From contig OX485808.1 of assembly GCA_950295325.1 (NCBI GenBank), positions 19,302,527 through 19,366,526 on the forward strand: DNA of 64,000 nucleotides. The letters are read 5' to 3'. Shown in pieces: positions 1 through 64,000 of this stretch. Origin of the DNA: Polytrichum commune (lineage: Eukaryota; Streptophyta; Polytrichopsida; Polytrichales; Polytrichaceae). The translations under genes and the position numbers were made by a program. The stretch's first letter is position 1; each line of letters opens with the position of its first letter. The notes under the pieces are model-generated. The model had not been told where the DNA came from, searched no databases, and saw nothing but the letters and a program-made list of their open reading frames with translations.

Positions 1-194
1 TGAGGAAGTAACCCAAGAACTGTAGGCTGGGTGCAATGTGAGCCCCATCCTTAATTGCCTTCAACAATTTTTTGTTGAATTCTTGATAATTCTCCCAATG
101 TGATTTTCAATCTCATAAAACTTCCGACCAACTAGATAACAACTTCACCACTAAGACATGTGGCAAACATCCACAAAGTCCTCAATCATGACCA

Positions 195-375
195 TTAACA
201 GCCATGGAGTGGGAGGCTTTCCGACAACGAGGACAAACCCAATTGCCAGAAGGAAGAGTCAAAAGGGGAGGTGTCAAACATGCCATGTGCTATCCACGTT
301 AACAATGGTCGCACAATAACATTGTTGCAGCTCCTTTCTTCTCTCCACACACATAACAAGGCAAACCCTGTGGTA
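195..375 (-). pseudogene. C-terminal PHD finger of pol, broken by two stops
   Basis: Reading the pol frame on past its stop gives the second half of a PHD zinc finger. The first half is CYVC...LLCDHC; after TAA-Arg-Gly-TAG come HMACLTPPLL, then LPSGNWVCPRCRK, and the frame ends at a TGA just after NGHD near 195. The spacing fits C4HC3, and TPPL and WVCPRC are typical PHD phrases. The position before HMAC, normally tryptophan in PHD fingers, is TAG, one base from TGG. The earlier TAA is one base from CAA. PHD fingers of this kind often bind the histone H3 tail; here that role is inferred from family only. Confidence is high that the two halves are one domain, because they are in one frame with correct ligand spacing. 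Confidence 0.8.
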
Positions 376-3300
376 CAACCGCCAACTCGGGATGCACAGA
401 GCCGTCGATGGGAAGGTGACATGGAGTACAATTCTTTGAATGCTCACGACATTCCCGTCCATCCTTGCCTTCAAGCAATAATATACCACTTGGTAAAACA
501 TCTTTTACCCGCAAAATTGTGCGCCCAGCTTTGACATCCAATGTCGTAGACGCCTCCCGTTGCAAGTAAACATAATCCCCCTTGATAAATATACGAACCT
601 GAGGTCGATAAGCTCCACTGCGGATCCGGGCATACCGTAATGTATCACGATGTTGAGCTATATTTAAGTTCTCCATGGCCATAGGCATGGCCTTTTGAAA
701 GAATTCTGCTCGGTCATGAAGACATTGAGCCCAAACATCTGGATCATCTAAGTCTACCACAGGAGCCAATTTCTCTCGCACAGAGCTAGGTAAAATTGGT
801 TCCCGTCCATACAAGAGTTGGTAAGAACTATAGGATGCCAAAGATGCTTGTCTGCTGAAACGGTAACCCATTGCTATCCATAGTAACATCAAGTCCCAAT
901 CGCGATGGTTGCCATGAAACAACCCATACTTCCGCAAACCGCGCTTGACAGTCTGAACAACTCGTTCAGCTAAGCCATCTGCCTCAGGGTGATCTCTGGA
1001 AATTGTTCGATGATCAATCAAAGCCTTAGTACACAAAGCCTCAAAAGATCCAAAAAATTCTCTCCCTTGATCCGTCAACACCTCTGCATGTGCTCCAAAC
1101 CGTGCCAAAACTCGATCAAGAAATGCCATAGCCGCCAATTCTGAGGAATTTTGGGGAAGAGCCACGAGTTCAATCCACTTACTAAAATGCTCCACCATCA
1201 CAAGTACATACTTTGCCCCACGTGGAGTGATAGTAAGCGGTCCGGCAAAGTCCAAAGACCAACGATATCCCAAGCCCATAATAGGTAAAGGCTGAAGTTG
1301 AGGTGATAAAGTATTAAAACTTGACCTGACCCGGTCACATACTTCACACCTAGAAACATAAGTGGCAACCTGTTGATACATACCAGTCGACCAATATTGG
1401 TTGCGCAACATAGAGTGTGTCCTTCGCACTCCAAAATGTCCAAGCTCCTCGTGGACTTGGCGCACTAAAGAAGCTCTTTGATCTGGCTTTGGAACGATGC
1501 ACCTTGTTCCGTTCGGCCACACACGAAATAACAAGCCGTTTGCCCAACGAAACCTTGTTATTCGATGGCTAACTCTATCTCGCTCCATAGCAGATAGTCC
1601 AAGAGGAAATATCCCTTGTTGAAGTTTGTGCAAGACCGCCTGGTCTTCCCACACATCACTAACAACGAGAGATTTATCAACCTCCTCATCTTGTTCTTTC
1701 ACAAGGATCTCAGCAGCCAATCCCGACATCATTGTGAGATATGTGGCAGCATGCCAACCCGACACTGCCTCACGATCACAATCTCCATGCCACCTGGCTC
1801 CAGTTAAATCCTCATCTGAAGGACTTGGATTGCGAGACAATCCGTCTGCATCCAAGTTGGCAATTCCTGCTCGGTGAACAACTTCAAAGTCATATTCTTG
1901 AAGTAACAATGCCCACCTAGCAAGTTTTCCGGTGAGTTTATCTGATTCCATAAGCCATTTTAAAGGCTGATGATCAGTCACCAAAGTAAATTTTTGCCCA
2001 TACAAATAAGGTCGAAAATGTGCAATGGCCCAAACGGCCGCCAAGGCCTCGCCTTCATAAGAAGAATAATTAGATTCAGCATTATTATTGCTCCTAGATG
2101 CATAAGCCACCACATATTCTTTTCCCTCTTCATCTTTTTGTGTCAATACCGCTCTCAATCCCATTGCACTCCAATCCGTGTGTAATTGAAAAGCTCTAGA
2201 CACATCCGGGCGTCGAAACACTAGCGCTGAACCGAGCCTCTGCTTCAATGTATCAAATGCATGTTGTTGTTCCCGACTCCAAATCCATGGTTGGTCTTTC
2301 CCCGTGAGAATGGTGAGAGATTTGGCAATCAAACTAAAGTTTTTGACAAACCTTCTATAATAATTTGCCAATCCTAGAAATGCCCGAAGTCGTGGTACAT
2401 CACTAGGTGCGGGAATTTTGTGCAAAGCATCCACCTTCGTCTGTTGCACACCAAGACCGCCAGGAACAATCATGTGGCCTAAATAGGGCAATCGATCATG
2501 GAAAAACTTACATTTGTCATGATGTAAACGGAGTCCCCACCGTTGTAGTCGTTTAAATACCGCTTGTAAATGTCTCACATGATCATGTGGACTATTACTA
2601 AAGATGATAACATCATCAATGTAATATCTAGCAAACGGTAAACCAGCCAATAATTGGTCCATCACCCGCTGAAATTCAGCTGGTGTATTCTTGAGACCAA
2701 ATGGCAAAAATTTCCAATAATAAAGTTGATCCTTGCCATCTTTATCAATTCCCCAAAATGCGGTCTTCACCCGATCACCCAACAACAAAGGTAATTGATG
2801 ATAACCAGACCTCAAATCCAGAGTGCTGAAGATTCTAGCAAATTCCAGTGCATCAAACAACTCCTCTGGCATCGGCATTGGATATCGATCCGACTTGGTC
2901 TTGCGGTTGACTGGACGATAATCACCACAAATCCGTTTTTCCGTCCAGTTGCCAAAGATATCTTTCTTTGAAGGCATAACCGTGGCACAAACATACTCTC
3001 CATTGGAGAGTTCAATCAATTCCGCTGCCAATAATTCTTGACATCGAGTTTGAACACCCAACCTTTTAGATGTACTAAGTCTGTACGGCCGTCTGAAAAT
3101 AGGATGGTCGTCCTCGAGTTGAATACGAACAAGTTTACCTTTATATCCTTCAAGATCATGAAGACTAAAGGCAAAACAATTACGGTAAGAGCGAATAAAT
3201 GCCCGTACCTTTCGTGCTTCGACACTAGTAAGTTTTGGCCCCACTTCAATTGGCCAATCGTCAAACTCCGTGGTTTCCTTCTTCATAGAAGGATTGCCAC

Positions 3301-3544
3301 TTGGTGCCAGCACAACATGTGATTGCTAGTCCGTGGAGAGGGCAATACCTTTGCCCCCATCATCTGTACTTGAATCCAAATGCGTATTCTCTCCACTACA
3401 ATCAGTTTGTGTAGCTAAATAGCTACCCACATATGAAGTGTTACCAAGAAATAGAAGTGGAAACATTTTGTGGGCCTCCAACTTTCCAAAATTTTGGGCC
3501 AAAGCCGAAAAAACACGTTGGGCTCGAAACTCTTCCGCAACCTG
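299..3544 (-). CDS. pol: reverse transcriptase, RNase H, integrase (same frame, after stops)
   Basis: After the TAA at 3545 the frame stays open to a TAG at 3328-3326, then runs from about 3325 to the TAA at 299 (1004 residues counted from the first codon at 3313). RT has the catalytic YYIDDVIIF near nt 2603-2630. RNase H has LHTDWSAMG near 2160-2190 and DHQPLKWL near 1957-1982. Integrase has an HHCC zinc domain (HEELGHFGVRRTHSML, later CEVCDRVR) at about 1320-1460, and the catalytic triad in SLDFAGPL (about 1245), LTDQGREF (about 1065) and EADGLAERVVQ (about 965). All catalytic residues I checked are present. The last residues LPCYVCGEKKGAATMLLCDHC are the first half of a PHD finger. The two stops upstream mean pol could be made only by readthrough, if at all; the context of the TAG is treated separately. 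Confidence 0.92.
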
Positions 3545-6500
3545 TTATTTCAAAGAAAATAATCCCTCAGTGTCATTGACCTCCATATGATCCTTGGATT
3601 GTGGCTCCATTGCCCCCTGACCATTGTACTCTGTCCTCAGAGGAAGCAATTGGTCATCCATATGTTGTTGAGCAGCAAGACAAATTCCAATTATCCACAC
3701 AATGCTATTGAGATCCATAGCTTGTCCCAATAGGAAACGTCTCTGACCTTCCTGAAGCCCATGAGCAGCCGTGGTGCCTGTATGAAAACCCATGGCGCGT
3801 TCCCGCTCATCTGCCGTAGGCTCATCATGAGTTTGGGATTTTGAATCCCAAACCATGTCTGGTCCACGAGATCGAAATGCGAAAGACCGTGGATATGTCA
3901 CAAAAGTAGGTAGTGCACTTCTCGGAATTCCCACCTTGTTAATTAATGCAAATGACAAGGTGTTATCCTTCGAAACTGCCACGGAAACACGATGATCATC
4001 CAAAATGTCATCCACCTTGCGATTCATAAGGCGGGGAAGGCGGGCGATCGCCGCTGAAAGCACCTGAGGTGATACCAAATTGGTCCAAAACCAACGAGGC
4101 CGATGAGCAAAGGATCCCAAGGATGCAGCATCCAGAAATGTTGGAGTACCCAGAATTTGGTTAATATACTCACCATCCTTCACCACTTTGTGCCGTGTAT
4201 CATCCAATAATGGCACATTTTCAAAAATGTACCCTGGCGGAGTTGATTGGTGGGTAAACCACCATTGTGTCAATCGCATCAAATCCGCGAACAAACTAGA
4301 CCTAGGATCATCCAAACCCTGGCCAGTTCCTGTCCGTGAATGGCCTTGACATGGCCATCCTGCAATAATTAAATCCACGTGGCCCAATCTTCTCAAATCC
4401 TCATCACTAATCATAGTGACATCTTGAGGAAGTTGACCACAACATCCAAGAATGGCAGTGGCTGACAATTGTGCGGGGTACCTCAACAACAATTGTTGAA
4501 TGTGGTGTCGGACGGCTCTGTTGGCTGCATATCCATTATCCACATGAATATATCGCCTAACTGTAATCCCAGCCTCCAACACTACCGCCAAACCTGTGCC
4601 AATGCCCCCAAAGATTTTTACAAGGACAATACCTTCAGGTGGTGGTTGCCAACGAATGGGTTGAGCAAAAGAAAATGAGGATGACGTTGGAGGTGTCTCT
4701 CCAAGCCCCAAATCCGCTACAATGTGTCGACAATGGTCGGATAACTCCTTAGGAGTACGCCATGGTGGAGGTGGATCCTTGAAATGTCGAGCATAAATTT
4801 GTAAAGATGGCAAAATTTGTTGTTCTGCTGCATTACAAGCGTAGTCCAATGTTTCCTCCAACAAAACTGGAGCACAAGGCAAATCCGCAACTGAACCGCT
4901 GCAACCAAATATTGCCTCTGCAACCATAGTCATAGAAGTAGCTGCAAATGCTACAGGAATAAATACCTTCCTGCCATCTCCAGAAGACCATCCCGGTCTA
5001 ATCCATGCCTCTTCAGTCCAATTATCCAAACCAAAGCCAAGTGGATAAAGAGCTTGCTGACCAACAAGTATATCATAGTTGGTAGCATTAGTAACAACAC
5101 ATTTCATTGACAAATGAGTGTAGGTAGGTCCTGCCCCCACATTAAAAATCAAACGTAGAGGTGCCTTGGTGTAGCCTGTTGCACGTTCAGTGCCCCCTAC
5201 TGAAGTCACAATTGTGAATGGACAAGGATCTAAGTTTGCTGGCGTCAATCCAAGACTGTCAAAAAGTCCTTTGCCAATCATAACCGGTTGAGCACCGGAA
5301 TCCATCATAACTCTCAGTGGTGTAGCACGAATAGTAGGCATATCCGCGCGTGAAACGACAAACAAAGATTTGTCGTTCATCAGCCGTACAACTCCAGGTT
5401 GCAAATTATGCCGCTCGTGAGCAGGCCTTGCAGAAATATCTGCAAGATATGCCGCTCCCGCTGCATAATGCAAAAATGACGTGTCCACTGCTGAAATTGT
5501 TGATGGAGGAATATCAATGTGCTTACCAAAAGCAATGATCGCCGCATCCGCAAGGCTCGCTCGTAAATTGGCTAAGTCCTCCACCTCCTCAGCCACAGGT
5601 ACGTCAACAACAGCTTGGGATACTTGAAGGGATGGCAAATCCGCCTTACTTTCCAACATTTTTCCAGCTAAATGGAAAACTCCAGCAGGCTTGAAATCCG
5701 GAGCCATCAACTCCGAACCCGAGAAAATTGGCATATGGAGAATTTTATATGCCAATGCCTGCGTAACATCCTTCGAGATGGAATCTCCATCTCTCAAAGG
5801 TACAGGGTTTTTAGCCCCAACAACAGTGGTGTCTACCAATCCAAATGAGAGAGGTAAACGTGCTTGACCAACTTGATCCGCTGGTCCGGCATGGCAAGGA
5901 TGTGACACCTCGTTGCTACCACCACTTGTAGAAGCCATCGCATTTGCCAATGTTTGTGATCGAGTAGAAGCCGCAGCCACCACCTCTCCAGATGCCCCAA
6001 ACATATACATGTCCGAACCCGAGGTGCCACCATCCGCATGCGGCTCAGAAATTTGAGCAAAAGATGCAGAAGATTTGAGCTTTTGTTCGAGCTCTGCCAC
6101 CTTAGCCTCAAGACTCTGCTCCCTTGGAAATTTGCCAGTGACATAACTGGCAGGCCGCATCTCAGGATGAAGTTGGAAACAATGATCCACATCGTGATTA
6201 ATGCCACCACAATGGTTACATTTCAATTGTCTCTTATTAGAATTGTCCCCTGCCTTTACCGGTTCTATCTTTTGTTTTAATTTTCCCAAAGGCTGAGTGT
6301 TCTTCTTCTTAGGACAATTGGGATCATTCTTCGAATGACCAGCTTCTCCACAACCCCAACAATGCAAAATCTTTTGCTCCTTAACGGGTTGAGTCTCAGC
6401 TAAACTACTAGTAGCTGTGACAATTCTTCTTGATTTTGTACTCTCTGTCATCCAAGATACCATGTTTGTGGCATCGTGTTGACAGAGAGCCCGATCACAT

Positions 6501-7168
6501 CTCTTAACCACGGCAAACGCTTGTGCAAGCGTAGCTCTGCCTTCGTAGTCGAGGATAATCCGAGGTGATGCCAACTCAAATAGCCGCTTGTCAATCTTAG
6601 ACAAAAAGATTTTGACAAGCTGACTCTCAGCAAAAACACCTCCCGATTCAACAGCAAAGCGTGCGAGTCGCGTATACATGGTCCGTGGAGTGTCATCCTT
6701 CTCTCGGCAGAAATCCTGAATGCGCTGCATATGGTCTCGCCGAAACCCACCATACTCCACCTCCAAATGTGCGACAAATTCAGCAAGGGGATTAAATGGA
6801 GGTGGTGGACCAATAGCCGTCAATGCTGCCTGTGTAGCACGTGCCATCCGTGAAAGGGTAGCCGTGCTACTGCCAGCCACTATTGGCCCAAACGCCAGTT
6901 CTTGGTCCTTAGACTCCTCCGGTGGATCCTCCTCCTTTAAGGTGGGTGGAGCTAAGGTGGCAATCGCCCCATCTTTAAGGGCTGAAATAAGCTCAACCCG
7001 GGCCTCCCAATACTGCTCCACCTCCCGAAGTTGTCGCTGATGACCCTCTATCCAGCGTTCGTAAGTTTGGAGTGCCTCATACTCCAAATGCTGAGGCAGA
7101 AGTTCAAAGGCATACCAATCATTGAAATTGGAAGACCTTTGACGTTTCTCCTTAATCCAGGTACGAAA
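3545..7168 (-). CDS. gag - aspartic protease - C5 cytosine DNA methyltransferase polyprotein section
   Basis: Continuous frame after the TGA at 7169. Positions are counted from the ATG at 7087 (1180 residues). Residues about 85-220 are a retrotransposon gag capsid-type helical region. Two zinc knuckles follow: CWGCGEAGHSKNDPNC (about nt 6316-6363) and CNHCGGINHDVDHC (about nt 6180-6222). The aspartic protease has VMMDSGAQPVMIGKG near nt 5270-5315, with DSG in place of the common DTG. From about residue 815 there is a C5-MTase domain in canonical motif order: motif I FGGIGTGL (nt about 4590-4620), motif IV with the catalytic cysteine GWPCQGHSRTG (about 4335-4365), motif VI FENVP (about 4210-4228), motif VIII HRPRWFW (about 4084-4104), and motif X RRFLLGQAMDLNSIVW (about 3695-3745). 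DRM enzymes are circularly permuted; this is not, and PRWFW recalls DNMT3. The section ends at TAA 3547-3545, after which the same frame continues to pol. Confidence 0.92.
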   Translation of the reverse strand, partial: FRTWIKEKRQRSSNFNDWYAFELLPQHLEYEALQTYERWIEGHQRQLREVEQYWEARVELISALKDGAIATLAPPTLKEEDPPEESKDQELAFGPIVAGSSTATLSRMARATQAALTAIGPPPPFNPLAEFVAHLEVEYGGFRRDHMQRIQDFCREKDDTPRTMYTRLARFAVESGGVFAESQLVKIFLSKIDKRLFELASPRIILDYEGRATLAQAFAVVKRCDRALCQHDATNMVSWMTESTKSRRIVTATSSLAETQPVKEQKILHCWGCGEAGHSKNDPNCPKKKNTQPLGKLKQKIEPVKAGDNSNKRQLKCNHCGGINHDVDHCFQLHPEMRPASYVTGKFPREQSLEAKVAELEQKLKSSASFAQISEPHADGGTSGSDMYMFGASGEVVAAASTRSQTLANAMASTSGGSNEVSHPCHAGPADQVGQARLPLSFGLVDTTVVGAKNPVPLRDGDSISKDVTQALAYKILHMPIFSGSELMAPDFKPAGVFHLAGKMLESKADLPSLQVSQAVVDVPVAEEVEDLANLRASLADAAIIAFGKHIDIPPSTISAVDTSFLHYAAGAAYLADISARPAHERHNLQPGVVRLMNDKSLFVVSRADMPTIRATPLRVMMDSGAQPVMIGKGLFDSLGLTPANLDPCPFTIVTSVGGTERATGYTKAPLRLIFNVGAGPTYTHLSMKCVVTNATNYDILVGQQALYPLGFGLDNWTEEAWIRPGWSSGDGRKVFIPVAFAATSMTMVAEAIFGCSGSVADLPCAPVLLEETLDYACNAAEQQILPSLQIYARHFKDPPPPWRTPKELSDHCRHIVADLGLGETPPTSSSFSFAQPIRWQPPPEGIVLVKIFGGIGTGLAVVLEAGITVRRYIHVDNGYAANRAVRHHIQQLLLRYPAQLSATAILGCCGQLPQDVTMISDEDLRRLGHVDLIIAGWPCQGHSRTGTGQGLDDPRSSLFADLMRLTQWWFTHQSTPPGYIFENVPLLDDTRHKVVKDGEYINQILGTPTFLDAASLGSFAHRPRWFWTNLVSPQVLSAAIARLPRLMNRKVDDILDDHRVSVAVSKDNTLSFALINKVGIPRSALPTFVTYPRSFAFRSRGPDMVWDSKSQTHDEPTADERERAMGFHTGTTAAHGLQEGQRRFLLGQAMDLNSIVWIIGICLAAQQHMDDQLLPLRTEYNGQGAMEPQSKDHMEVNDTEGLFSLK

Positions 7169-7423
7169 TCAGAGTTTCCAATCGGGCAAGGAAATGCCCC
7201 CAGCTCGACCTGAGAACCGATCACGCACTGAACCGTGGTGATTGTCGTCCATTTCGTTGAACGTGCCAACACTCCAAATCCGAAGCCTACTAGTAGTGTC
7301 CAACGCCGAAATAGGCTCAAAAGCCTCGTTGGTGTCTACCTCTGGCTCAAGATTTGTGGTATGCACGTCCTCCAAGTAATCTGGTGATGGAGATCGATAA
7401 TATCGGCTCCTAGTTTGCACCAT
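7169..7423 (-). CDS. gag N-terminus of the retrotransposon, ends at an in-frame TGA
   Basis: An 84-residue N-terminal piece starting MVQTRSRYYRSPSPDYLED, acidic and with a conserved-looking tryptophan-rich stretch near its end. It stops at TGA (minus strand, 7171-7169). The same frame continues without a shift into the long gag-protease-methyltransferase frame (next residues FRTWIKEK, after the stop), so this is the true start of gag and the TGA is a nonsense change, most simply CGA to TGA. The ATG at 7423 is chosen because it is the first in frame after the LTR and leader. I see no other gag start that would bypass the stop apart from the internal ATG at 7087. Confidence 0.8.
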   Translation of the reverse strand: MVQTRSRYYRSPSPDYLEDVHTTNLEPEVDTNEAFEPISALDTTSRLRIWSVGTFNEMDDNHHGSVRDRFSGRAGGISLPDWKL

Positions 7424-7587
7424 AAAATAATCACTTGAGTACCGGCAACTATCTACAAAGTAATGGCAACCTGCACCTGTTGCGGGCTATCTAAATGGCA
7501 ATCCCTTGCCAAATGCCAAGTGTTTATTTAGGCCCCCATAATTCCAAAATTGTGCCAAGGTTTGAGATTGGTAATTAAAATTAAAAA

Positions 7588-8013
7588 AATCAGCGTTGAA
7601 AATGTTAATTTCCAAGGTGATTATGGACTCCAATCAACAAACTAATTGTACCAATGGACTCCTAGGAAGATTTCACGCAAATTAGGCTCAAATTTCATTC
7701 CGTTCGGAGTTAATTTGCTCCCAAAAACAAAAATCAGCGTTGAAAATGTTAATTTCCAAGGTGATTATGGACTCCAATCAACAAACTAATTGCACCAATG
7801 GACTCCTAGGAAGATTTCACACAAATTAGGCTCAAATTTCACTCCGTTCAGAGTTAATTTGCTCCCAAAAACAAAAATCAGCGTTGAAATTAATAATTTC
7901 AGCAATGATTTTGAATTCCAATCAACAATCCAATTACACCATTGGATTCCTTGGCAAATTTCACACAAGATAGGCTCAAATTTCACTCCAATCGGAGCTA
8001 GTATGCCCCCAAA
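7588..8013. repeat. Tandem repeat, about 3 copies of 144 bp
   Basis: The phrase CAGCGTTGAAAATGTTAAT recurs at 7591 and 7735, and a diverged form at 7879, each 144 bp apart. The first two units are nearly identical over GATTATGGACTCCAATCAAC and the following segment; the third is more diverged. The array lies inside the proposed 5' LTR, so it may bear on LTR promoter strength, but nothing in the sequence proves that. Confidence 0.9.
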
Positions 8014-8099
8014 TTTGAACCTCAAAGTTTGTGAGAATGGGATGCCAAGTTTGAAAGGTGAAAGTAAAAATGTGAAATAAATAAATAAATAAAGGTAAG

Positions 8100-8335
8100 G
8101 GGGCTTACCTTAGGGGCCTGGCTGGCGCCGCCGCCGTGGGGCCCGGCTGACGTCCGCCCGCCCCCGGCCCGGAGAATAGGAGCTCCAGGAGTTCCAAGAG
8201 CTCCAGGAGTTCCAAGAGCTCCAAGAGGGTCCGGTGAGCTCCGGATCCGTCCGGAGCTCAACAAAAATTAAAAACAAATCGGATTTGAACTAAAAAAAAT
8301 TAAAACTAAATCGGATTTGATTAAAAAAAATTAAA
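8100..8335. repeat. GC-rich stretch with 18-bp repeats, then AT-rich 31-bp repeats
   Basis: 8100-8175 is strongly GC-rich (GCCGCCGCCG and CCCGGCCCGG), unlike its surroundings. 8178-8228 repeats GAGCTCCAGGAGTTCCAA about 2.5 times. 8273-8335 repeats AAATCGGATTTGA in an A-rich setting. No gene is seen. It is inside the proposed LTR of the retrotransposon. Confidence 0.7.
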
Positions 8336-8904
8336 CTTTGCTTCCACAATTTGCAAGCAAGAAAGATGTGACTTGAGATTCCATTTGGTCTCAAGATTCA
8401 ACCATCAACAATTCAAGAAAACACAAAGACACAACAAAAAAGATGTGGAGATTTTTCTCAAAATCTTCTTGAGGGTTGCAAGGAATTGCAAGCTAAGCTT
8501 TCATACACTTATATCACTCATTTGCTCCCACTACTGGGCCATTCTAGCTCAGAAATACAACCAAAAATGAAAAATAAGCCATTGTTGTCAAGTATGAGGG
8601 TTTCTCTCTCCAAGCTCAAGAAACTAAGAAGTCTTCTTAGAAAGCTTAAGAAACTCTGAAATTCACACACAAGAATCAAGCTATCTCTCACTCCACAAAG
8701 GGAGAATCCAAGAGTGCAAGTGATGGAGAAAGAATGCAAAGGCTTTACTCATGATCTACTACACCATAGCCATAAGATAGCAACAACAAGCTCTCTCTCT
8801 CTCTCAAAACACACTCACAAGACTTTACTTGACAACAATGGCAAGTCAAGATGCCTTCCTCTCCACATAACCCCAATCCTATGTGGATTTCATCCATGGA
8901 GTGG

Positions 8905-8990
8905 ATGAACAACTAACTAGGACTCCCAATGGAGTCCATCACTCATCCAAACACACATGGACTCCTAATGGAGTCCATTTACTCCTAATT
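8905..8990. repeat. Short inverted repeats built on GGACTCC / GGAGTCC
   Basis: GGACTCCCAATGGAGTCC and GGACTCCTAATGGAGTCC each form a perfect 7-bp stem with a 4-bp loop. They lie close to the proposed start of the 5' LTR (minus strand). Two near-identical hairpins about 50 bp apart could be binding sites in U3 or just repeat debris. Confidence 0.6.
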
Positions 8991-9037
8991 TGACGTGACT
9001 TAGCCCCCGATGTCAACTCACGTGACACAACCAAGGT

Positions 9038-9500
9038 TGCTGGACTTGTATTTCTGATGGGCTGTTGGATTGTATTTCTGCTGGTCCTAAGGCTAAGGGC
9101 AGCCAAGGCTGCTGGATTGTATTTCTACTGGGCCTACGGCCAGGGCAGCTGGGCTGTTGGATTGTATTTTTGCTGGGTCTAAGGCTAAGGGCAGCCAAGG
9201 CTGCTGGATTGTATTTCTGCTGGGCCTACAGGCAGGGCAGCTGGGCTGTTGGATTGTATTTATGCTGGGCCTAAGGCTAAGGGCAGCCAAGGCTACTGGA
9301 TTGTATTTCTGCTGGGCCTACGGCCAAGGCAACCAAGGTTGCTGGACTGTATTTCTGCGGGGCCTAAGCCAAGGAGCGGAGCTGCTGGACCGTATTTCTG
9401 TTGGGCCTAAGGCCAAGGCAGCTTAGCTGCTGGACCGTATTTCTGCTGGGCCAAGGCCAAGGAGCTCGGCTGCGGGACTGTACTTCGGTTGGGCTTAAGT
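9038..9500. repeat. Tandem array of about 9-10 units of 46 bp
   Basis: The phrase GGATTGTATTTCTGCTGGGC recurs every 45-46 bp from about 9066 to 9431, with later units reading GGACCGTATTTCTG. Long open frames on both strands here are products of the repeat and not genes. Position in the host repeat matches the shorter arrays at 10177-10483 and 12772-12895 in its relatives, though the unit sequences differ. Confidence 0.9.
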
Positions 9501-9738
9501 TAGTTCGTTAGCTTTAATTAGTTAGGCTACTATGGGGGGGGGTGTAGTTAGGCTAATCCCTTGCGGGATTGTTAGACCATACTAGATTCTTTCATGCCAT
9601 CTTGGTTCTTAGGTAAAGTTGGATTCATTAGGAAAGTAGAAGTGTGTGTGACTCTTGAATGTGTTGGTGGTTACCCATTGAGGTAAGTGTTTTTAAACAC
9701 TCGTACTCTTTGGTTGGAATAAATCACGTGCATAATTA

Positions 9739-9903
9739 ATGGAGAATGTGGAGGATCCTAGCAAGGACAAGATGAAGGAAGTAAAAATCAAGAAGTCTAG
9801 AGGGATCTCTTTAAGGGCATGTGTGGCCAAGGCCGCGGGTTGGACCCTTGAGAAATCAAATTCCACTACGAGCAACGATGCTCACAATAACAAAGCAAGT
9901 TGA
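9739..9903 (+). CDS. 54-residue conserved small frame of the TGTGAG repeat
   Basis: ATG at 9739 to TGA at 9901-9903. It is lysine-rich and contains SLRACVAKAAGWTLEKS. A second, oppositely oriented repeat copy at 12315-12503 encodes SLKACVAKAVGWALEKA in the same relative place between a hairpin and the 3' end of the repeat. The two differ at many bases yet keep the amino-acid pattern, which suggests past coding constraint. I do not recognise the family. No signal peptide or membrane segment is visible; the shared core could be a short amphipathic helix. It may be a relic of a longer protein or a captured fragment. Confidence 0.5.
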   Translation: MENVEDPSKDKMKEVKIKKSRGISLRACVAKAAGWTLEKSNSTTSNDAHNNKAS

Positions 9904-10034
9904 GTTGAGATGAAGTTAGTACCTAGGACATAAGAGCCATATAGCAATCCACATTATGGTATTAGGAATTGAATGTGATTCTCAAAGCCATCACCCGGAC
10001 TAGGACGCTTAAGGGTGGTGGGTTTGGCCTCACA

Positions 10035-11034
10035 CCTAGCCTAAGGTAACACCACGGGCTTCCCCCATTTATATTACCTTGTTCCCTCTCAAATCCCCTG
10101 ATTAAGTCCCTCCACGCTTAGATTAAGCCTCGGGACCACCGAAGTCACCTTGCTGGTTTGCTTAGGCAGCCAGCAATCTTACACTGAACCAACTTAGGAG
10201 TAGCCGTCTGCACACTGAACCAGCTTAGGCAGCAGTCTTCACACTGAACCAGCTTGGGCAGCAGTCTTCGCACTGAACCAGCTTAGGCATCAGTCTTCAC
10301 ACTGAACCAGCTTGGGGCAGCAGTCTTCCCACTGAACCAGCTTGGGGAGCAGTCTTCGCACTGAACCACCTTAGGCAGCAGTCTTCACACTGAACCAGCT
10401 TAAGGCAGCAGTCTTCACACTGAACCAGCTTGGGCAGCAGTCTTCGCACTGAACCAGCTTGGGGCAGCAGTCTTCACACTGATAAGTAATCTCCACAATG
10501 AATCCCCTAAGCCCTAACTAATTCCAATAACCTTCCCCAACTTCCTACCTAATTTCTCTAATTAATTGCACTAAATTCCCTAACCCCTACTTACCTAACT
10601 CACACATTCTTCTTAGCTCTAAGAGCTCCAAAATCCTAGAGAGGAGAGAGAGAGGGGGGGGAGGAGAAGAGCGAATGAAGAGAGAAAAGGAGAAGGAGGA
10701 GAGGGCACCCAAGGCCACAAGCCCCTTCACAATCCCCTACTTAGTAGGACCTAATCCTATCCACTAACCTTCACCCTTTAACCAACAAGAGCATGTTCTA
10801 ATTCTAACATTTTAATCAAAGGACCTTACCCTTGCTTCCTCAAACACTACTCACAACACTCCCTAATATCATTAAGCTTCTACTTAACCACTCAAAATGG
10901 CTTAAAGCCTAAAATATAAATCCACACCAAGCCTCATTCTTTTTATACTTTTGATTGTTTCAATAACACTCCAATTGCAATTCTAAATAAATTCTAAACA
11001 TAAAACAAATATGAGCGCTCATTTTGGGTTCATA
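10035..11034 (-). repeat. TGTGAG-type LTR-like repeat, minus orientation, partial
   Basis: Read on the minus strand from about 11033 it begins TGAACCCAAAATGAGCGCTC, matching the family start TGTGAGCCCAAAATGG at 14246, and continues with the shared AATATAAAAAGAATGAGGCTT-like stretch (10935-10955). It includes a purine-rich run (10638-10700) and the 29-bp array at 10177-10483. The expected 3' signature and peptide are not found at its left end, which abuts the 3' end of the plus-oriented copy at 10034, so the copy is truncated or rearranged. Confidence 0.65.
10177..10483. repeat. Tandem array of about ten 29-30 bp units
   Basis: Units read CACACTGAACCAGCTTAGGC plus AGCAGTCTT, with small changes (cttgggcag, cttggggcag). 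The array sits where a 34-bp array lies in the relative at 12183-14246, so arrays at this spot seem to arise again and again with different units. Confidence 0.92.
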
Positions 11035-11160
11035 GGGCCAGGGTGGAGAAAAAAAAGATCGGTGCTGGTATTTGGGAACTGAATTGCGTGGCTGGGTAGA
11101 ACAAGGGAGGTAGCACTGCTCGGTTTGGAATTTGGGGTTAGGGGGTGACACGGTCACACA

Positions 11161-11468
11161 ACCCTTAACAAACCCCTAAGTGATGGGGATTGCTCCTAAG
11201 AGGTTAGGAATTAGGCAATAGATGAAGGGCAGTTAGGGATTAATAGTTGACTAGAACCGGAAGTAGACGTTATGGTGGCAATGATGTAAATGTTACTATA
11301 GGGCATGAGTATTTCTTAATACTTAAATCCTGGTGTGGTGAATAAAAGGAGTGTGATTGAAATTAATCCTAATGGAGTATGAGCAATGTACCTTGAGGCT
11401 AAGAACATGTGAGCACTGGGCTCCCACCGAAATACAGACGCTCAAAGGTGGGGGTTTAGGGCTGACAC
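11161..11468 (+). repeat. 3' end of another TGTGAG-type repeat, plus orientation, lacking the small frame
   Basis: Aligns with the reverse complement of 23449-23650: hairpin AGTATTTCTTAATACT (11308-11323), then ACATGTGAGCACTGGGCTC, then GGTGGGGGTTTAGGGCTGAC near 11447-11466. The roughly 150-bp segment with the 54-62 codon frame is absent here. Confidence 0.6.
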
Positions 11469-12177
11469 AACTTGATATTCATGGACCATGATTCTTGGAT
11501 CAACTTTGAACAAATAAAATTTTAAAAATCAAAATAAGGTATAACTTTATTCAACTGATGAGTTGTGTTCAATTGCCCTAACTTCAAATTATATTTGAAG
11601 CAATGGAATTATGGTATCCGGAGTATTTATTCTCAAATCCATATCTAGGCGCATGAACATAGCTCCTTAACTGAGTAATGTTATGGGTTTGAAAGAGGGG
11701 CTAATCATGCCATCATGACATTCATGGAACTTGATTCTTGGATTGACTTTGAATAATTGGTATGGATGGCTAAAGCTAACTTATAACTTAGGTAATATTG
11801 AAAAGGGCTCTCAATTCCGACATAAAATAATTATTCTTCCCTTGAGTTTTGCAATATGTCAATCTTACATTGGTTAAGACCGATTTGAATCCCACATGGA
11901 AACTACATTCTAGCATTTGTAAAGATGAAATAAATTGCCTTCTATGGTAATCGAGACTCAAAGAACATTGTCGTGCTTAGGCCTGATGTTAATAATTGTA
12001 TAACCATTCTCAATATTAGAATCATTGAAAAAAAACCCTGGCATATACACCATAGTAGTAGGAAGGCCAATTCTTTTATGTCCATGGCATAGACGGGCAA
12101 GCATGACATGTGTGGTCCATTGGGGCCACCTATGTCATAAATTAATCATCTTGGACTTGTCTTTATTTTGGGCACAA
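11469..12177. repeat. Outer part of a large inverted-repeat arm with an internal 242-bp diverged direct repeat
   Basis: 11790-12177 is the reverse complement, with scattered differences, of about 16988-17400. Shared phrases include GACATGTGTGGTCCATTGGG here and its complement near 17045-17065. 11474-11515 and 11716-11757 share ATTCATGGA and GATTCTTGGAT, 242 bp apart. A 76-codon frame at 12025-12255 runs across the junction and has no family features; I do not treat it as a gene. Confidence 0.75.
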
Positions 12178-12314
12178 CCATTTGTGAGGCCAAATCTACC
12201 ACCCTTAAGCGTTCTAGTCCGGGTAATAGGTTTCGAGATCACATGTGTAACATAACAACTTGTGGTAACATGGGATGTACGTTCTACCTTAATGAGTTTC
12301 TAACTTAATTCAAA

Positions 12315-12503
12315 TCATGATATTTTATTAGTGTGAACCTCGTACATAGACACATCCTTGGCTTTTTCCAGAGCCCATCCCACTGCTTTTGCCACGCATG
12401 CCTTCAATGATTTCCCCCTTGCAACTTTGGTTTTGGCTGTCGATTCTTCACTGGTGCATGACACCTCGCTGAGGCTATGATGTGTTGATTCCATGAGGCA
12501 CAT
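12315..12503 (-). CDS. 62-residue conserved small frame of the TGTGAG element
   Basis: Counterpart of the frame at 9739-9903. The core KSLKACVAKAVGWALEKAKD matches KSRGISLRACVAKAAGWTLE with conservative changes. The N-terminal half differs (serine and threonine rich here, lysine rich there). It lies between the hairpin at 12516-12533 and the 3' end signature at about 12195-12220. Function unknown. Confidence 0.5.
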   Translation of the reverse strand: MCLMESTHHSLSEVSCTSEESTAKTKVARGKSLKACVAKAVGWALEKAKDVSMYEVHTNKIS

Positions 12504-12771
12504 AAGTTTTAATACAAGTGTTGAAAAACACTTATATAACTTAACATTACCTTCTCTTCCACAAGTCCCTCACAAATCCTTCTCAACTTCATCTCATAAT
12601 ACAACCACTAACCCAACTAGCCTAACCCTCTAGCCTAACCGAATTAGACTAATTAACCATCCTCACTAACTACAAGTAACTTAGCTTGTTGATCTAGCTT
12701 AGACTCGGGAGTGCACAACTAGTTGGAACTAGATTCCTCCTTAACCCATTCGCTAAATCTAACTGGCTCTA

Positions 12772-12895
12772 CTTAAACCAGCCGCTAAGCCTAACTGCCT
12801 CCAACTTCAAACCAGCAGCTAAGCCCGACTGCCTCCAACTTCAAACCAGCAGCTAAGCCGACTGCCTCCAACTTCCAACCAGCAACTACAAGGTT
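12772..12895. repeat. Tandem repeat, 3-4 units of about 34 bp
   Basis: Units contain AACCAGCAGCTAAGC followed by CCGACTGCCTCCAACTTC. Located inside the element at 12183-14246. Confidence 0.85.
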
Positions 12896-12899
12896 GAAT

Positions 12900-13636
12900 G
12901 CTTTAAATTTAACATGAATCTAGATGCTACAATTCTAAATGTCATAATTCTAAACACTATAAATTTAAATGATATAAGTCTAAATTCTATAAATTGAACA
13001 CAACGAGCTAAGCTCAAAATGCCTCAAACCAAAGATTACTCCTAATAAGTGTCAACTAACTTCAAGGATAATTAGTCTTCACGGGGGGATCACACCCCTT
13101 TACATTTCATAACCACGTGCGATAAAAGTTTGCTACCCTATATTACATGCCACAGATAATTTTTAAAATTATGATATTTTTTCTACATACACATAACTAT
13201 TGATAATATCTTTTGTATATATTTTTTAAATTTTTAGTCATCTTCATTTTTTGTAGTAATTTGTTTAGTTCAATGTTGTGTCATTCTAGTTAGAAACGGG
13301 ATGTTTTATAAAAAAAACAAATCATCAAATTTGGTTACCAATTTTTACTATGTAATAGATACTATGTATATCTACTCATGAAAAAAAAATCATAAAATTT
13401 TGAACCATTTTGGTGATCTTTTATGTAAAAAGTAGATTTTGTTTTATCGCACATGGTATTCAACTTGACAATGAAGTGCACCCCCCGTGATAGTCTTGGT
13501 TTTTTACCTTGAGACCTTGCACACACACGTGCTTCTTTCTTGTTTCCCATACACCCACACTCATAACACGTGGGGTGCCAAGGAGCACAAATGAAAGAGA
13601 GAGGGGAGAGTGAGGATTATATAGTGAGGTGAAAAG
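12900..13636. other. AT-rich interior of the TGTGAG element
   Basis: No gene seen. It includes short ATAAATT/TCTAAAT repeats (12900-13010) and runs of A. Frames at 13362-13681 carry no recognisable domain; part of the stretch 13540-13640 matches 22300-22390 in the plus-oriented relative (ACACGTGGGGTGCCAAGGAG). Confidence 0.5.
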
Positions 13637-13992
13637 GAGTAGGTGAGCAACCCCAAGGCTCAAAATAAACCTTTTGATCATTTCTTACTTTGTAGGCTCT
13701 CATCATATCCTTTAAGCCTTCAAGGGAGTAGGTGAGCACCCCCAAGGCTCAAGATAAACATTTTGATCATTTCCTACTTTATAGGCTCTCATCCTATCCT
13801 TTAAGCCTTCAAGGGAGTATGTGAGCATCCCCAAGGCTCAAGATAAACATTTTGATCATTTCCTACTTTATAGGCTCTCATTCTATCATTTAAGCCTTCA
13901 AGGGAGTAGGTGAGCACTCCCAAGGCTCAAGATAAACCTTTTGATCATTTCCTACTTTGTAGGCTCTCATCCTATCCTTTAAGCCTTCAACT
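13637..13992. repeat. Tandem array, 4 units of 89 bp
   Basis: GTAGGTGAGCA-type phrases start at 13639, 13728, 13817 and 13906, exactly 89 bp apart. Each unit holds CCCCAAGGCTCAAGATAAAC and TAGGCTCTCATCCTATCCTT. A single reverse-complement unit lies at about 22200-22290 in the relative at 21950, so the array expanded in this copy only. Confidence 0.93.
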
Positions 13993-14251
13993 CTTAAACC
14001 AACAACATAGATCCTAATTCAAACATTTAATTCAAGGAGCCACCCTTGGTTCACCACACACTATGCTCACCTAACTTAGGAACTTTCTTCACACCGCTAA
14101 ACTTTTAATCAACCTAAGGTCTAAACATAACTTCATTCAAGCCTCATTCTTTTTATATTTTTGTGAATAATCATAAAACATCAAAACATAACTTCTAATA
14201 GTTTCAAAGGGTTAAGAACACATGTGGGCACCATTTTGGGCTCACACCATT

Positions 14252-14535
14252 CTCAAAATTTTATTTTAAACATTGCCATATTGTTCATTTTGACATGGTA
14301 TTTTTGGGTGGTAATTAATGTTAGTAAATTTTGTTGGTAATTTTTAAAAAATAATACAACATAATATTTTTTCTATTTTAGTGCGTCTATATTGGATGAA
14401 TGAGAGACACACTTGTATACGGTAATGTTCTCTCTCACGTTGGTGATTACTTAGGAAGGTAGCTCACACCTAGATGTAGAAGACCTCTAAAACTACACAA
14501 AAATAAAACATTCATTCACGGATATTCAATAACGA
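14252..14535. repeat. Inner part of the large inverted-repeat arm
   Basis: Continues the arm interrupted at 12177. It is the reverse complement of about 16703-16988: GTGTAGTTTTAGAGGTCTT occurs at about 16756 and its complement at about 14484. Joined arm length is about 670 bp. Confidence 0.82.
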
Positions 14536-15230
14536 GCCACTTGGGGCCGAGGCCCCTCCGTTGGTGGGAGGAGGAGGCCCCTCGTAGGAGAGGCAGTTCA
14601 TTTCATGATCGGCGACTCGATAACAAAAATAAATAATTAAACGAATGACTTAGATTGATATCCAAGTAGTCATTGATTTTGGTCACGGTTTTTGCTATTT
14701 AACTTCTTAACTATTTATTGAAACTAGTCAAATAGACTCCATGTGTCTCATGGCTTTCAAATATGGTGATCTTGTAAATACATTTTGGAATAAAGTAGGT
14801 ATGTGAGTGATTTTTCATGTTTACTGTTGGTAATTTATTCCTTGTTGTTGATGGGCTTATACTTGTGGAGTTGTTGAAAAATGCAACGTTGCTTTTACAA
14901 ATGGCAGTCTAAAAATCATAAAATTCAACAAGTGATGATTGATCATTTCCCATCAAAGCTCAAGAATCTCCTAATTTGGACTCATGTGATGTATAGAAAT
15001 AGGTTTGCTTGCTACGATGCTTAGATGCCTCACAAGCTGAGGATAAGAGCAACATATGTAATAATCATAATTAGATTACATGAATATATACAGTAACAAT
15101 GCTCTTATTGACATAATATTTGCTTCAAGTTCTAGATAGCTAGGTTCAGTTGGGTGCAAAGGTGCAAAAGGTATTGATTGGAAGGTTGTACCATAGCTAC
15201 AAAAGTTTACAAATTGAAGACATGGAAGAT
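14536..15230. other. Non-coding spacer of the inverted repeat
   Basis: No gene is seen. 14552-14600 has GC-rich runs including the palindrome GGGGCCGAGGCCCC. The rest is AT-rich unique-looking sequence. Confidence 0.5.
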
Positions 15231-15249
15231 GGTCAGTTCTGATTGTAGT

Positions 15250-15525
15250 ATGACATGATTTCCACAATGTGACAAAGTCTTGCTTTCCAAGACCTTGCTT
15301 GTCGGAAGAACCTTCTTTCATAGTCTTTCCAACGCCTTTGAAAGTGTCCCCTACTTTCTCCATTGTTTTGTTATTTGTTGCATCTTTAATAGCATTTTAT
15401 GTATCCTTTACTTTATCACTGATGGTATGTACTGCTTGCTTCGCCTTCTCTTTCACACCTTCAGGCTCTTGTAGTTCGTCCCTCACCAATTGCGTTTGAT
15501 CCGGATATGCTCGATGTTTATCCCA
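15250..15525 (-). pseudogene. LEA-like (group 3 type) gene fragment with in-frame stop
   Basis: The minus-strand frame from about 15525 reads GVKEKAKQAVHTISDKVKDT, then TAA, then NAIKDATNNKTMEKVGDTFK and GVGKTMKEGSSDK down to about 15275. Lysine-rich 11-mer-like periodicity (KEKAKQA, SDKVKD, IKDAT) resembles late embryogenesis abundant proteins, which protect plant cells during drying. The TAA inside KDT*NAI and the loss of similarity after GLGKQD indicate a relic. An alternative is an exon with unusual splicing around the stop, which I consider less likely. Confidence 0.5.
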
Positions 15526-15539
15526 AGGATTATAATTTT

Positions 15540-16702
15540 TTTGTCATTTTGAACCCTCGGTCAAGGTTTCTTTCTTTCTTTCTCCTTTTTTTTTTCCCTC
15601 CCCAATTTGATGTGACCTAATTATGAAAACATTAACAGCAAACTTGGAAGGGAAATTTTTGGTTGCACCCCATGGCATGCACCATGAACTAAAATGGCTT
15701 TTCAATTAAGTAATTACAATGTTTTCTAACAATCTATTGCCAATTTGATTTTATAAAACAATTGTGAGATTTTCACATATTTTTGGATGAAATTGTCAAA
15801 TTTCTAGTTTCAAATCATAATAACTAGGTTTCAAGTCATGAAACCGCCAATTTGGAATACATGTATACAATTTTGGACAATGTTTTATATTATCATCCAT
15901 ATGTGACTTCATCACTCGAAGGATTGTAGGCAGCACTGCTCTCTTGAGGATTTGAAAAGAAAATCATTGGAATTTTACCAATGACCATAGCCAGTACAAG
16001 CCTCCAAGTGTTTGCATCATTAAAAGTGCAAGCCTCAATGGATCTTTTTGCCCTCAATAGAGTAGATAAGGTAATGGTGTGCACTAATAGTTACTTAGTG
16101 TAGGTATAATGTAGGGGTTAGTGAAGTAACCACGTACACTACATTTACTTTAGTGAATAGAATCATGGGATTGAACTTGGCCAAATGAGGCTCCGATCAC
16201 ACCAAACTTTCCGTCTGCTTCTAGCCATGATATTGTTAGGGGATTATGTTGAGAAATAGATGTTGGCCCATTATTACAATTGGAGATGCTGACGGATGGT
16301 GCCAGTAGTGGCTGGTGTGATTAGCCCCTTGAGTCTCACTAGAAGGAGGTAGGGGTACTTTGACATGAAAACCATAGGGCCCCACAACATTAAGAACAAG
16401 GATGAGTATTGTTTAGTGACTTTTCTTCAATATATGGGAGTTGTGTCATTTCTTTGTCACACAAAAGGTTTGTGAAGATTTTCTTGTATTTAGGCTACTC
16501 ATTAGATCTAGATTTTATGTTTACTCATTCAACATGGAATCCATTCAAGCATACTAATTAGATGAACCTTTCATGTACAATATTGATTCTTGAATGTACA
16601 TGAAGTAATGTTCACTCTCTATTAGTTTAGAGATCTTCTTATAGTGATCTATTTCCCCTCTTCCAAATTGTAATATTTTTGGCTACTTGTTCAAGCTTAC
16701 TC
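15540..16702. other. No gene seen; AT-rich with a CT-rich tract
   Basis: 15565-15605 is a pyrimidine run (TTTCTTTCTTTCTCC and T/C tract). A 63-codon frame at 15893-16084 (minus) has no recognisable domain. Similar phrases ...GGCTACT...ACTC... occur at 16494 and 16680, pointing to an old internal duplication. Confidence 0.5.
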
Positions 16703-17400
16703 GCTAGATTGCATATTTATTATTAAATGTCCGTGAAAGAATGTTTTATTTTTGTGTAGTTTTAGAGGTCTTTTACATCTAGGTGTGAGCCACTTCCTAA
16801 GCAATCATTAATGTGGGAGAGAGAAAATAATCTTGTACAAGTGTGTCTCTCATTCATCCAACATAGAAGCACTAAAATAGAAAACGGTATGTATTGGATT
16901 ATTTTTGGTTGTCACCGACAAAAGTTACTAACAATTCCATGTCAAAATGAAGAATATGTCAATGTTTAAGATAAAAATTTGAGAGTGGTTGTGCCCAAAA
17001 CAAAGACAGGTCCAAGATGAATAATTAATAACATAGATGGCCCCAATGGACCACACATGTCATGCTTGGCCATTTTTGTCCTCTTAATGTCTATGCCAAG
17101 GACATAAAGGAACTAGGCTTCTTACTACTATAGTGTCTATGCCGGGGATTTTTTCAATGATTTTGATTTTGAAAATGGTTGTGCAGAGCTTAGCTTCGTA
17201 AGGCCTAAGCATGACAATGTTCTATGAGTCTCAACTACCATAGAGGGCATTATGTTTCATCTTTACTAGTGCTAGATTGTAGTTTCCATGTGGGTTTCAA
17301 ATGGGTCTGAACCAATGTAAGATTGGCTCATCGCAAAGGTCAAACGAAGAATAATTATATTATGTCGGAATAGAGAGCCCTTTTCAATATTATGGCCTTA
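16703..17400. repeat. Right arm of the large inverted repeat (keeps the empty insertion site)
   Basis: Reverse complement of 14535-14252 joined to 12177-11790. Near 16985-16995 it reads AGAGTGGTTGTGCCCAAA uninterrupted, where the left arm has the 2064-bp element with CCATT duplications. This is direct evidence for the pre-insertion state. Confidence 0.85.
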
Positions 17401-17479
17401 TCAACTAAAATGAGCAAATTGGGCCATTGTGAGACAATCCGTACCTTGGGAACGTGCATTGGGAACGTAGTTTATGAGC

Positions 17480-17860
17480 AAAATCTTGTGAAAATGACTT
17501 CATTGACAATGTTTAGAACAACAAGAAGGTCATCAAGGTAGAAAAACACATTGTTTCAAACATATTGGTTGATTCATATAAGCTACAAAGGCACATAATA
17601 CTACACAAACTAGAACTTAGGCTAGATCTAACCACAGGTGAAAGCCCATGACCAAACAACACCACATAACACATATGGAAAAATCCATAACACAAAACAC
17701 TATATTCGGTAATTGGAGACTTTTTGTTGATTTTGAGACTATTTAAGGACGTGGCTTTCACAATTGTAGGAAGGAAAACAATATAAAGATGCTATGTTCC
17801 CAATTTTGGATACATATATGAGACTCAAATGCATGGAACTACACAAACGTAAATAAGAAA
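17480..17860. repeat. Diverged copy (inverted) of sequence at 25487-25560
   Basis: 17695-17760 on the minus strand reads ACGTCCTTAAATAGTCTC and AATATAGTGTT, matching 25487-25550 on the plus strand. Together with the module match at 18350-18490 versus 25040-25168 this shows a larger inverted duplication whose two copies have diverged. The 82-codon frame here (17513-17761, minus) shows no known domain. Confidence 0.65.
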
Positions 17861-17867
17861 ATGGGAT

Positions 17868-18202
17868 CTTGGGGGGGGTAGTCATTGGTTGGAGTAGCAA
17901 TATATGTGCGAACAAATGATAGGGTATTTTAAAAACATGGGAGCAAAATTTTATAATTGGGCTTAAGAGTAATATAGGGTATCAAAAATGACATTGGACA
18001 TCTTTAAAATACTATAGGGTATGGAATAATAGGTAATTTGGAATTATAAGTAATGCAAGCCATTTTTCTATTAACCCAAAGTAGAAATTTACATAATGAT
18101 AGCATGTGAAAAAAAGAAGAGAATTGAAAGTAATACCCCCCTATAAAATAGTGGTTGTTCGCACCTATATCCTTAACTTTTTAACACACTGCCCCCCCCG
18201 AG
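17868..18202. mobile_element. 335-bp MITE with 8-bp target duplication
   Basis: Ends are CTTGGGGGGGGTAGT (17868) and, on the other strand, CTCGGGGGGGGCAGT (18202). GTGCGAACAA recurs 38 bp inside each end, at 17906 and, inverted, at 18164, so the imperfect terminal inverted repeats are about 48 bp. The direct repeat AATGGGAT flanks both sides (17860-17867 and 18203-18210). An 8-bp duplication fits hAT-type transposition, although the G-run is not the usual hAT CAGGG end; MULE-type (8-9 bp) is also possible. The interior is AT-rich and non-coding. Confidence 0.88.
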
Positions 18203-18349
18203 AATGGGATATATGAAAACATTTGCATATACAAAATCGATATCATATTTATTGAGTAGGGTTGAAGTACAAAATACATGTGGAATATCCAATATTAGGC
18301 CAAAGTCCTAGAAATATAATCCCACAACTAATTGTATATTAATAATAGC

Positions 18350-18700
18350 CTATACATTTGGATCATGAATACGACTCACTATTTTTATTTTTGCAATAGC
18401 CTTTGCGGCCATTTCTTTTTCTTTTGCTTTAATGGCATCCATGGCTCTAAAGATCTCGGACCCGCGGCTGTAACCTTGTTTATTGACTGGTCCCGAATAT
18501 GTGCCATTTGCCCATATTTGCTGACCCGCTACCGATTTGTGGGTTGTGGTATTGTGAGTGGAATACGAATGCGTTTGGAAAACTGAATGTCTTGCACTCT
18601 TCCATAGGGCCAAACAACGATCAGACTCGCAAGAAGCAGTCTTCAGTGTTCGCCTATCCAATGACGAAGTCGAGGATGACCGGCCCACATTCGTGTATAT
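18350..18700 (-). pseudogene. Last exon or module of an unknown multi-exon gene or element
   Basis: An acceptor-like TTGTTCAG precedes a frame reading TPIYTNVGRSSSTSSLDRRT and, near the end, TYSGPVNKQGYSRGSEIFRA, then a lysine and alanine rich tail (KAKEKEMAAKA). The same module occurs inverted at 25040-25168 (TYSGPVNKNGYSRALEIFRA), so it is part of a repeated unit. I do not recognise the family. Confidence 0.5.
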
Positions 18701-18839
18701 TGGGGTCTGAACAATGACAATAAATATATATAATGAAGGGTTAGTATAAGTGGTTACAAGTTACGGATGGAAGTCCGAAAAACCCAAAAAACTGAAATGC
18801 ACTAATACACGGAAATCATCAAGGGAAAACTTGAGAATG

Positions 18840-19253
18840 CTAATAGTTGGGCACCTTGGCCTTCGGGGCGTTGGTTAGAGCTTCTGGGACATCGAGGGGG
18901 GTAGATACAAGCCCGAGAGGGACGTTCGTAAACGCCGGGACATCAATTTGGGGTTCATCCATGCAAAGGCGTCTGGTCGACCGTGGGTTTCGAACGTGCT
19001 TCTCATTTCGGAGGGGAGATGAAAATGGAGATGGAGCGTAATTGAGTTTTGCAACCTTTGCAGGAGGGCTATCCACAACTCCGTCTTCAAACCCGGAGTT
19101 TTTGGAGTAATCAACAGCAGAGGCGGCATCGACGGCCGAAAATTGGAATAGTGAAGGCATTGCAACGTCGCTCATACCAAGGGAAGGGGAGCTGGAACCT
19201 GGCCGTGATGCAGACATACCATTGACGACACTTTGGGGTGCTTGGAGAGGCAA
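18840..19253 (-). pseudogene. Serine/proline-rich exon of the same block, function unknown
   Basis: Open frame of about 137 codons following a TTAG acceptor-like site at about 19254. It is rich in Ser, Pro and Ala with short charged stretches (SPPAKVAKLNYAPSPFSSPL), no zinc ligands and no membrane segment. It ends AKVPNY then TAG. It looks like a low-complexity linker. Whether it is spliced to the phosphatase exon at 19343 cannot be decided by eye. Confidence 0.4.
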
Positions 19254-19342
19254 CTAAGACACAAAAATACATTACAAAGATAAGGGGAGAAATGTTAGAT
19301 ATTTACATGGAGAGTCCAAGTACAAACCCAAAATTAAAGTTT

Positions 19343-20085
19343 TCATATTAATTTATTGAGTCTAGCGTAGCCGTACAACCTCCTAAATTCCTCATCTTGT
19401 GGGCTTAGAGGCCTATTGCCAATGGGGTTGGAGAGCACAAAGTCCGGGACAATTCCGGGGTGATAGGCAAGCCTCCTAATGTAGGGTCCTAGTTCACTCT
19501 CTAGAAAGTTGTCATTTCTATCGCTTTCCCAAGGATCCGGAAATATGCAATTGCCCGGGGGATTGAGAACACTCTTTGTGGGACTGTCGTCAATGAGGAG
19601 TGTGTTCTCTGGGGTGGGCCAACAACCATGGGGAACCCCCTCCAACGTAGGAACGCCCACGCAGAGGTTTTTCCTCAAGACCTTTAGGAATTGAGGCCCA
19701 TGACCTCCTCCGACCTTGGGTACAATCTTGCCACTACAGTCATAGAGGTCATCGCAGTGTTCTTGACCGAGAAGCAAGCATGGCATTGCAAGTTTTCGGA
19801 AAAGGAAACCGACGATGGCCTTCGTGTTGTCCATGAGCATAGAGCTCCAGATGATGACATGGGCGAAGCCAAGGACCTCACAAAGGAAGCTCCTCAAGCC
19901 GGGTCGGGCCCGTACAACCTTCTTATTAATGAGAGTATCGAACTGTCCGCCGTAATCCATGTCTTCTGGACTACGAAAGGGCCCCTTGGACCCACTATGC
20001 GAGATATGTTAGGAATGACAAAGTACCCCATTGAGGTCAAATATTATGAACGGTTTCCTCATGGGCCCACTTGGTCTTCCAGCGG
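19343..20085 (-). pseudogene. HAD-superfamily, NLI/FCP1-type phosphatase domain with one internal stop
   Basis: From about 20075 the minus frame reads MRKPFIIFDLNGVLCHS, then TAA, then continues in the same frame to MDYGGQF at 19960 and to the stop at 19343. Motif I is FDLNGVL (plant NLI-type proteins often have DLNG). RARPGLRSFL and VIIWSSM are motif II, QFLKVL carries the expected lysine region, and LLIDDSPTKS is motif IV. This is the catalytic fold of RNA polymerase II CTD-type phosphatases, which use the first aspartate as nucleophile. One nonsense codon separates motif I from the rest, so it is probably dead. It may have been captured by the surrounding repeated block. Confidence 0.75.
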
Positions 20086-20417
20086 GGTTGCGACATATCT
20101 CCAACGGACCCTGTGATGGAACATTCAATCTAGGTGAATGGTACTACTCAGGAAAACCAATTGACAAACATGGATAAACTCAACAAAGAAATATAATGCC
20201 AAAATAATCCGAACCATCCAGTTCAAAAATTTGTATTAATGTAATTGGTTATATACATTGTCACAAAAAATCTCTGTTGAAGTTAATGGAATCTATGCTA
20301 ACTAAATTGTATCCACCCGCCGGGCGAAGTCGAGAATGGAACTCGATAATATATACATGCCACGAAGGAAGCAGACAAGGAACATACGGACGCGCGTCCG
20401 TAACGTGGGAGGCATGC

Positions 20418-21692
20418 TTAAAGGTTCATTACCTCTTCAGCGGCAAGGTCCGCGTCAGCAGTGCCTCCCTCACCAAGCCCCATCATGGGACCATGTTCCG
20501 GACGCGCGCCCACAAAATTGTCCAAACTATCTTCAACCACCATCAAAGTGTCTCCAACCGCTTGCGACCCTTGGGTATCTACGTAAGGTTGATCCTCATT
20601 TGTGTCGTCTTGGCTGCCTCGCATATGTTCATCTTCGTCGCCGATGAGGGCGTTGCCTTCATTGACATCTCTCTCGGCGGCACCTACCGTGTCACGTGCT
20701 GGTATCTCCTCCTCTCCTATAGTATGAGAGGAGGGCTCTGGAGTGGCAACAACCTGGGGAGAGGCCGGGACAATCAACGCGGGGGCTGGATAAGCATGCT
20801 CCGGTATATACACTGCATGGCTACTAGATGGAGGCCGTATGAGAGTGGTGGGCATCGACATGCCGGCCTCGGGAGCTGCATACACAACTTGGGGTCTTGC
20901 CTGCAAGCTCTACATCAAGCTCATGAATTGTTGGCTCTGGGCCAAAAACTGTTGATTTTGAGCCATAAGATCAGCGTGCCTGCGAGCAGATTTCAACCTA
21001 GCTTGCTCCATCTCAGCTTGGATGGCAACCATCTTCTTGGCGTGCAGCTCATTAGCCTCTTGAAGCCGTTGGTCAAGCTCTTCCTTCATTCTCTTCTCCA
21101 GCTTCTCGTCCAACTCGGACACTGACATCGGCTCTTTCTTCACCTTGCCTGGTTTGGTAGGCAAGGCAGAGATGGCATTGTGAATCCTAACCTCATCCTC
21201 GTCTTCATCGGAGAGTTCCAAGACCGCGCCTTCAGGGTATTCGTTGTAGGGAGTTTTGTTCCTCTTTCGTCGACTCTCACGGTATAGAGATATGTCGGGC
21301 CTCAAGATCAGCTCTAGCACATCCCTACCCTCCATAAGTGGGAGCTCTGCCTGTTGAGATTCCCCTCCGGATGAAGCTGTACATCCGGCTTCTGTCGCAA
21401 GCTCGACATCCTTCTCTGCAATGATCCCCGCAACATGAGATGGACCCGCAGTAGAAGGAAACCCAACACGAGAAGTGGGAGTCCCAAAAGATGAGAGAAC
21501 AGGGGCATGGGGGACCTTTAGTGGAGTAACAGCTACATGTGTATCATGCGTATCCATGTGATCTGTGCCCAGAAAGAAAATATTTGTGGTAGGCTCACGA
21601 ATAAGGCTGTGTAAATCTTCGTGTGTGGTGGGCTGCTCTTTTGGGGAGTTGGTATCATGGTCTTCGTCGGTGTCTGTCTCTATTTCAGGCAT
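20418..21692 (-). pseudogene. Acidic, coiled-coil protein exon of unknown function, one in-frame stop
   Basis: Starts MPEIETDTDEDHDTNSPKEQ and runs 260 codons to a TAG at 20912-20910. The same frame then continues for 163 codons to 20418. The middle (about residues 150-240) is a strongly charged heptad-like stretch (SVSELDEKLEKRMKEELDQR, then LHAKKMVAIQAEMEQ), predicted coiled coil. The C-terminal half is acidic and Pro/Ala rich. TAG after QQFMSLM is one base from CAG. Upstream, another frame at about 21840-21700 reads VDVCDYDDAKVHRVIASKMD and ends near the start of this one, suggesting a frameshift or exon junction. Not assigned to a family. Confidence 0.5.
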
Positions 21693-21699
21693 TGCCTCA

Positions 21700-21949
21700 T
21701 TTCGAGAGGCATACTACAGGCTGGGGAGAAAGCACATCCATGATGTCTTGGATATCCATTTTAGAGGCAATAACCCTGTGGACTTTTGCATCATCGTAGT
21801 CGCAAACATCCACAAAACAATTTACTTGTAGCCCAAGCATCTACAATATAACAACAAAATTGGAAGGGAATTAATGTGATAATGGCATATAAATGAGAAG
21901 CAATATATCATCATAAGTAACAACATAAAGTAATATAATTTACGGACGT
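21700..21949 (-). other. Probable upstream exon piece and non-coding sequence
   Basis: Minus-strand frame LGLQVNCFVDVCDYDDAKVH followed by RVIASKMDIQDIMDVLSP fits a short exon or a frameshifted N-terminus of the coiled-coil frame. A T-rich stretch with TTGTAG lies just before it. No family is recognised. Confidence 0.35.
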
Positions 21950-23453
21950 TGTGAGCCTAAATTGATGCCCACATGTGTTGTTAACACTTGTAAAACATTA
22001 CAAGTGGTGTTTTGTTGATTTATGATTATTTACAAAAATATAAAAAGAGGGAAGCTTGAAGAAAGCTAAGTTTGAAGCATTAGGCTTGTGTGGAGTGGAT
22101 TTAAATAGTATGAGGACATACCTTGGTAAAGTGTGGTAGATAGAAAGCCAAGGTTAGTTAAATGTTTGAATTAGGATCTTTGTTGATCATTTGAGGGAGG
22201 AAGGCTTAGGAGATAAGATGAGAGCCTACAAAATAGGAGGAGATTTCGAGGGCTTATCATGAGCCTTGAGGGTGCTCACCCCCTCAAACTCACTATATAA
22301 TCCCTCATTCTTCCCTCACTCATCCTCTCTTTCCTTCGTGCTCCTTGGCACCCCACGTGTTATAAGTGTGGGTGTATGAAAGCAAGATAGGAGCACATGT
22401 GTGTGCATGGTTTTGAAGTTAGGAGCCAAGGCTAGTTGGCCTTGAAGAGGGTTTGACCTCTTGTTAGCATTAGTTTGGGTGTGAATGATTTTAAGATAAT
22501 TTATGGCTTCAAGTTGTAGTACTTGAGTTCATATTTTTTGGGTATGTGTGTTTGCTAAGTGTCATTATAACTATTCCACTCGGGCTAGGAGGAAATCGAA
22601 GGGTGGAGTACTTTTGGTGACACGTTGCCGGAACACGAGTTGGTAAATGAGAGGGTCCTTTGAGTAGTCTAGGTTGTAAGGGGCATAACTTCCGAGCAGA
22701 AGAAGATACTTTGTTGAAATTTAGAGGGTTAGTAAACAACTTGTTTATATGAACATGGTCAAAATCTGAGGATGTTTGGAGTACTGGAGCAGTAATTATG
22801 ACATTATGAACTTTGCCTATATTTTCGAGCTGAAATGGGCATAACTCCTGGACAGAGGCTTGGAAACGCATGAAATTTTGAGGGATGCTTTGTTCTTAGG
22901 TTTCCTAGTTGTGGTACAAATTTCAAGTCATTCCGAGTAGATGAAAAGGAGATATATCATTCTGAAGTGTTTTCAAGAGTTGCAGACTAAAAAGGCCATA
23001 ACGTTTTGGCAGAAAATGAAAATAGTTTGAAATTTCAGGGGGTCATAAAAAATTAGTTTTTGTGATTTCTCCCAAAATTTGAAGTTCTTTGGAGCCCGTG
23101 GGAGGAAGTTATGACATTCTGAAATCTGGGTAGACTAACACATTAAAATGGTCATAACTATCGGACAGAAAATGGGATAGGCTCACAAATTGGTGAGATG
23201 TTTTTTTCTTTGTCTCCCTAGTTACAGATAAAATTTTAGGACAGTCCGAGAAGTAATGGGAAAATTACACTATTCTGAAATTTGTTCTGGATATAGCCTT
23301 GGGGGTTAAATCATAAGTCATTAACGTTGTGTATATTCCAAAGGCATATTGGAATGATAAATTGAGTTACTAAGGAAGGAGTTTGCTAAGTGTCATCAAT
23401 ATTATTTCACTCGGGCTAGGACGAAATCGAAGGGTGGAGTACTTTTGGTGACA
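21950..23453 (+). repeat. TGTGAG-type LTR-like repeat, plus orientation
   Basis: Begins TGTGAGCCTAAATTGATGCC at 21950, then CACATGTG, ATATAAAAAGAGG, TTGAATTAGGATCT and one inverted unit of the 89-bp repeat (about 22200-22290), all shared with 14246-13640 read in reverse. Two 80-bp direct repeats with ATCGAAGGGTGGAGTACTTT are at about 22555-22640 and 23380-23455, with four degenerate 155-bp units between. A 120-codon minus frame (22509-22871) lies across these units and is not treated as a gene. Confidence 0.75.
22670..23300. repeat. Four degenerate tandem units of about 155 bp
   Basis: GGGGCATAACTTCCGAGCAG (22679), GGGCATAACTCCTGGACAGA (22842), GGCCATAACGTTTTGGCAGA (22998) and GGTCATAACTATCGGACAGA (23152) mark the units. 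Each also carries a second block resembling TCCGAGTAGATG...CATTCTGAA. Old divergence but the two blocks stay recognisable. Confidence 0.8.
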
Positions 23454-25028
23454 AACCCCCACCCTTAAGCGTCGTGGTCCGGGTGAGAGCCTATGGCTCA
23501 CATGTACTTGCTAGCTTCCCTTGGCCCTTAATTCAGTACTTGTTGCCTCCACAACATAATTCCCAACATATGTTTTTATTCAATTACACTAGGTTACAAG
23601 TGTTAAGAAACACTCTTTCACCCTATGGTGATAATTAACCCAAGTACCCTAATGAAATTCTCCTCGCGCACTTAAATCCAAAACCCTCCTAGTTCACACT
23701 ATACTGACTACTAACCCATGTCTTAATGAAATGGGAGCACCACTACTCACACTTGTGACTAGCAATGCCTACTCCTCCTAAATGCTAATTCATCCAAACC
23801 TATATAATCAGGTTTGTCACCACACTTAACTCGGTAATCCAGGGCCCTAATGCCGTGTGCTGGTTCAGCCCTGCATCAATCTCTTATGTTGGAATTCCAA
23901 AGTCGACTGCCGTCCATATATTCTTTGGATTCTGCCTAACCCTTGGAGCCAGCAAGCCCTTTTCCTGGCCCTTGGCACCCACATTAACCTTTCCCTCAAA
24001 CTGACCATTATCGGAGCTCCACCAGGTGCCCTGATTCGGAATCAAGTCCTCAGCTCGCCCAACCAGCACAGCTCTCAGTAAATCCCATGCCTGCAACTGG
24101 TCTTATGGAACCCACACCCCGGTTGAGTACCTACAATCTAATGCATGCCCCTTCATCAACGATTAATGTCTCTGATGCCAAGGTCAAGGTTCTGCACCCA
24201 CAGGTGAAATCCACCTGACTCCTCTTCCTCCTTGCACTGCCTTTCAATAGATTTGAGCCGTGTTTTGATGTCCAATTCGGTGTGATCATTATTTCCAGAT
24301 GCAGCCCAGCAATGTGCCATGCTCATTCCGAGCCACCCTCCAATCCCTTCCCTGGTTCTACCCTTGTGAGATAGGGTGCGGAAATTCGAAGAGATCCAAG
24401 TTAGCTCCTGATTACCAGAGATTCACTTGGTGTAGCTTGTTGCCCCCGAATCAAGAACTGGCCTCAAACGATGCGAGATTTTCCCAGTTTCCCTTCTTAG
24501 CCACTGGGTAATGCCCTTCACCGCTGATGCTCAGCTCCTCGCCGAACTCGGTCTTTGGCATCCCAACCGTAACCACACGAGGAGGTTGCCTCCCCGCTCT
24601 CTAATCTGTGTCTGCCTCATCTCCCTTTCCCAAGAGAAACTGTGGTTCAGCCGCCAGCCCGACACCTGCTGGTGCCGAGCCCGCATTCCTCTAGGGTCCC
24701 ATTGGCCTCTCCCCAAACACTCACCACTCGATCCTAAAATGGTCAATTAACCCCAGCTGCCGGAACACTTGCTTGCCTAAGGCCTAACCCTTCAACAATC
24801 AATTTCACACCCTAACTCTAAGCCCAATCAAACCCTTAAGCAATCACTAATTTGATCCACGTAATCTCAACCCTATTAAATGCCCCATTAGGCACCCAAA
24901 CATAATTCTAAACTTAAACTTAAAAGCTCAACTTTCTTATCTTTTGCATATTTGAATGTAAATCCAAAACCCATAGTTCTAATGGTCTTCAGATTAAAAA
25001 CACATGTGAACACTGCTTTGGGCTCACA
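23449..25028 (-). repeat. TGTGAG-type LTR-like repeat, minus orientation
   Basis: Right end on the minus strand reads TGTGAGCCCAAAGCAGTG then CACATGTG (from 25028). The left end carries the family 3' signature CCGGACCACGACGCTTAAGG and GGGTTTGTCA (23449-23480) and the hairpin AGTGTTAAGAAACACT (23599-23614). Facing the copy at 21950-23453 it forms a tail-to-tail pair. The interior 23850-24780 is richer in GC, with frames of 60-79 codons on both strands and no recognisable domain. No matching target duplication was found around the pair. Confidence 0.72.
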
Positions 25029-25600
25029 GAGCGCGTCCGGATAATATTATATGGAAAAACGACACATATTCCGGGCCCGTCAACAAAAATGGTTACAGCC
25101 GTGCGCTGGAGATTTTCAGAGCCATGGAGGCTGCCAAAAACAAGGACGCGGCCGCGAAAAAAAAATAGTGGGACGGACTCCCTAAACTAGAAATAGGTTC
25201 AGTGCTATGACATATTAGTGATAACTTACTATTTTATTTCTAGTTCTCCAAGACAATGATGGTATTTCCATTATACTTGTATTTATTCCCATTGAAGTAA
25301 TTCAATTTCCATTCATTATCCGTATTTTCCCTTCCATTGAGGTCGATTTCTCATTTCATACGCAAATATTTTCATGTATGCTTGACATTTTCGTTCAATT
25401 CGATGCCTTTATGTCTAATAATTATTTCCAAACCTATACATATGCGAGTTTTAGTTCGTAATTACTGGTCCATATTTGAAAAGAACGTCCTTAAATAGTC
25501 TCAAAATCAACTAAAAGTCTCTAATTAATGAATATAGTGTTCCATGTGATAATTTTTAAGGTTGTGTGTTGGTGGTTATCTATGTTTATGGTATCTGGTG
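25029..25600 (+). repeat. Inverted, truncated copy of the 17500-18500 module
   Basis: 25048-25168 encodes TYSGPVNKNGYSRALEIFRA and a KNKDAAAKKK tail ending in TAG, matching the minus-strand module at 18350-18490. 25487-25550 matches 17760-17695. The upstream part is lost at the repeat boundary 25028. Confidence 0.7.
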
Positions 25601-28600
25601 GGGGGTGGTATGTGTTGATGATAATTGTAGTGGGGTGGTAGCCTCTTACTTTGTGTGTGCCTCATCAAACAACAAGCATTCACACAAAGAGAGAGAAGAA
25701 ACGTTGATTCTTATGGGATCAACATGATTGAAATGCTTGTTCGACCCACCCTTGATATTATGTCTAGTGGGCATAATAACCATGGTGTAGGACTACTAAC
25801 CCCTCTCGGGGTGGGCACTATAATAACCAAGGTAACCAAGGTGACCATGGAAACTTAGTGATTGGATGATTTTTGTATTGTTGATGTTAATGTGGTTGTG
25901 ATGTTTGTAAGGGTATGTGTTTTGTGTTTCTTCGTGTGGTGGTCACCAAGTGGGCTACTTAGTGGTTCTTTAAATGTGGGGGTTATTAGCACCGGTTTAG
26001 TGGTCCGGGTTCAATTCTTGATGGCCTCATACGAGCATTATATTGTGATGCAAGTGACTTGGCATATGCTATGTGAGTTTACTTGGTGGAACATATGGCC
26101 ATCAGCCCTTGCCATGGGTTGTAACAATTCTTTGGCTTTTGTTGGCATTTATTATTTTCTTTTAATCTTAATTATTTATTTTTTGGTGGGTATTTGGGGT
26201 TGTTATGTAAGTTGTGTGTGTTGTTGGTAGTGGTTCGTTGTTTTCTATTCTCCTTTTGTGTAAGATTATGGACATGGCATGTTGTATGGCAATGACGTTG
26301 ATTTCCTGTAGTACTAAATTCTGAAATTTTTGGCTCATTTCTGGATCAAGTGCAAATAGAGTCTTTACTTACTTAGATATTCAATTTGCCTAAAATGACT
26401 AGTGGGAATAGGCAATTGTCTTGGGAGATTGGAAACAACTAGTAGTAAGGACAATAATCTGTTATAGTTGAGGTAGTTACAAGGCCTCGGCTGGTTCTCG
26501 GGGCCTATTAGGTAGTTGAAAAATATAACTCTCTCTCTCAGTAGTTGAGCAAGCAAGGGAGAGGCCGGTTGTTGAGCCTTCTCTGACATTGTGAATTTTG
26601 GTGTGAAATTATTTTTAGAATAGCAAAGTTATATTATAGCATATGCATGTGATTCGCATATGCCGAGTCTATTGTCTGTTGTTTGTTGTTAGGATTAAAA
26701 TAGCTCCAAGGGGATTGCACTGGAGTTGAGAGTATTTGTGTAAGTTTTGAGCAGCATGGTAAGTGTGAGTGTGTGTACTTGTAAATCAACCAGGAGGGAT
26801 TTCTGAAATTCTTACTATGCCTTGCATTTTGAAGTTACTGTATGTGGTGTCGAACTTCTCATTCTGTTTCAGTCATTGATGAAATTAATAAGTAGGACTA
26901 TTGTCTATGTTTGTGTTAAACTGAGTTGTTGATGCTACTGCATCAGGCCATTATCTGAATGTCTGAGTAACTTCCTTTCGCAGTTTACAGAGTATGAACT
27001 TAGGGGTGGACTAAATTACTACGTTGCAGGCTATAGTTTAATTGAACTGCCAGTTGATGTTTTACAAATTAATTACCCGAAGGTGAGAGTGTGTTAGTCC
27101 TTGTAAAAGTCAGAGAAAGCCAGAGGGGTTGTGTTGGTCGTGAAGTTGACAATGTATGAATCTATAATGAGTTCAGATAAAGCCAATTCGACTAAAGGTC
27201 TCGGGAAGATTACCAGAATTTAATAAACTTGCTTTAGACTATGGTCTCAACGACTGTGGTTCACGTAAAAGGACAATGTTCAATTGAAAATCATCTTTGG
27301 AAGGAAACGAGGTATATAATTCGTTCTTTTGTGAGAAAAGATTGATTGTTGCACCGAGCGATTACCGAGGAGATTAATTTTGTAAACTTTGTAATCTGGG
27401 GGAAGATCCTGTTCTGAGTGATTACCAATTCCAGAAGTATATTAATATCCCTAAGAATTTTGAGACAATTATAGAGGATTGATTTTTCTACCTGTGGGCT
27501 ACGTTTAATAATGTGGTTGAATCGGACTCTATCATTGCATTAATTACACATCATAAACCCGTTTGATTGTATGACCTACTTAAGAGGCTATAGTTTGCCC
27601 ATTGATACATTTATATATTTCTAAATAGTCTCTAAAATAATTGCACCCATAAGTCAATTGTCATAATTGTGATTTAATTCTCTAAAATAATCCGGGAGAA
27701 GGTAGTAGTGTCGTTGTAATATGTGAAAGTGTTAGCAAGCACCGGTTGTCCGGGCACAATCAAATTGAGTAAAGAATAAGACTATTGTCTTCGTAGTGTA
27801 AATGGAGAAATTGTTTCTAACCTTTGATGGAAGTTGAAGCGTCAACGGATCAAGACCATTGACTGCGAAAGGTTAACCGGTGAAGGGAGAAGACAAGAGG
27901 ACGTGCCGATTGTGATACTGGTAAATCTTGATTGTTAATTAAAACCTTAAGGGAATTAAGGCTAATTTGGAATTCCATTATTTTTCAGAATTAAATTGCT
28001 TAAGCATTATTTGCAATAATGAAATGAAGTGATGAATTAAATGTTTTGATATCTAAGAATATGGAATTGGAATCTTAAATAAACTAAATAAGTTTATGAG
28101 TGATGTGAGAATATGTTAACACGCATAAGTGGTTTGGACTTATTGCCTTGAGGAAAGAGATGATGATTGCCTTGGCCAAGACCAGGTAAAAGACAATTGT
28201 CGGACCATATAATTAAGATTGAATCTAATAAAAGAAGACTGACCATCCTAAAAAGATTATTGCACTGCCTTTTCCAAGTTGCATTAAATGGGATTAATAA
28301 ATGAAAGACTATGTACTACGCCGAAGTGCCCTTGACTTCGGTAAAAAGACAAAAATGGGTTACTCATGCAAGATTATTGACTATGGTTGTGCCTATGCTT
28401 GTGCACCGCACTTGGTCCAATTAAAATGAACTCGCTGCCAGACTATTGTTTGGGAAATTAGAGTGAGGTGTGAGACTGTCACATTTGCATGTACTGACAT
28501 GGAGAGGTTTTTAGAGTTCTAATCCCTTACCCGTAAACCAATTGTAAGCCATAATCCAAAATGAAGTGAAATAACCTTGTGTTTTCCCTAATATTCCTTA

Positions 28601-29519
28601 TCTGAGACACCTAGATGATATATAAGTCACAATTTAAATCTTCCCTAATTGTTTCCTTGGGTTTGTTTGTAACCGAAAACTAAACTACATTTCCTCAAAT
28701 GTGTGTTTGATGCTTATTTTGGGTATTTTTAATCATTCACACAAACCATAAAACTGTAACTGAGCCATTTATGCCACCTATGTTATTATTAAGGAATAAG
28801 ATGTATGTCACCTAGGGTTTCAAGGGGGTTGGACCCTTTTCACTCCACCCTTCCAATTTTCACCTCATGTCATTTTGTCGTACTAGGGGGTGATTTAATG
28901 GGGTGGGGAGTGGGGACGCGAGGGAAAAGGTCTAGAGCAATCCTATTAGCCAAGATGTGTAAATCGGGCTGAAGGCTTTTAGATGGGTTCATGTAATCCA
29001 CATTTTTTGTTTTGGAAATAGCATTTTATGATTTTAGATGTTAAGAGTGAAACAATATTGCTCTATAGTTCTCTATTAGTGACAAGCTGATCGATTTATT
29101 ACTTAGAGACTAAAATGATAGAAAATTAGTATCAATTACCAAGATGCAGATTGATTGGCTATAGATTGTAGTGTGAATAAAAACATTTTGTAAAAGAGCC
29201 ATAGTCTAGTATTGTGAAGGTTTAATTTGATTCTTTTATCAAATTAACCTAGTATTAGTGGTAAATAGAAAATAAATAATAAATATTATGTCGGTTGGGT
29301 AAGTTGGGAGTTAGAAATTAGCTTAGCAAGTAAATCCTAATAGAACAAGCAACAACAGATTATTATAAGACTATTTCGGAATTAACTTAGCTAAAGGCAA
29401 TAATCGAGTGGTTTGTAAGGCTAAAGGTTTAAAATATTCCAAATCCAAAATGACTACGCAACAAAACGATTAAAGGAGTGGAGTAAAACGACATTGACTA
29501 GTAAGGATACTCTTTAGAC
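25601..29519. other. Long stretch without supported genes; LTR-type repeat relics
   Basis: A 122-codon frame (25862-26230, plus) is hydrophobic (WNIWPSALAMGCNNSLAF, then LLILIIYFLVGIWG) but low in complexity and has no homologous motif I know. A minus frame at 26365-26589 likewise. 28320-28620 shares phrases such as GTGCCCTTGAC and CTATGG...TTGTG with 35810-36120, suggesting two diverged LTR copies. Nothing else is seen. Confidence 0.5.
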
Positions 29520-29522
29520 TTA

Positions 29523-30492
29523 GGGCCGGTTTACACTACGGTGGAGAAGTCCACCCGTCATGAAAAGAAGGGCGTTTCTCAATTGTGATTGGTCGAAAAT
29601 GCAACTCTTGACCGGTGGGTGTTTACACTAGGTGAAGAAAACAATGGTGGTGAACTTTTCTCATGGATGATAAAATGACATGGCCGCCTACATGGCGGCA
29701 CTTTTTGGAGTTGGGCTTCTCCGGCCTCAAGAGGCCGGACAAGAAACTCCTCCTCCGGAGAAGCCCAACTCAATAAAAAAATTATCCACTTGGCCGGTCA
29801 AATTTCCACACCACCCTCTCCTTGCTCCCAAACAAAAAATATGCCATCATCATAATTGAAGCATTATGGTGATATATGATTGTTTTTTGTATCGCCATAG
29901 TTGAAACGATAAAATACTTCAAAATCATAAAGATCATAAGAGAGCACAAAATCTCTCTTCTTCGATTATCCATGATTGAAGATCAAAGATAAGAAGAGAG
30001 AAATTGATGAGGATGATTAAGAGGAGAGCATGTCTTAAATAATACCAAAGAGTAGTGTTTTGTCCAATGTGTATGGGTTTTCCCCTCTTCATTCTTAAAC
30101 ACCCAAGGAGACATTTATTTCCTACATGGGCCAAACTTGACAATTGGCAATTTGGCAATTTTCATTATCTTTTGAATAAAATTGAACACTATATTACACA
30201 ATTCTTGTTGAAATCTTTTGATACAATGTGAATGTAGAGAATTATGGTTTTTTATCACAAAAAATCTTCACCATTAGGTGAACTTCTCTTCACCAGTGGA
30301 CTTCTCCGGTGGACTTCTCCGCTAAACTTCTCCTCTAGGTGTTTAGACTTCAACCGGTCAAGACTCCTTAAGAAATATTTTATTGCCTTTAATTCTTCTC
30401 CGGCACATCCACCATTTGCCTCATATAACCATGTCTTGGCCAAGCATTCTTGACCGACCGGAGGCCTTCTCCACCGTAGTGTAAACCGGCCC
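29523..30492. mobile_element. PIF/Harbinger-type (Tourist-like) non-autonomous element, 970 bp
   Basis: Perfect 27-bp terminal inverted repeats: GGGCCGGTTTACACTACGG... at 29523-29549 and its complement at 30466-30492. Target duplication TTA on both sides (29520-29522 and 30493-30495), the hallmark of PIF/Harbinger. Subterminal GGTGAAGAA and TCTTCACC type repeats and a 17-bp hairpin are inside. No DDE transposase is present; frames of 60-137 codons here are not recognisable. Confidence 0.95.
29708..29771. repeat. 17-bp perfect hairpin containing a nested palindrome
   Basis: GAGTTGGGCTTCTCCGG (29708-29724) pairs with its exact complement at 29755-29771. In the left arm and loop lies CCGGCCTCAAGAGGCCGG, itself a perfect 8-bp-arm palindrome. 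Inside the Harbinger-type element. Confidence 0.93.
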
Positions 30493-30495
30493 TTA

Positions 30496-33400
30496 GCCGA
30501 TTCGCCTCGACGAACGAAGATCCAATTTGACAAGTGTCTTTTGACACTACTAGGTCTAAATGGGATGAAGTCTTTTAGATACGAAGAATCAACAGTGGCT
30601 AATAGAATCCAATATGAAGATGGACATAACAAGACAAAATACCACAGAAATGTTAAATTCGACCGCATGATGTAACCTTAATTAAGGGACGTCGAAGCTT
30701 ATTTCAACATCACAATTTTTTAATTTTGGAGTTATTCCTTGGTCTCGGGCCTTCATAGGACCAACCCCCTCTAAGCATAGTTGTTTTCTTCTCCAACCCA
30801 AGCGTTTCCGACTTCAATCAATTTTTGATCGAAGGACCCGTTGTTAGTATTTAGTAGTTTGAGTGTATGTACTCCTTGAAAAGAAGTAGGTTATTCTTAA
30901 TATTCAAATAAAGTATTTTCTTATAGTTTATTTAGTCTTTGCATATTTGAATTCAAGTATATATATATATTTTTTTTGTTAGTGGAGCAAAATTAGTTCA
31001 TATAGAATATCATATTAGTTAGTGATTTTGAACCAAAAAGAGATAGTGTACTTCAGAAGCTTGTCACGTCTTACCTTTAAGTCTGATTCTAATATATCTT
31101 ATACGTATATATAGATGTTGAAGTCTTTATTCTAGAAAAAATAATTTCATTGAAATCTAAAATTTTGTTAAGAAGTTATGAGCGTTTCTGTGAGACAACT
31201 TCTACTGTGCTACTGCTAATTTTGTAGCTTCACCTCGGCTAGCTGTAGAGTCAATTTTCTATCATTTTTATATGTCTAGACAAGTCTTGAAGTTATATTT
31301 CTATTCATATTAGTTTTATTGAAATATAAAATTGTGATTAAAAACTATAAGTTTTTCCGTGAGACAGTTCACATAAACTTCATTTCTTCATATTTTTCAA
31401 ATAGTTAGAAAATTTAAAATATTATATTAGTATTTGGTCCCCTTTGTGTTAAATTTTAGTAGTTGAACTACATTAGAAGGGTCTAGGTTGCTGATTCTAT
31501 GGTAATTAAGCTTAGATTTGGCTAATTGGATACTTAGAAGGCTACCTACAACCTTCTCATTCAAACCTTAGAAAATGTTATTTGTTAACTAAGGGTGAGC
31601 ACGATTCAACCCTTTGGCTTGGAAACCAAAGGGGTGCCTACTTTACCTCACAAGTACGGTGGTTACTAACCGAACCTTTCTTCTTCAGGATTATAGACAA
31701 GAGGATCGACCATAGTCATTCAGTTATTTTTTAGACTCAAGAGAGCAGAGCTAGTTGAATATACACCCTCTTGGAAAGAGAGTGGTTAGTTTCCTCTTTA
31801 AAGTGTTTTAGTTAAGAAAGAGATTTACAATTTGCTTAGAAAAGTAAAGCCTTCTCAGTTTCAAGAATCCATTGTATGTCGAGCGGGAAGGAGTGTATGT
31901 GTGTACTGCCTATCTTTCTGTTTGTAATTTAAATAAAGATAACATTTTTTATCGAATAAGAAAAAGTTGTGTGTGTGCTTTGGATGAGTTATACAAGTTG
32001 AATACATTATGTACGAGTCATCTTCGTTTCACTAATATAAAAATACAATAATGTTCCTAAATATGATATGTCCACTGATAATGATTGAGAGATAATAGAT
32101 TATTGAAAATGAATATTGTGAGTAGGGATTATCTATTTTAGTACTATAGATATCCAATTCCACAGCTAGAATATATATGTCTAAGAAGGATGATCATATC
32201 TGTGTTGTTTTCTACCTCTGTATTATATCGAGGTCAAGTAAGAAGGAGAAGCAAGAATCATTAATTATTAAACCAATTGAGACTCCTAACTCATCCAAGC
32301 GAGGATACATGTGGCATTTTTGGGCCACCCCTTCTGAGGGAGCCTAAAAATGTCACACAAACCCTTCGGTGAAGGTGGCTTGCACTTGTAGGTGCCCAAG
32401 CTAAACCCGGATGATAGATGTATAACGTCAGTACTTAGATTTCTGGAGGAGAATTAAATATGCGTTGTAGTACCTCCGGAGGTTGAAAATTGGTTTTTTA
32501 CTATTGTGGCTCTAAATTCCACTAATCAATTTCATATCTAGTCCTAACTTAAACATACAACCTATGCTAAGCACAGACGCACCAGCCTTGGAACCAAGAT
32601 AATCCTTACTTGTGAATTGCGATGTCTCTGATACATACCAACCGGGTGTGACTCATACCATCCCTAGCTCAATGAACGGAATAACGACGATTTGATGGAT
32701 CATCTAATTCTTTCTTATTTCTTAACTTAGTTATATTTAATTTTCTAAGCGGGGGAGTTGGCCTAAGTCCCACCATTTACACAAATTCTTTCTTATTTAG
32801 TTAATTTCGTTTACACATCCTACCTTACTACATTCATATATTAGGCATCATCCCTTACCTGGTTGGTGCACCCCTTAGTTCGGAACCTTCTAAGGCCTTG
32901 TGCAGGTCCTTTGAAGGTCGAGTGATATCTTAAACCCTTCGGACATCAACGGTCCGAAGGGTGGTGTCACTCTACCGAGTTAAGTTTACGATTCGGGTCT
33001 CTTGCCAACAAGGATTTACGATTTATTTTGCATATTTTTAATTGTTAAGTGTGTTTACACTGGATAGACCACGAAATGCAACTTAATGGAACTAGAGTGA
33101 CGGACAACCTGTAGGTTCAACCTATTATACAATCTTCATAAATTGGGGCCATTATCCCAATCTACATGGCCAACAACATAATAGTGGATTCACGGATCAT
33201 TAATTACATTTTTCCACCAACAACATTCAGAGTGGTCGTGTCAGTGATTAATCCGACTTACCACATACGGAGCTTGCTAATAAATAAAGCTACTACCACA
33301 AAATATACTAAGGGGCCCGAGAACAATGGAGTTGGGTACCTCCTTGGCGGTCAAGTGACCTTACGAGATAAGCGAGTGGGTTTAGGAATGCATACATTGG

Positions 33401-36279
33401 CCGCGCTCCTTCCAACCCTAAATGGAAGGCTATGATTAGTTAGTTCACCTTAATTCTCCTCGGTTGATTGGGCTTGATGTAGGCCGAGTGGCTACTTCCT
33501 TCCTTGCTTCACTTCCCGAACGTTGATCTTGTCTTCTTCATTGTAGCTAAATTGATTATAAAGCTTATGTTAATTAACGACTAAAACATCATTTGTTTCT
33601 TTTGCATAACAACTTAGGCCTAAGTATAATATATTTACTTAGTGCACATAATTATCTTTCTAACGATCTAAAAATCACTTCAATCGGATAAGAAATGCAA
33701 AAGTTGTGAGGGTTGGAAGTGCGAGGTCGATTCAACCAATCCTTCCAATCCACCTATCCAACTTCCAACTTCAAAACTTCATAATAAATTCATTACTATT
33801 TAGATATGGGCTTTCTATACACCATTTGAAAACTATTAAGAATTGTTAATTAAAAAAAATATCATATTAACAAGTTAAGCCAAGATGAATCCAGAAGACT
33901 CCGTGTAATATAACAGTTAAACCATGATGTCTTAAACTACGTATCTCGCCTTTAAAAATTCATAACAAATTCATTTTTTATTCAAATCAAACACTTTAGT
34001 CAACCTTGGAAAGCTAAACAAAATATCTATTTAGAAAAAATACAATTTTTTAAAATTAAAAGGTTTATTAAGCTAGTAGGTCTAATCTAGCAGCCGCTAC
34101 CCAAATAAACACCATGTTTTTCTATTCCATCTTTGAAAATTCATAAATAATTATAACCTTAACCAAATCACAAATAGAAAATGGCTACAGATATCTATAA
34201 AAATCTCTTTAAGAGAAAAATGATAATTATTTTATTTTAGATCATGAACTAAGCGTTCACGCCATCAGCGGCTGAGGTCTACAATGCCTTTACTTGCAAT
34301 TATACAATCTAACCTACCTCTACAAAAGAAATGAAGAATTTTTTTGTATGTTAACAAATTCATATTCTAACTAGAAGATATAGTAGAAGAATTTCTCTAA
34401 CTTGGCTATTAGGCCATTGAGAATGCAAGATAGAAGTTTTTTTTCTAACTACATAGAAGCAAGGCTTCGTCCAAGCATTTAAAAGAAGAGAGATAATACA
34501 AAGTGAAAGAAGGGGTTTTTAAAACCCTCTCAAAAAAAGGTTGGACCCCTCCGCCATCAGCTTCATTTTTTTGAATCATTTTCCAAAATTTAGGCTTGGG
34601 GATTTTTCCGGTTGAGGTTGCCACCTTCTCGCGGAGGTGGCTCTGAAGGTAGACCTTAAAAATATTTCTAAATTTTCGCCATCATGTTGGTAAGGGGGCA
34701 AGTGGACAAGTAGCCCCATTGTTTTTTTTCTCCAATTGTCTTGTGTAGCCTATATTAACTAATAAACTAATATTTTCTTAGCTAGCATCTACTAACTTAA
34801 ATCTTAGCTAATTGTTTTTACTAGCTAGCATGTTTTTTTTACTTCGCTATTTTTTAGCACTACTTAGTTTTCATTTTAGCCAACCTTACCTTTCACTAGA
34901 TTTTTGTTTCTTCCGGTTGAAGGCCCAAAGTCCTCGGTAATTCACCTTCCTTCTTCTAAGCTAAATGCTAAATTAACTAATTTTTCCTAAATTCCTTATC
35001 AATTCAACATTTTAATGCTAGCATTCTAATTAAAAAGGTTCCCGCGGAGTGATGGCCCACTCTAAGGGTTCGCAGTTTGTCGCGATAACTATCTAGCAGA
35101 AGGGTAGAAGAAGAAAAAAATACAATATAGTCGCATAGAGAGGCAAACTAGTGTCTGGGAGTATGGCGCGTTTATCCCATATTGTTTGGGCGAATAGTGA
35201 AGGGCATGCATATAAAGTAAGCCCTCCCTTCTCTTTCAAGTTACTAGACTATGGCTTGACACTTGAGACTATGGTTGGATACTAAAACTATTTCCCCACC
35301 CTGTGAGACTTGACACTTGGTACTTTGTGACCGACACTTAAACTATGGTTGTTACATACTGGACTATGGACTCTGAGATTAGACTGCGGCCAATTGGTTT
35401 AGACTCGTTCGCTTAGTTACTGTCCAGTCGATTAGTCTTGGTTACTGGTTACTAGACTTTTGTTAACTTCATTTTGGTAAATTTCTTAAGTGAATAACTT
35501 AACTACATTATGAACTTCATCTTGTCTAAAGGAGAATAGTAATAAAAATGTTCATTTTATAACTATGAAATTAATAAAGAACCAAGGGAATTAATTTAGT
35601 CAACTATACTAATTTGTGGTATGGCCTATTGCCCTGAGCTACTCACATGTCCCTGGAATGTTTTGCACAGGTGTGGTTGACAAAACCATCTCCACATTAA
35701 ATATGAATTAAGTAATAAACTCAACAACCCACAGGGTTGAACCATTGCATTTCGTGATACACTAAATTGGTAACTAAAGGAGAAGAACTTATAGATGAAA
35801 ATTAAGGTGCCCTTGACCTTGGTTTTAGATGACTATGGCATATTCAAAGACTATTGTTGGGTTGTGACTCCTTGCTTTGTAATTTTAACTTAAAAGGAAT
35901 AATATGCCTGGGTGTTGGTTGTAAGGAAGAGACTGAACAATTACATGTACGGCATTGAGTGACCTTAACATCTTTATCCTTAAATTAATGAAACATGAAA
36001 CTCACCTAAGAACCAACTTTTCATAGGAATGTCTCATTAATTTTATTTTATAATCATTGTGATTTGTCAATCAACCTAATTGTGACAATCTATTGTTCAC
36101 TCATTTAGTCTTCCCTGTGTGGTTTTCTTAATTGGAACCCAATACCAAAAGTTAACTACAAGTCCCAAGTTCCAAGTCCCACTCATGTTAGCAAGTCCTA
36201 ACATGGAGACAAAGTCCCAACTTGTGAGCTTCAAATAATCACTAAAATATAGTGAATTATCATTAAAATAAAATCTTAA
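30496..36279. other. Gene-free AT-rich region with old LTR-type repeats
   Basis: 31170-31370 has two diverged units with TTCTGTGAGACAACTTC and TTCCGTGAGACAGTTC, a pattern often found in plant LTRs. 32300-32365 holds GTGGCATTTTTGGGCCACCC and GAGCCTAAAAATGTCACACA, resembling LTR ends. 33900-35000 is AT-rich. 35050-36120 shares phrases with 27900-28600. An 89-codon frame at 33166-33435 (plus) has no known motif. Confidence 0.5.
32934..32962. repeat. 11-bp perfect hairpin
   Basis: ACCCTTCGGAC (32934-32944) pairs with GTCCGAAGGGT (32952-32962) across a 7-base loop. The phrase AAACCCTTCGG also occurs at about 32357, next to an LTR-like boundary, so the hairpin may belong to a repeat end. Confidence 0.85.
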
Positions 36280-36364
36280 TTATTTAATGCAAATATATTC
36301 GTGGGACTTGGTTTGAGAGTTGAGTCTAGCTTTTTGCTCAACCCAATTCACAATAGAAGCCCCT

Positions 36365-36500
36365 GTTGTCACTAAGGGCCCCTCAAAATGGGGCCTCCCC
36401 CGATTTTGCCTGCCCGCCCGCCCGAGTGAGGTGCCCGCTCCTCCCTGCCCGCCTTGCTCTGCCCGGGAGGTGGCTCCCCCGCTCACGAGCGGCGAGCGAA
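36365..36500. repeat. GC-rich C-run island
   Basis: GCCTGCCCGCCCGCCCG and CCTGCCCGCCTTGCTCTGCC in an otherwise AT-rich setting. A similar, oppositely oriented island lies at 48490-48580 (GGGCAGGGCGTGGCGGG). Open frames on both strands here arise from base composition. Confidence 0.6.
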
Positions 36501-37129
36501 TTCAAACATATTCTTGGTTGGCTATGGCAGGGAGAATACTCGAAGTGAGAAGGTGGCATTTTTGGTGGCGTTGGATGGAGGGAATTTGGGAATTTTGCTT
36601 TCGATATGAATCTTGATGAGAATTTCGTGCATTCGACATGGTATGCTATGTCAGTGATTAGAAACACAAGCTCGTTAATCTTTGTGTCTATGCTGATTGG
36701 AAATAAGCACCTTGGGGGAAGGGGAGGGGGAGGTGGGTGAGTTCTGGACTTATAGAGAGAGTGTGATCGAGTGACCTAAATTTGCGAATTCAAGTGTTTC
36801 GGAGGTGCATGTGCATGCTCATTTTTTGGCAAGGTGAATCATTCTTCACCATCATCATCTTATTCTTCTTCTTTGGTGGTGCACTATGGTAACGACTCTT
36901 GCAGCATGCACCCTTTTTCCTCCACCGCCTCCTTTCTCCTCTTTTTCCTGTCTCTTTCCATACTCTCGGGTGCAATCACCACATTTATTTGATTGCCTCC
37001 AGAATGTGGTTCTTGGATCAGCGACAGCAAGGATGAGTGTTTTGGCGCTCGTTATCGCAGTTGAAATATCATTGTATTACCTATTGTGTGAGTGCAGGGG
37101 CATTGCATTGGTATCTATCTGTGGTAGCA

Positions 37130-38386
37130 CCCCCACAGGGCTCATCGTCTTTAGTACATGATGGTTTGAAGCTGCGACAAACATTATTAGAAGCACCAGC
37201 TCATTCGGTACATGTACATGGGGCAACTCGCGGAGCCAGTAGATGTGGAAGGCACTGTAACACTCCTCTACTTGGCAGACCGATTCGCTATTTCATCATG
37301 CATGGAACCACTGGCAAATGTGTTGAAGATGTTTCCGAGCACGCTGAACGATTGCTTGCTTATTCTTGGCTTGCCAAAGTCTCTGAAAGCCGAACGGGCT
37401 GTGCAACCTGTGGTTGAGCATTGCTGCAACTATCTTGTAGCAGAATTCCAGGCATGTTTCCTCTTGTTAACATTCTCCTCAGCAAAATTCATACATTCTT
37501 TCTGTGGATCTCTAAAAAATGTAACCCTTGTGGACCCGTTGCTTGAATCGTGAAGGTTCAGTAAAGTAGGCTCTGCACCCTCTTCTCCTATAATATTTAA
37601 CATACAATTAGTACGAGGCTGTAGTCATTATCTGATCATTTTTGGAGCTCAAAGGATTATCTTATTCGATATCAAAATTGAAGATTTCCTTTTTCTTCGT
37701 ACATGATCATATAGGTTCTTCTAATTATGTTGACTACTTCACCTAGAATAGTCAACAAATTTTGAGCTCAGAGTCTAATCTCTTGTAAGTACACGTCTTT
37801 TTGGTGTCCGTTTTTAGATTCAAACATGACCACACACCACTCATAGGTGTCTGATCAAGATAAGTGCCCGAATTGGGCATGCTTACCTTAGAGGTTAAAT
37901 TGTGTGTAGGGAATACCAAGCGGTGCAGAAGCTTAGAATCGCCCGAACTTCTCCCTTCCAAGCTTTGAGAATTATAGTGCAGAAGTGAAATTGAATGATG
38001 ACATGCTTGATGGTTTATCTTGTATACATGACCTCAATAATAACCGGCTGCTTAATTGCGTGTGGGATGTTCCTAGTGTTTAGGTTTTTGAAATGAGTTG
38101 GCAGTAGTTTTTGGATTTCAGTTACTACTGGTATGAGAATTTATTACTTAAATGTGTAAAAAAAAGGTAATATGTATACATGTGATGTGCTCTGAATTTC
38201 AATTCTCGTGTGGATCCTTTTGCATGATGGTTTCAGAACATTGCATCAAAGAAGGGGGACTTTCTGTCCCTTTCGATTGAGGGCGTGAAGGTTATCCTTG
38301 ACAGAGACGCTCTGATGGTTTCATATCAGGAGGAAAGCTGCATGAATTCTGAGAGATTGCAGATGAAATATAGTCCTGAAAATTAA
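37130..38386 (+). pseudogene. BTB-BACK protein fragment, LRB/POB1-like, with frameshift and GC splice donor
   Basis: 37197-37451 reads QLIRYMYMGQLAEPVDVEGT then LLYLADRFAISSCMEPLANV and LPKSLKAERAVQPVVEHCCN, ending VAEFQ. This matches the end of the BTB domain and start of BACK in plant LRB1/LRB2 (POB1), which are CUL3 ubiquitin-ligase adaptors. A second exon starts at 38237 after TTTCAG: NIASKKGDFLSLSIEGVKVI then LDRDAL. The exons join in phase 0, but the donor reads CAG|GCATGT rather than GT. Upstream the preceding residues (LRQTLLEA) are in another frame, one base off, near 37190. Similarity ends after DALMVSYQEE. I call it a pseudogene; a GC-AG intron could be functional. Confidence 0.6.
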
Positions 38387-39032
38387 GTAACGAAATTCAC
38401 AAAGTTTGCTACCCTTTCTGCAATTTTTTCCTGCTTCAAAAGCAATGCATTCCACTACAGATGTGCAGATGTTGCGTACATAACCACTTCTGTCATGCTC
38501 CATATTGATCAATAAGAACTCATAGGTATTATTGACCTGAGAGATATTTCTTTTCATGTTAGTGAGAGGAACTTTTTCTTGGGTTTCACAATCAGCATCT
38601 TGCTTCTTGAGGTTTGACATTTATGACTAAGGGGACCTTGTTTGTAAAGGGTACTTTTTGAGTGTATGATAATGGAAGAATATTGTGTGCGGTGTAATTC
38701 CTAGTTGAACAGCTTGATAATGTTCACCTGAGATGAAATTTATGCAGAGCTTAAAGAGGTTATTCTTGGATGTATATCTACTAAGAATATCTTGCTGGTG
38801 CAGGTGGCACATGATGGTCAAGAGGTTTTTTTCCTGCTTCAAAGTCCTAGAGCATATGCCTACAATAATGAGTAGGTACAAACTGCTCTTTATACTTCGA
38901 TTGTGACACTAGTTTTTCCTGTGGATGCTTCAGAAAAAAGATTGTAGTTGATTACGCCCTTGAAACCACATTGTATTTATATAGCACATCTAATTTAAGG
39001 ATCATTCATGGGCATTGTTGTACATGTGGTGC

Positions 39033-39141
39033 AGGTGGCCAAGCGGATGAAATTGAAAAAATTGTATGTGCATGTTGAAGCAAATAATCGGAATGCCTTG
39101 GCCTTATATGACAGTCTAGGATATGCATTGGAAGAGGAGTA
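39033..39141 (+). pseudogene. GNAT N-acetyltransferase C-terminal fragment
   Basis: After GGTGCAG at 39032 the frame reads VAKRMKLKKLYVHVEANNRN then ALALYDSLGYALEEE and TAG. YVHVEANNRNALALYDSLGY is the conserved acetyl-CoA-site helix and strand of GNAT enzymes (N..A..LY...GF). The upstream part of the domain (motif A, RGxGxG) is not found nearby in frame, though another exon-like stretch follows GGTGCAG at about 38803 (VAHDGQEVFF). Likely a relic or the last exon of a decayed gene. Confidence 0.6.
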
Positions 39142-39479
39142 GCCTCTAGAGGCAGAGAGTGTACTTCAAAGGCTTTGGAGGAGGTTGCTTAGCTTCTGGG
39201 ATTCATAAGAAATCTCTCGCCTATGATTATGTATCAAATGGTCAGCTTCAAAAGGTGTGCAGTAACTGTTCTCTACATTAAAGATTAGACATGAGGAGGT
39301 TGTTGCTCCTATACAAAAAGGGTGTAGTACATGTGTGGATAGTGTTGGTTTTTAGCGCAAAGAATCAGGTTATTAGAGATTAGAAATACGAGTTTGGAGA
39401 TAAATACTTCAATTTGTTATTTCATTATGTCTATGTTGTCAAAGACATCCATGATTTGATCTTCACGGGTGTGACATTT

Positions 39480-40109
39480 CAAGCATATGACTCAATAATT
39501 AAAAAACAAAATGATTATTTATAGACGAAGGATAAGACATATAGATCACACCATTGACTGTAAATCATAACATTATCCATTATGTGAAGCAATCAAAGTT
39601 TATCGCATCTTGGTTTTCATGGTTCATATGTAAATCAAATGGTAAAAATGAGTGTGTGGTTTAGGGTGTGCAAGTTACCGACCAAATCAATGTTCAATTT
39701 CGTAACACATTCTAAACCTTTGATGTTTATTCAATGAATGATTGAGTTATTCAAGAAGTTCAATCTAGAAAAATTTAAAATTTAAAATTAGAGCTTTGAA
39801 GTGAAGATATGAATGTCAATTTTAGGGTGAACATATGAGACTTTGAGAGTTCAAAGCTTTGAAGCTATATGCATATTGTTCTTGTAACTTTTGACGATTT
39901 TTTTTTTTTACATGAATGGTTTGGTGGGTGTGCAAGCTAGCAACCATTACCAATATTTATGGTTCATATGTAAAGAACACTAAGCATGAACTTGTGCAAT
40001 TCATGAAATATTTGAATTTGTAAGATTGAAAGAAATTTAACATTTCTTTTTGTGGATGTGTGTAGGTTGTCTTCTAACATGTGTTTGTGAACACATTAAA
40101 TTTGCTTCA
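39480..40109. other. 5' flank of the first MULE
   Basis: AT-rich, no gene. 40020-40109 (GTGGATGTGTGTAGGTTG and ACATTAAATTTGCTTCAATG) is repeated at about 46985-47110 ahead of a second, truncated copy of the same coding start, so this flank belongs to the element. Confidence 0.6.
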
Positions 40110-42178
40110 ATGGAAGAAGAAACTGAAGATTTACATGATGACTACATTTATCCATCAGATTTTGAGGAAGAGCTTGATTATGTTGTGCAAGTGGAGAACA
40201 TTGTTGGAGGTTCTTTCGAGAATTACAGGGAGACGTATTTCCACTTATCGGATTACGACTCTGAATTTGAAGGCCATGAAGAAATTCATCAAGGATTGCA
40301 TGAAAGTGATATAGACCATGCAAGTTCTTCATGTGCCGACTTTGACATTTCTAAACATGAGTTTTTTTTTTTTTTTGAGCATATTTTCATAGATATTTTT
40401 CCAAAGAATGTGCATTTTACATTTGGGAGTATGAAGCTCATGATTGATTGTTTGCAAACACAATCAACTTCTACATTTGAGCAAATTCGTCAATCGGATG
40501 CTAGTTTTCGACCCCTTCAAAAAAATCATGGACGTTATATAGACGTCAATGATGTTTTTCATACCGTAGAGAGATGGAAAAAACTTCAAGAGAGTGAAAT
40601 TGATTAATATCAATGATGAAGTAATTTTATCACCTATGAGACAAGATTCACTAGGACGGCAAATTCCTCCCATTGAGTTGTGGCCTTTCATAGTTCAAGA
40701 GTGTCATGTAAATGTTAATGGCAAACATTTATCATTAACTCTCACACTCAATGCGATTCGAAAAAAGTGGACAATGAATATTAGAGTGGGAGGAATTCAT
40801 AGTTCATATGTTGAAAATTGTCTTTGTTCTTGTGCAACTTGTGAGAATGTCAGGTTATGGGATGAGGTTCGTACTATTCCCCATCACCTTTTAGATGTCA
40901 CACTTCACCAAATATACAAAAAATATATGGTCTTACGTAAATTGCGACGAAATTATAAATGTAAAGATCAAATTGTGAAGTACTATCATTGTCATCGGCG
41001 TGGGAACAAAAAATGTTCTCATAGAAAGACATCTTTTATTAGACCTTCTCAAGAAAAAAATGCAAATCAAGATAGGAAATTCACGTCGTGTAGTTGTTAT
41101 TTTCAATTAAAAACGGTGGAAACCATGAGACATCATAATTGTGATCGTGACCTACAATTAGGACATGTTACATTTTTTGTGCATACGGAACACACATGAC
41201 ATGTTCCGGGTTTTGGAAGTCGATATCCTATTTTTACCAGTGCATCCAATGGTTATGGCTATGGCGAAGGAAAATTTAAAGATGATGATTTCTACATCGA
41301 CGGTGGCGTTTGCTTCCAACCGAAAGGCAAACAATATTAAAGCTATTGTGACGGAGTTGGAGAGAGTTACATATCGATTTTTCGTCATTGCAAAACAAGT
41401 GGCGCAATTGAGGTTTTCTATGAGATTGAATGGTAAGTTATATTTTTCTTAATGTATGTATCATTTAAAAAAGAATTGAAATTTTCATTACATATTTTAA
41501 AATATCGTCATCATTGTGATATGTAGATGCTTTGCGAAAGGACGTGGGATGCCGCTCAACTAGAATGTCGGATGTTACAAGATCAAGGAAAGGTCATATT
41601 TTATCCATCATACTTACCAAAAGATAAAGACCCAAGAAAACGTGATTTTGTTGTAATAATTCAAGATGAATGGATGCAAAATGTTGGGAGGAGATTTTCA
41701 AATGGAAATTCATGGGCTCTTGATTCTACTTTTTATACAAATCAATATGGTATTCCTTTGTATGCCGCAATTTTCCCAAACCAAGATGGAAAAGGAGTTC
41801 CGATATTTTATATGTTATGCAGAAGAGATGTGAAACGAAAATAAGAACAAAGTCATGAAGGTATCGCGTTGAAAGTAGCTCTTACTATTGTATTTGCATC
41901 CATTGGAGATGTGAGATCTTCTGTAATTCTTATCGATAAGCATAAGACGTCTCTAAATGCTATCAATGAAGTTGTTGGCAAGGATATTCATTGTTGGCAT
42001 GTAGAGAATGGAGAACAAATATAAATTGGTGGAAATGTGTTACTATGTCATTTTCATATTATGAAGGCTTGAAGTGAGAATCTTCTTTCTCGTGTTTATG
42101 CTATTGATAAAGACAATGTTTGGAGAGCATTGCATTTTTAATGCATTGTTCACAAGAACAACAATTTGACAACAATCT

Positions 42179-44377
42179 TGTAGACTCACAACATTACTAA
42201 GAGGAGAAGACAACAAAATTGAAGGAAGTGAGTGCCTAACGGCACTCAATCAATAAGGACTCAAACTAGCCAAAAGAATTCACAAAGAAGAATGCCGAAG
42301 AACACCGAAGAGAGCTCTCCGAAGCCCGACCACGGTTATAGGGTTCCTTTCCACAGAGATACAAGGAAGTCGCGCGGTTATAGGGCCCCTTACCCCACGG
42401 CAATGGGTCGCCAGCGGCTTAGTGTAGGAAAACTTAGAATTTAAAGGTAGGGACTATTATGTGAGTATGAAAGGGCTTATATGAGGAGTATATAGGGGTA
42501 TATAGGGATATTATGAAGTATGTAGGACTTGAATTACATTCTATTTAGTTTAAGTATATGAGATTTTGTCAAAGACAATTATGAAAGAAGAATACTAAGC
42601 AATTACAAGAAATATAAAGACATATAGGAATATGGTACATTCTACTAGTATGATCATTGGAATTTAAATCAATCAATATAAAGATTTGATTGATTCTCAA
42701 AAAGGAATTGGAATGTAGCCATGACAAGGATATAGTGGAATCTTAGAAATACGAACATTACAGAGAAAAAACGGTTATAACCGTTTAGGATAGATAGCAT
42801 CTACATATATTGAAGATAGTTAGTTATCTAGGAAAGTGGAGATAACAATCACTCTTATTATGGATTTTGAGATAGATAGAAAATACTATATAAGCGGAAC
42901 GATTTAGGGAGATCACACCTCATTTTCTACACAACGAAGTTATCACAAATTTGAGTGTCAAAAACACTTGAATTTCTTTGTATCTCTCCTCTCGGAGCTC
43001 TTTTACAATACAATATATTTTCCACAAATGCGTGTGACCTTTCTCTCTCTCTTTCTCAAGTCGAACTAACGAGTTGTCAATTGGTACTTGTGACTCAAGA
43101 GATTATTAAACGAGAGAAGAGTAGGTGCTTTGAGAAAGAACTCAAAGTATTAGTACGAGGGTGAAAACAAAGCGCTCAAGAAGAGTTGGAGTATCAATGG
43201 AACTTTGAGAGTAGTTATTGTAAGTAGTAACGACAATTTGACTTGAACGTCAGAATTACGATTGACTCTCTAAAGTGGAACTTATCATTGAACTCCTCAA
43301 AAGGAAATTATAAATATACATGTGATTGAATGATTGAAGAATTATATGCATGATATGATTAAAGCAAAACCACTTAACGATTACAAACTCCTTCAAAAGA
43401 TGAGGAGCTTATTATTGAAAACTACACAATTGGCTTATAAGTATTATACATATTATACTACATATTGATTGTTGAACTTATGATTGACAAGAATGATGAA
43501 GACATTAATTCACATCAAAGTTTGAATACATATGAATGAAATAATATTGATATAAGATATTCTACTTACTATAATTGTTATTGGAATTTCTTTCTTTAAG
43601 TTTTTTTGTGAGTTGTTGGATGTGATTACAATTTGAAGGATTATTTATTCAAGAGAAGATCTCTCTCTCTCTCTTGAGCAAAACTCAAGAGAGATAGGTT
43701 TACTTCTCGTCATTAAGAAACACTTTGTAGTAAAAGTGTTTTCTCCCTTAAGATACTTTGTGAGTTGTTGGATGTCATTACAAGTGACGGATCAACTATT
43801 GAAGAGAAGAGTTCTCTCTCTTGAGTAAAACTCAAGAGAGTTATAATTACTATCGTCATTAAAAAACACTTTGAAGTTAAACGTGACATTGCAAAACAAT
43901 CAATGATGTGTTCATGAAATTTCAACTACTATATGTATACATGTCAAGTTACAATATTATAAGTAGTAACACTTGAGCTTAAAAATGAAGACTCAAGAAT
44001 ATTAGATCTTCTTCATCATTATAAGTTTACTATCATTTGTATGATTGATGTTTATGAACTACGAACCTTAAGGATTCATATAACTTATTGAAACTATATT
44101 ATTATTAAGAATATTGTTACACCTCTTGAAGCTTTCTTTACATCTAACGGTTCTTATTATCAATGATGCCTTACATTGAGAATAAGAATTAAGATAATGA
44201 AATTGTGTTCACTCCGATAAATATATTCATATCATAAGGAGAAGAGAGGGATTATTAATTCGAGACCGAACATATTAATGAGGCACGGTAGTTCTCAAGC
44301 AAATATAAATTTACGTGATGTCTCACCGTGAGTCTTCTTGAGCTAAATTGCAAGGGAACGACTCACGGGGTGCATCA
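42179..44377 (+). mobile_element. Solo LTR (2199 bp) inserted in the MULE coding frame
   Basis: Starts TGTAGACTCACAACATT and ends GGGGTGCATCA, flanked by AATCT at 42174-42178 and 44378-44382. Joining the flanks at one AATCT restores the transposase reading frame (FDNN then LKKFYENF). TG...CA ends with a 5-bp duplication and no internal genes mark a solo LTR. ACTATATAAGCGG at 42886-42898 is a TATA box in plus orientation. Two 152-bp direct units start at 43608 and 43760 (GTGAGTTGTTGGATGT) and include the pairing CTCTTGAG/CTCAAGAG. Confidence 0.9.
42884..42898 (+). promoter_or_regulatory. TATA box of the solo LTR
   Basis: ATACTATATAAGCGG, followed within about 30-40 bases by ATCACACCTCATTTTCTACA, a plausible start region. 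Position about 700 bp into the LTR fits a U3/R boundary. Confidence 0.55.
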
Positions 44378-45729
44378 AATCTCAAGAAATTTTATGAAAA
44401 TTTTCAACATATACCGAATGTGATAGATTATATGGAGAAATGATGGGCCAGTGAGAATGTACCTTGGAGAAGACTATGGCCACGATTTAGTCGTTTATTT
44501 GCCTATGGAGGTATGGATACTACAAATCACATCGAAAGACATTGAGAATGAATCAAATATACTTTACTTCAAGGAAAAGTTAATCGTGCGCTTAGGGATC
44601 TCATTGTTGCAATTGTAAGTAGCGTGGCGGATGAAAGTCGAATTGGTGGACCTACTATTCTTGATCATTTTCAAACTGTACAACTTATAAGTAAGTTATT
44701 TGTTTCGTTCAATTCGTGCATAATATTATAATTTTTTAAATTTTTGATAGACTCTCATGATACATATTATTTGTAATAATTTAGTTGTGTATTTTATATA
44801 TTATATGATTTATATGTAGGTGATTCAGGAAGGTTTTCAAGAAGAGGTAATACCAAGGAGCATCGTCGATGTTTAAAAGGAGGAAAACAAATATTGAAAG
44901 CTTACCAAGCGAATCCGGATGCAATATTGGAGGTGGTAGATGCGGATCATATGTTATTTCGGATTACAAGTGAGAGTTTTCCTAACACAAAGTATAGTGT
45001 TTCTTTGAACACTTATTTTTGTGATTGCCTATCATAAAAATCTACTTGCAAACACATATTAGAAGTACAATTGATTGTGAGAGAATATTTTTCTTATCCA
45101 CTAGCTAAAAAACTTCTTATGGGGCATGTGAAACGTATGAAGCATGTGGATCATTTAGATGATATTGTCAATTTAGAATCAATGTCCTCGATGGAAATTG
45201 ATACATTGGAATCGAATATTCCTGAAAATATCGTGGAAAAAAATAATTATATAAAGGGATTTTTGAATGCTTTGGATGACATTAAAAAATTAGTGGAAAA
45301 AAAATGATCTTGTGTTGAACATTATTGTGAAGAAAAAATGATACGCAAGACACATATTATGCGGACGTTTCTTGATTCTTTTTCATAGCCTATAACTTTC
45401 GAAAGACCTTTCACTATTGATATTCCCCGGCGTAGATTTATAGCCAGTATTCAAGAGAATGTGAGACGAACAAGGATGGGACATGGACAAAAACGAAAAA
45501 CATAGGAATATGAAGTAGGCAATGGTTCACGACCAACTCCAAGACGTCATGCACATGTATTGGTCTCTCATTCGAAGCATAGAAAAACTATATTTCCAAA
45601 GGTTTTGAGGGTATATTGTGACAAGTGTAAGGTGAACACAAGGTTGGAAGAAAGTGATGGTTATGTGGAGTGCAAGAATTGCGACAACCTTGTGAGTTTG
45701 GAATTACGGCCATCTTTTGAATAATCCGG

Positions 45730-46980
45730 TGATTAAGGTATATAGATCTCTTACCAAAGTTCTAGATTTATGAATGTCTTTTCGATAACCCATTGCATCT
45801 AATTTTTTTTTTCGAAGTCCTCAATAATTCATATATCTTATGAATAAACCATTGATTTTGTTGTTAATTGCTATTGATTTAATGTGTGAGCAATATGTAG
45901 TATATTTTATAAATAAAGTTTTAACAAAAACTTAGTTGTGTTGACAACAATGAAGTATATGGGATAGATTTCAATCTAGTTAGAAATATCTATACATTCA
46001 CGAGTGGTTCAAATTACAGTTAAACTAATATTATTTGATTACTTACATTTTGGTTTAGCTTATATTTTTTGTTGAGCACATATATATGCTTCATTCTTTA
46101 TATAATTTTTGTCTTACTCCAGGCCGGCGAACAATCTTCTAAGATATGTTATCTTTTGTTGCAGATATGTGCGACTTCATGAAGTTGGCAACCATCTTAT
46201 TTTGTTTGTTCATTTTCACAACTACAATGAGCAACAAGTGCTCATCTTTGATGTAGTAATTTATGATCTATATATTTGCAATTGTCCAACTTTTCATTTT
46301 CTCTTTCAAAATGGCTCTTGCTTAAACTCTTGTGATCTTTCTAAATATAGTTCATCTAAATACTTACTAAGGACGAGTAACTACATCTTTAATGATCCAC
46401 CATATAGGTGGAAGACTTCTGGGTTGATGATAATTGCATAATAAAATATCTATCATTTTAAGATTTTGTGTTATTAATGTTTTCAAGAAATTGGAGATTG
46501 AAACCAACTTAATCACCATTTATTTAGCATTTTTTGGTGGAATGTTAGAATCATACTTCAAACTCAATTGCCCATGCAACAATTTTTGGGTTGAGGAATG
46601 AGAAATAAAGTATTTATCCACCGTAAACAAACTTTACTCTTGAAGGAGTGACTTCAGGACATAAAGGGATTGAGCTTTGCATTCAAGACATCAATCATTA
46701 GAGGTTTAAAGGTCCCTATTTTTTTTGCATATCTATGTTGTATATGTTGAATTTATGTGGGTTTCAACATATTCTAAAACTGTCATACATATTGTCATTG
46801 TCTATTTGGGAAAATCATTGAACGTATGATTATGTGGGTGTGCTAGTTTCGAAATAATAATAATGTTGTGTTTCACAATAAATCGTAATACATATGTCAG
46901 GTGTACTTTGAAAAAAAAATATAAACTATGTGGTTTTGGTGAGTTGGTACTTATGAGGTCAAGGGTTCAGATAATATTGA
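45730..46980. other. AT-rich sequence between MULE copies, no supported gene
   Basis: A 110-codon frame at 46109-46441 has no recognisable domain. The rest is low-complexity AT-rich DNA. Confidence 0.45.
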
Positions 46981-46984
46981 AGGT

Positions 46985-47290
46985 GAAATTGTGAAATTCG
47001 TAAAAATTAAGATTTGTATGATTAAAAGAAACTTAAAGTTTGTTTTTTGTGGGTATGTAGGTCGGCTACCAACTCGTGCTTGTGAAAACATTAAATATGC
47101 TTCAATGAGTTCCAAAACTATTATTCAATGTAATGCACAATGTTATTGTGCATATATATATATGTATGGAGAATTTTTAATTACCACTTAGTGATGTTTT
47201 AATTTAGATTATGCAGGAAGATAATTTTTGAAAGATGAAGATATTTATCCATTAGATTTTGAGGAGGAACTTTTGAGCAATCATTTGAAT
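46985..47290 (+). pseudogene. Truncated second copy of the MULE 5' end
   Basis: Matches 40025-40180: GTAGGTCGGCTACCAACTCG versus GTAGGTTGTCTTCTAACATG, then ACATTAAATATGCTTCAATG, and a later ATTTATCCATTAGATTTTGA versus ATTTATCCATCAGATTTTGA (the YPSDFEE region). An insertion of about 100 bp separates the two matching blocks. Same orientation as the first copy. Confidence 0.75.
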
Positions 47291-47299
47291 AATCTACAG

Positions 47300-48480
47300 A
47301 AGCCTCTTGACCAAAGTTATTGTATTGTCACCATCTTTTGAGTTATCCAATGAAATGAAATTGATTTTAGAGTCTAGGAAACCAAAAGGCTTGCGGGACT
47401 AAAAGTACAACAAGGTGTTATCAAATTGTTGCCCATTATTTTAGTATCCATTATAAGTCACAATTCATGATAAGTGCATTCATACTAACCCCTAAACATT
47501 TTGAACCCAATTTGGGCGTCTCATACATGCAATATTTTGAGATTGTACAACATGATGTGAATTTTGTGCTAATTCCCTAGAGTGGGGTAGTGTGGTAGAC
47601 TTTGTGAGATAGAGGCTAATTTTAACTTGATGATCCAATTGAAATAAAGACTTGAGACTCTCTAATACAACCTTCTCAAATAGGGATTGAAACTTATCTC
47701 TTATAATGTTAATCCAATGAGTAATTTACAAAGGCCTCTTACCAAAGCTCTCAATTTATTTGCTTGATTAAATTTTTGTTAAGGTTATATCCATATATGT
47801 AACCATTGTTTCCAAGAAGCTTGTTTTTGGAGGAAAAGTACACAATTTCTCATTCATCAACCACAAAATTATTGCATGGGCAATTGAGATTTAAGTATCA
47901 TGCTAACCATTTTTTTTTTCATGAAATGTATGTTACATAGAAGGTGAGTGAGTTGGTTTCAACCTCCTATTTCTTAAAACAATTTATCGCACAATAGTTC
48001 AAAAAATGGAATTTTATTATGAAAGTATTTGAAATTTGTGATTGATGATATGAATCACTTCAACATCATGTGTTTATTGATCATCCATGGATCATACATT
48101 TGATACATAGAGAAATATATTTGGATGAACACTTATGCATGCCAATGGATAAGCTCAAATTTACATAATTGAATATCTTAGGTGTTATGTTGACTAAACA
48201 AACATATGTGTGTAATGTTAAATGCGATCACACTAGTAGATATACAACTCCAAATAATAAGTGAAACTAAATGCAAAATTTAGTGTAGTTACAAGTATTG
48301 TGGTTGAGTTTGAAAAATGACAGGTTGAATTTTCAAGACTTTAAGAAAGTTACTGATAAATTTAAAGGAATTTATATAATATGTCTCAAACTAATAAAGG
48401 AAAATCGAAGATGTTAAGTAACTTAATATGTAACCGGTTGGACTAGGAAACACTGGGATCTCCACCGGTTATGCCCAAAA
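47300..48480. repeat. Diverged repeat shared with 52300-52810; otherwise no gene
   Basis: AGTCTAGGAAACCAAAAGGC (about 47371) and GATAGAGGCTAATTTTAACT (about 47609) match AGTCCAAGAAGCCGAAAAGG (about 52397) and AATAGAGGCTAATGCCAATT (about 52496). The second copy lies in intron 2 of the kinase gene. No coding capacity is seen. Confidence 0.6.
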
Positions 48481-48484
48481 AATC

Positions 48485-48657
48485 TCCCCGGGCACTGTTA
48501 AGGGCAGGGCGTGGCGGGCAGGGCGGGGGCAGGGGGGCAGGGGCGTAGGTCCTCTTTTGAGGAGCCCCGTAGAGACGAGGAGAAGCCCCAAGCCTCACCT
48601 CCAGAAGTATTGCCATTTAGGCATCCATGTTCACTTGGGACCCCTGTGAACCGGCCC
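48485..48657. repeat. G-rich island and a possible Harbinger-type right end
   Basis: 48498-48545 is G-rich (GGGCAGGGCGTGGCGGG). 48645-48657 reads TGTGAACCGGCCCTTA, one base from the right end of the 29523-30492 element (TGTAAACCGGCCCTTA). No matching left end was found, so this is a remnant at most. Confidence 0.4.
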
Positions 48658-48659
48658 TT

Positions 48660-50560
48660 AGAGCGAGCGTACTGGGATTCAGTGTAGCCAAGGTTCTTGA
48701 ATTTGGGTGGTGTTGGAGTGGTCTGCGAAATGGCAACGGTTCTGGTAGGGTTACGGATCGGAGTGTATTGGCCCCCGAACTGATTTCGAGTTCCAGGTGC
48801 AACTATTCTGACTCTTCAATTATGTTTGCTTGGGATTTGTTTTCTGGATAAGCGCTTATGCTTCGCAAGGTGAAGGGGAGGGCAATCGCCTGGTCACTAT
48901 TGGTCCTGCTCGCTCGTGCTCTTTATCGCGTGGTAGTCGTGCTCTTCTTGTTGATCGCCTGTCAGTTCGGTGTGCGCTTCTCTCTCGTCGTGCTGGTATA
49001 AAATGGGCTGTCACCTATGGTATTTGTAGATAGTACCTAGAGCAGGTACGTATCGTTGATGCTTCGCGCCTAGGTAGAGCCCTATGGCACAAAGGATCTT
49101 CCATGTGGAGACAGTAAGTAGGTAAGTAAATGTCTTCAATAGCAGATCATGAACAGACTCGAGAGTCCCTGTATATTGTTGGACGCCTAAGTTAGTAATC
49201 AAGGTCATTGCAGATTGAGGATTTTTGCAAATGAATTTGGAGATTCAGGGTTCTAACTGGGCATCCATTGTGCGTAGCATATCAGATGAGCAGCAGACTG
49301 GATGTTGGAATATGGTGCGAGGAATGGAAGTACACCCGTACCAACTATGCCCTAAGGTATGTGCAGGCCCCATTGTGGAGCACTTCAAACTCCACAGACA
49401 ATGTTGACCGCTGGATCGAACATGGACTCTTGCCTCATCCGGTTAGCAGTTGCCAATCAATCAGATTTTGGATTTGAAGAATCGATGGAGGTTTCAGAAT
49501 CAGAATCGGGGTTGAGGTGCAAAAGACATAAGAGGTCGAAGTGAAGATTCTCTTTCTCTTCAGGTGATCACATAGGTCTCCTGATTGGGTTCAAAATTCA
49601 ACCTAGTTTGGTTTGCTGTCTACATTTTGAGCATAGTACAATCTCATAGTGACACAATGATGTCTTTTTGGTGTTCATTGTCAACTACGAACCTTGCCAT
49701 AGACCACTTCCACTGTTAGAATCTCGTGTAATTTCTTGCACACCTTGCAGCAAGGTGAAATTAGAACTCAAATTTCTGCATTGGCCAAGGAAACTACAAA
49801 ATGATTTGCTTCGTGTCATGTACAAATGTTCTTGCAGCATTGATTGTTGCTGGGGTACCGTAATTTTGTCGGGAATGTATGTTGCACAAGTGCACAGCTG
49901 ATTCCTTGAAGGCTAGGGGTGCACATTATTAGTGCCTATGCTGTGATTCGTTGTTGCAACCATGAGGTTGTGATGTAAGTTATAGTCAAGGTGGAGCAGC
50001 TTAGAATCGGTATACAGAAAGCATAGCCTGAAGCACTAATAGTTATTATTGGCCAATGTGGTCTGCAAGTCAGTATAACTGTTTACGCCTCACACAACCA
50101 CAGTGTGCTCTGAAAATGATTTTGTTTGTTTGTTTGTTTTGAAAATAAATAAATAAATAAATCATAATAAATTTTGATTCGTTAGTGTGAGCGCAGGGTT
50201 TCTGATAATGTTATCTTAGAAGAATACATCTTGTTGGTCTGCAATTCAAGGTTTATTAAATTTTCTCCTCTGAGTACTTGGACGTGAGTACTGTATGCAT
50301 GCATTAATCTTTAGATTCAATAGACAGCGTTGCCCTCCTCAAGTGGGATTCAGGAGGTTATAGTGGGAGCAACATAGTAGGGAGCAGTGGGGGCAGAGTG
50401 CTGCAGAGGGGACCCATCTCTCTCCCTTCCCTTAGTTTCTTGAGTAGATCGCTTACATCCCAAGTCCGATTTCACTTGAGTGGAGCCTGTCAATGCCGTG
50501 CAGATCGTCCTGTTTTTAAGGTTCTCGAAAGGAATCTTACAGGTAGATCCCACCTGTATG
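48660..50560. other. Region upstream of the kinase gene, possible exon relics
   Basis: Frames on the plus strand (48627-48851, 48830-49033, 49225-49544, 49668-49901, 50398-50718) are 60-106 codons, richer in GC than the surroundings, and some have splice-like ends (for example CAGGTACG at 49042). None shows a domain I can name; RCKRHKRSK at the end of one is a basic tail. They may be parts of a decayed gene or 5' untranslated exons of the kinase gene. Confidence 0.35.
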
Positions 50561-50665
50561 TATTTCTGATAGTAAAATATGTGCAGGTAGAAGGTGCGGT
50601 GGGTAGAGAGGGCATTTGTCCCAATAGTGCTTCCCAGCAATCGAAGATCCTAGAAATTGTTAATC

Positions 50666-53600
50666 ATGGAGCTGAGCCCCTCAAGGGAAAATTGGGAGGT
50701 TCAGATGTGCTTGAGTAATGCCAAAAGGGCTTGTACGAATGTGATGATGGAGGTTCTTCCATGCTGGAACGAACAACAGTGTCAGTATTTGAAGACAGAG
50801 CTCATGAAGGCCATGGACAACATTCCGGAACACATGCAGGTTGTCACAATTTTTACTATTTATAAAAACTCTTTGAAGTGAAAACATAAACCTAGGCGGT
50901 CTAGATGGTGACCCCTTAGGCTTTATGATTGATGCTTCTAATTAGTTCTAAGAATGACATTTGAGAGTGCAAATCTTTTCTAATTCAGACATAACTGATA
51001 TCAATTGATTCCTCTAGATACCCTCTTTTCAAGCCTGTTGCTCTTCTTTATGAAATAACAAAAGAAATCATCAACTCATTAACAGCTTTAGAATTAGTGA
51101 TTTGGCAAACAACTGCTCTAACCTAGGGGAGAGTTGCCCCCATGGCAGGTTCAGGTTGTTGCTGCGAAAGAGTTTGAGTGCGCTGTGTCAAGAGCTGACA
51201 ATCTCCTCAAACAGTGCAGTTACGAGAATTGGCTCCTCAAAGCTGTGGAGATGGGGGACAGTGGGGAGCATTTTGTGGAGGTGTTGCTGGACTTGCACTT
51301 GGCCACTGACTTGGTGCGGTGGGGCTCCCGGAAAATGGAACTCGAGGAGATGCTCAGTAGCTGGCAAAGATGGCTGGAAGCTTTTCAAGAGGAAGGGATA
51401 AATTTGCGTGTCTGCAGGGAGGATGATAAGAGGAGGTTGTTGGAAAGGGTGAACGAGGAAGTCAACAACTCCAACAAGCCAAAGGAAACCGAGAGGCTCC
51501 TTGCATGCCTTCTCCTGCACCGATACCGTCTAAACTTCTCATGGCACCCGCCCGAGCTCGAAACTTACGTCCGGAAATTCCAACTCAGCACACGGACGAA
51601 GAACGTTTCTTCGGATGGACCTATGGTGGTTGTCAAGTTCCCGTGGATGGGTAGGCAGTTTGCTCTAAAAATGCCGCTTCCTCGTGTTCAGCATGATAGT
51701 GATATGCTCAGCAACGAAGCCACCCTCCTTAAGAAATACGGCAATCCATACATTGTCGGATTTGTCGGCCACTGGGAGATTGTGGTGACACGGAATCATC
51801 GATGGGGCTTTCAGGAGTCGTCCTCCATTGTAAAGGTGGTGCCGCTTCTCTTGATGGAGAACATGCAAATTACTGTTAGAGAGCTCCTGGACAAGGTTCA
51901 AGGGAGGCGACACAATGACATGAATGAAAGAGGTAAGTAAACGTGATGAACTGGTTGCAATATTCCTTGTGTAAGGTGAGTTTTGTTGTTCTACCACTTT
52001 TGTTGGCCTTCCAAACTCAAATATATATTTGATGATTCTCAAATGTATGAGGAGTATGCAACAATTTCATTATTTAATGTTCGTATAAATTTCCTACACA
52101 ATGTTGAAGTACATGTACCACATTTAGGGCTAGACACCTGCCTCTTTTTGATTTGGGCTCCCACCACTATTACTGAGGTAAAGGAGGGGGTCAGAAAAAA
52201 CATGACCCCCATAGGTTTGTGGTTCAAAGTGGGTCTCTATAGACTAACTAGAACCTGTGGTTGGGAAAGGGAGCTCTAGGTTTATCTTCAGCGTGGTTTG
52301 ATAGCAATATATTTTTAAAATTATTGTTATTTAAAATTTTAAAATTATTTAATTTACTTTTAAAGATTTGTTTTGTCTGATTGAAATTGCCTTTAAAGTC
52401 CAAGAAGCCGAAAAGGCTAATGGGATTGAAAGTACATCATGATGGTTTTTAATCAACTAATTCTCTAGAGTGGTAGAGTGCGGCAACCTCTATGAAATAG
52501 AGGCTAATGCCAATTTGGTGGTTCAATTGAAAGAAAACAATTGTCAGCTTATTTTGAAAATAATAGACACAATTTTCTAGAATTACTTTCATTCACCTTA
52601 CGCTTTTGCTGGAATAAAGTAAACTATCACTCTACAAAAAATTATGTAGTGTTAATAATCCACGGTAAGGTACTACATAGAGGAAGGGTTCGCCGTCTAT
52701 TCCTAGTCGTCTTTAGTCATTGCAAAGAATATGGGTTAACATGAAATTGCAAGACTATGTACCAAGAACTTGGTCTATGTCCTTAATACATTTTTGAACC
52801 CCAATTCCACATAGAAGATGCACTTGTTGGAATTATGTCCAAATAAAGAAAGTTGGTACATGAAACAAAGTACTATGTCCAAGAATAACTTTGTGATTTG
52901 AAAATTTTGTGCAAAAGATATGAATGAATTTCACCAAGCATTTTCAAGAAGTGAGGAGGTTTGAAGAGAAAATGAACACATTTTTGGAGCTAAGAATTTT
53001 TTTTTGGAGTTGTGTTCAATTAAGAAATCCTAGACAATAAAACACAATACCACCTCCAACAAAACAAAAGTGCAATTTGAAGTTTTTATACAAAAGATAC
53101 CGACAAATACATAGAGGTGGACTACTGGGGCTTCATCTCTCAACTTTACATATCCACATGGATTGTGGACACCTCACGGAGAGGACTTATATATTAAAAA
53201 GCATTGGTAATGCAATGTGTAATGTGAACGCCTTATACCTATCCATTAGTTGTATGTGAATTGGCCGGAATTGTGAAAGAGTCATAGGAAAAGTGTCGGA
53301 ATTTTCAAAATTGTTATTTTAAAGCAATAATTTGATGAGGCCCAAGCCTAGGGCATTCTGGGAAATAAGAGCCCAACATTGAGGCATTTCTGGGAAGAAA
53401 ATAGTGACAAGACTTCTTAAGCAGGGGAAAGCCCTTCGGGTCAGAATTTATGAATATTTTGGGCCTGCCCCTCGGGATTCGCCTTCAGGCATGGCCTCAA
53501 TTTTCGTAAGTCCCTCCCCTAAGAGCTTTCCCGTATACTTACTGCATCAAGATAAGAGTGAGTGTTGCAGGGTTGCAACCTTTGCTTTCCTGTAGAGGAG

Positions 53601-54816
53601 TAAGAGCTACTGTAGTGGCAGACAGACTCTACCATGCTGAAGCTCGAACTTAAGTATAAAAGTTCAACAATTAAACATGATGATGGCAGATGTCGAGCTC
53701 ATACAGCTAATTAGAGGACGGAAAATGCGAGCTCTACCCTCTAACCTTCTCGGGCAGCTTAGCGATTGAGTATTGAATACTTTCTCTGAATTGAAGAGCT
53801 AACCATCATCTCTGAACTTGCTGTTTGAGAGCTAACCATCACAGCACTTGCTGGTAGTATCAAAGAATGCTGTCTGGTTGACCAATTAGAGTGTCGGAAG
53901 CTCTTCTCCACGTGGGCCTTAATAGGGTTTGACAATATTTTCCACGTGGATATAGATGGATGTGAATATGACCTGTGGCAAATTTCTTTAAAAAAAGAAA
54001 CGTTTTTTTATTGAACTAGACCTTACTGAAGCAAGGACAGAGCAGCACAATTTCTTTCTAGGATGTTTGCCTGTATGCTGCTCCTTGCCACCATGTTGCA
54101 CCTAATGAGATGAATTGACACCATGTGATTAATCAGATTTTCTTGCAATAAATTATTATTCCTCAGGTCTTTCTCCTACCGAGGTGATCAACCTAATGCT
54201 ACCAGTTGCAAGGGCATTGAACTACCTTCATGGTAAGGAAGTCGCTCACCGTGACTTGAAGCCTCGGAACATCATGTGCACACTCAAGTGCGACAATTTC
54301 AACGATCCTGAACTTCTCAACGAAGTAACGGTGAAGTTGATAGATTTTGGGGACGCTAAGGAATTAGGTGCCCATGGCAATATAATCAGAAAAGCTGGAA
54401 CAACTGGATACATGGCTCCTGAGGTGCACAATCTCACAGATGTTGCAGGTCACACTAATAGCAATGATGATATTGATCTCTTGAAGGCTGACATCTTCAG
54501 TTTTGGGATGGTCTTAGGAGAGGTCTTGACCAAGAGACCTCCTCTGGAAGCTTTGGGGAGCGGCAACCGGACTACCTTCTGGAATAAACTGAAGGGAGGG
54601 GAGAGACCCAACATTCCTGACCACTTTCCATTGGGTTTCATCACTCGAAGCTGTTGGGATGCAAATCCGAGACACCGGCCCCAAGCTGAGGACATCTGCA
54701 GGATGCTGTCCCATGCAAAACTCTTCCTTTCTGACAATGTATTTAGCCCAGATGAGCTGACAAAAGTTTTTTCCTTTGAGGATCATGATGGTGTAATCCG
54801 CAGAGCCTGCAATTAA
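50666..54816 (+). CDS. Plant protein kinase with helical (DUF1221-like) N-terminal region, three exons
   Basis: Exons 50666-50839, 51155-51932 and 54167-54816 join in frame to 533 residues; donors GTTGTC and GTAAGT, acceptors TTCAG and CTCAG. An alternative acceptor at 51148 adds two residues. Residues 1-170 are helical with a tryptophan-containing repeat-like pattern (LSNAKRACTNVMMEVLPCWN; DNLLKQCSYENWLLKAVEMG), resembling the DUF1221 region of plant kinases. The kinase domain has the lysine in RQFALKM (about 230), the helix C Glu in NEATLLKK, HRDLKPRN (Asp about 347), IDFGDAK (about 377), GYMAPEV and DIFSFGMVLGE. The usual glycine-rich loop is not evident; SSDGPMVVVKFPWMG stands in its place. 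A Ser/Thr or dual-specificity kinase is expected. Intron 2 (2.2 kb) holds repeat DNA. Confidence 0.85.
51933..54166 (+). other. Intron 2 of the kinase gene with repeat insertions
   Basis: Starts GTAAGTAAAC and ends TATTCCTCAG. 52300-52810 belongs to the repeat shared with 47330-47700. A 98-codon frame at 51983-52279 and others are not recognisable. Exon 3 begins in phase 1, matching exon 2. Confidence 0.7.
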
Positions 54817-54829
54817 GATGATAGGAGGT

Positions 54830-56100
54830 CCCCATTTGTGAGTGGAGTTTTTTGGGGGGACTAGGGGCGGAGTAAAAAACATTCTCATGTTGGTTGTCAA
54901 TTCACTTAACCATATGTGTTTGAAACCTTTTATGCCCACCTCTTTGTTACCAAGAAATCTACTAGGATAGTCACTCTTTTACCTTTTAAGGTAACTTCCG
55001 GATTAGTTTAGTATAAATCTTGTACTTCCCCTTGCTTCAGTGAACAGTCGAGTTCCGCGCAGTGAGTCCTGCTTTGGTTGTCTTCAAGCTCTGCCAAGGT
55101 TTCTTCAATATGAACCATGAACAGGAAGCGCCACTTGAAGGTGAACTTGAACTGACATTTAGTGAGTACGGAGAATGTCTCCCAAATAGGTTAGAATTGC
55201 AACATGTGGATACTCGAGAATGGAAGGCAACCAACAAAGTAGATTAGTCATTGCAACATGTAGCTATTGGAAAATGGAAGGTTGTTAATATGTGCATTAA
55301 TGTAAGAAAACAACATTTTTCGAGAGTATTTCTCCTTTGCACTATGGTATGTTGCCCTATTATAGAGAATTGCATCTTGAGCAAATTTTAGCATCTATGG
55401 ATTTACATGTTTCTTCAAGAAATCTTTATTGTAAATCAAGAAATTTAATCTAAATCTCCATTTCTTATTTCATATTTCTGGACATAATATGAATTCTTAA
55501 CGTGTTGTATTAGGTTGATGGACCTAGTGATACCTCATATTAGATTTCAAGTATCCTCAATCTTAGACAGTAACGGTTGTCATTGTCGTCTATAACTATA
55601 TGATATTTTACCTCTAAGTTTATCTTTACACACTTATCATACGATTTGGGACCATTGCCTAATGAGCTAATTACACACCATGTGTCTTGAATCTGACACC
55701 TTAGTAACCAATCATAGCAAAAGAATAGGAAGGAATTATCTTGTCCTTGAAAACATGCTTACCTTGTCATGATTGTGTTCTAATTTTTGGTACTTGCCTC
55801 TCCCATGTAAGTGCTTTGAAGTTTCCTTCATAGAGACGGGCTCCATTTAACTTTGGCACCTCCCCACCTTCATTAAGGAGGACGTTAAATACCCCCCCAC
55901 GAACTTATAGGGGGCACCTCTGACAGGTACAGGACTGCCCGCGAAGTGACGTCAGCAGTGTCCAGCCGTCCATCCACTCCACTCCATGTTCATCCACTCC
56001 ACGTCCGCGTTGAAGGCGTCCTCCAGACCTGCGTAGCTAGGATTTAGTACACGACATTGACATATACTAAGATCCTTATATATTTATACATACAATGTTA
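54830..56100. other. 3' flank of the kinase gene, no gene seen
   Basis: AT-rich. A 61-codon plus frame at 55062-55247 (NMNHEQEAPLEGELELTFSE) is acidic, without a known motif; it could be part of the kinase 3' untranslated region. 55880-55990 has CATCCACTCCACGT-type short repeats. Confidence 0.45.
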
Positions 56101-56149
56101 TATACACAATGTTACAAGTATAGGGTACTGTATATCCAGTTCTGCATTT

Positions 56150-56600
56150 GCTGTTCTGTATACCCAGATCTGTACACCCAGACCTAGTTCTGCATATGTA
56201 CATATATAGTACATGCTTTGTAGATCTGCAATGGAGTGTTCCTGTATATCTACCTATACAGAACATTCCCTTCAGATTTGCGATGGAGTCGTTCTGCATA
56301 TGTACCTATACAGAACATACTCTGCAGATCTGCAGAATGGACTCGTTCTCAATCTCTACCTATAGAAAACATGATCCGCAGATCTGTAAATGGACTCGTT
56401 CTCAATCTCTACCTATAGAGAACATGATCTGCAGATCTGTAAATGGATTCGTTCTCAATCTCTACCTATAGAGAACATGATCTGCAGATCTGTAAATGGA
56501 CTCGTTCTCAATATCTACCTATACAGAACATGCTCTGCAGATTTGTAAATGGATTCGTTATCAATATCTACCTATACAGAACATGCTCTACAAGTATGCG
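56150..56600. repeat. Tandem array, about eight units of 50-52 bp
   Basis: GCAGATCTGTAAATGGA occurs at 56379, 56431 and 56483 with a 52-bp period; more diverged units start at about 56224, 56274, 56326, 56535. Each also holds TCTACCTATA and AGAACATG. It lies directly upstream of the second MULE, a typical place for subterminal repeats. Confidence 0.92.
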
Positions 56601-56730
56601 AATGGAGTGATTTTTGGATCTAGGGTTTAAGGGTCTTGGAACGCAGAGCACACATTTCTTTGCATAGTGTGTGATGGTTTAGGGTTTCGTCATTTGTGCT
56701 CGCATTTTCAGATTGAGTTCTTTGCTATCC

Positions 56731-56902
56731 GTTTCCAGTTCTGCTGTTCGAAGTAGTTGGGTACTGCTCAAATTTTCTTCATCGCCTTCACCTTGCAAGG
56801 ACACATCCCCTCCCTCGTTTCCAGTTCTGCTGTTCGAAGTAGTTGGGTACTGCTCAAATTTTCTTCATCGCCTTCATCTTGCAAGGACACATCCCCTCCC
56901 TC
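56731..56902. repeat. 86-bp tandem duplication
   Basis: GTTTCCAGTTCTGCTGTTCG occurs at 56731 and 56817; the 86-bp units differ by one or two bases. Located just before the first ATG of the MULE reading frame, within its likely 5' untranslated region. Confidence 0.93.
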
Positions 56903-56917
56903 ATCACATTCGTATTC

Positions 56918-57680
56918 ATGGAAATGGCCTCCCGAAATTCTGTGCAAGAGAAGGCGACCACCCATTTCCCCCGCAATTTGTCAAATCCTCAATCCAGTGT
57001 AGAGTGTGATGATGACATTCCACAAATCGCTCCTGCAACATTTCGTGCAATGCAGGCTGATCTTATAATTTCGTTGAGAGAGAGAGTTCAAAATCCTCCT
57101 CCAGGTGCATTTGCTATGGACGACTTGGTGTGGACCAACCACGTTACTCAAGGTTAAGGGATACAGAAAACCTCTAAGCTAGTTGTAATATTGTGGGAGA
57201 GACTTGATGATTTCATTAAAGACGAGCAACAACATCCTCAATTTCCCTGCAATTTCACCAAGGAAATCGTGCGTGTTAACTTGCCAAACTCCTTGCGAAC
57301 ACCTCGTGCACACAGTCCTGCAATTGTACTGAGGTTTGATCTACTGCCTACTCTAAATTTGAAACCACACACTATTCATGTTCTGCTTGTCATAATGTGC
57401 TCAGCAGCCAAATATCAAACTTATGCATTTCATTCTACACTCCACAATTTGCAGTACATTGTCCTTACTGTTCATGAGGGTGTATGGATTCCATGTCCTG
57501 CAATTATGTACATATAAAATGATACATATTCAATACATGTGTGCTTCTATTGCCATTGCAGATACATATGCAATTTTGGCCCTGAAGATAGGAGTGATAT
57601 TGTTGTGCATGATATGCAAGCTCTACTGAAATCTACACAAAAAAATAAAAGCAGAAGATGTTGCAGAAGAAAAAGCGAGG
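56918..57680 (+). pseudogene. N-terminal exons of the second MULE transposase gene, with stop and frameshift
   Basis: ATG at 56918 opens MEMASRNSVQEKATTHFPRN. A TAA at 57155-57157 interrupts; the same frame continues ILWERLDDFIKDEQQHPQFP to a donor at 57334. An acceptor at 57561 (ATTGCAG) gives a phase-2 join to YICNFGPEDRSDIVVHDMQA. That exon frame then differs by one base from the main transposase exon near 57658-57690, in an A-rich tract, so a base seems lost. The main downstream exons are intact, so the damage is confined to the N-terminus. The ATG at 57658 may serve as an alternative start. Confidence 0.6.
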
Positions 57681-60153
57681 TAAGAAGGTAGTACCGGAAT
57701 ACGAGTCTTTCGCAGTGAGCAAATCAACCCGTCCAAACGCTGCGCGCATTGGCAAGACATATGCGGGCAACTCAGTGAAGCGAGGGTGCCAATGTTGTTT
57801 TCTTGCGAAGAAGCCCTATCTGGACCACTCGTTGTGTTTGCTAATTTATGAAAATGCAGAACACTTGAATAAAGCTGGAGAACACTGCCACGGCACCATG
57901 ATCGGTGGATTTAGATATGCGCTCGGTGCTGGTCTTTCAGATGAAATGAAACAAAAAATTGCTCAAATGCATGCCTATGGGTTATCCCCTGCCCAAATCA
58001 TGCAACAACACACCAAAGAGGTTCGTGAGCTTGCCGTGTCTAATGGAGTGGTGACGCGCGACACATTCTTGTTGCCGTCCGACGTCAAAAACATATGTCG
58101 AAAGAGGGCTGAAGACCTGTGGGAGAAACATCCGTCCGACCCGATTAGCGTCCGTATGTGGGCAGCAGAGAATCCAGACAGCGTGTTCTACTACCAAGAG
58201 CACTCGCTACTGGACCTTAATTCTCAAACACAAGACGACTCACCTTTCACCATAGGCATACAAACTGAATGGCAACTTGAAATGATGGCAAACTTCGGTC
58301 ACAACAATGTTCTTTCCATTGACGCCATGTTTGGTACCAGCCAGACTAGGGTAAGCTAATATCTATGTCCTTCATCTTCGTCGTCGTGTTCTGTTATGAT
58401 TTTCTCATACTGCCAGTCAATTTGTTTCAACCATGTTCTGCCCTATGCTAACAATGATGTTCATTGTTTTCTACAGTACCCACTCTACACTGTTATGGTG
58501 TTCGATGATTGGAGAAATGACATACCAATGGCTTTCTTTGTCATTTCGCGGACACGTGAACAAGATCTCCGCCCAGTTCTTCAAGCGCTGCATGACAGGG
58601 TTCAAGGGTTCAAAAATGATTGGTTACCATCCATTATTGTTGACAATGCTCAGGCTGAAATTAACACACTTGGGTAAGCAGTTATTGTATGTTCTGCAAC
58701 TTTTACTTTGTAGTCTCACCCCAATATGTAATGTAGAGTCCTGCATTGCATATTGGTGTTAATTATTAATTCCTCACTGTTACAAGTATTTTCCTCAATG
58801 TTCATCATCTGAGCTCATAATCTGCTGTTTTGTCTCTTGCGCAGTATAGTGTGGCCGCAAGCCAAAATTTTCCTGTGCTTGTGGCATGTCAAGAAGTCAT
58901 GGGCAGAGAACGCCATCAAGAAAATTTCAAGCGTTGCAGAACGCAACACTATTCTTCAAATGCTCGGCGACATAATGTACGGAAAAGGTTGCAAGGTTGA
59001 CGATGATCCTATCGACTGGGCCCTTGACCAACTTGACAATATATCTAATACTCGTCCATTGGCGAGTGCGTTCATGAGATACATGAACGATGTTTGGCGA
59101 GCCAAGACACCAATGTGGTGCGTCGGAGCGCGACGGATACCACATGCAGGACAGAACACTAACGCGGCTATTGAATCCTATCACATCAATTTGAAGAGTG
59201 TTCTAAACTTTGCCAAAGAGAGATTTGTGGGTAGGCGCATGGATTGGCTTATTTATCATCTAACGGGTGACGTTTTGACTCATTACTGGTACAGTGTCCA
59301 ATGCAAAGCATACGGATATATACGCAACAAGAAACAAGAGGGTATTGTTGCATCTGCAATTATGGGAGCCAACGACATACCTGACAGTAATGTCCTCATT
59401 TGTATGGACGAGGATGTTGCATATGTGGGGTCTGTAAACAACCGCCCGAAGGTGTGGACCATCAAATGTCCGGACTCTGAATGGGCACAATGCGACTGCC
59501 CCGTCGCCAAAGAGGGCATGATTTGCAAGCACACCATTAAAGTCTTCAAGATACTTCACCCTGGAATTGAAGATGGTGCCATAGTTCGTGAAGCTGGTAC
59601 ACGACATGGAACTCAGCGCGGCACTCCAATTGCGCGTTGCTACGCAGGACTGTCACAACAGATTACTCAAATCCATGTTCCGGAAGACGTCGGCACGCCA
59701 ATCGAAGTTGAACCTGTGGTGCAAGACAATGTTCTACAAATTGATGTTAATGAAGATCACATCACTCTAACTCCTGTGGACCCTGTGACTGTGGACGACG
59801 AACAGAACCCCTCGCAATTCTCTTCTCAGTTTACCCAGATGGACTCCTTCAATTCGACTCCCCTTTCCCAAGAGAGTTCTTCACAAGCACCTACTGCCGC
59901 AACCGCGCACGACATTTACGCCAGCCTTGCACTCAAGGCTGAGCAACATCCTCTTCTACAAACTCACTTGATCGCTGGCCTTAGGCATATTCGGGGCAAG
60001 CAAAACCAGCTTATTGCACAAGGTGTTACACGGATGCCATTGACTCCTACGACAACCTCGTTTCCAAAGAGGACAGGCGACAACTCTTTAAAACGCCGGA
60101 GGAGTTTCCTGGAGTTCCCGTTGCCGAGGAGAAAGCTTTCTAGCTCCAAATGA
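57658..60153 (+). CDS. MULE transposase (DDE, zinc finger and SWIM finger), three intact exons
   Basis: Exons 57658-58350, 58477-58673 and 58845-60153 join in frame to 732 residues (donors GTAAGC, GTAAGC; acceptors CTACAG, GCGCAG). An N-terminal WRKY/GCM-like zinc finger reads CQCCFLAKKPYLDHSLCLLI and HCHG. The DDE catalytic core has VLSIDAMFGT (Asp, about residue 223), IIVDNAQAE (Asp, near 285) and NAAIESYH (Glu, near 405). The SWIM finger is CDCPVAKEGMICKHTIKVF near nt 59491-59547. The C-terminal 180 residues are low-complexity with a basic RRRSFLEFPLPRRK end. Predicted to cut and paste a MULE. All three acidic residues are present, so it may still be active or have been recently active. 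Confidence 0.9.
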
Positions 60154-60787
60154 TAGGGTTTAAGGGTGAACAATAATCTGCATTATCTGCATATTTGTAA
60201 TGCAGTACACAGTTAGTTCTTACTTGTAATAGTTCTTAATTTTGTGTGCAAAGTTATGTGTTAACAATAAAATGGTTCTTCCTAAGTACCATATCTGGGT
60301 GTAGTAGGGTGATTCATGTTCTGGTTACGACATACCTCAGCTCATTTTCCTTGTTGTACTGCAACTCGCCTGTCCTGCTCATTGTGTACTGTTCTGCACC
60401 ATTTGTTGATCACACGCCAGTTGTCCTGCCCATCCCCTGTTCTACACTTCTTCTACTGCACATCGACTGTTTCTGGGTTTCATGCGTTTTCATCATGACT
60501 GCTCCAATCCCTTTCAAGTGATCCCATCTAACCACACCCCCCCAACATCCCAAATCACATATGGTCTTGTGAAATGCCATTGCTTTATATCAAAATGGTT
60601 GCTATTAAAAGCAGTACAAATGGTCTTTGACCTTCGAGTGTTCTTTGTATCTTGTTCTGCGTTTTCCGTTCTGTATATCCTGTTCTGTGTATCCTATTCT
60701 ACATGACTACACGCTATTTGATGTTGTACAATGTAATGGAAACTGTAAGTCCATTTTACAACATGTTACACATGCAAAAAATACAAC
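60154..60787. other. Gap between convergent MULE genes
   Basis: Rich in GTTCTG and TGTTCT phrases; 60640-60720 repeats TTCTGTATATCC-like words related to the 52-bp array. No gene is seen. Probably shared 3' untranslated sequence of the two convergent genes. Confidence 0.5.
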
Positions 60788-62780
60788 CTAACTCCTGTCG
60801 ACTATTTTCTGAGGTTCGACCTTGAGCCTTACTCTGCGATGTCGTTTCGCCGGAGGTCTCCGTTGTGGTGCTGTCTGGAGTACAATTTTCACATTCCATT
60901 CCGTGGAGCGGTGCCGTCCATTCTCTATCACATCGATCAACGCATTCCTCACGACCTTCCTTGTACGCAATGCCTCTGTCCTACTATAGTTCAACGCGAA
61001 TCCCTGCAACAACACAAACATCCTTAGAACATTTGTTGAAGAACAGCAGTACATTCATTGTGGTAGTATTATACTTAAACTTTTCATGATCTATTACTCA
61101 TCTGCGTATTCTCTATGCATATTTAGGTGTTCGAAGAGGTCTAAGACTCAATTACCTCACACAATGTAAGGGGTCTATCTCACACGCTCTTTGTGTACTC
61201 CATGATATTCTTCAACATGTAGAACCCGCAAGCCCAGCTAGAATTTTGTTGTGGCACAATTTGCTTGTACCCACTGACGGGACGAGCTAACAACAGTCCA
61301 CATATCAGAATCGGTATCATTGCCACTCCACGCAGCCTACAACTTTCCGAGTCTTGTTTCAATTCTGGTGTCGGAATGGAGACTTGACCCTACCAAGGAA
61401 TCGAGATGGAAGAACCCGTGTTCCCCTACTATGTAAATCGTCCAATGTTTCCCGCAGGTATAAGGAACTATTAAAGTGTTTATGTTCTGCGTTGGAAGGG
61501 CTGCATACTTGTCATGTATGAAGGCTACATATACCTCTAAGGTGTCTTTTCCTTGCTCCTGAACATGCGCTAGGAGCAGGTTTAGAAGATAAAGACTGCA
61601 AACGTGACACTTTACACTCTCAAGTTGGGGATTTAGCCATGCCCTAATCCATTCCATCATGTAGTTACTCAACTCCCCATGATTTTGAACCAAAGGCTTC
61701 ATATCCCCTTTCCACTGTAGACTCAAATTCTCACCATGATACAGAAACTCAAAACTTGCAACTTTCTTCCCACCTGCTTCAGAAATGATGGTGTCCACAA
61801 GTTCCTCAAGTCTACATAACACTACATAAAAGTTACCTTCCATCCGATTTTTGTATTATACTGCCCAGGGTGTCGTCCAAAGTTTTGTCCTCCTTAGGCT
61901 GGACAGGATGGGAGCTGACCTTCACTGGCTCAACATGTTCCTCCACCTTTGATACTACCGGGCACGCAGTGCGAGTTGAAGTGGATGCATCCTTTGTCGC
62001 CGTCGAAACTTCACCCATGTTCTGGACCGCTTTGTAGGCGTCATTGAAAAGTGCGCCTATTTCGTCCGCTGTAGCACCAGTGTCCTACGAGCATCCGGAT
62101 GAGTCCAATGGTTTGTTGTGGGTGCAACCAGTAGGGGTAGTGTCGTCGAGGTTCAACCTCCGTGCTGGAGAAACCATTGTCCTGCCATCCGGAGGCCCTA
62201 TTGCAAGCGTGTGAGACGGCGCCCTGTAAAACCACGGTCTTGTGTTGACCATTTAGCAAAAGACATAGGTGGAAGGTGCTTAATTGAACTCATAGGCTGA
62301 TAAGGGTGTGGTACGAGACACGAACCTTAATGGCGTGTTCTACATCTCATAACTAAGCTGTGTTAGGGAGAGGTCCTGCGTGCTGATGCGGTCGACGCCA
62401 TCGAAATCCATGTGCATAGGTATTGAGTCCAAACTCTCCAAATTCATGGCCTCATGTACTTCACCCACGAACCCCAGTGTTGATCGAGATGATTTTTCCA
62501 TCGGCATCGCCACCTCTTCGAACAACAACGCCCTCATGCAATGTAGGTCATGGGCAATGTCATCTGTTGTGTCTTCCACTCCCAGTCCACAATTGAACAA
62601 CCGCAATTGGGTGGACCTTACATATTGCAAGCTCTGTACTATCTCCTTCACCCGAATCTGCACGCAGGGGCTCTTCTTGTGCAGGTCACCCAACGTCAAT
62701 GTTCCTATGTCAACGTCCTCGCGGAAGACCATTGATGAACACAGAACCTGCGCCACATATCCTTCACTTACTTTGGCCAT
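60788..62780 (-). CDS. Ulp1-type cysteine protease gene of the MULE, several exons
   Basis: N-terminal frame 62780-62340 (MAKVSEGYVAQVLCSSMVFR), an acidic exon 62018-61833, the protease core 61843-61337, its end 61362-61180 and a basic last exon about 61006-60788 after a TTGCAG acceptor. The core has CGKHWTIYIV (catalytic His), FFHLDSL (Asp), and after a frame change IVPQQNSSWACGFYMLKN (Gln and Cys), the C48 peptidase set. Ulp1-family enzymes process or remove SUMO; MULEs with such a gene are known in plants (KI or Kaonashi type). Exon borders between 62340 and 61833 and between RLGKL and the Gln-Cys part are not resolved; the second may be a frameshift. It is convergent with the transposase. 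Confidence 0.8.
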
Positions 62781-63165
62781 CGTATGTTGTTATACAAGTA
62801 CTGTTCTGCACTATATATTACTATATTGTTTTACATTTAATATTCAAAATGTACTGTTATACGTATCATGTTCCAATTAACTTCCAATCGTCATAGTGAA
62901 GAACATGCTAAACCCCGAGGGTGATTGTCAGATGAACAGGACTCAGGACATACCTACACAGTAGTCGCGTGGAACGTTAAATAGGAAACATGTTCCACTT
63001 GAAAAATGTCTCAATGTCTCCATTTTTCTATATTGGATATGACTTCGTATTCGACAATGAAGCAGTGTCCATCTTCCACTATAATAAAATGTACTTAGTC
63101 TATGTTGGAGATGACTTCATGTTCCACAATAAAGCAGTGTCCATGTTGTACAACCAATAAGAATG
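62781..63165. other. 5' flank of the protease gene
   Basis: AT-rich, with the first words of the 24-bp repeat (GAAGCAGTGTCCAT) appearing from about 63058. Likely the promoter side of the minus-strand protease gene; no clear TATA is assigned. Confidence 0.45.
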
Positions 63166-64000
63166 CATGTTCCACAATAAACCAGAGTCTATTTTCAATA
63201 ATCAAGCAGAGTCCATGTTCCACAACCAAGAATGTCCATGTTCCACAATAAAGCAGTGTCCATGTTGTACAACCAATAAGAGTGCATGTTCCACAATAAA
63301 CCAGAGTCTATTTTCAATAATCAAGCAGAGTCCATGTCCCACACCCAATAAGAGTGCATGTTCCACAATAAACCAGAGTCCATGTTGCACAATTAAGTAG
63401 TGTCTATGTTCCACAACCAAGAACATCCATGTTCCACAATAAAGCAGTGTCCATGTTGCACAACCAATAAGAGTGCATGTTCCACAATAAACCAGAGTCT
63501 ATTTTCAATAATCAAGCAGAGTCCATATTCCACACCCAATAAAAGTGCATGTTCCATAATAAAGCAGAGTCCATGTTGCACAATCAAGCAGTGTCCATGT
63601 TTCACAATCAAACAGTGTCTATGTTCCACAACCAAGAACATTCATGTTCCACAATAAAGCAGTGTCCATGTTCCACATCCAAGAACATCCATGTTCCACA
63701 ATAAAGTAGTGTCCATGTTTCACAACCAAAAAATGCATGTTTCACAATAAACCGGAGTCTATTTTTAATAATCAAGCAGAGTCCATGTCCCACACCCAAT
63801 AAGACTGCATGTTCCACAATAGACAAGAGTCCATGTTCCACAACCAAAAAAAGTGCATGTTCCACAATAAACCGGAGTCTATTTTTAATAATCAAGCAGA
63901 GTCCATGTCCCACACCCAATAAGACTGCATGTTCCACAATAGACAAGAGTCCATGTTCCACAACCAAAAAGAGTGCATGTTCTACAATAAACCAGAGTCT
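63166..64000. repeat. 24-bp repeat array with 120-bp higher-order units, continues past window
   Basis: Monomers such as CATGTTCCACAATAAAGCAG+TGTC, CATGTTGTACAACCAATAAG+AGTG and TATTTTCAATAATCAAGCAG+AGTC are each exactly 24 bp. Five monomers form a 120-bp unit: CAATAAACCAGAGTCTATTT recurs at 63174, 63294, 63485, then diverged at 63744, 63866 and about 63984. As 24 is a multiple of three, both strands stay open over long stretches; these frames are not genes. Confidence 0.95.

What the first reader, a model, noticed from the sequence alone, without database searches (positions are those of the whole stretch)
3545..7423. LTR retrotransposon encoding a complete C5 DNA methyltransferase between protease and RT
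Seen: gag zinc knuckles, DSG protease, then methyltransferase motifs I, IV (PCQ), VI (ENV), VIII and X in canonical order, all in one frame with pol. The catalytic Cys and Glu are kept, while stops elsewhere break the frame. Known: I recall that cytosine methyltransferases have been reported in retrotransposons of a charophyte alga and of dinoflagellates; I know of no well described land-plant case. Inference: the element could write methylation on its own or related DNA, either to survive host silencing or to limit itself.
Basis: partly seen in the sequence, partly recalled or inferred. Interest (0 to 1): 0.95.

Follow-up and report, generated by a model that had tools for sequence, protein, structure and literature searches.

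The report
Moss jumping gene carrying DNA methylase
A large family of jumping genes in what is probably a moss genome carries its own DNA-methylating enzyme, kept by selection about as strictly as its copying enzyme, which extends to land plants a kind of element previously described in algae.

Summary
The window holds a decayed copy of a Ty3/Gypsy-type element: Gag zinc knuckles, aspartic protease, an unrearranged DNMT3-type methyltransferase, then RT, RNase H, DDE integrase and a PHD finger. It is not a one-off: the 408-Mb genome holds at least 87 such matches, the window's included, and relatives occur in liverworts, Sphagnum, Klebsormidium and green algae. New points: (1) one 'stop' is conserved in 30 of 30 fetched copies and in another species, UAG-CAA-YCA, the viral type I readthrough context, so the methyltransferase lies on the Gag side of a probably leaky stop. 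(2) The repeats are split (A-coding-B-GC-A-B), yet ends are TG..CA with 4-bp target duplications. (3) Shared variants show purifying selection on the methyltransferase (omega 0.33) like RT (0.35); private variants are neutral. Closest known: KnitGypsy-Dnmt3 (2018). I rate it a new variant of a known kind. Self-methylation of new copies is the likeliest role, unproven.

The parts
8588..9027 (-). A1, left member of the split direct repeat; element 5' end TGTCACGTGAG at 9027
   Evidence: 97.7% identical over 440 columns to A2, which lies left of the window (L031 6238-6674)
7424..8587 (-). leader between A1 and gag, with three tandem 144-bp repeats at 7585-8016
7169..7423 (-). start of gag (ATG at 7423), ended in this copy by a stop at 7171-7169
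   Evidence: L117 gag begins with a similar MVNTRSRYYRSPSPDY
6206..6364 (-). two CCHC-like zinc knuckles of Gag
   Evidence: sequence; weak Pfam zinc-finger hits
5048..5332 (-). aspartic protease, DSGAQP
   Evidence: Pfam Asp_protease_2 and gag-asp_proteas, below curated cut-off
3662..4636 (-). DNMT3-type C5 cytosine methyltransferase; catalytic Cys codon at 4351-4349, motif VI Glu at 4222-4220
   Evidence: Pfam PF00145 5.5e-11; PDB DNMT3 2.2e-8; model pLDDT 88.8; the 50 Foldseek rows shown are all DNMT3A/3B/3C entries
3545..3547 (-). stop private to this copy (1 of 30)
3320..3328 (-). conserved stop with readthrough context UAG CAA UCA between ORF1 (gag-PR-MTase) and ORF2
   Evidence: 30 of 30 copies UAG CAA YCA; same in L117 from another species; motif CARYYA in PMC5382211
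1892..2935 (-). reverse transcriptase and RNase H
   Evidence: Pfam RVT_1 5.8e-29, RT_RNaseH 1e-37
986..1486 (-). integrase: H2C2 zinc binding plus DDE core
   Evidence: Pfam 1.8e-15 and 7e-13
224..358 (-). PHD finger after integrase, with two stops in this copy
   Evidence: Pfam PHD 4e-12 with X at the two stops; open in copy L003 and in L117
182..184 (-). end of ORF2; B1, A2 and B2 follow to the left of the window

Best explanation
A recently active Ty3/Gypsy-like retrotransposon family with split direct repeats that captured a DNMT3-type methyltransferase long ago. Shown: coding order gag-PR-DNMT3-UAG-RT-RH-INT-PHD, a conserved in-frame UAG-CAR-YYA stop, 4-bp target duplications with TG..CA ends, near-identical repeats in several copies, and purifying selection on the methyltransferase like that on RT. 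Inferred: most ribosomes stop at the UAG and make Gag-PR-DNMT3; a minority read through and add RT-RH-INT-PHD, so the methyltransferase is made at Gag level and packaged in quantity. It most likely methylates the element's own new DNA before or at integration, so that the copy arrives marked and is tolerated or held silent instead of being sensed as foreign or harming the host. The PHD finger probably directs integration by reading histone H3.
For: 87 of 87 scored matches cover at least 486 of 493 query residues (667 candidates, the rest unscored); 34 of the 87 have no stop in the matched part by my count of the table. Variants in 22 of 30 fetched copies: MTase private omega 1.03, shared 0.33 (Fisher p 0.003); RT 1.11 and 0.35 (p 0.005); tail after the MTase 1.55 and 1.99 (p 1.0). 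Between species MTase 71% identical, gag/PR 54%, tail 43%, RT part 86%. UAG-CAA-YCA in 30 of 30, and in L117. Target duplications perfect in 8 of 12 copies examined, one mismatch in 3, one 3' end not found. A1/A2 identity 99.3-99.8% in 7 of 9 copies compared. Motif IV Cys kept in 30 of 30.
Against: No activity, expression or readthrough was measured. 53 of the 87 matches have a stop in the matched part. The related K. nitens domain showed no DNA methylation in yeast (called inconclusive by the authors, PMC5890265). CG is not depleted relative to the rest of the window, so there is no CG-specific scar. Private C-to-T changes are high in CG, CHG and CHH alike, which fits host methylation at least as well. 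Selection shows that the domain is needed, not what its substrate is. Among relatives P0031 has lost the catalytic Cys and the Klebsormidium group has EHV for ENV. Many copies are young and related, so 30 of 30 is not 30 independent events.
Confidence: 0.5

Rival explanations
1. The methyltransferase acts mainly in trans on host or rival-element DNA, for example silencing competitors or host defence loci, and own-copy methylation is incidental.
For: De novo DNMT3s are not very sequence-selective (recalled); the Gag-level dose inferred from the stop context would allow trans action.
Against: Selection acts through replicating lineages, which is easiest to explain by a cis benefit (inference). 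No methylome was available.
Confidence: 0.15
2. The enzyme methylates the element's RNA (packaging, stability) instead of DNA.
For: It is fused to Gag, the RNA-binding part of the polyprotein; de Mendoza et al. raise RNA methylation for the LINE type.
Against: The 50 structural matches shown are all DNMT3 entries, and DNMT3A groups with it in the tree. No RNA-methylase family was compared directly.
Confidence: 0.12
3. The domain is catalytically idle and serves as a structural or nucleic-acid-binding module.
For: In some relatives catalytic motifs drift: Tyr for Cys in P0031, EHV for ENV in the Klebsormidium group (6 of 52 rows have His there by a loose pattern).
Against: Cys 30 of 30 and ENV/ENI 28 of 30 in this genome; motif IV, VI and VIII residues invariant in nine members that I chose, none of the Klebsormidium group among them.
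Confidence: 0.13
4. One-off insertion, pseudogene or assembly chimera.
For: The window copy has private stops.
Against: 87 matches on seven contigs, relatives in other species, purifying selection.
Confidence: 0.01

Closest known systems
KnitGypsy-Dnmt3 of Klebsormidium nitens (de Mendoza et al. 2018, PMC5890265; read: abstract, introduction, results up to the yeast assay, discussion; supplements and figures not seen)
   Same: Gypsy domains plus an unrearranged DNMT3 in Pol, repeats arranged as in DIRS, purifying selection. K. nitens protein P0041 has the same MTase-RT-INT order and lies on the same side of the RT tree (100/99).
   Different: In P0041 (a partial gene model, which may have been spliced) no stop separates MTase and RT, while here a conserved UAG does; motif VI is EHV in P0041, ENV here; the host here is probably a moss. 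The paper's main text holds neither 'PHD' nor 'moss'.
RT-MTase-INT-PHD elements of green-algal type (P0027-P0030, P0034, P0039 and others; the one named source is Monoraphidium neglectum for P0046)
   Same: Related RT, DNMT3-like domain, integrase and PHD finger.
   Different: The methyltransferase lies after RNase H, not before RT; some have a further C-terminal domain. PMC6338049 mentions methylase-encoding Gypsy and DIRS elements in green algae (passage); I saw no description of this architecture.
SymbioDIRS-Dnmt3 and SymbioLINE-Dnmt of dinoflagellates (PMC5890265)
   Same: Retrotransposons with DNMT domains; SymbioDIRS domains methylate CG de novo in yeast.
   Different: Tyrosine recombinase or LINE machinery; here a DDE integrase and target duplications.
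Human DNMT3A/3B catalytic domain
   Same: Motif order and fold; best PDB matches by sequence and structure.
   Different: About 22% identity; longer stretch between motifs VIII and X; none of DNMT3's companion domains (ADD, PWWP; recalled) was reported by Pfam.

Membership tests
KnitGypsy-Dnmt3-like elements | DNMT3 domain inside Gypsy-type coding region, order MTase-RT-INT | tested here: met
KnitGypsy-Dnmt3-like elements | DIRS-like repeat arrangement A-coding-B-A-B | tested here: met
   window copy, L003 and 7 of 10 further copies; 2 of 10 have A-coding-B only, 1 of 10 3' end not found
KnitGypsy-Dnmt3-like elements | RT and MTase trees place it with the K. nitens element | tested here: met
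   RT 100/99; in the MTase tree the two domain orders separate at 98, but with outgroups the MTase-first side is not one clade
KnitGypsy-Dnmt3-like elements | MTase and RT in one uninterrupted Pol frame | tested here: not met
   conserved UAG between them, 30 of 30 copies
Ty3/Gypsy LTR retrotransposon | RT-RNase H-integrase order with DDE core | tested here: met
Ty3/Gypsy LTR retrotransposon | identical long terminal repeats at both ends | tested here: not met
   5' end has A, 3' end has A-B, with a further B before it
Ty3/Gypsy LTR retrotransposon | short target-site duplication, TG..CA ends | tested here: met
   4 bp, perfect in 8 of 12, one mismatch in 3
DIRS order | tyrosine recombinase and no target duplication | tested here: not met
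   DDE integrase; target duplications
DNMT3 | C5-MTase motifs I-IV-VI-VIII-X in canonical order, not DRM-rearranged | tested here: met
DNMT3 | groups with DNMT3 in a tree holding host plant DNMT3, DRM, CMT and DNMT1 | tested here: inconclusive
   with DNMT3A, M.HhaI and six database proteins it joins DNMT3A and P0150 (100/97), but no plant host enzymes could be added
DNMT3 | methylates DNA de novo | not testable with these tools
   needs an assay
Type I leaky stop | UAG followed by CARYYA, downstream frame in phase | tested here: met
Type I leaky stop | measured readthrough | not testable with these tools
   needs a dual reporter or ribosome profiling

The most novel reading that the evidence does not exclude
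A single ancient capture, before chlorophytes and streptophytes parted, founded a lineage of split-repeat Gypsy elements with DNMT3 and a PHD histone reader. It has lived on for most of green-plant history, including in land plants, by writing its own methylation at Gag dose. In bryophytes a viral-type leaky stop was put between the writer and the polymerase, and in chlorophytes the domain moved behind RNase H.
Probability: 0.3. Interest if true: 0.82.

Novelty: new variant of a known kind. Interest (0 to 1): 0.64.

Why it matters
Why an element would carry the mark that silences it is an open question that de Mendoza et al. (2018) raised for two algal groups. Here the domain is under constraint like that on RT, in young insertions. 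Related element-derived proteins sit among the hypothetical proteins of Marchantia polymorpha, a plant with laboratory genetics, so the question becomes testable. [quoted passage not shown] bryophytes contradict the broad form of that statement, while tracheophytes were not tested here. It also shows a Gypsy-type integrase working with DIRS-type split repeats.

Tried and rejected
Ordinary LTRs: rejected, because the repeats are A-coding-B-A-B. DIRS tyrosine-recombinase element: rejected, because it has a DDE integrase and 4-bp duplications. All stops as decay: rejected for the UAG at 3328-3326, kept for the others. CG depletion as a self-methylation scar: not found; element coding part 0.69, other 7-kb stretches of the window 0.35-0.66, three other copies 0.62-0.64. 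Viral contigs: the plain protein scan found nothing; the profile scan returned 63 loci at 23-46% identity, not examined. L117's overlapping ends suggest a circle, but repeats alone can close an assembly graph, so I claim no circular DNA.

Not achieved: a tree with host DNMT3, DRM, CMT and MET1, because the genome search for PF00145 did not complete; the window genome's name; expression; methylome. Host assignment rests on a kinase-like gene in the window whose best named relative is from the moss Ceratodon purpureus (32% identity, E 5.8e-44; unnamed proteins score higher) and on seven large contigs. Moss is likely, not proven.

Weak points of the selection test: 22 of 30 fetched copies were used (5 of the divergent window-like group and 3 with disrupted downstream sequence dropped). 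The 30 are the top scorers of 87. Expected ratios use a simple mutation spectrum.
Full report
CHECK. The finding lies on the minus strand. Translation from 7423 downwards gives one frame with gag, protease, methyltransferase, RT, RNase H, integrase and a PHD finger. Pfam calls DNA_methylase at 5.5e-11, above the curated cut-off, on ORF 7087-3548, and RT, RNase H and integrase on ORF 3313-302. The nearest solved structures by sequence are DNMT3C, 3A and 3B (best 2.2e-8). An AlphaFold2 model of window 4768-3638 (42 rows; pLDDT 88.8, pTM 0.90) has only DNMT3A/3B/3C entries, some with DNMT3L, among the 50 Foldseek rows shown (best 3.3e-18, target-normalised TM 0.80, 22% identity). The PHD finger scores 4e-12 with X at its two stops and is open in copy L003.

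FAMILY IN THE GENOME. The genome has 407.8 Mb in 64 contigs. Of 667 candidates 87 were scored; all 87 match 486 or more of 493 residues at 88% identity or better, one being the window itself. By my count 34 of 87 have no stop in the matched part and 53 have at least one. Among 30 fetched copies nucleotide identity in the 1479-bp part is 91.8-99.8% (median 97.7%). Motif IV Cys is kept in 30 of 30, motif VI ENV or ENI in 28 of 30 (FKNV in two), motif VIII AHRPR in 28 of 30.

A CONSERVED STOP. In 30 of 30 copies the same in-frame stop follows the methyltransferase, 21 of them with exactly GAC TAG CAA TCA CAG GCT; the six bases after TAG are CAATCA in 29 and CAACCA in one. That is UAG-CAR-YYA, the type I readthrough context of tobamoviruses and others (PMC5382211, passages read). 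The RT frame continues in phase. L117, from another species, has TAG CAA TCA at the same place with the downstream frame in phase and open. By eye, related proteins end at a comparable place: P0002 to P0009, P0011, P0012 and P0014 to P0018, out of 26 tails printed. In the K. nitens protein P0041 (a partial gene model that may have been spliced) and in P0025, P0031, P0036, P0040, P0045, P0048 and P0052 methyltransferase and RT are in one frame. So the methyltransferase is on the Gag side of the stop in this lineage. Readthrough itself is inferred.

ENDS. The repeats are A1-coding-B1-NN-A2-B2 with A about 440 bp and B about 110 bp. For the window copy B1, A2 and B2 lie left of the window. I chose 10 more copies out of 30: seven have B1-GC-A2-B2, two (L015, L019) have A-coding-B only, and one (L029) had no 3' end in the stretch. 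Element ends are TGTCAC and ACGACA. Counting these 10, the window copy and L003, 4-bp target duplications are perfect in 8 of 12 (L004, L007, L009, L015, L019, L021, L022, L024), have one mismatch in 3 (L013, window, L003), and cannot be judged in 1. The NN spacer is GC in the seven, AC in the window copy and GT in L003. The junction ACACGACA-GC-TGTCACG recurs in L117. So the internal B1-A2 is an image of the two ends joined, as in DIRS-type split repeats, but integration is by a DDE enzyme. The A2-B2 joint is at the same place in the seven and in the window copy, and elsewhere in L003. A1/A2 identity is 99.3-99.8% in seven copies, 98.3% in L003 and 97.7% in the window copy: recent insertions. 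The short form could be a direct insertion of an A-coding-B molecule or a B1 x B2 deletion; I cannot tell.

SELECTION. In 22 of 30 copies I split variable sites into private and shared and compared nonsynonymous to synonymous counts with the expectation from the mutation spectrum. Methyltransferase: private 60:21, omega 1.03; shared 16:20, omega 0.33; Fisher p 0.003. RT: private 64:23, omega 1.11; shared 12:16, omega 0.35; p 0.005. The tail between methyltransferase and UAG: 1.55 and 1.99, no sign of constraint. Gag/PR: 0.73 and 0.57. Linker: 0.72 and 0.46 on few sites. Plain pairwise NG86 over 30 copies gives 0.32 for the methyltransferase. L117 against L021 has 71% identity in the methyltransferase, 54% in gag/PR, 53% in the linker, 43% in the tail and 86% in the RT part, with synonymous sites saturated or nearly so. 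Single copies decay neutrally; replicating lineages keep the methyltransferase as they keep RT.

MUTATION PATTERN. Private transitions per site are 0.183 at CG, 0.184 at CHG, 0.143 at CHH and 0.021 at A/T. This fits dense methylation of silent copies in every context, which host enzymes could supply. CG observed/expected is not low for the element compared with its surroundings.

RELATIVES. Searching residues 690-1150 gave 52 proteins; a nine-row profile gave 110 with E up to 1, the weakest of them ordinary bacterial methylases; both searches scored only the 8,000 or so candidates sharing most words. Named sources include Marchantia polymorpha, Calypogeia fissa, Riccia sorocarpa, Sphagnum troendelagicum, Klebsormidium nitens and Monoraphidium neglectum. 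The Marchantia proteins show zinc knuckles and a DSGAQP protease in front of the methyltransferase (by eye), so they are element-derived. The Sphagnum and Riccia proteins were not checked for this. Where RT and methyltransferase share a protein, two orders exist: methyltransferase first (8 proteins) and RT first (13). The RT tree separates the orders at 100/99 (22 rows including the window) and the methyltransferase tree at 98 by SH-aLRT in a quick search (46 rows). With DNMT3A, M.HhaI and six database proteins as outgroups, all element domains form one group at 80/93 (not starred), next to DNMT3A and P0150 (100/97), with the RT-first group arising among the methyltransferase-first rows (rows without an RT in the same protein were labelled by kinship or by their integrase, and P0150 and DNMT3A are flagged as long). 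This favours one capture but does not prove it, since no plant host DNMT3 was in the tree.

LITERATURE. Eight paper searches on the element and one on readthrough listed one describing work, de Mendoza et al. 2018. A 2025 survey repeats 'streptophytes and dinoflagellates' (PMC12344493, passages). PMC6338049 writes that such transposons are not present in land plants, such as tracheophytes (passages). In passages of a liverwort genome paper (PMC9985172) Gypsy bursts appear and the words methyltransferase and DNMT do not occur. Passages of a moss DNMT3 paper (PMC6453930) and of a Marchantia methylome paper (PMC5784723) did not mention such elements. The library holds open-licence papers only, so a subscription paper could exist.

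MECHANISM. Shown: architecture, conserved UAG context, split repeats with target duplications, constraint on the domain, intact catalytic motifs. Inferred: readthrough, Gag-level dose, methylation of new element DNA, PHD-guided integration. I give 0.5 to the full chain; the architecture and the constraint are much surer.

Noticed in passing
P0027, P0028, P0030, P0032, P0052 C-terminal parts: Some green-algal-type elements carry, after the PHD finger, a tudor-like stretch and what looks like a second, non-C5 methyltransferase-type domain (a DPF...SPPF pattern in P0027, degenerate in others). Pfam reported nothing there for P0027, P0028, P0030 and P0052; the reading is by eye.
   Followed up: partly
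P0041 and P0031 methyltransferase: The Klebsormidium-type domains have EHV where ENV is expected, and P0031 has Tyr for the catalytic Cys. This might bear on the negative yeast assay of 2018.
   Followed up: no
L117 (CADCWO010000201.1): A contig titled as a Synechococcales cyanobacterium MAG is a plant-type retrotransposon; P0054 (an Obscuribacterales MAG protein) is probably the same kind of misbinning.
   Followed up: partly
window 51134-54816 (+): Kinase-like host gene in at least two pieces; best named relative is in the moss Ceratodon purpureus.
   Followed up: partly
window 57658-60153 (+): ORFs that look by eye like a MULE/SWIM-type transposase (DAMFGTS, CDCPVAKEGMICKH); no Pfam hit at 0.01.
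   Followed up: partly
window 9058-10491: Arrays of 92-bp and 29-bp tandem repeats beside the element's 5' end.
   Followed up: no
window 19346-19960 (-): NLI-interacting-factor-like phosphatase fragment (Pfam NIF 1.3e-10).
   Followed up: no
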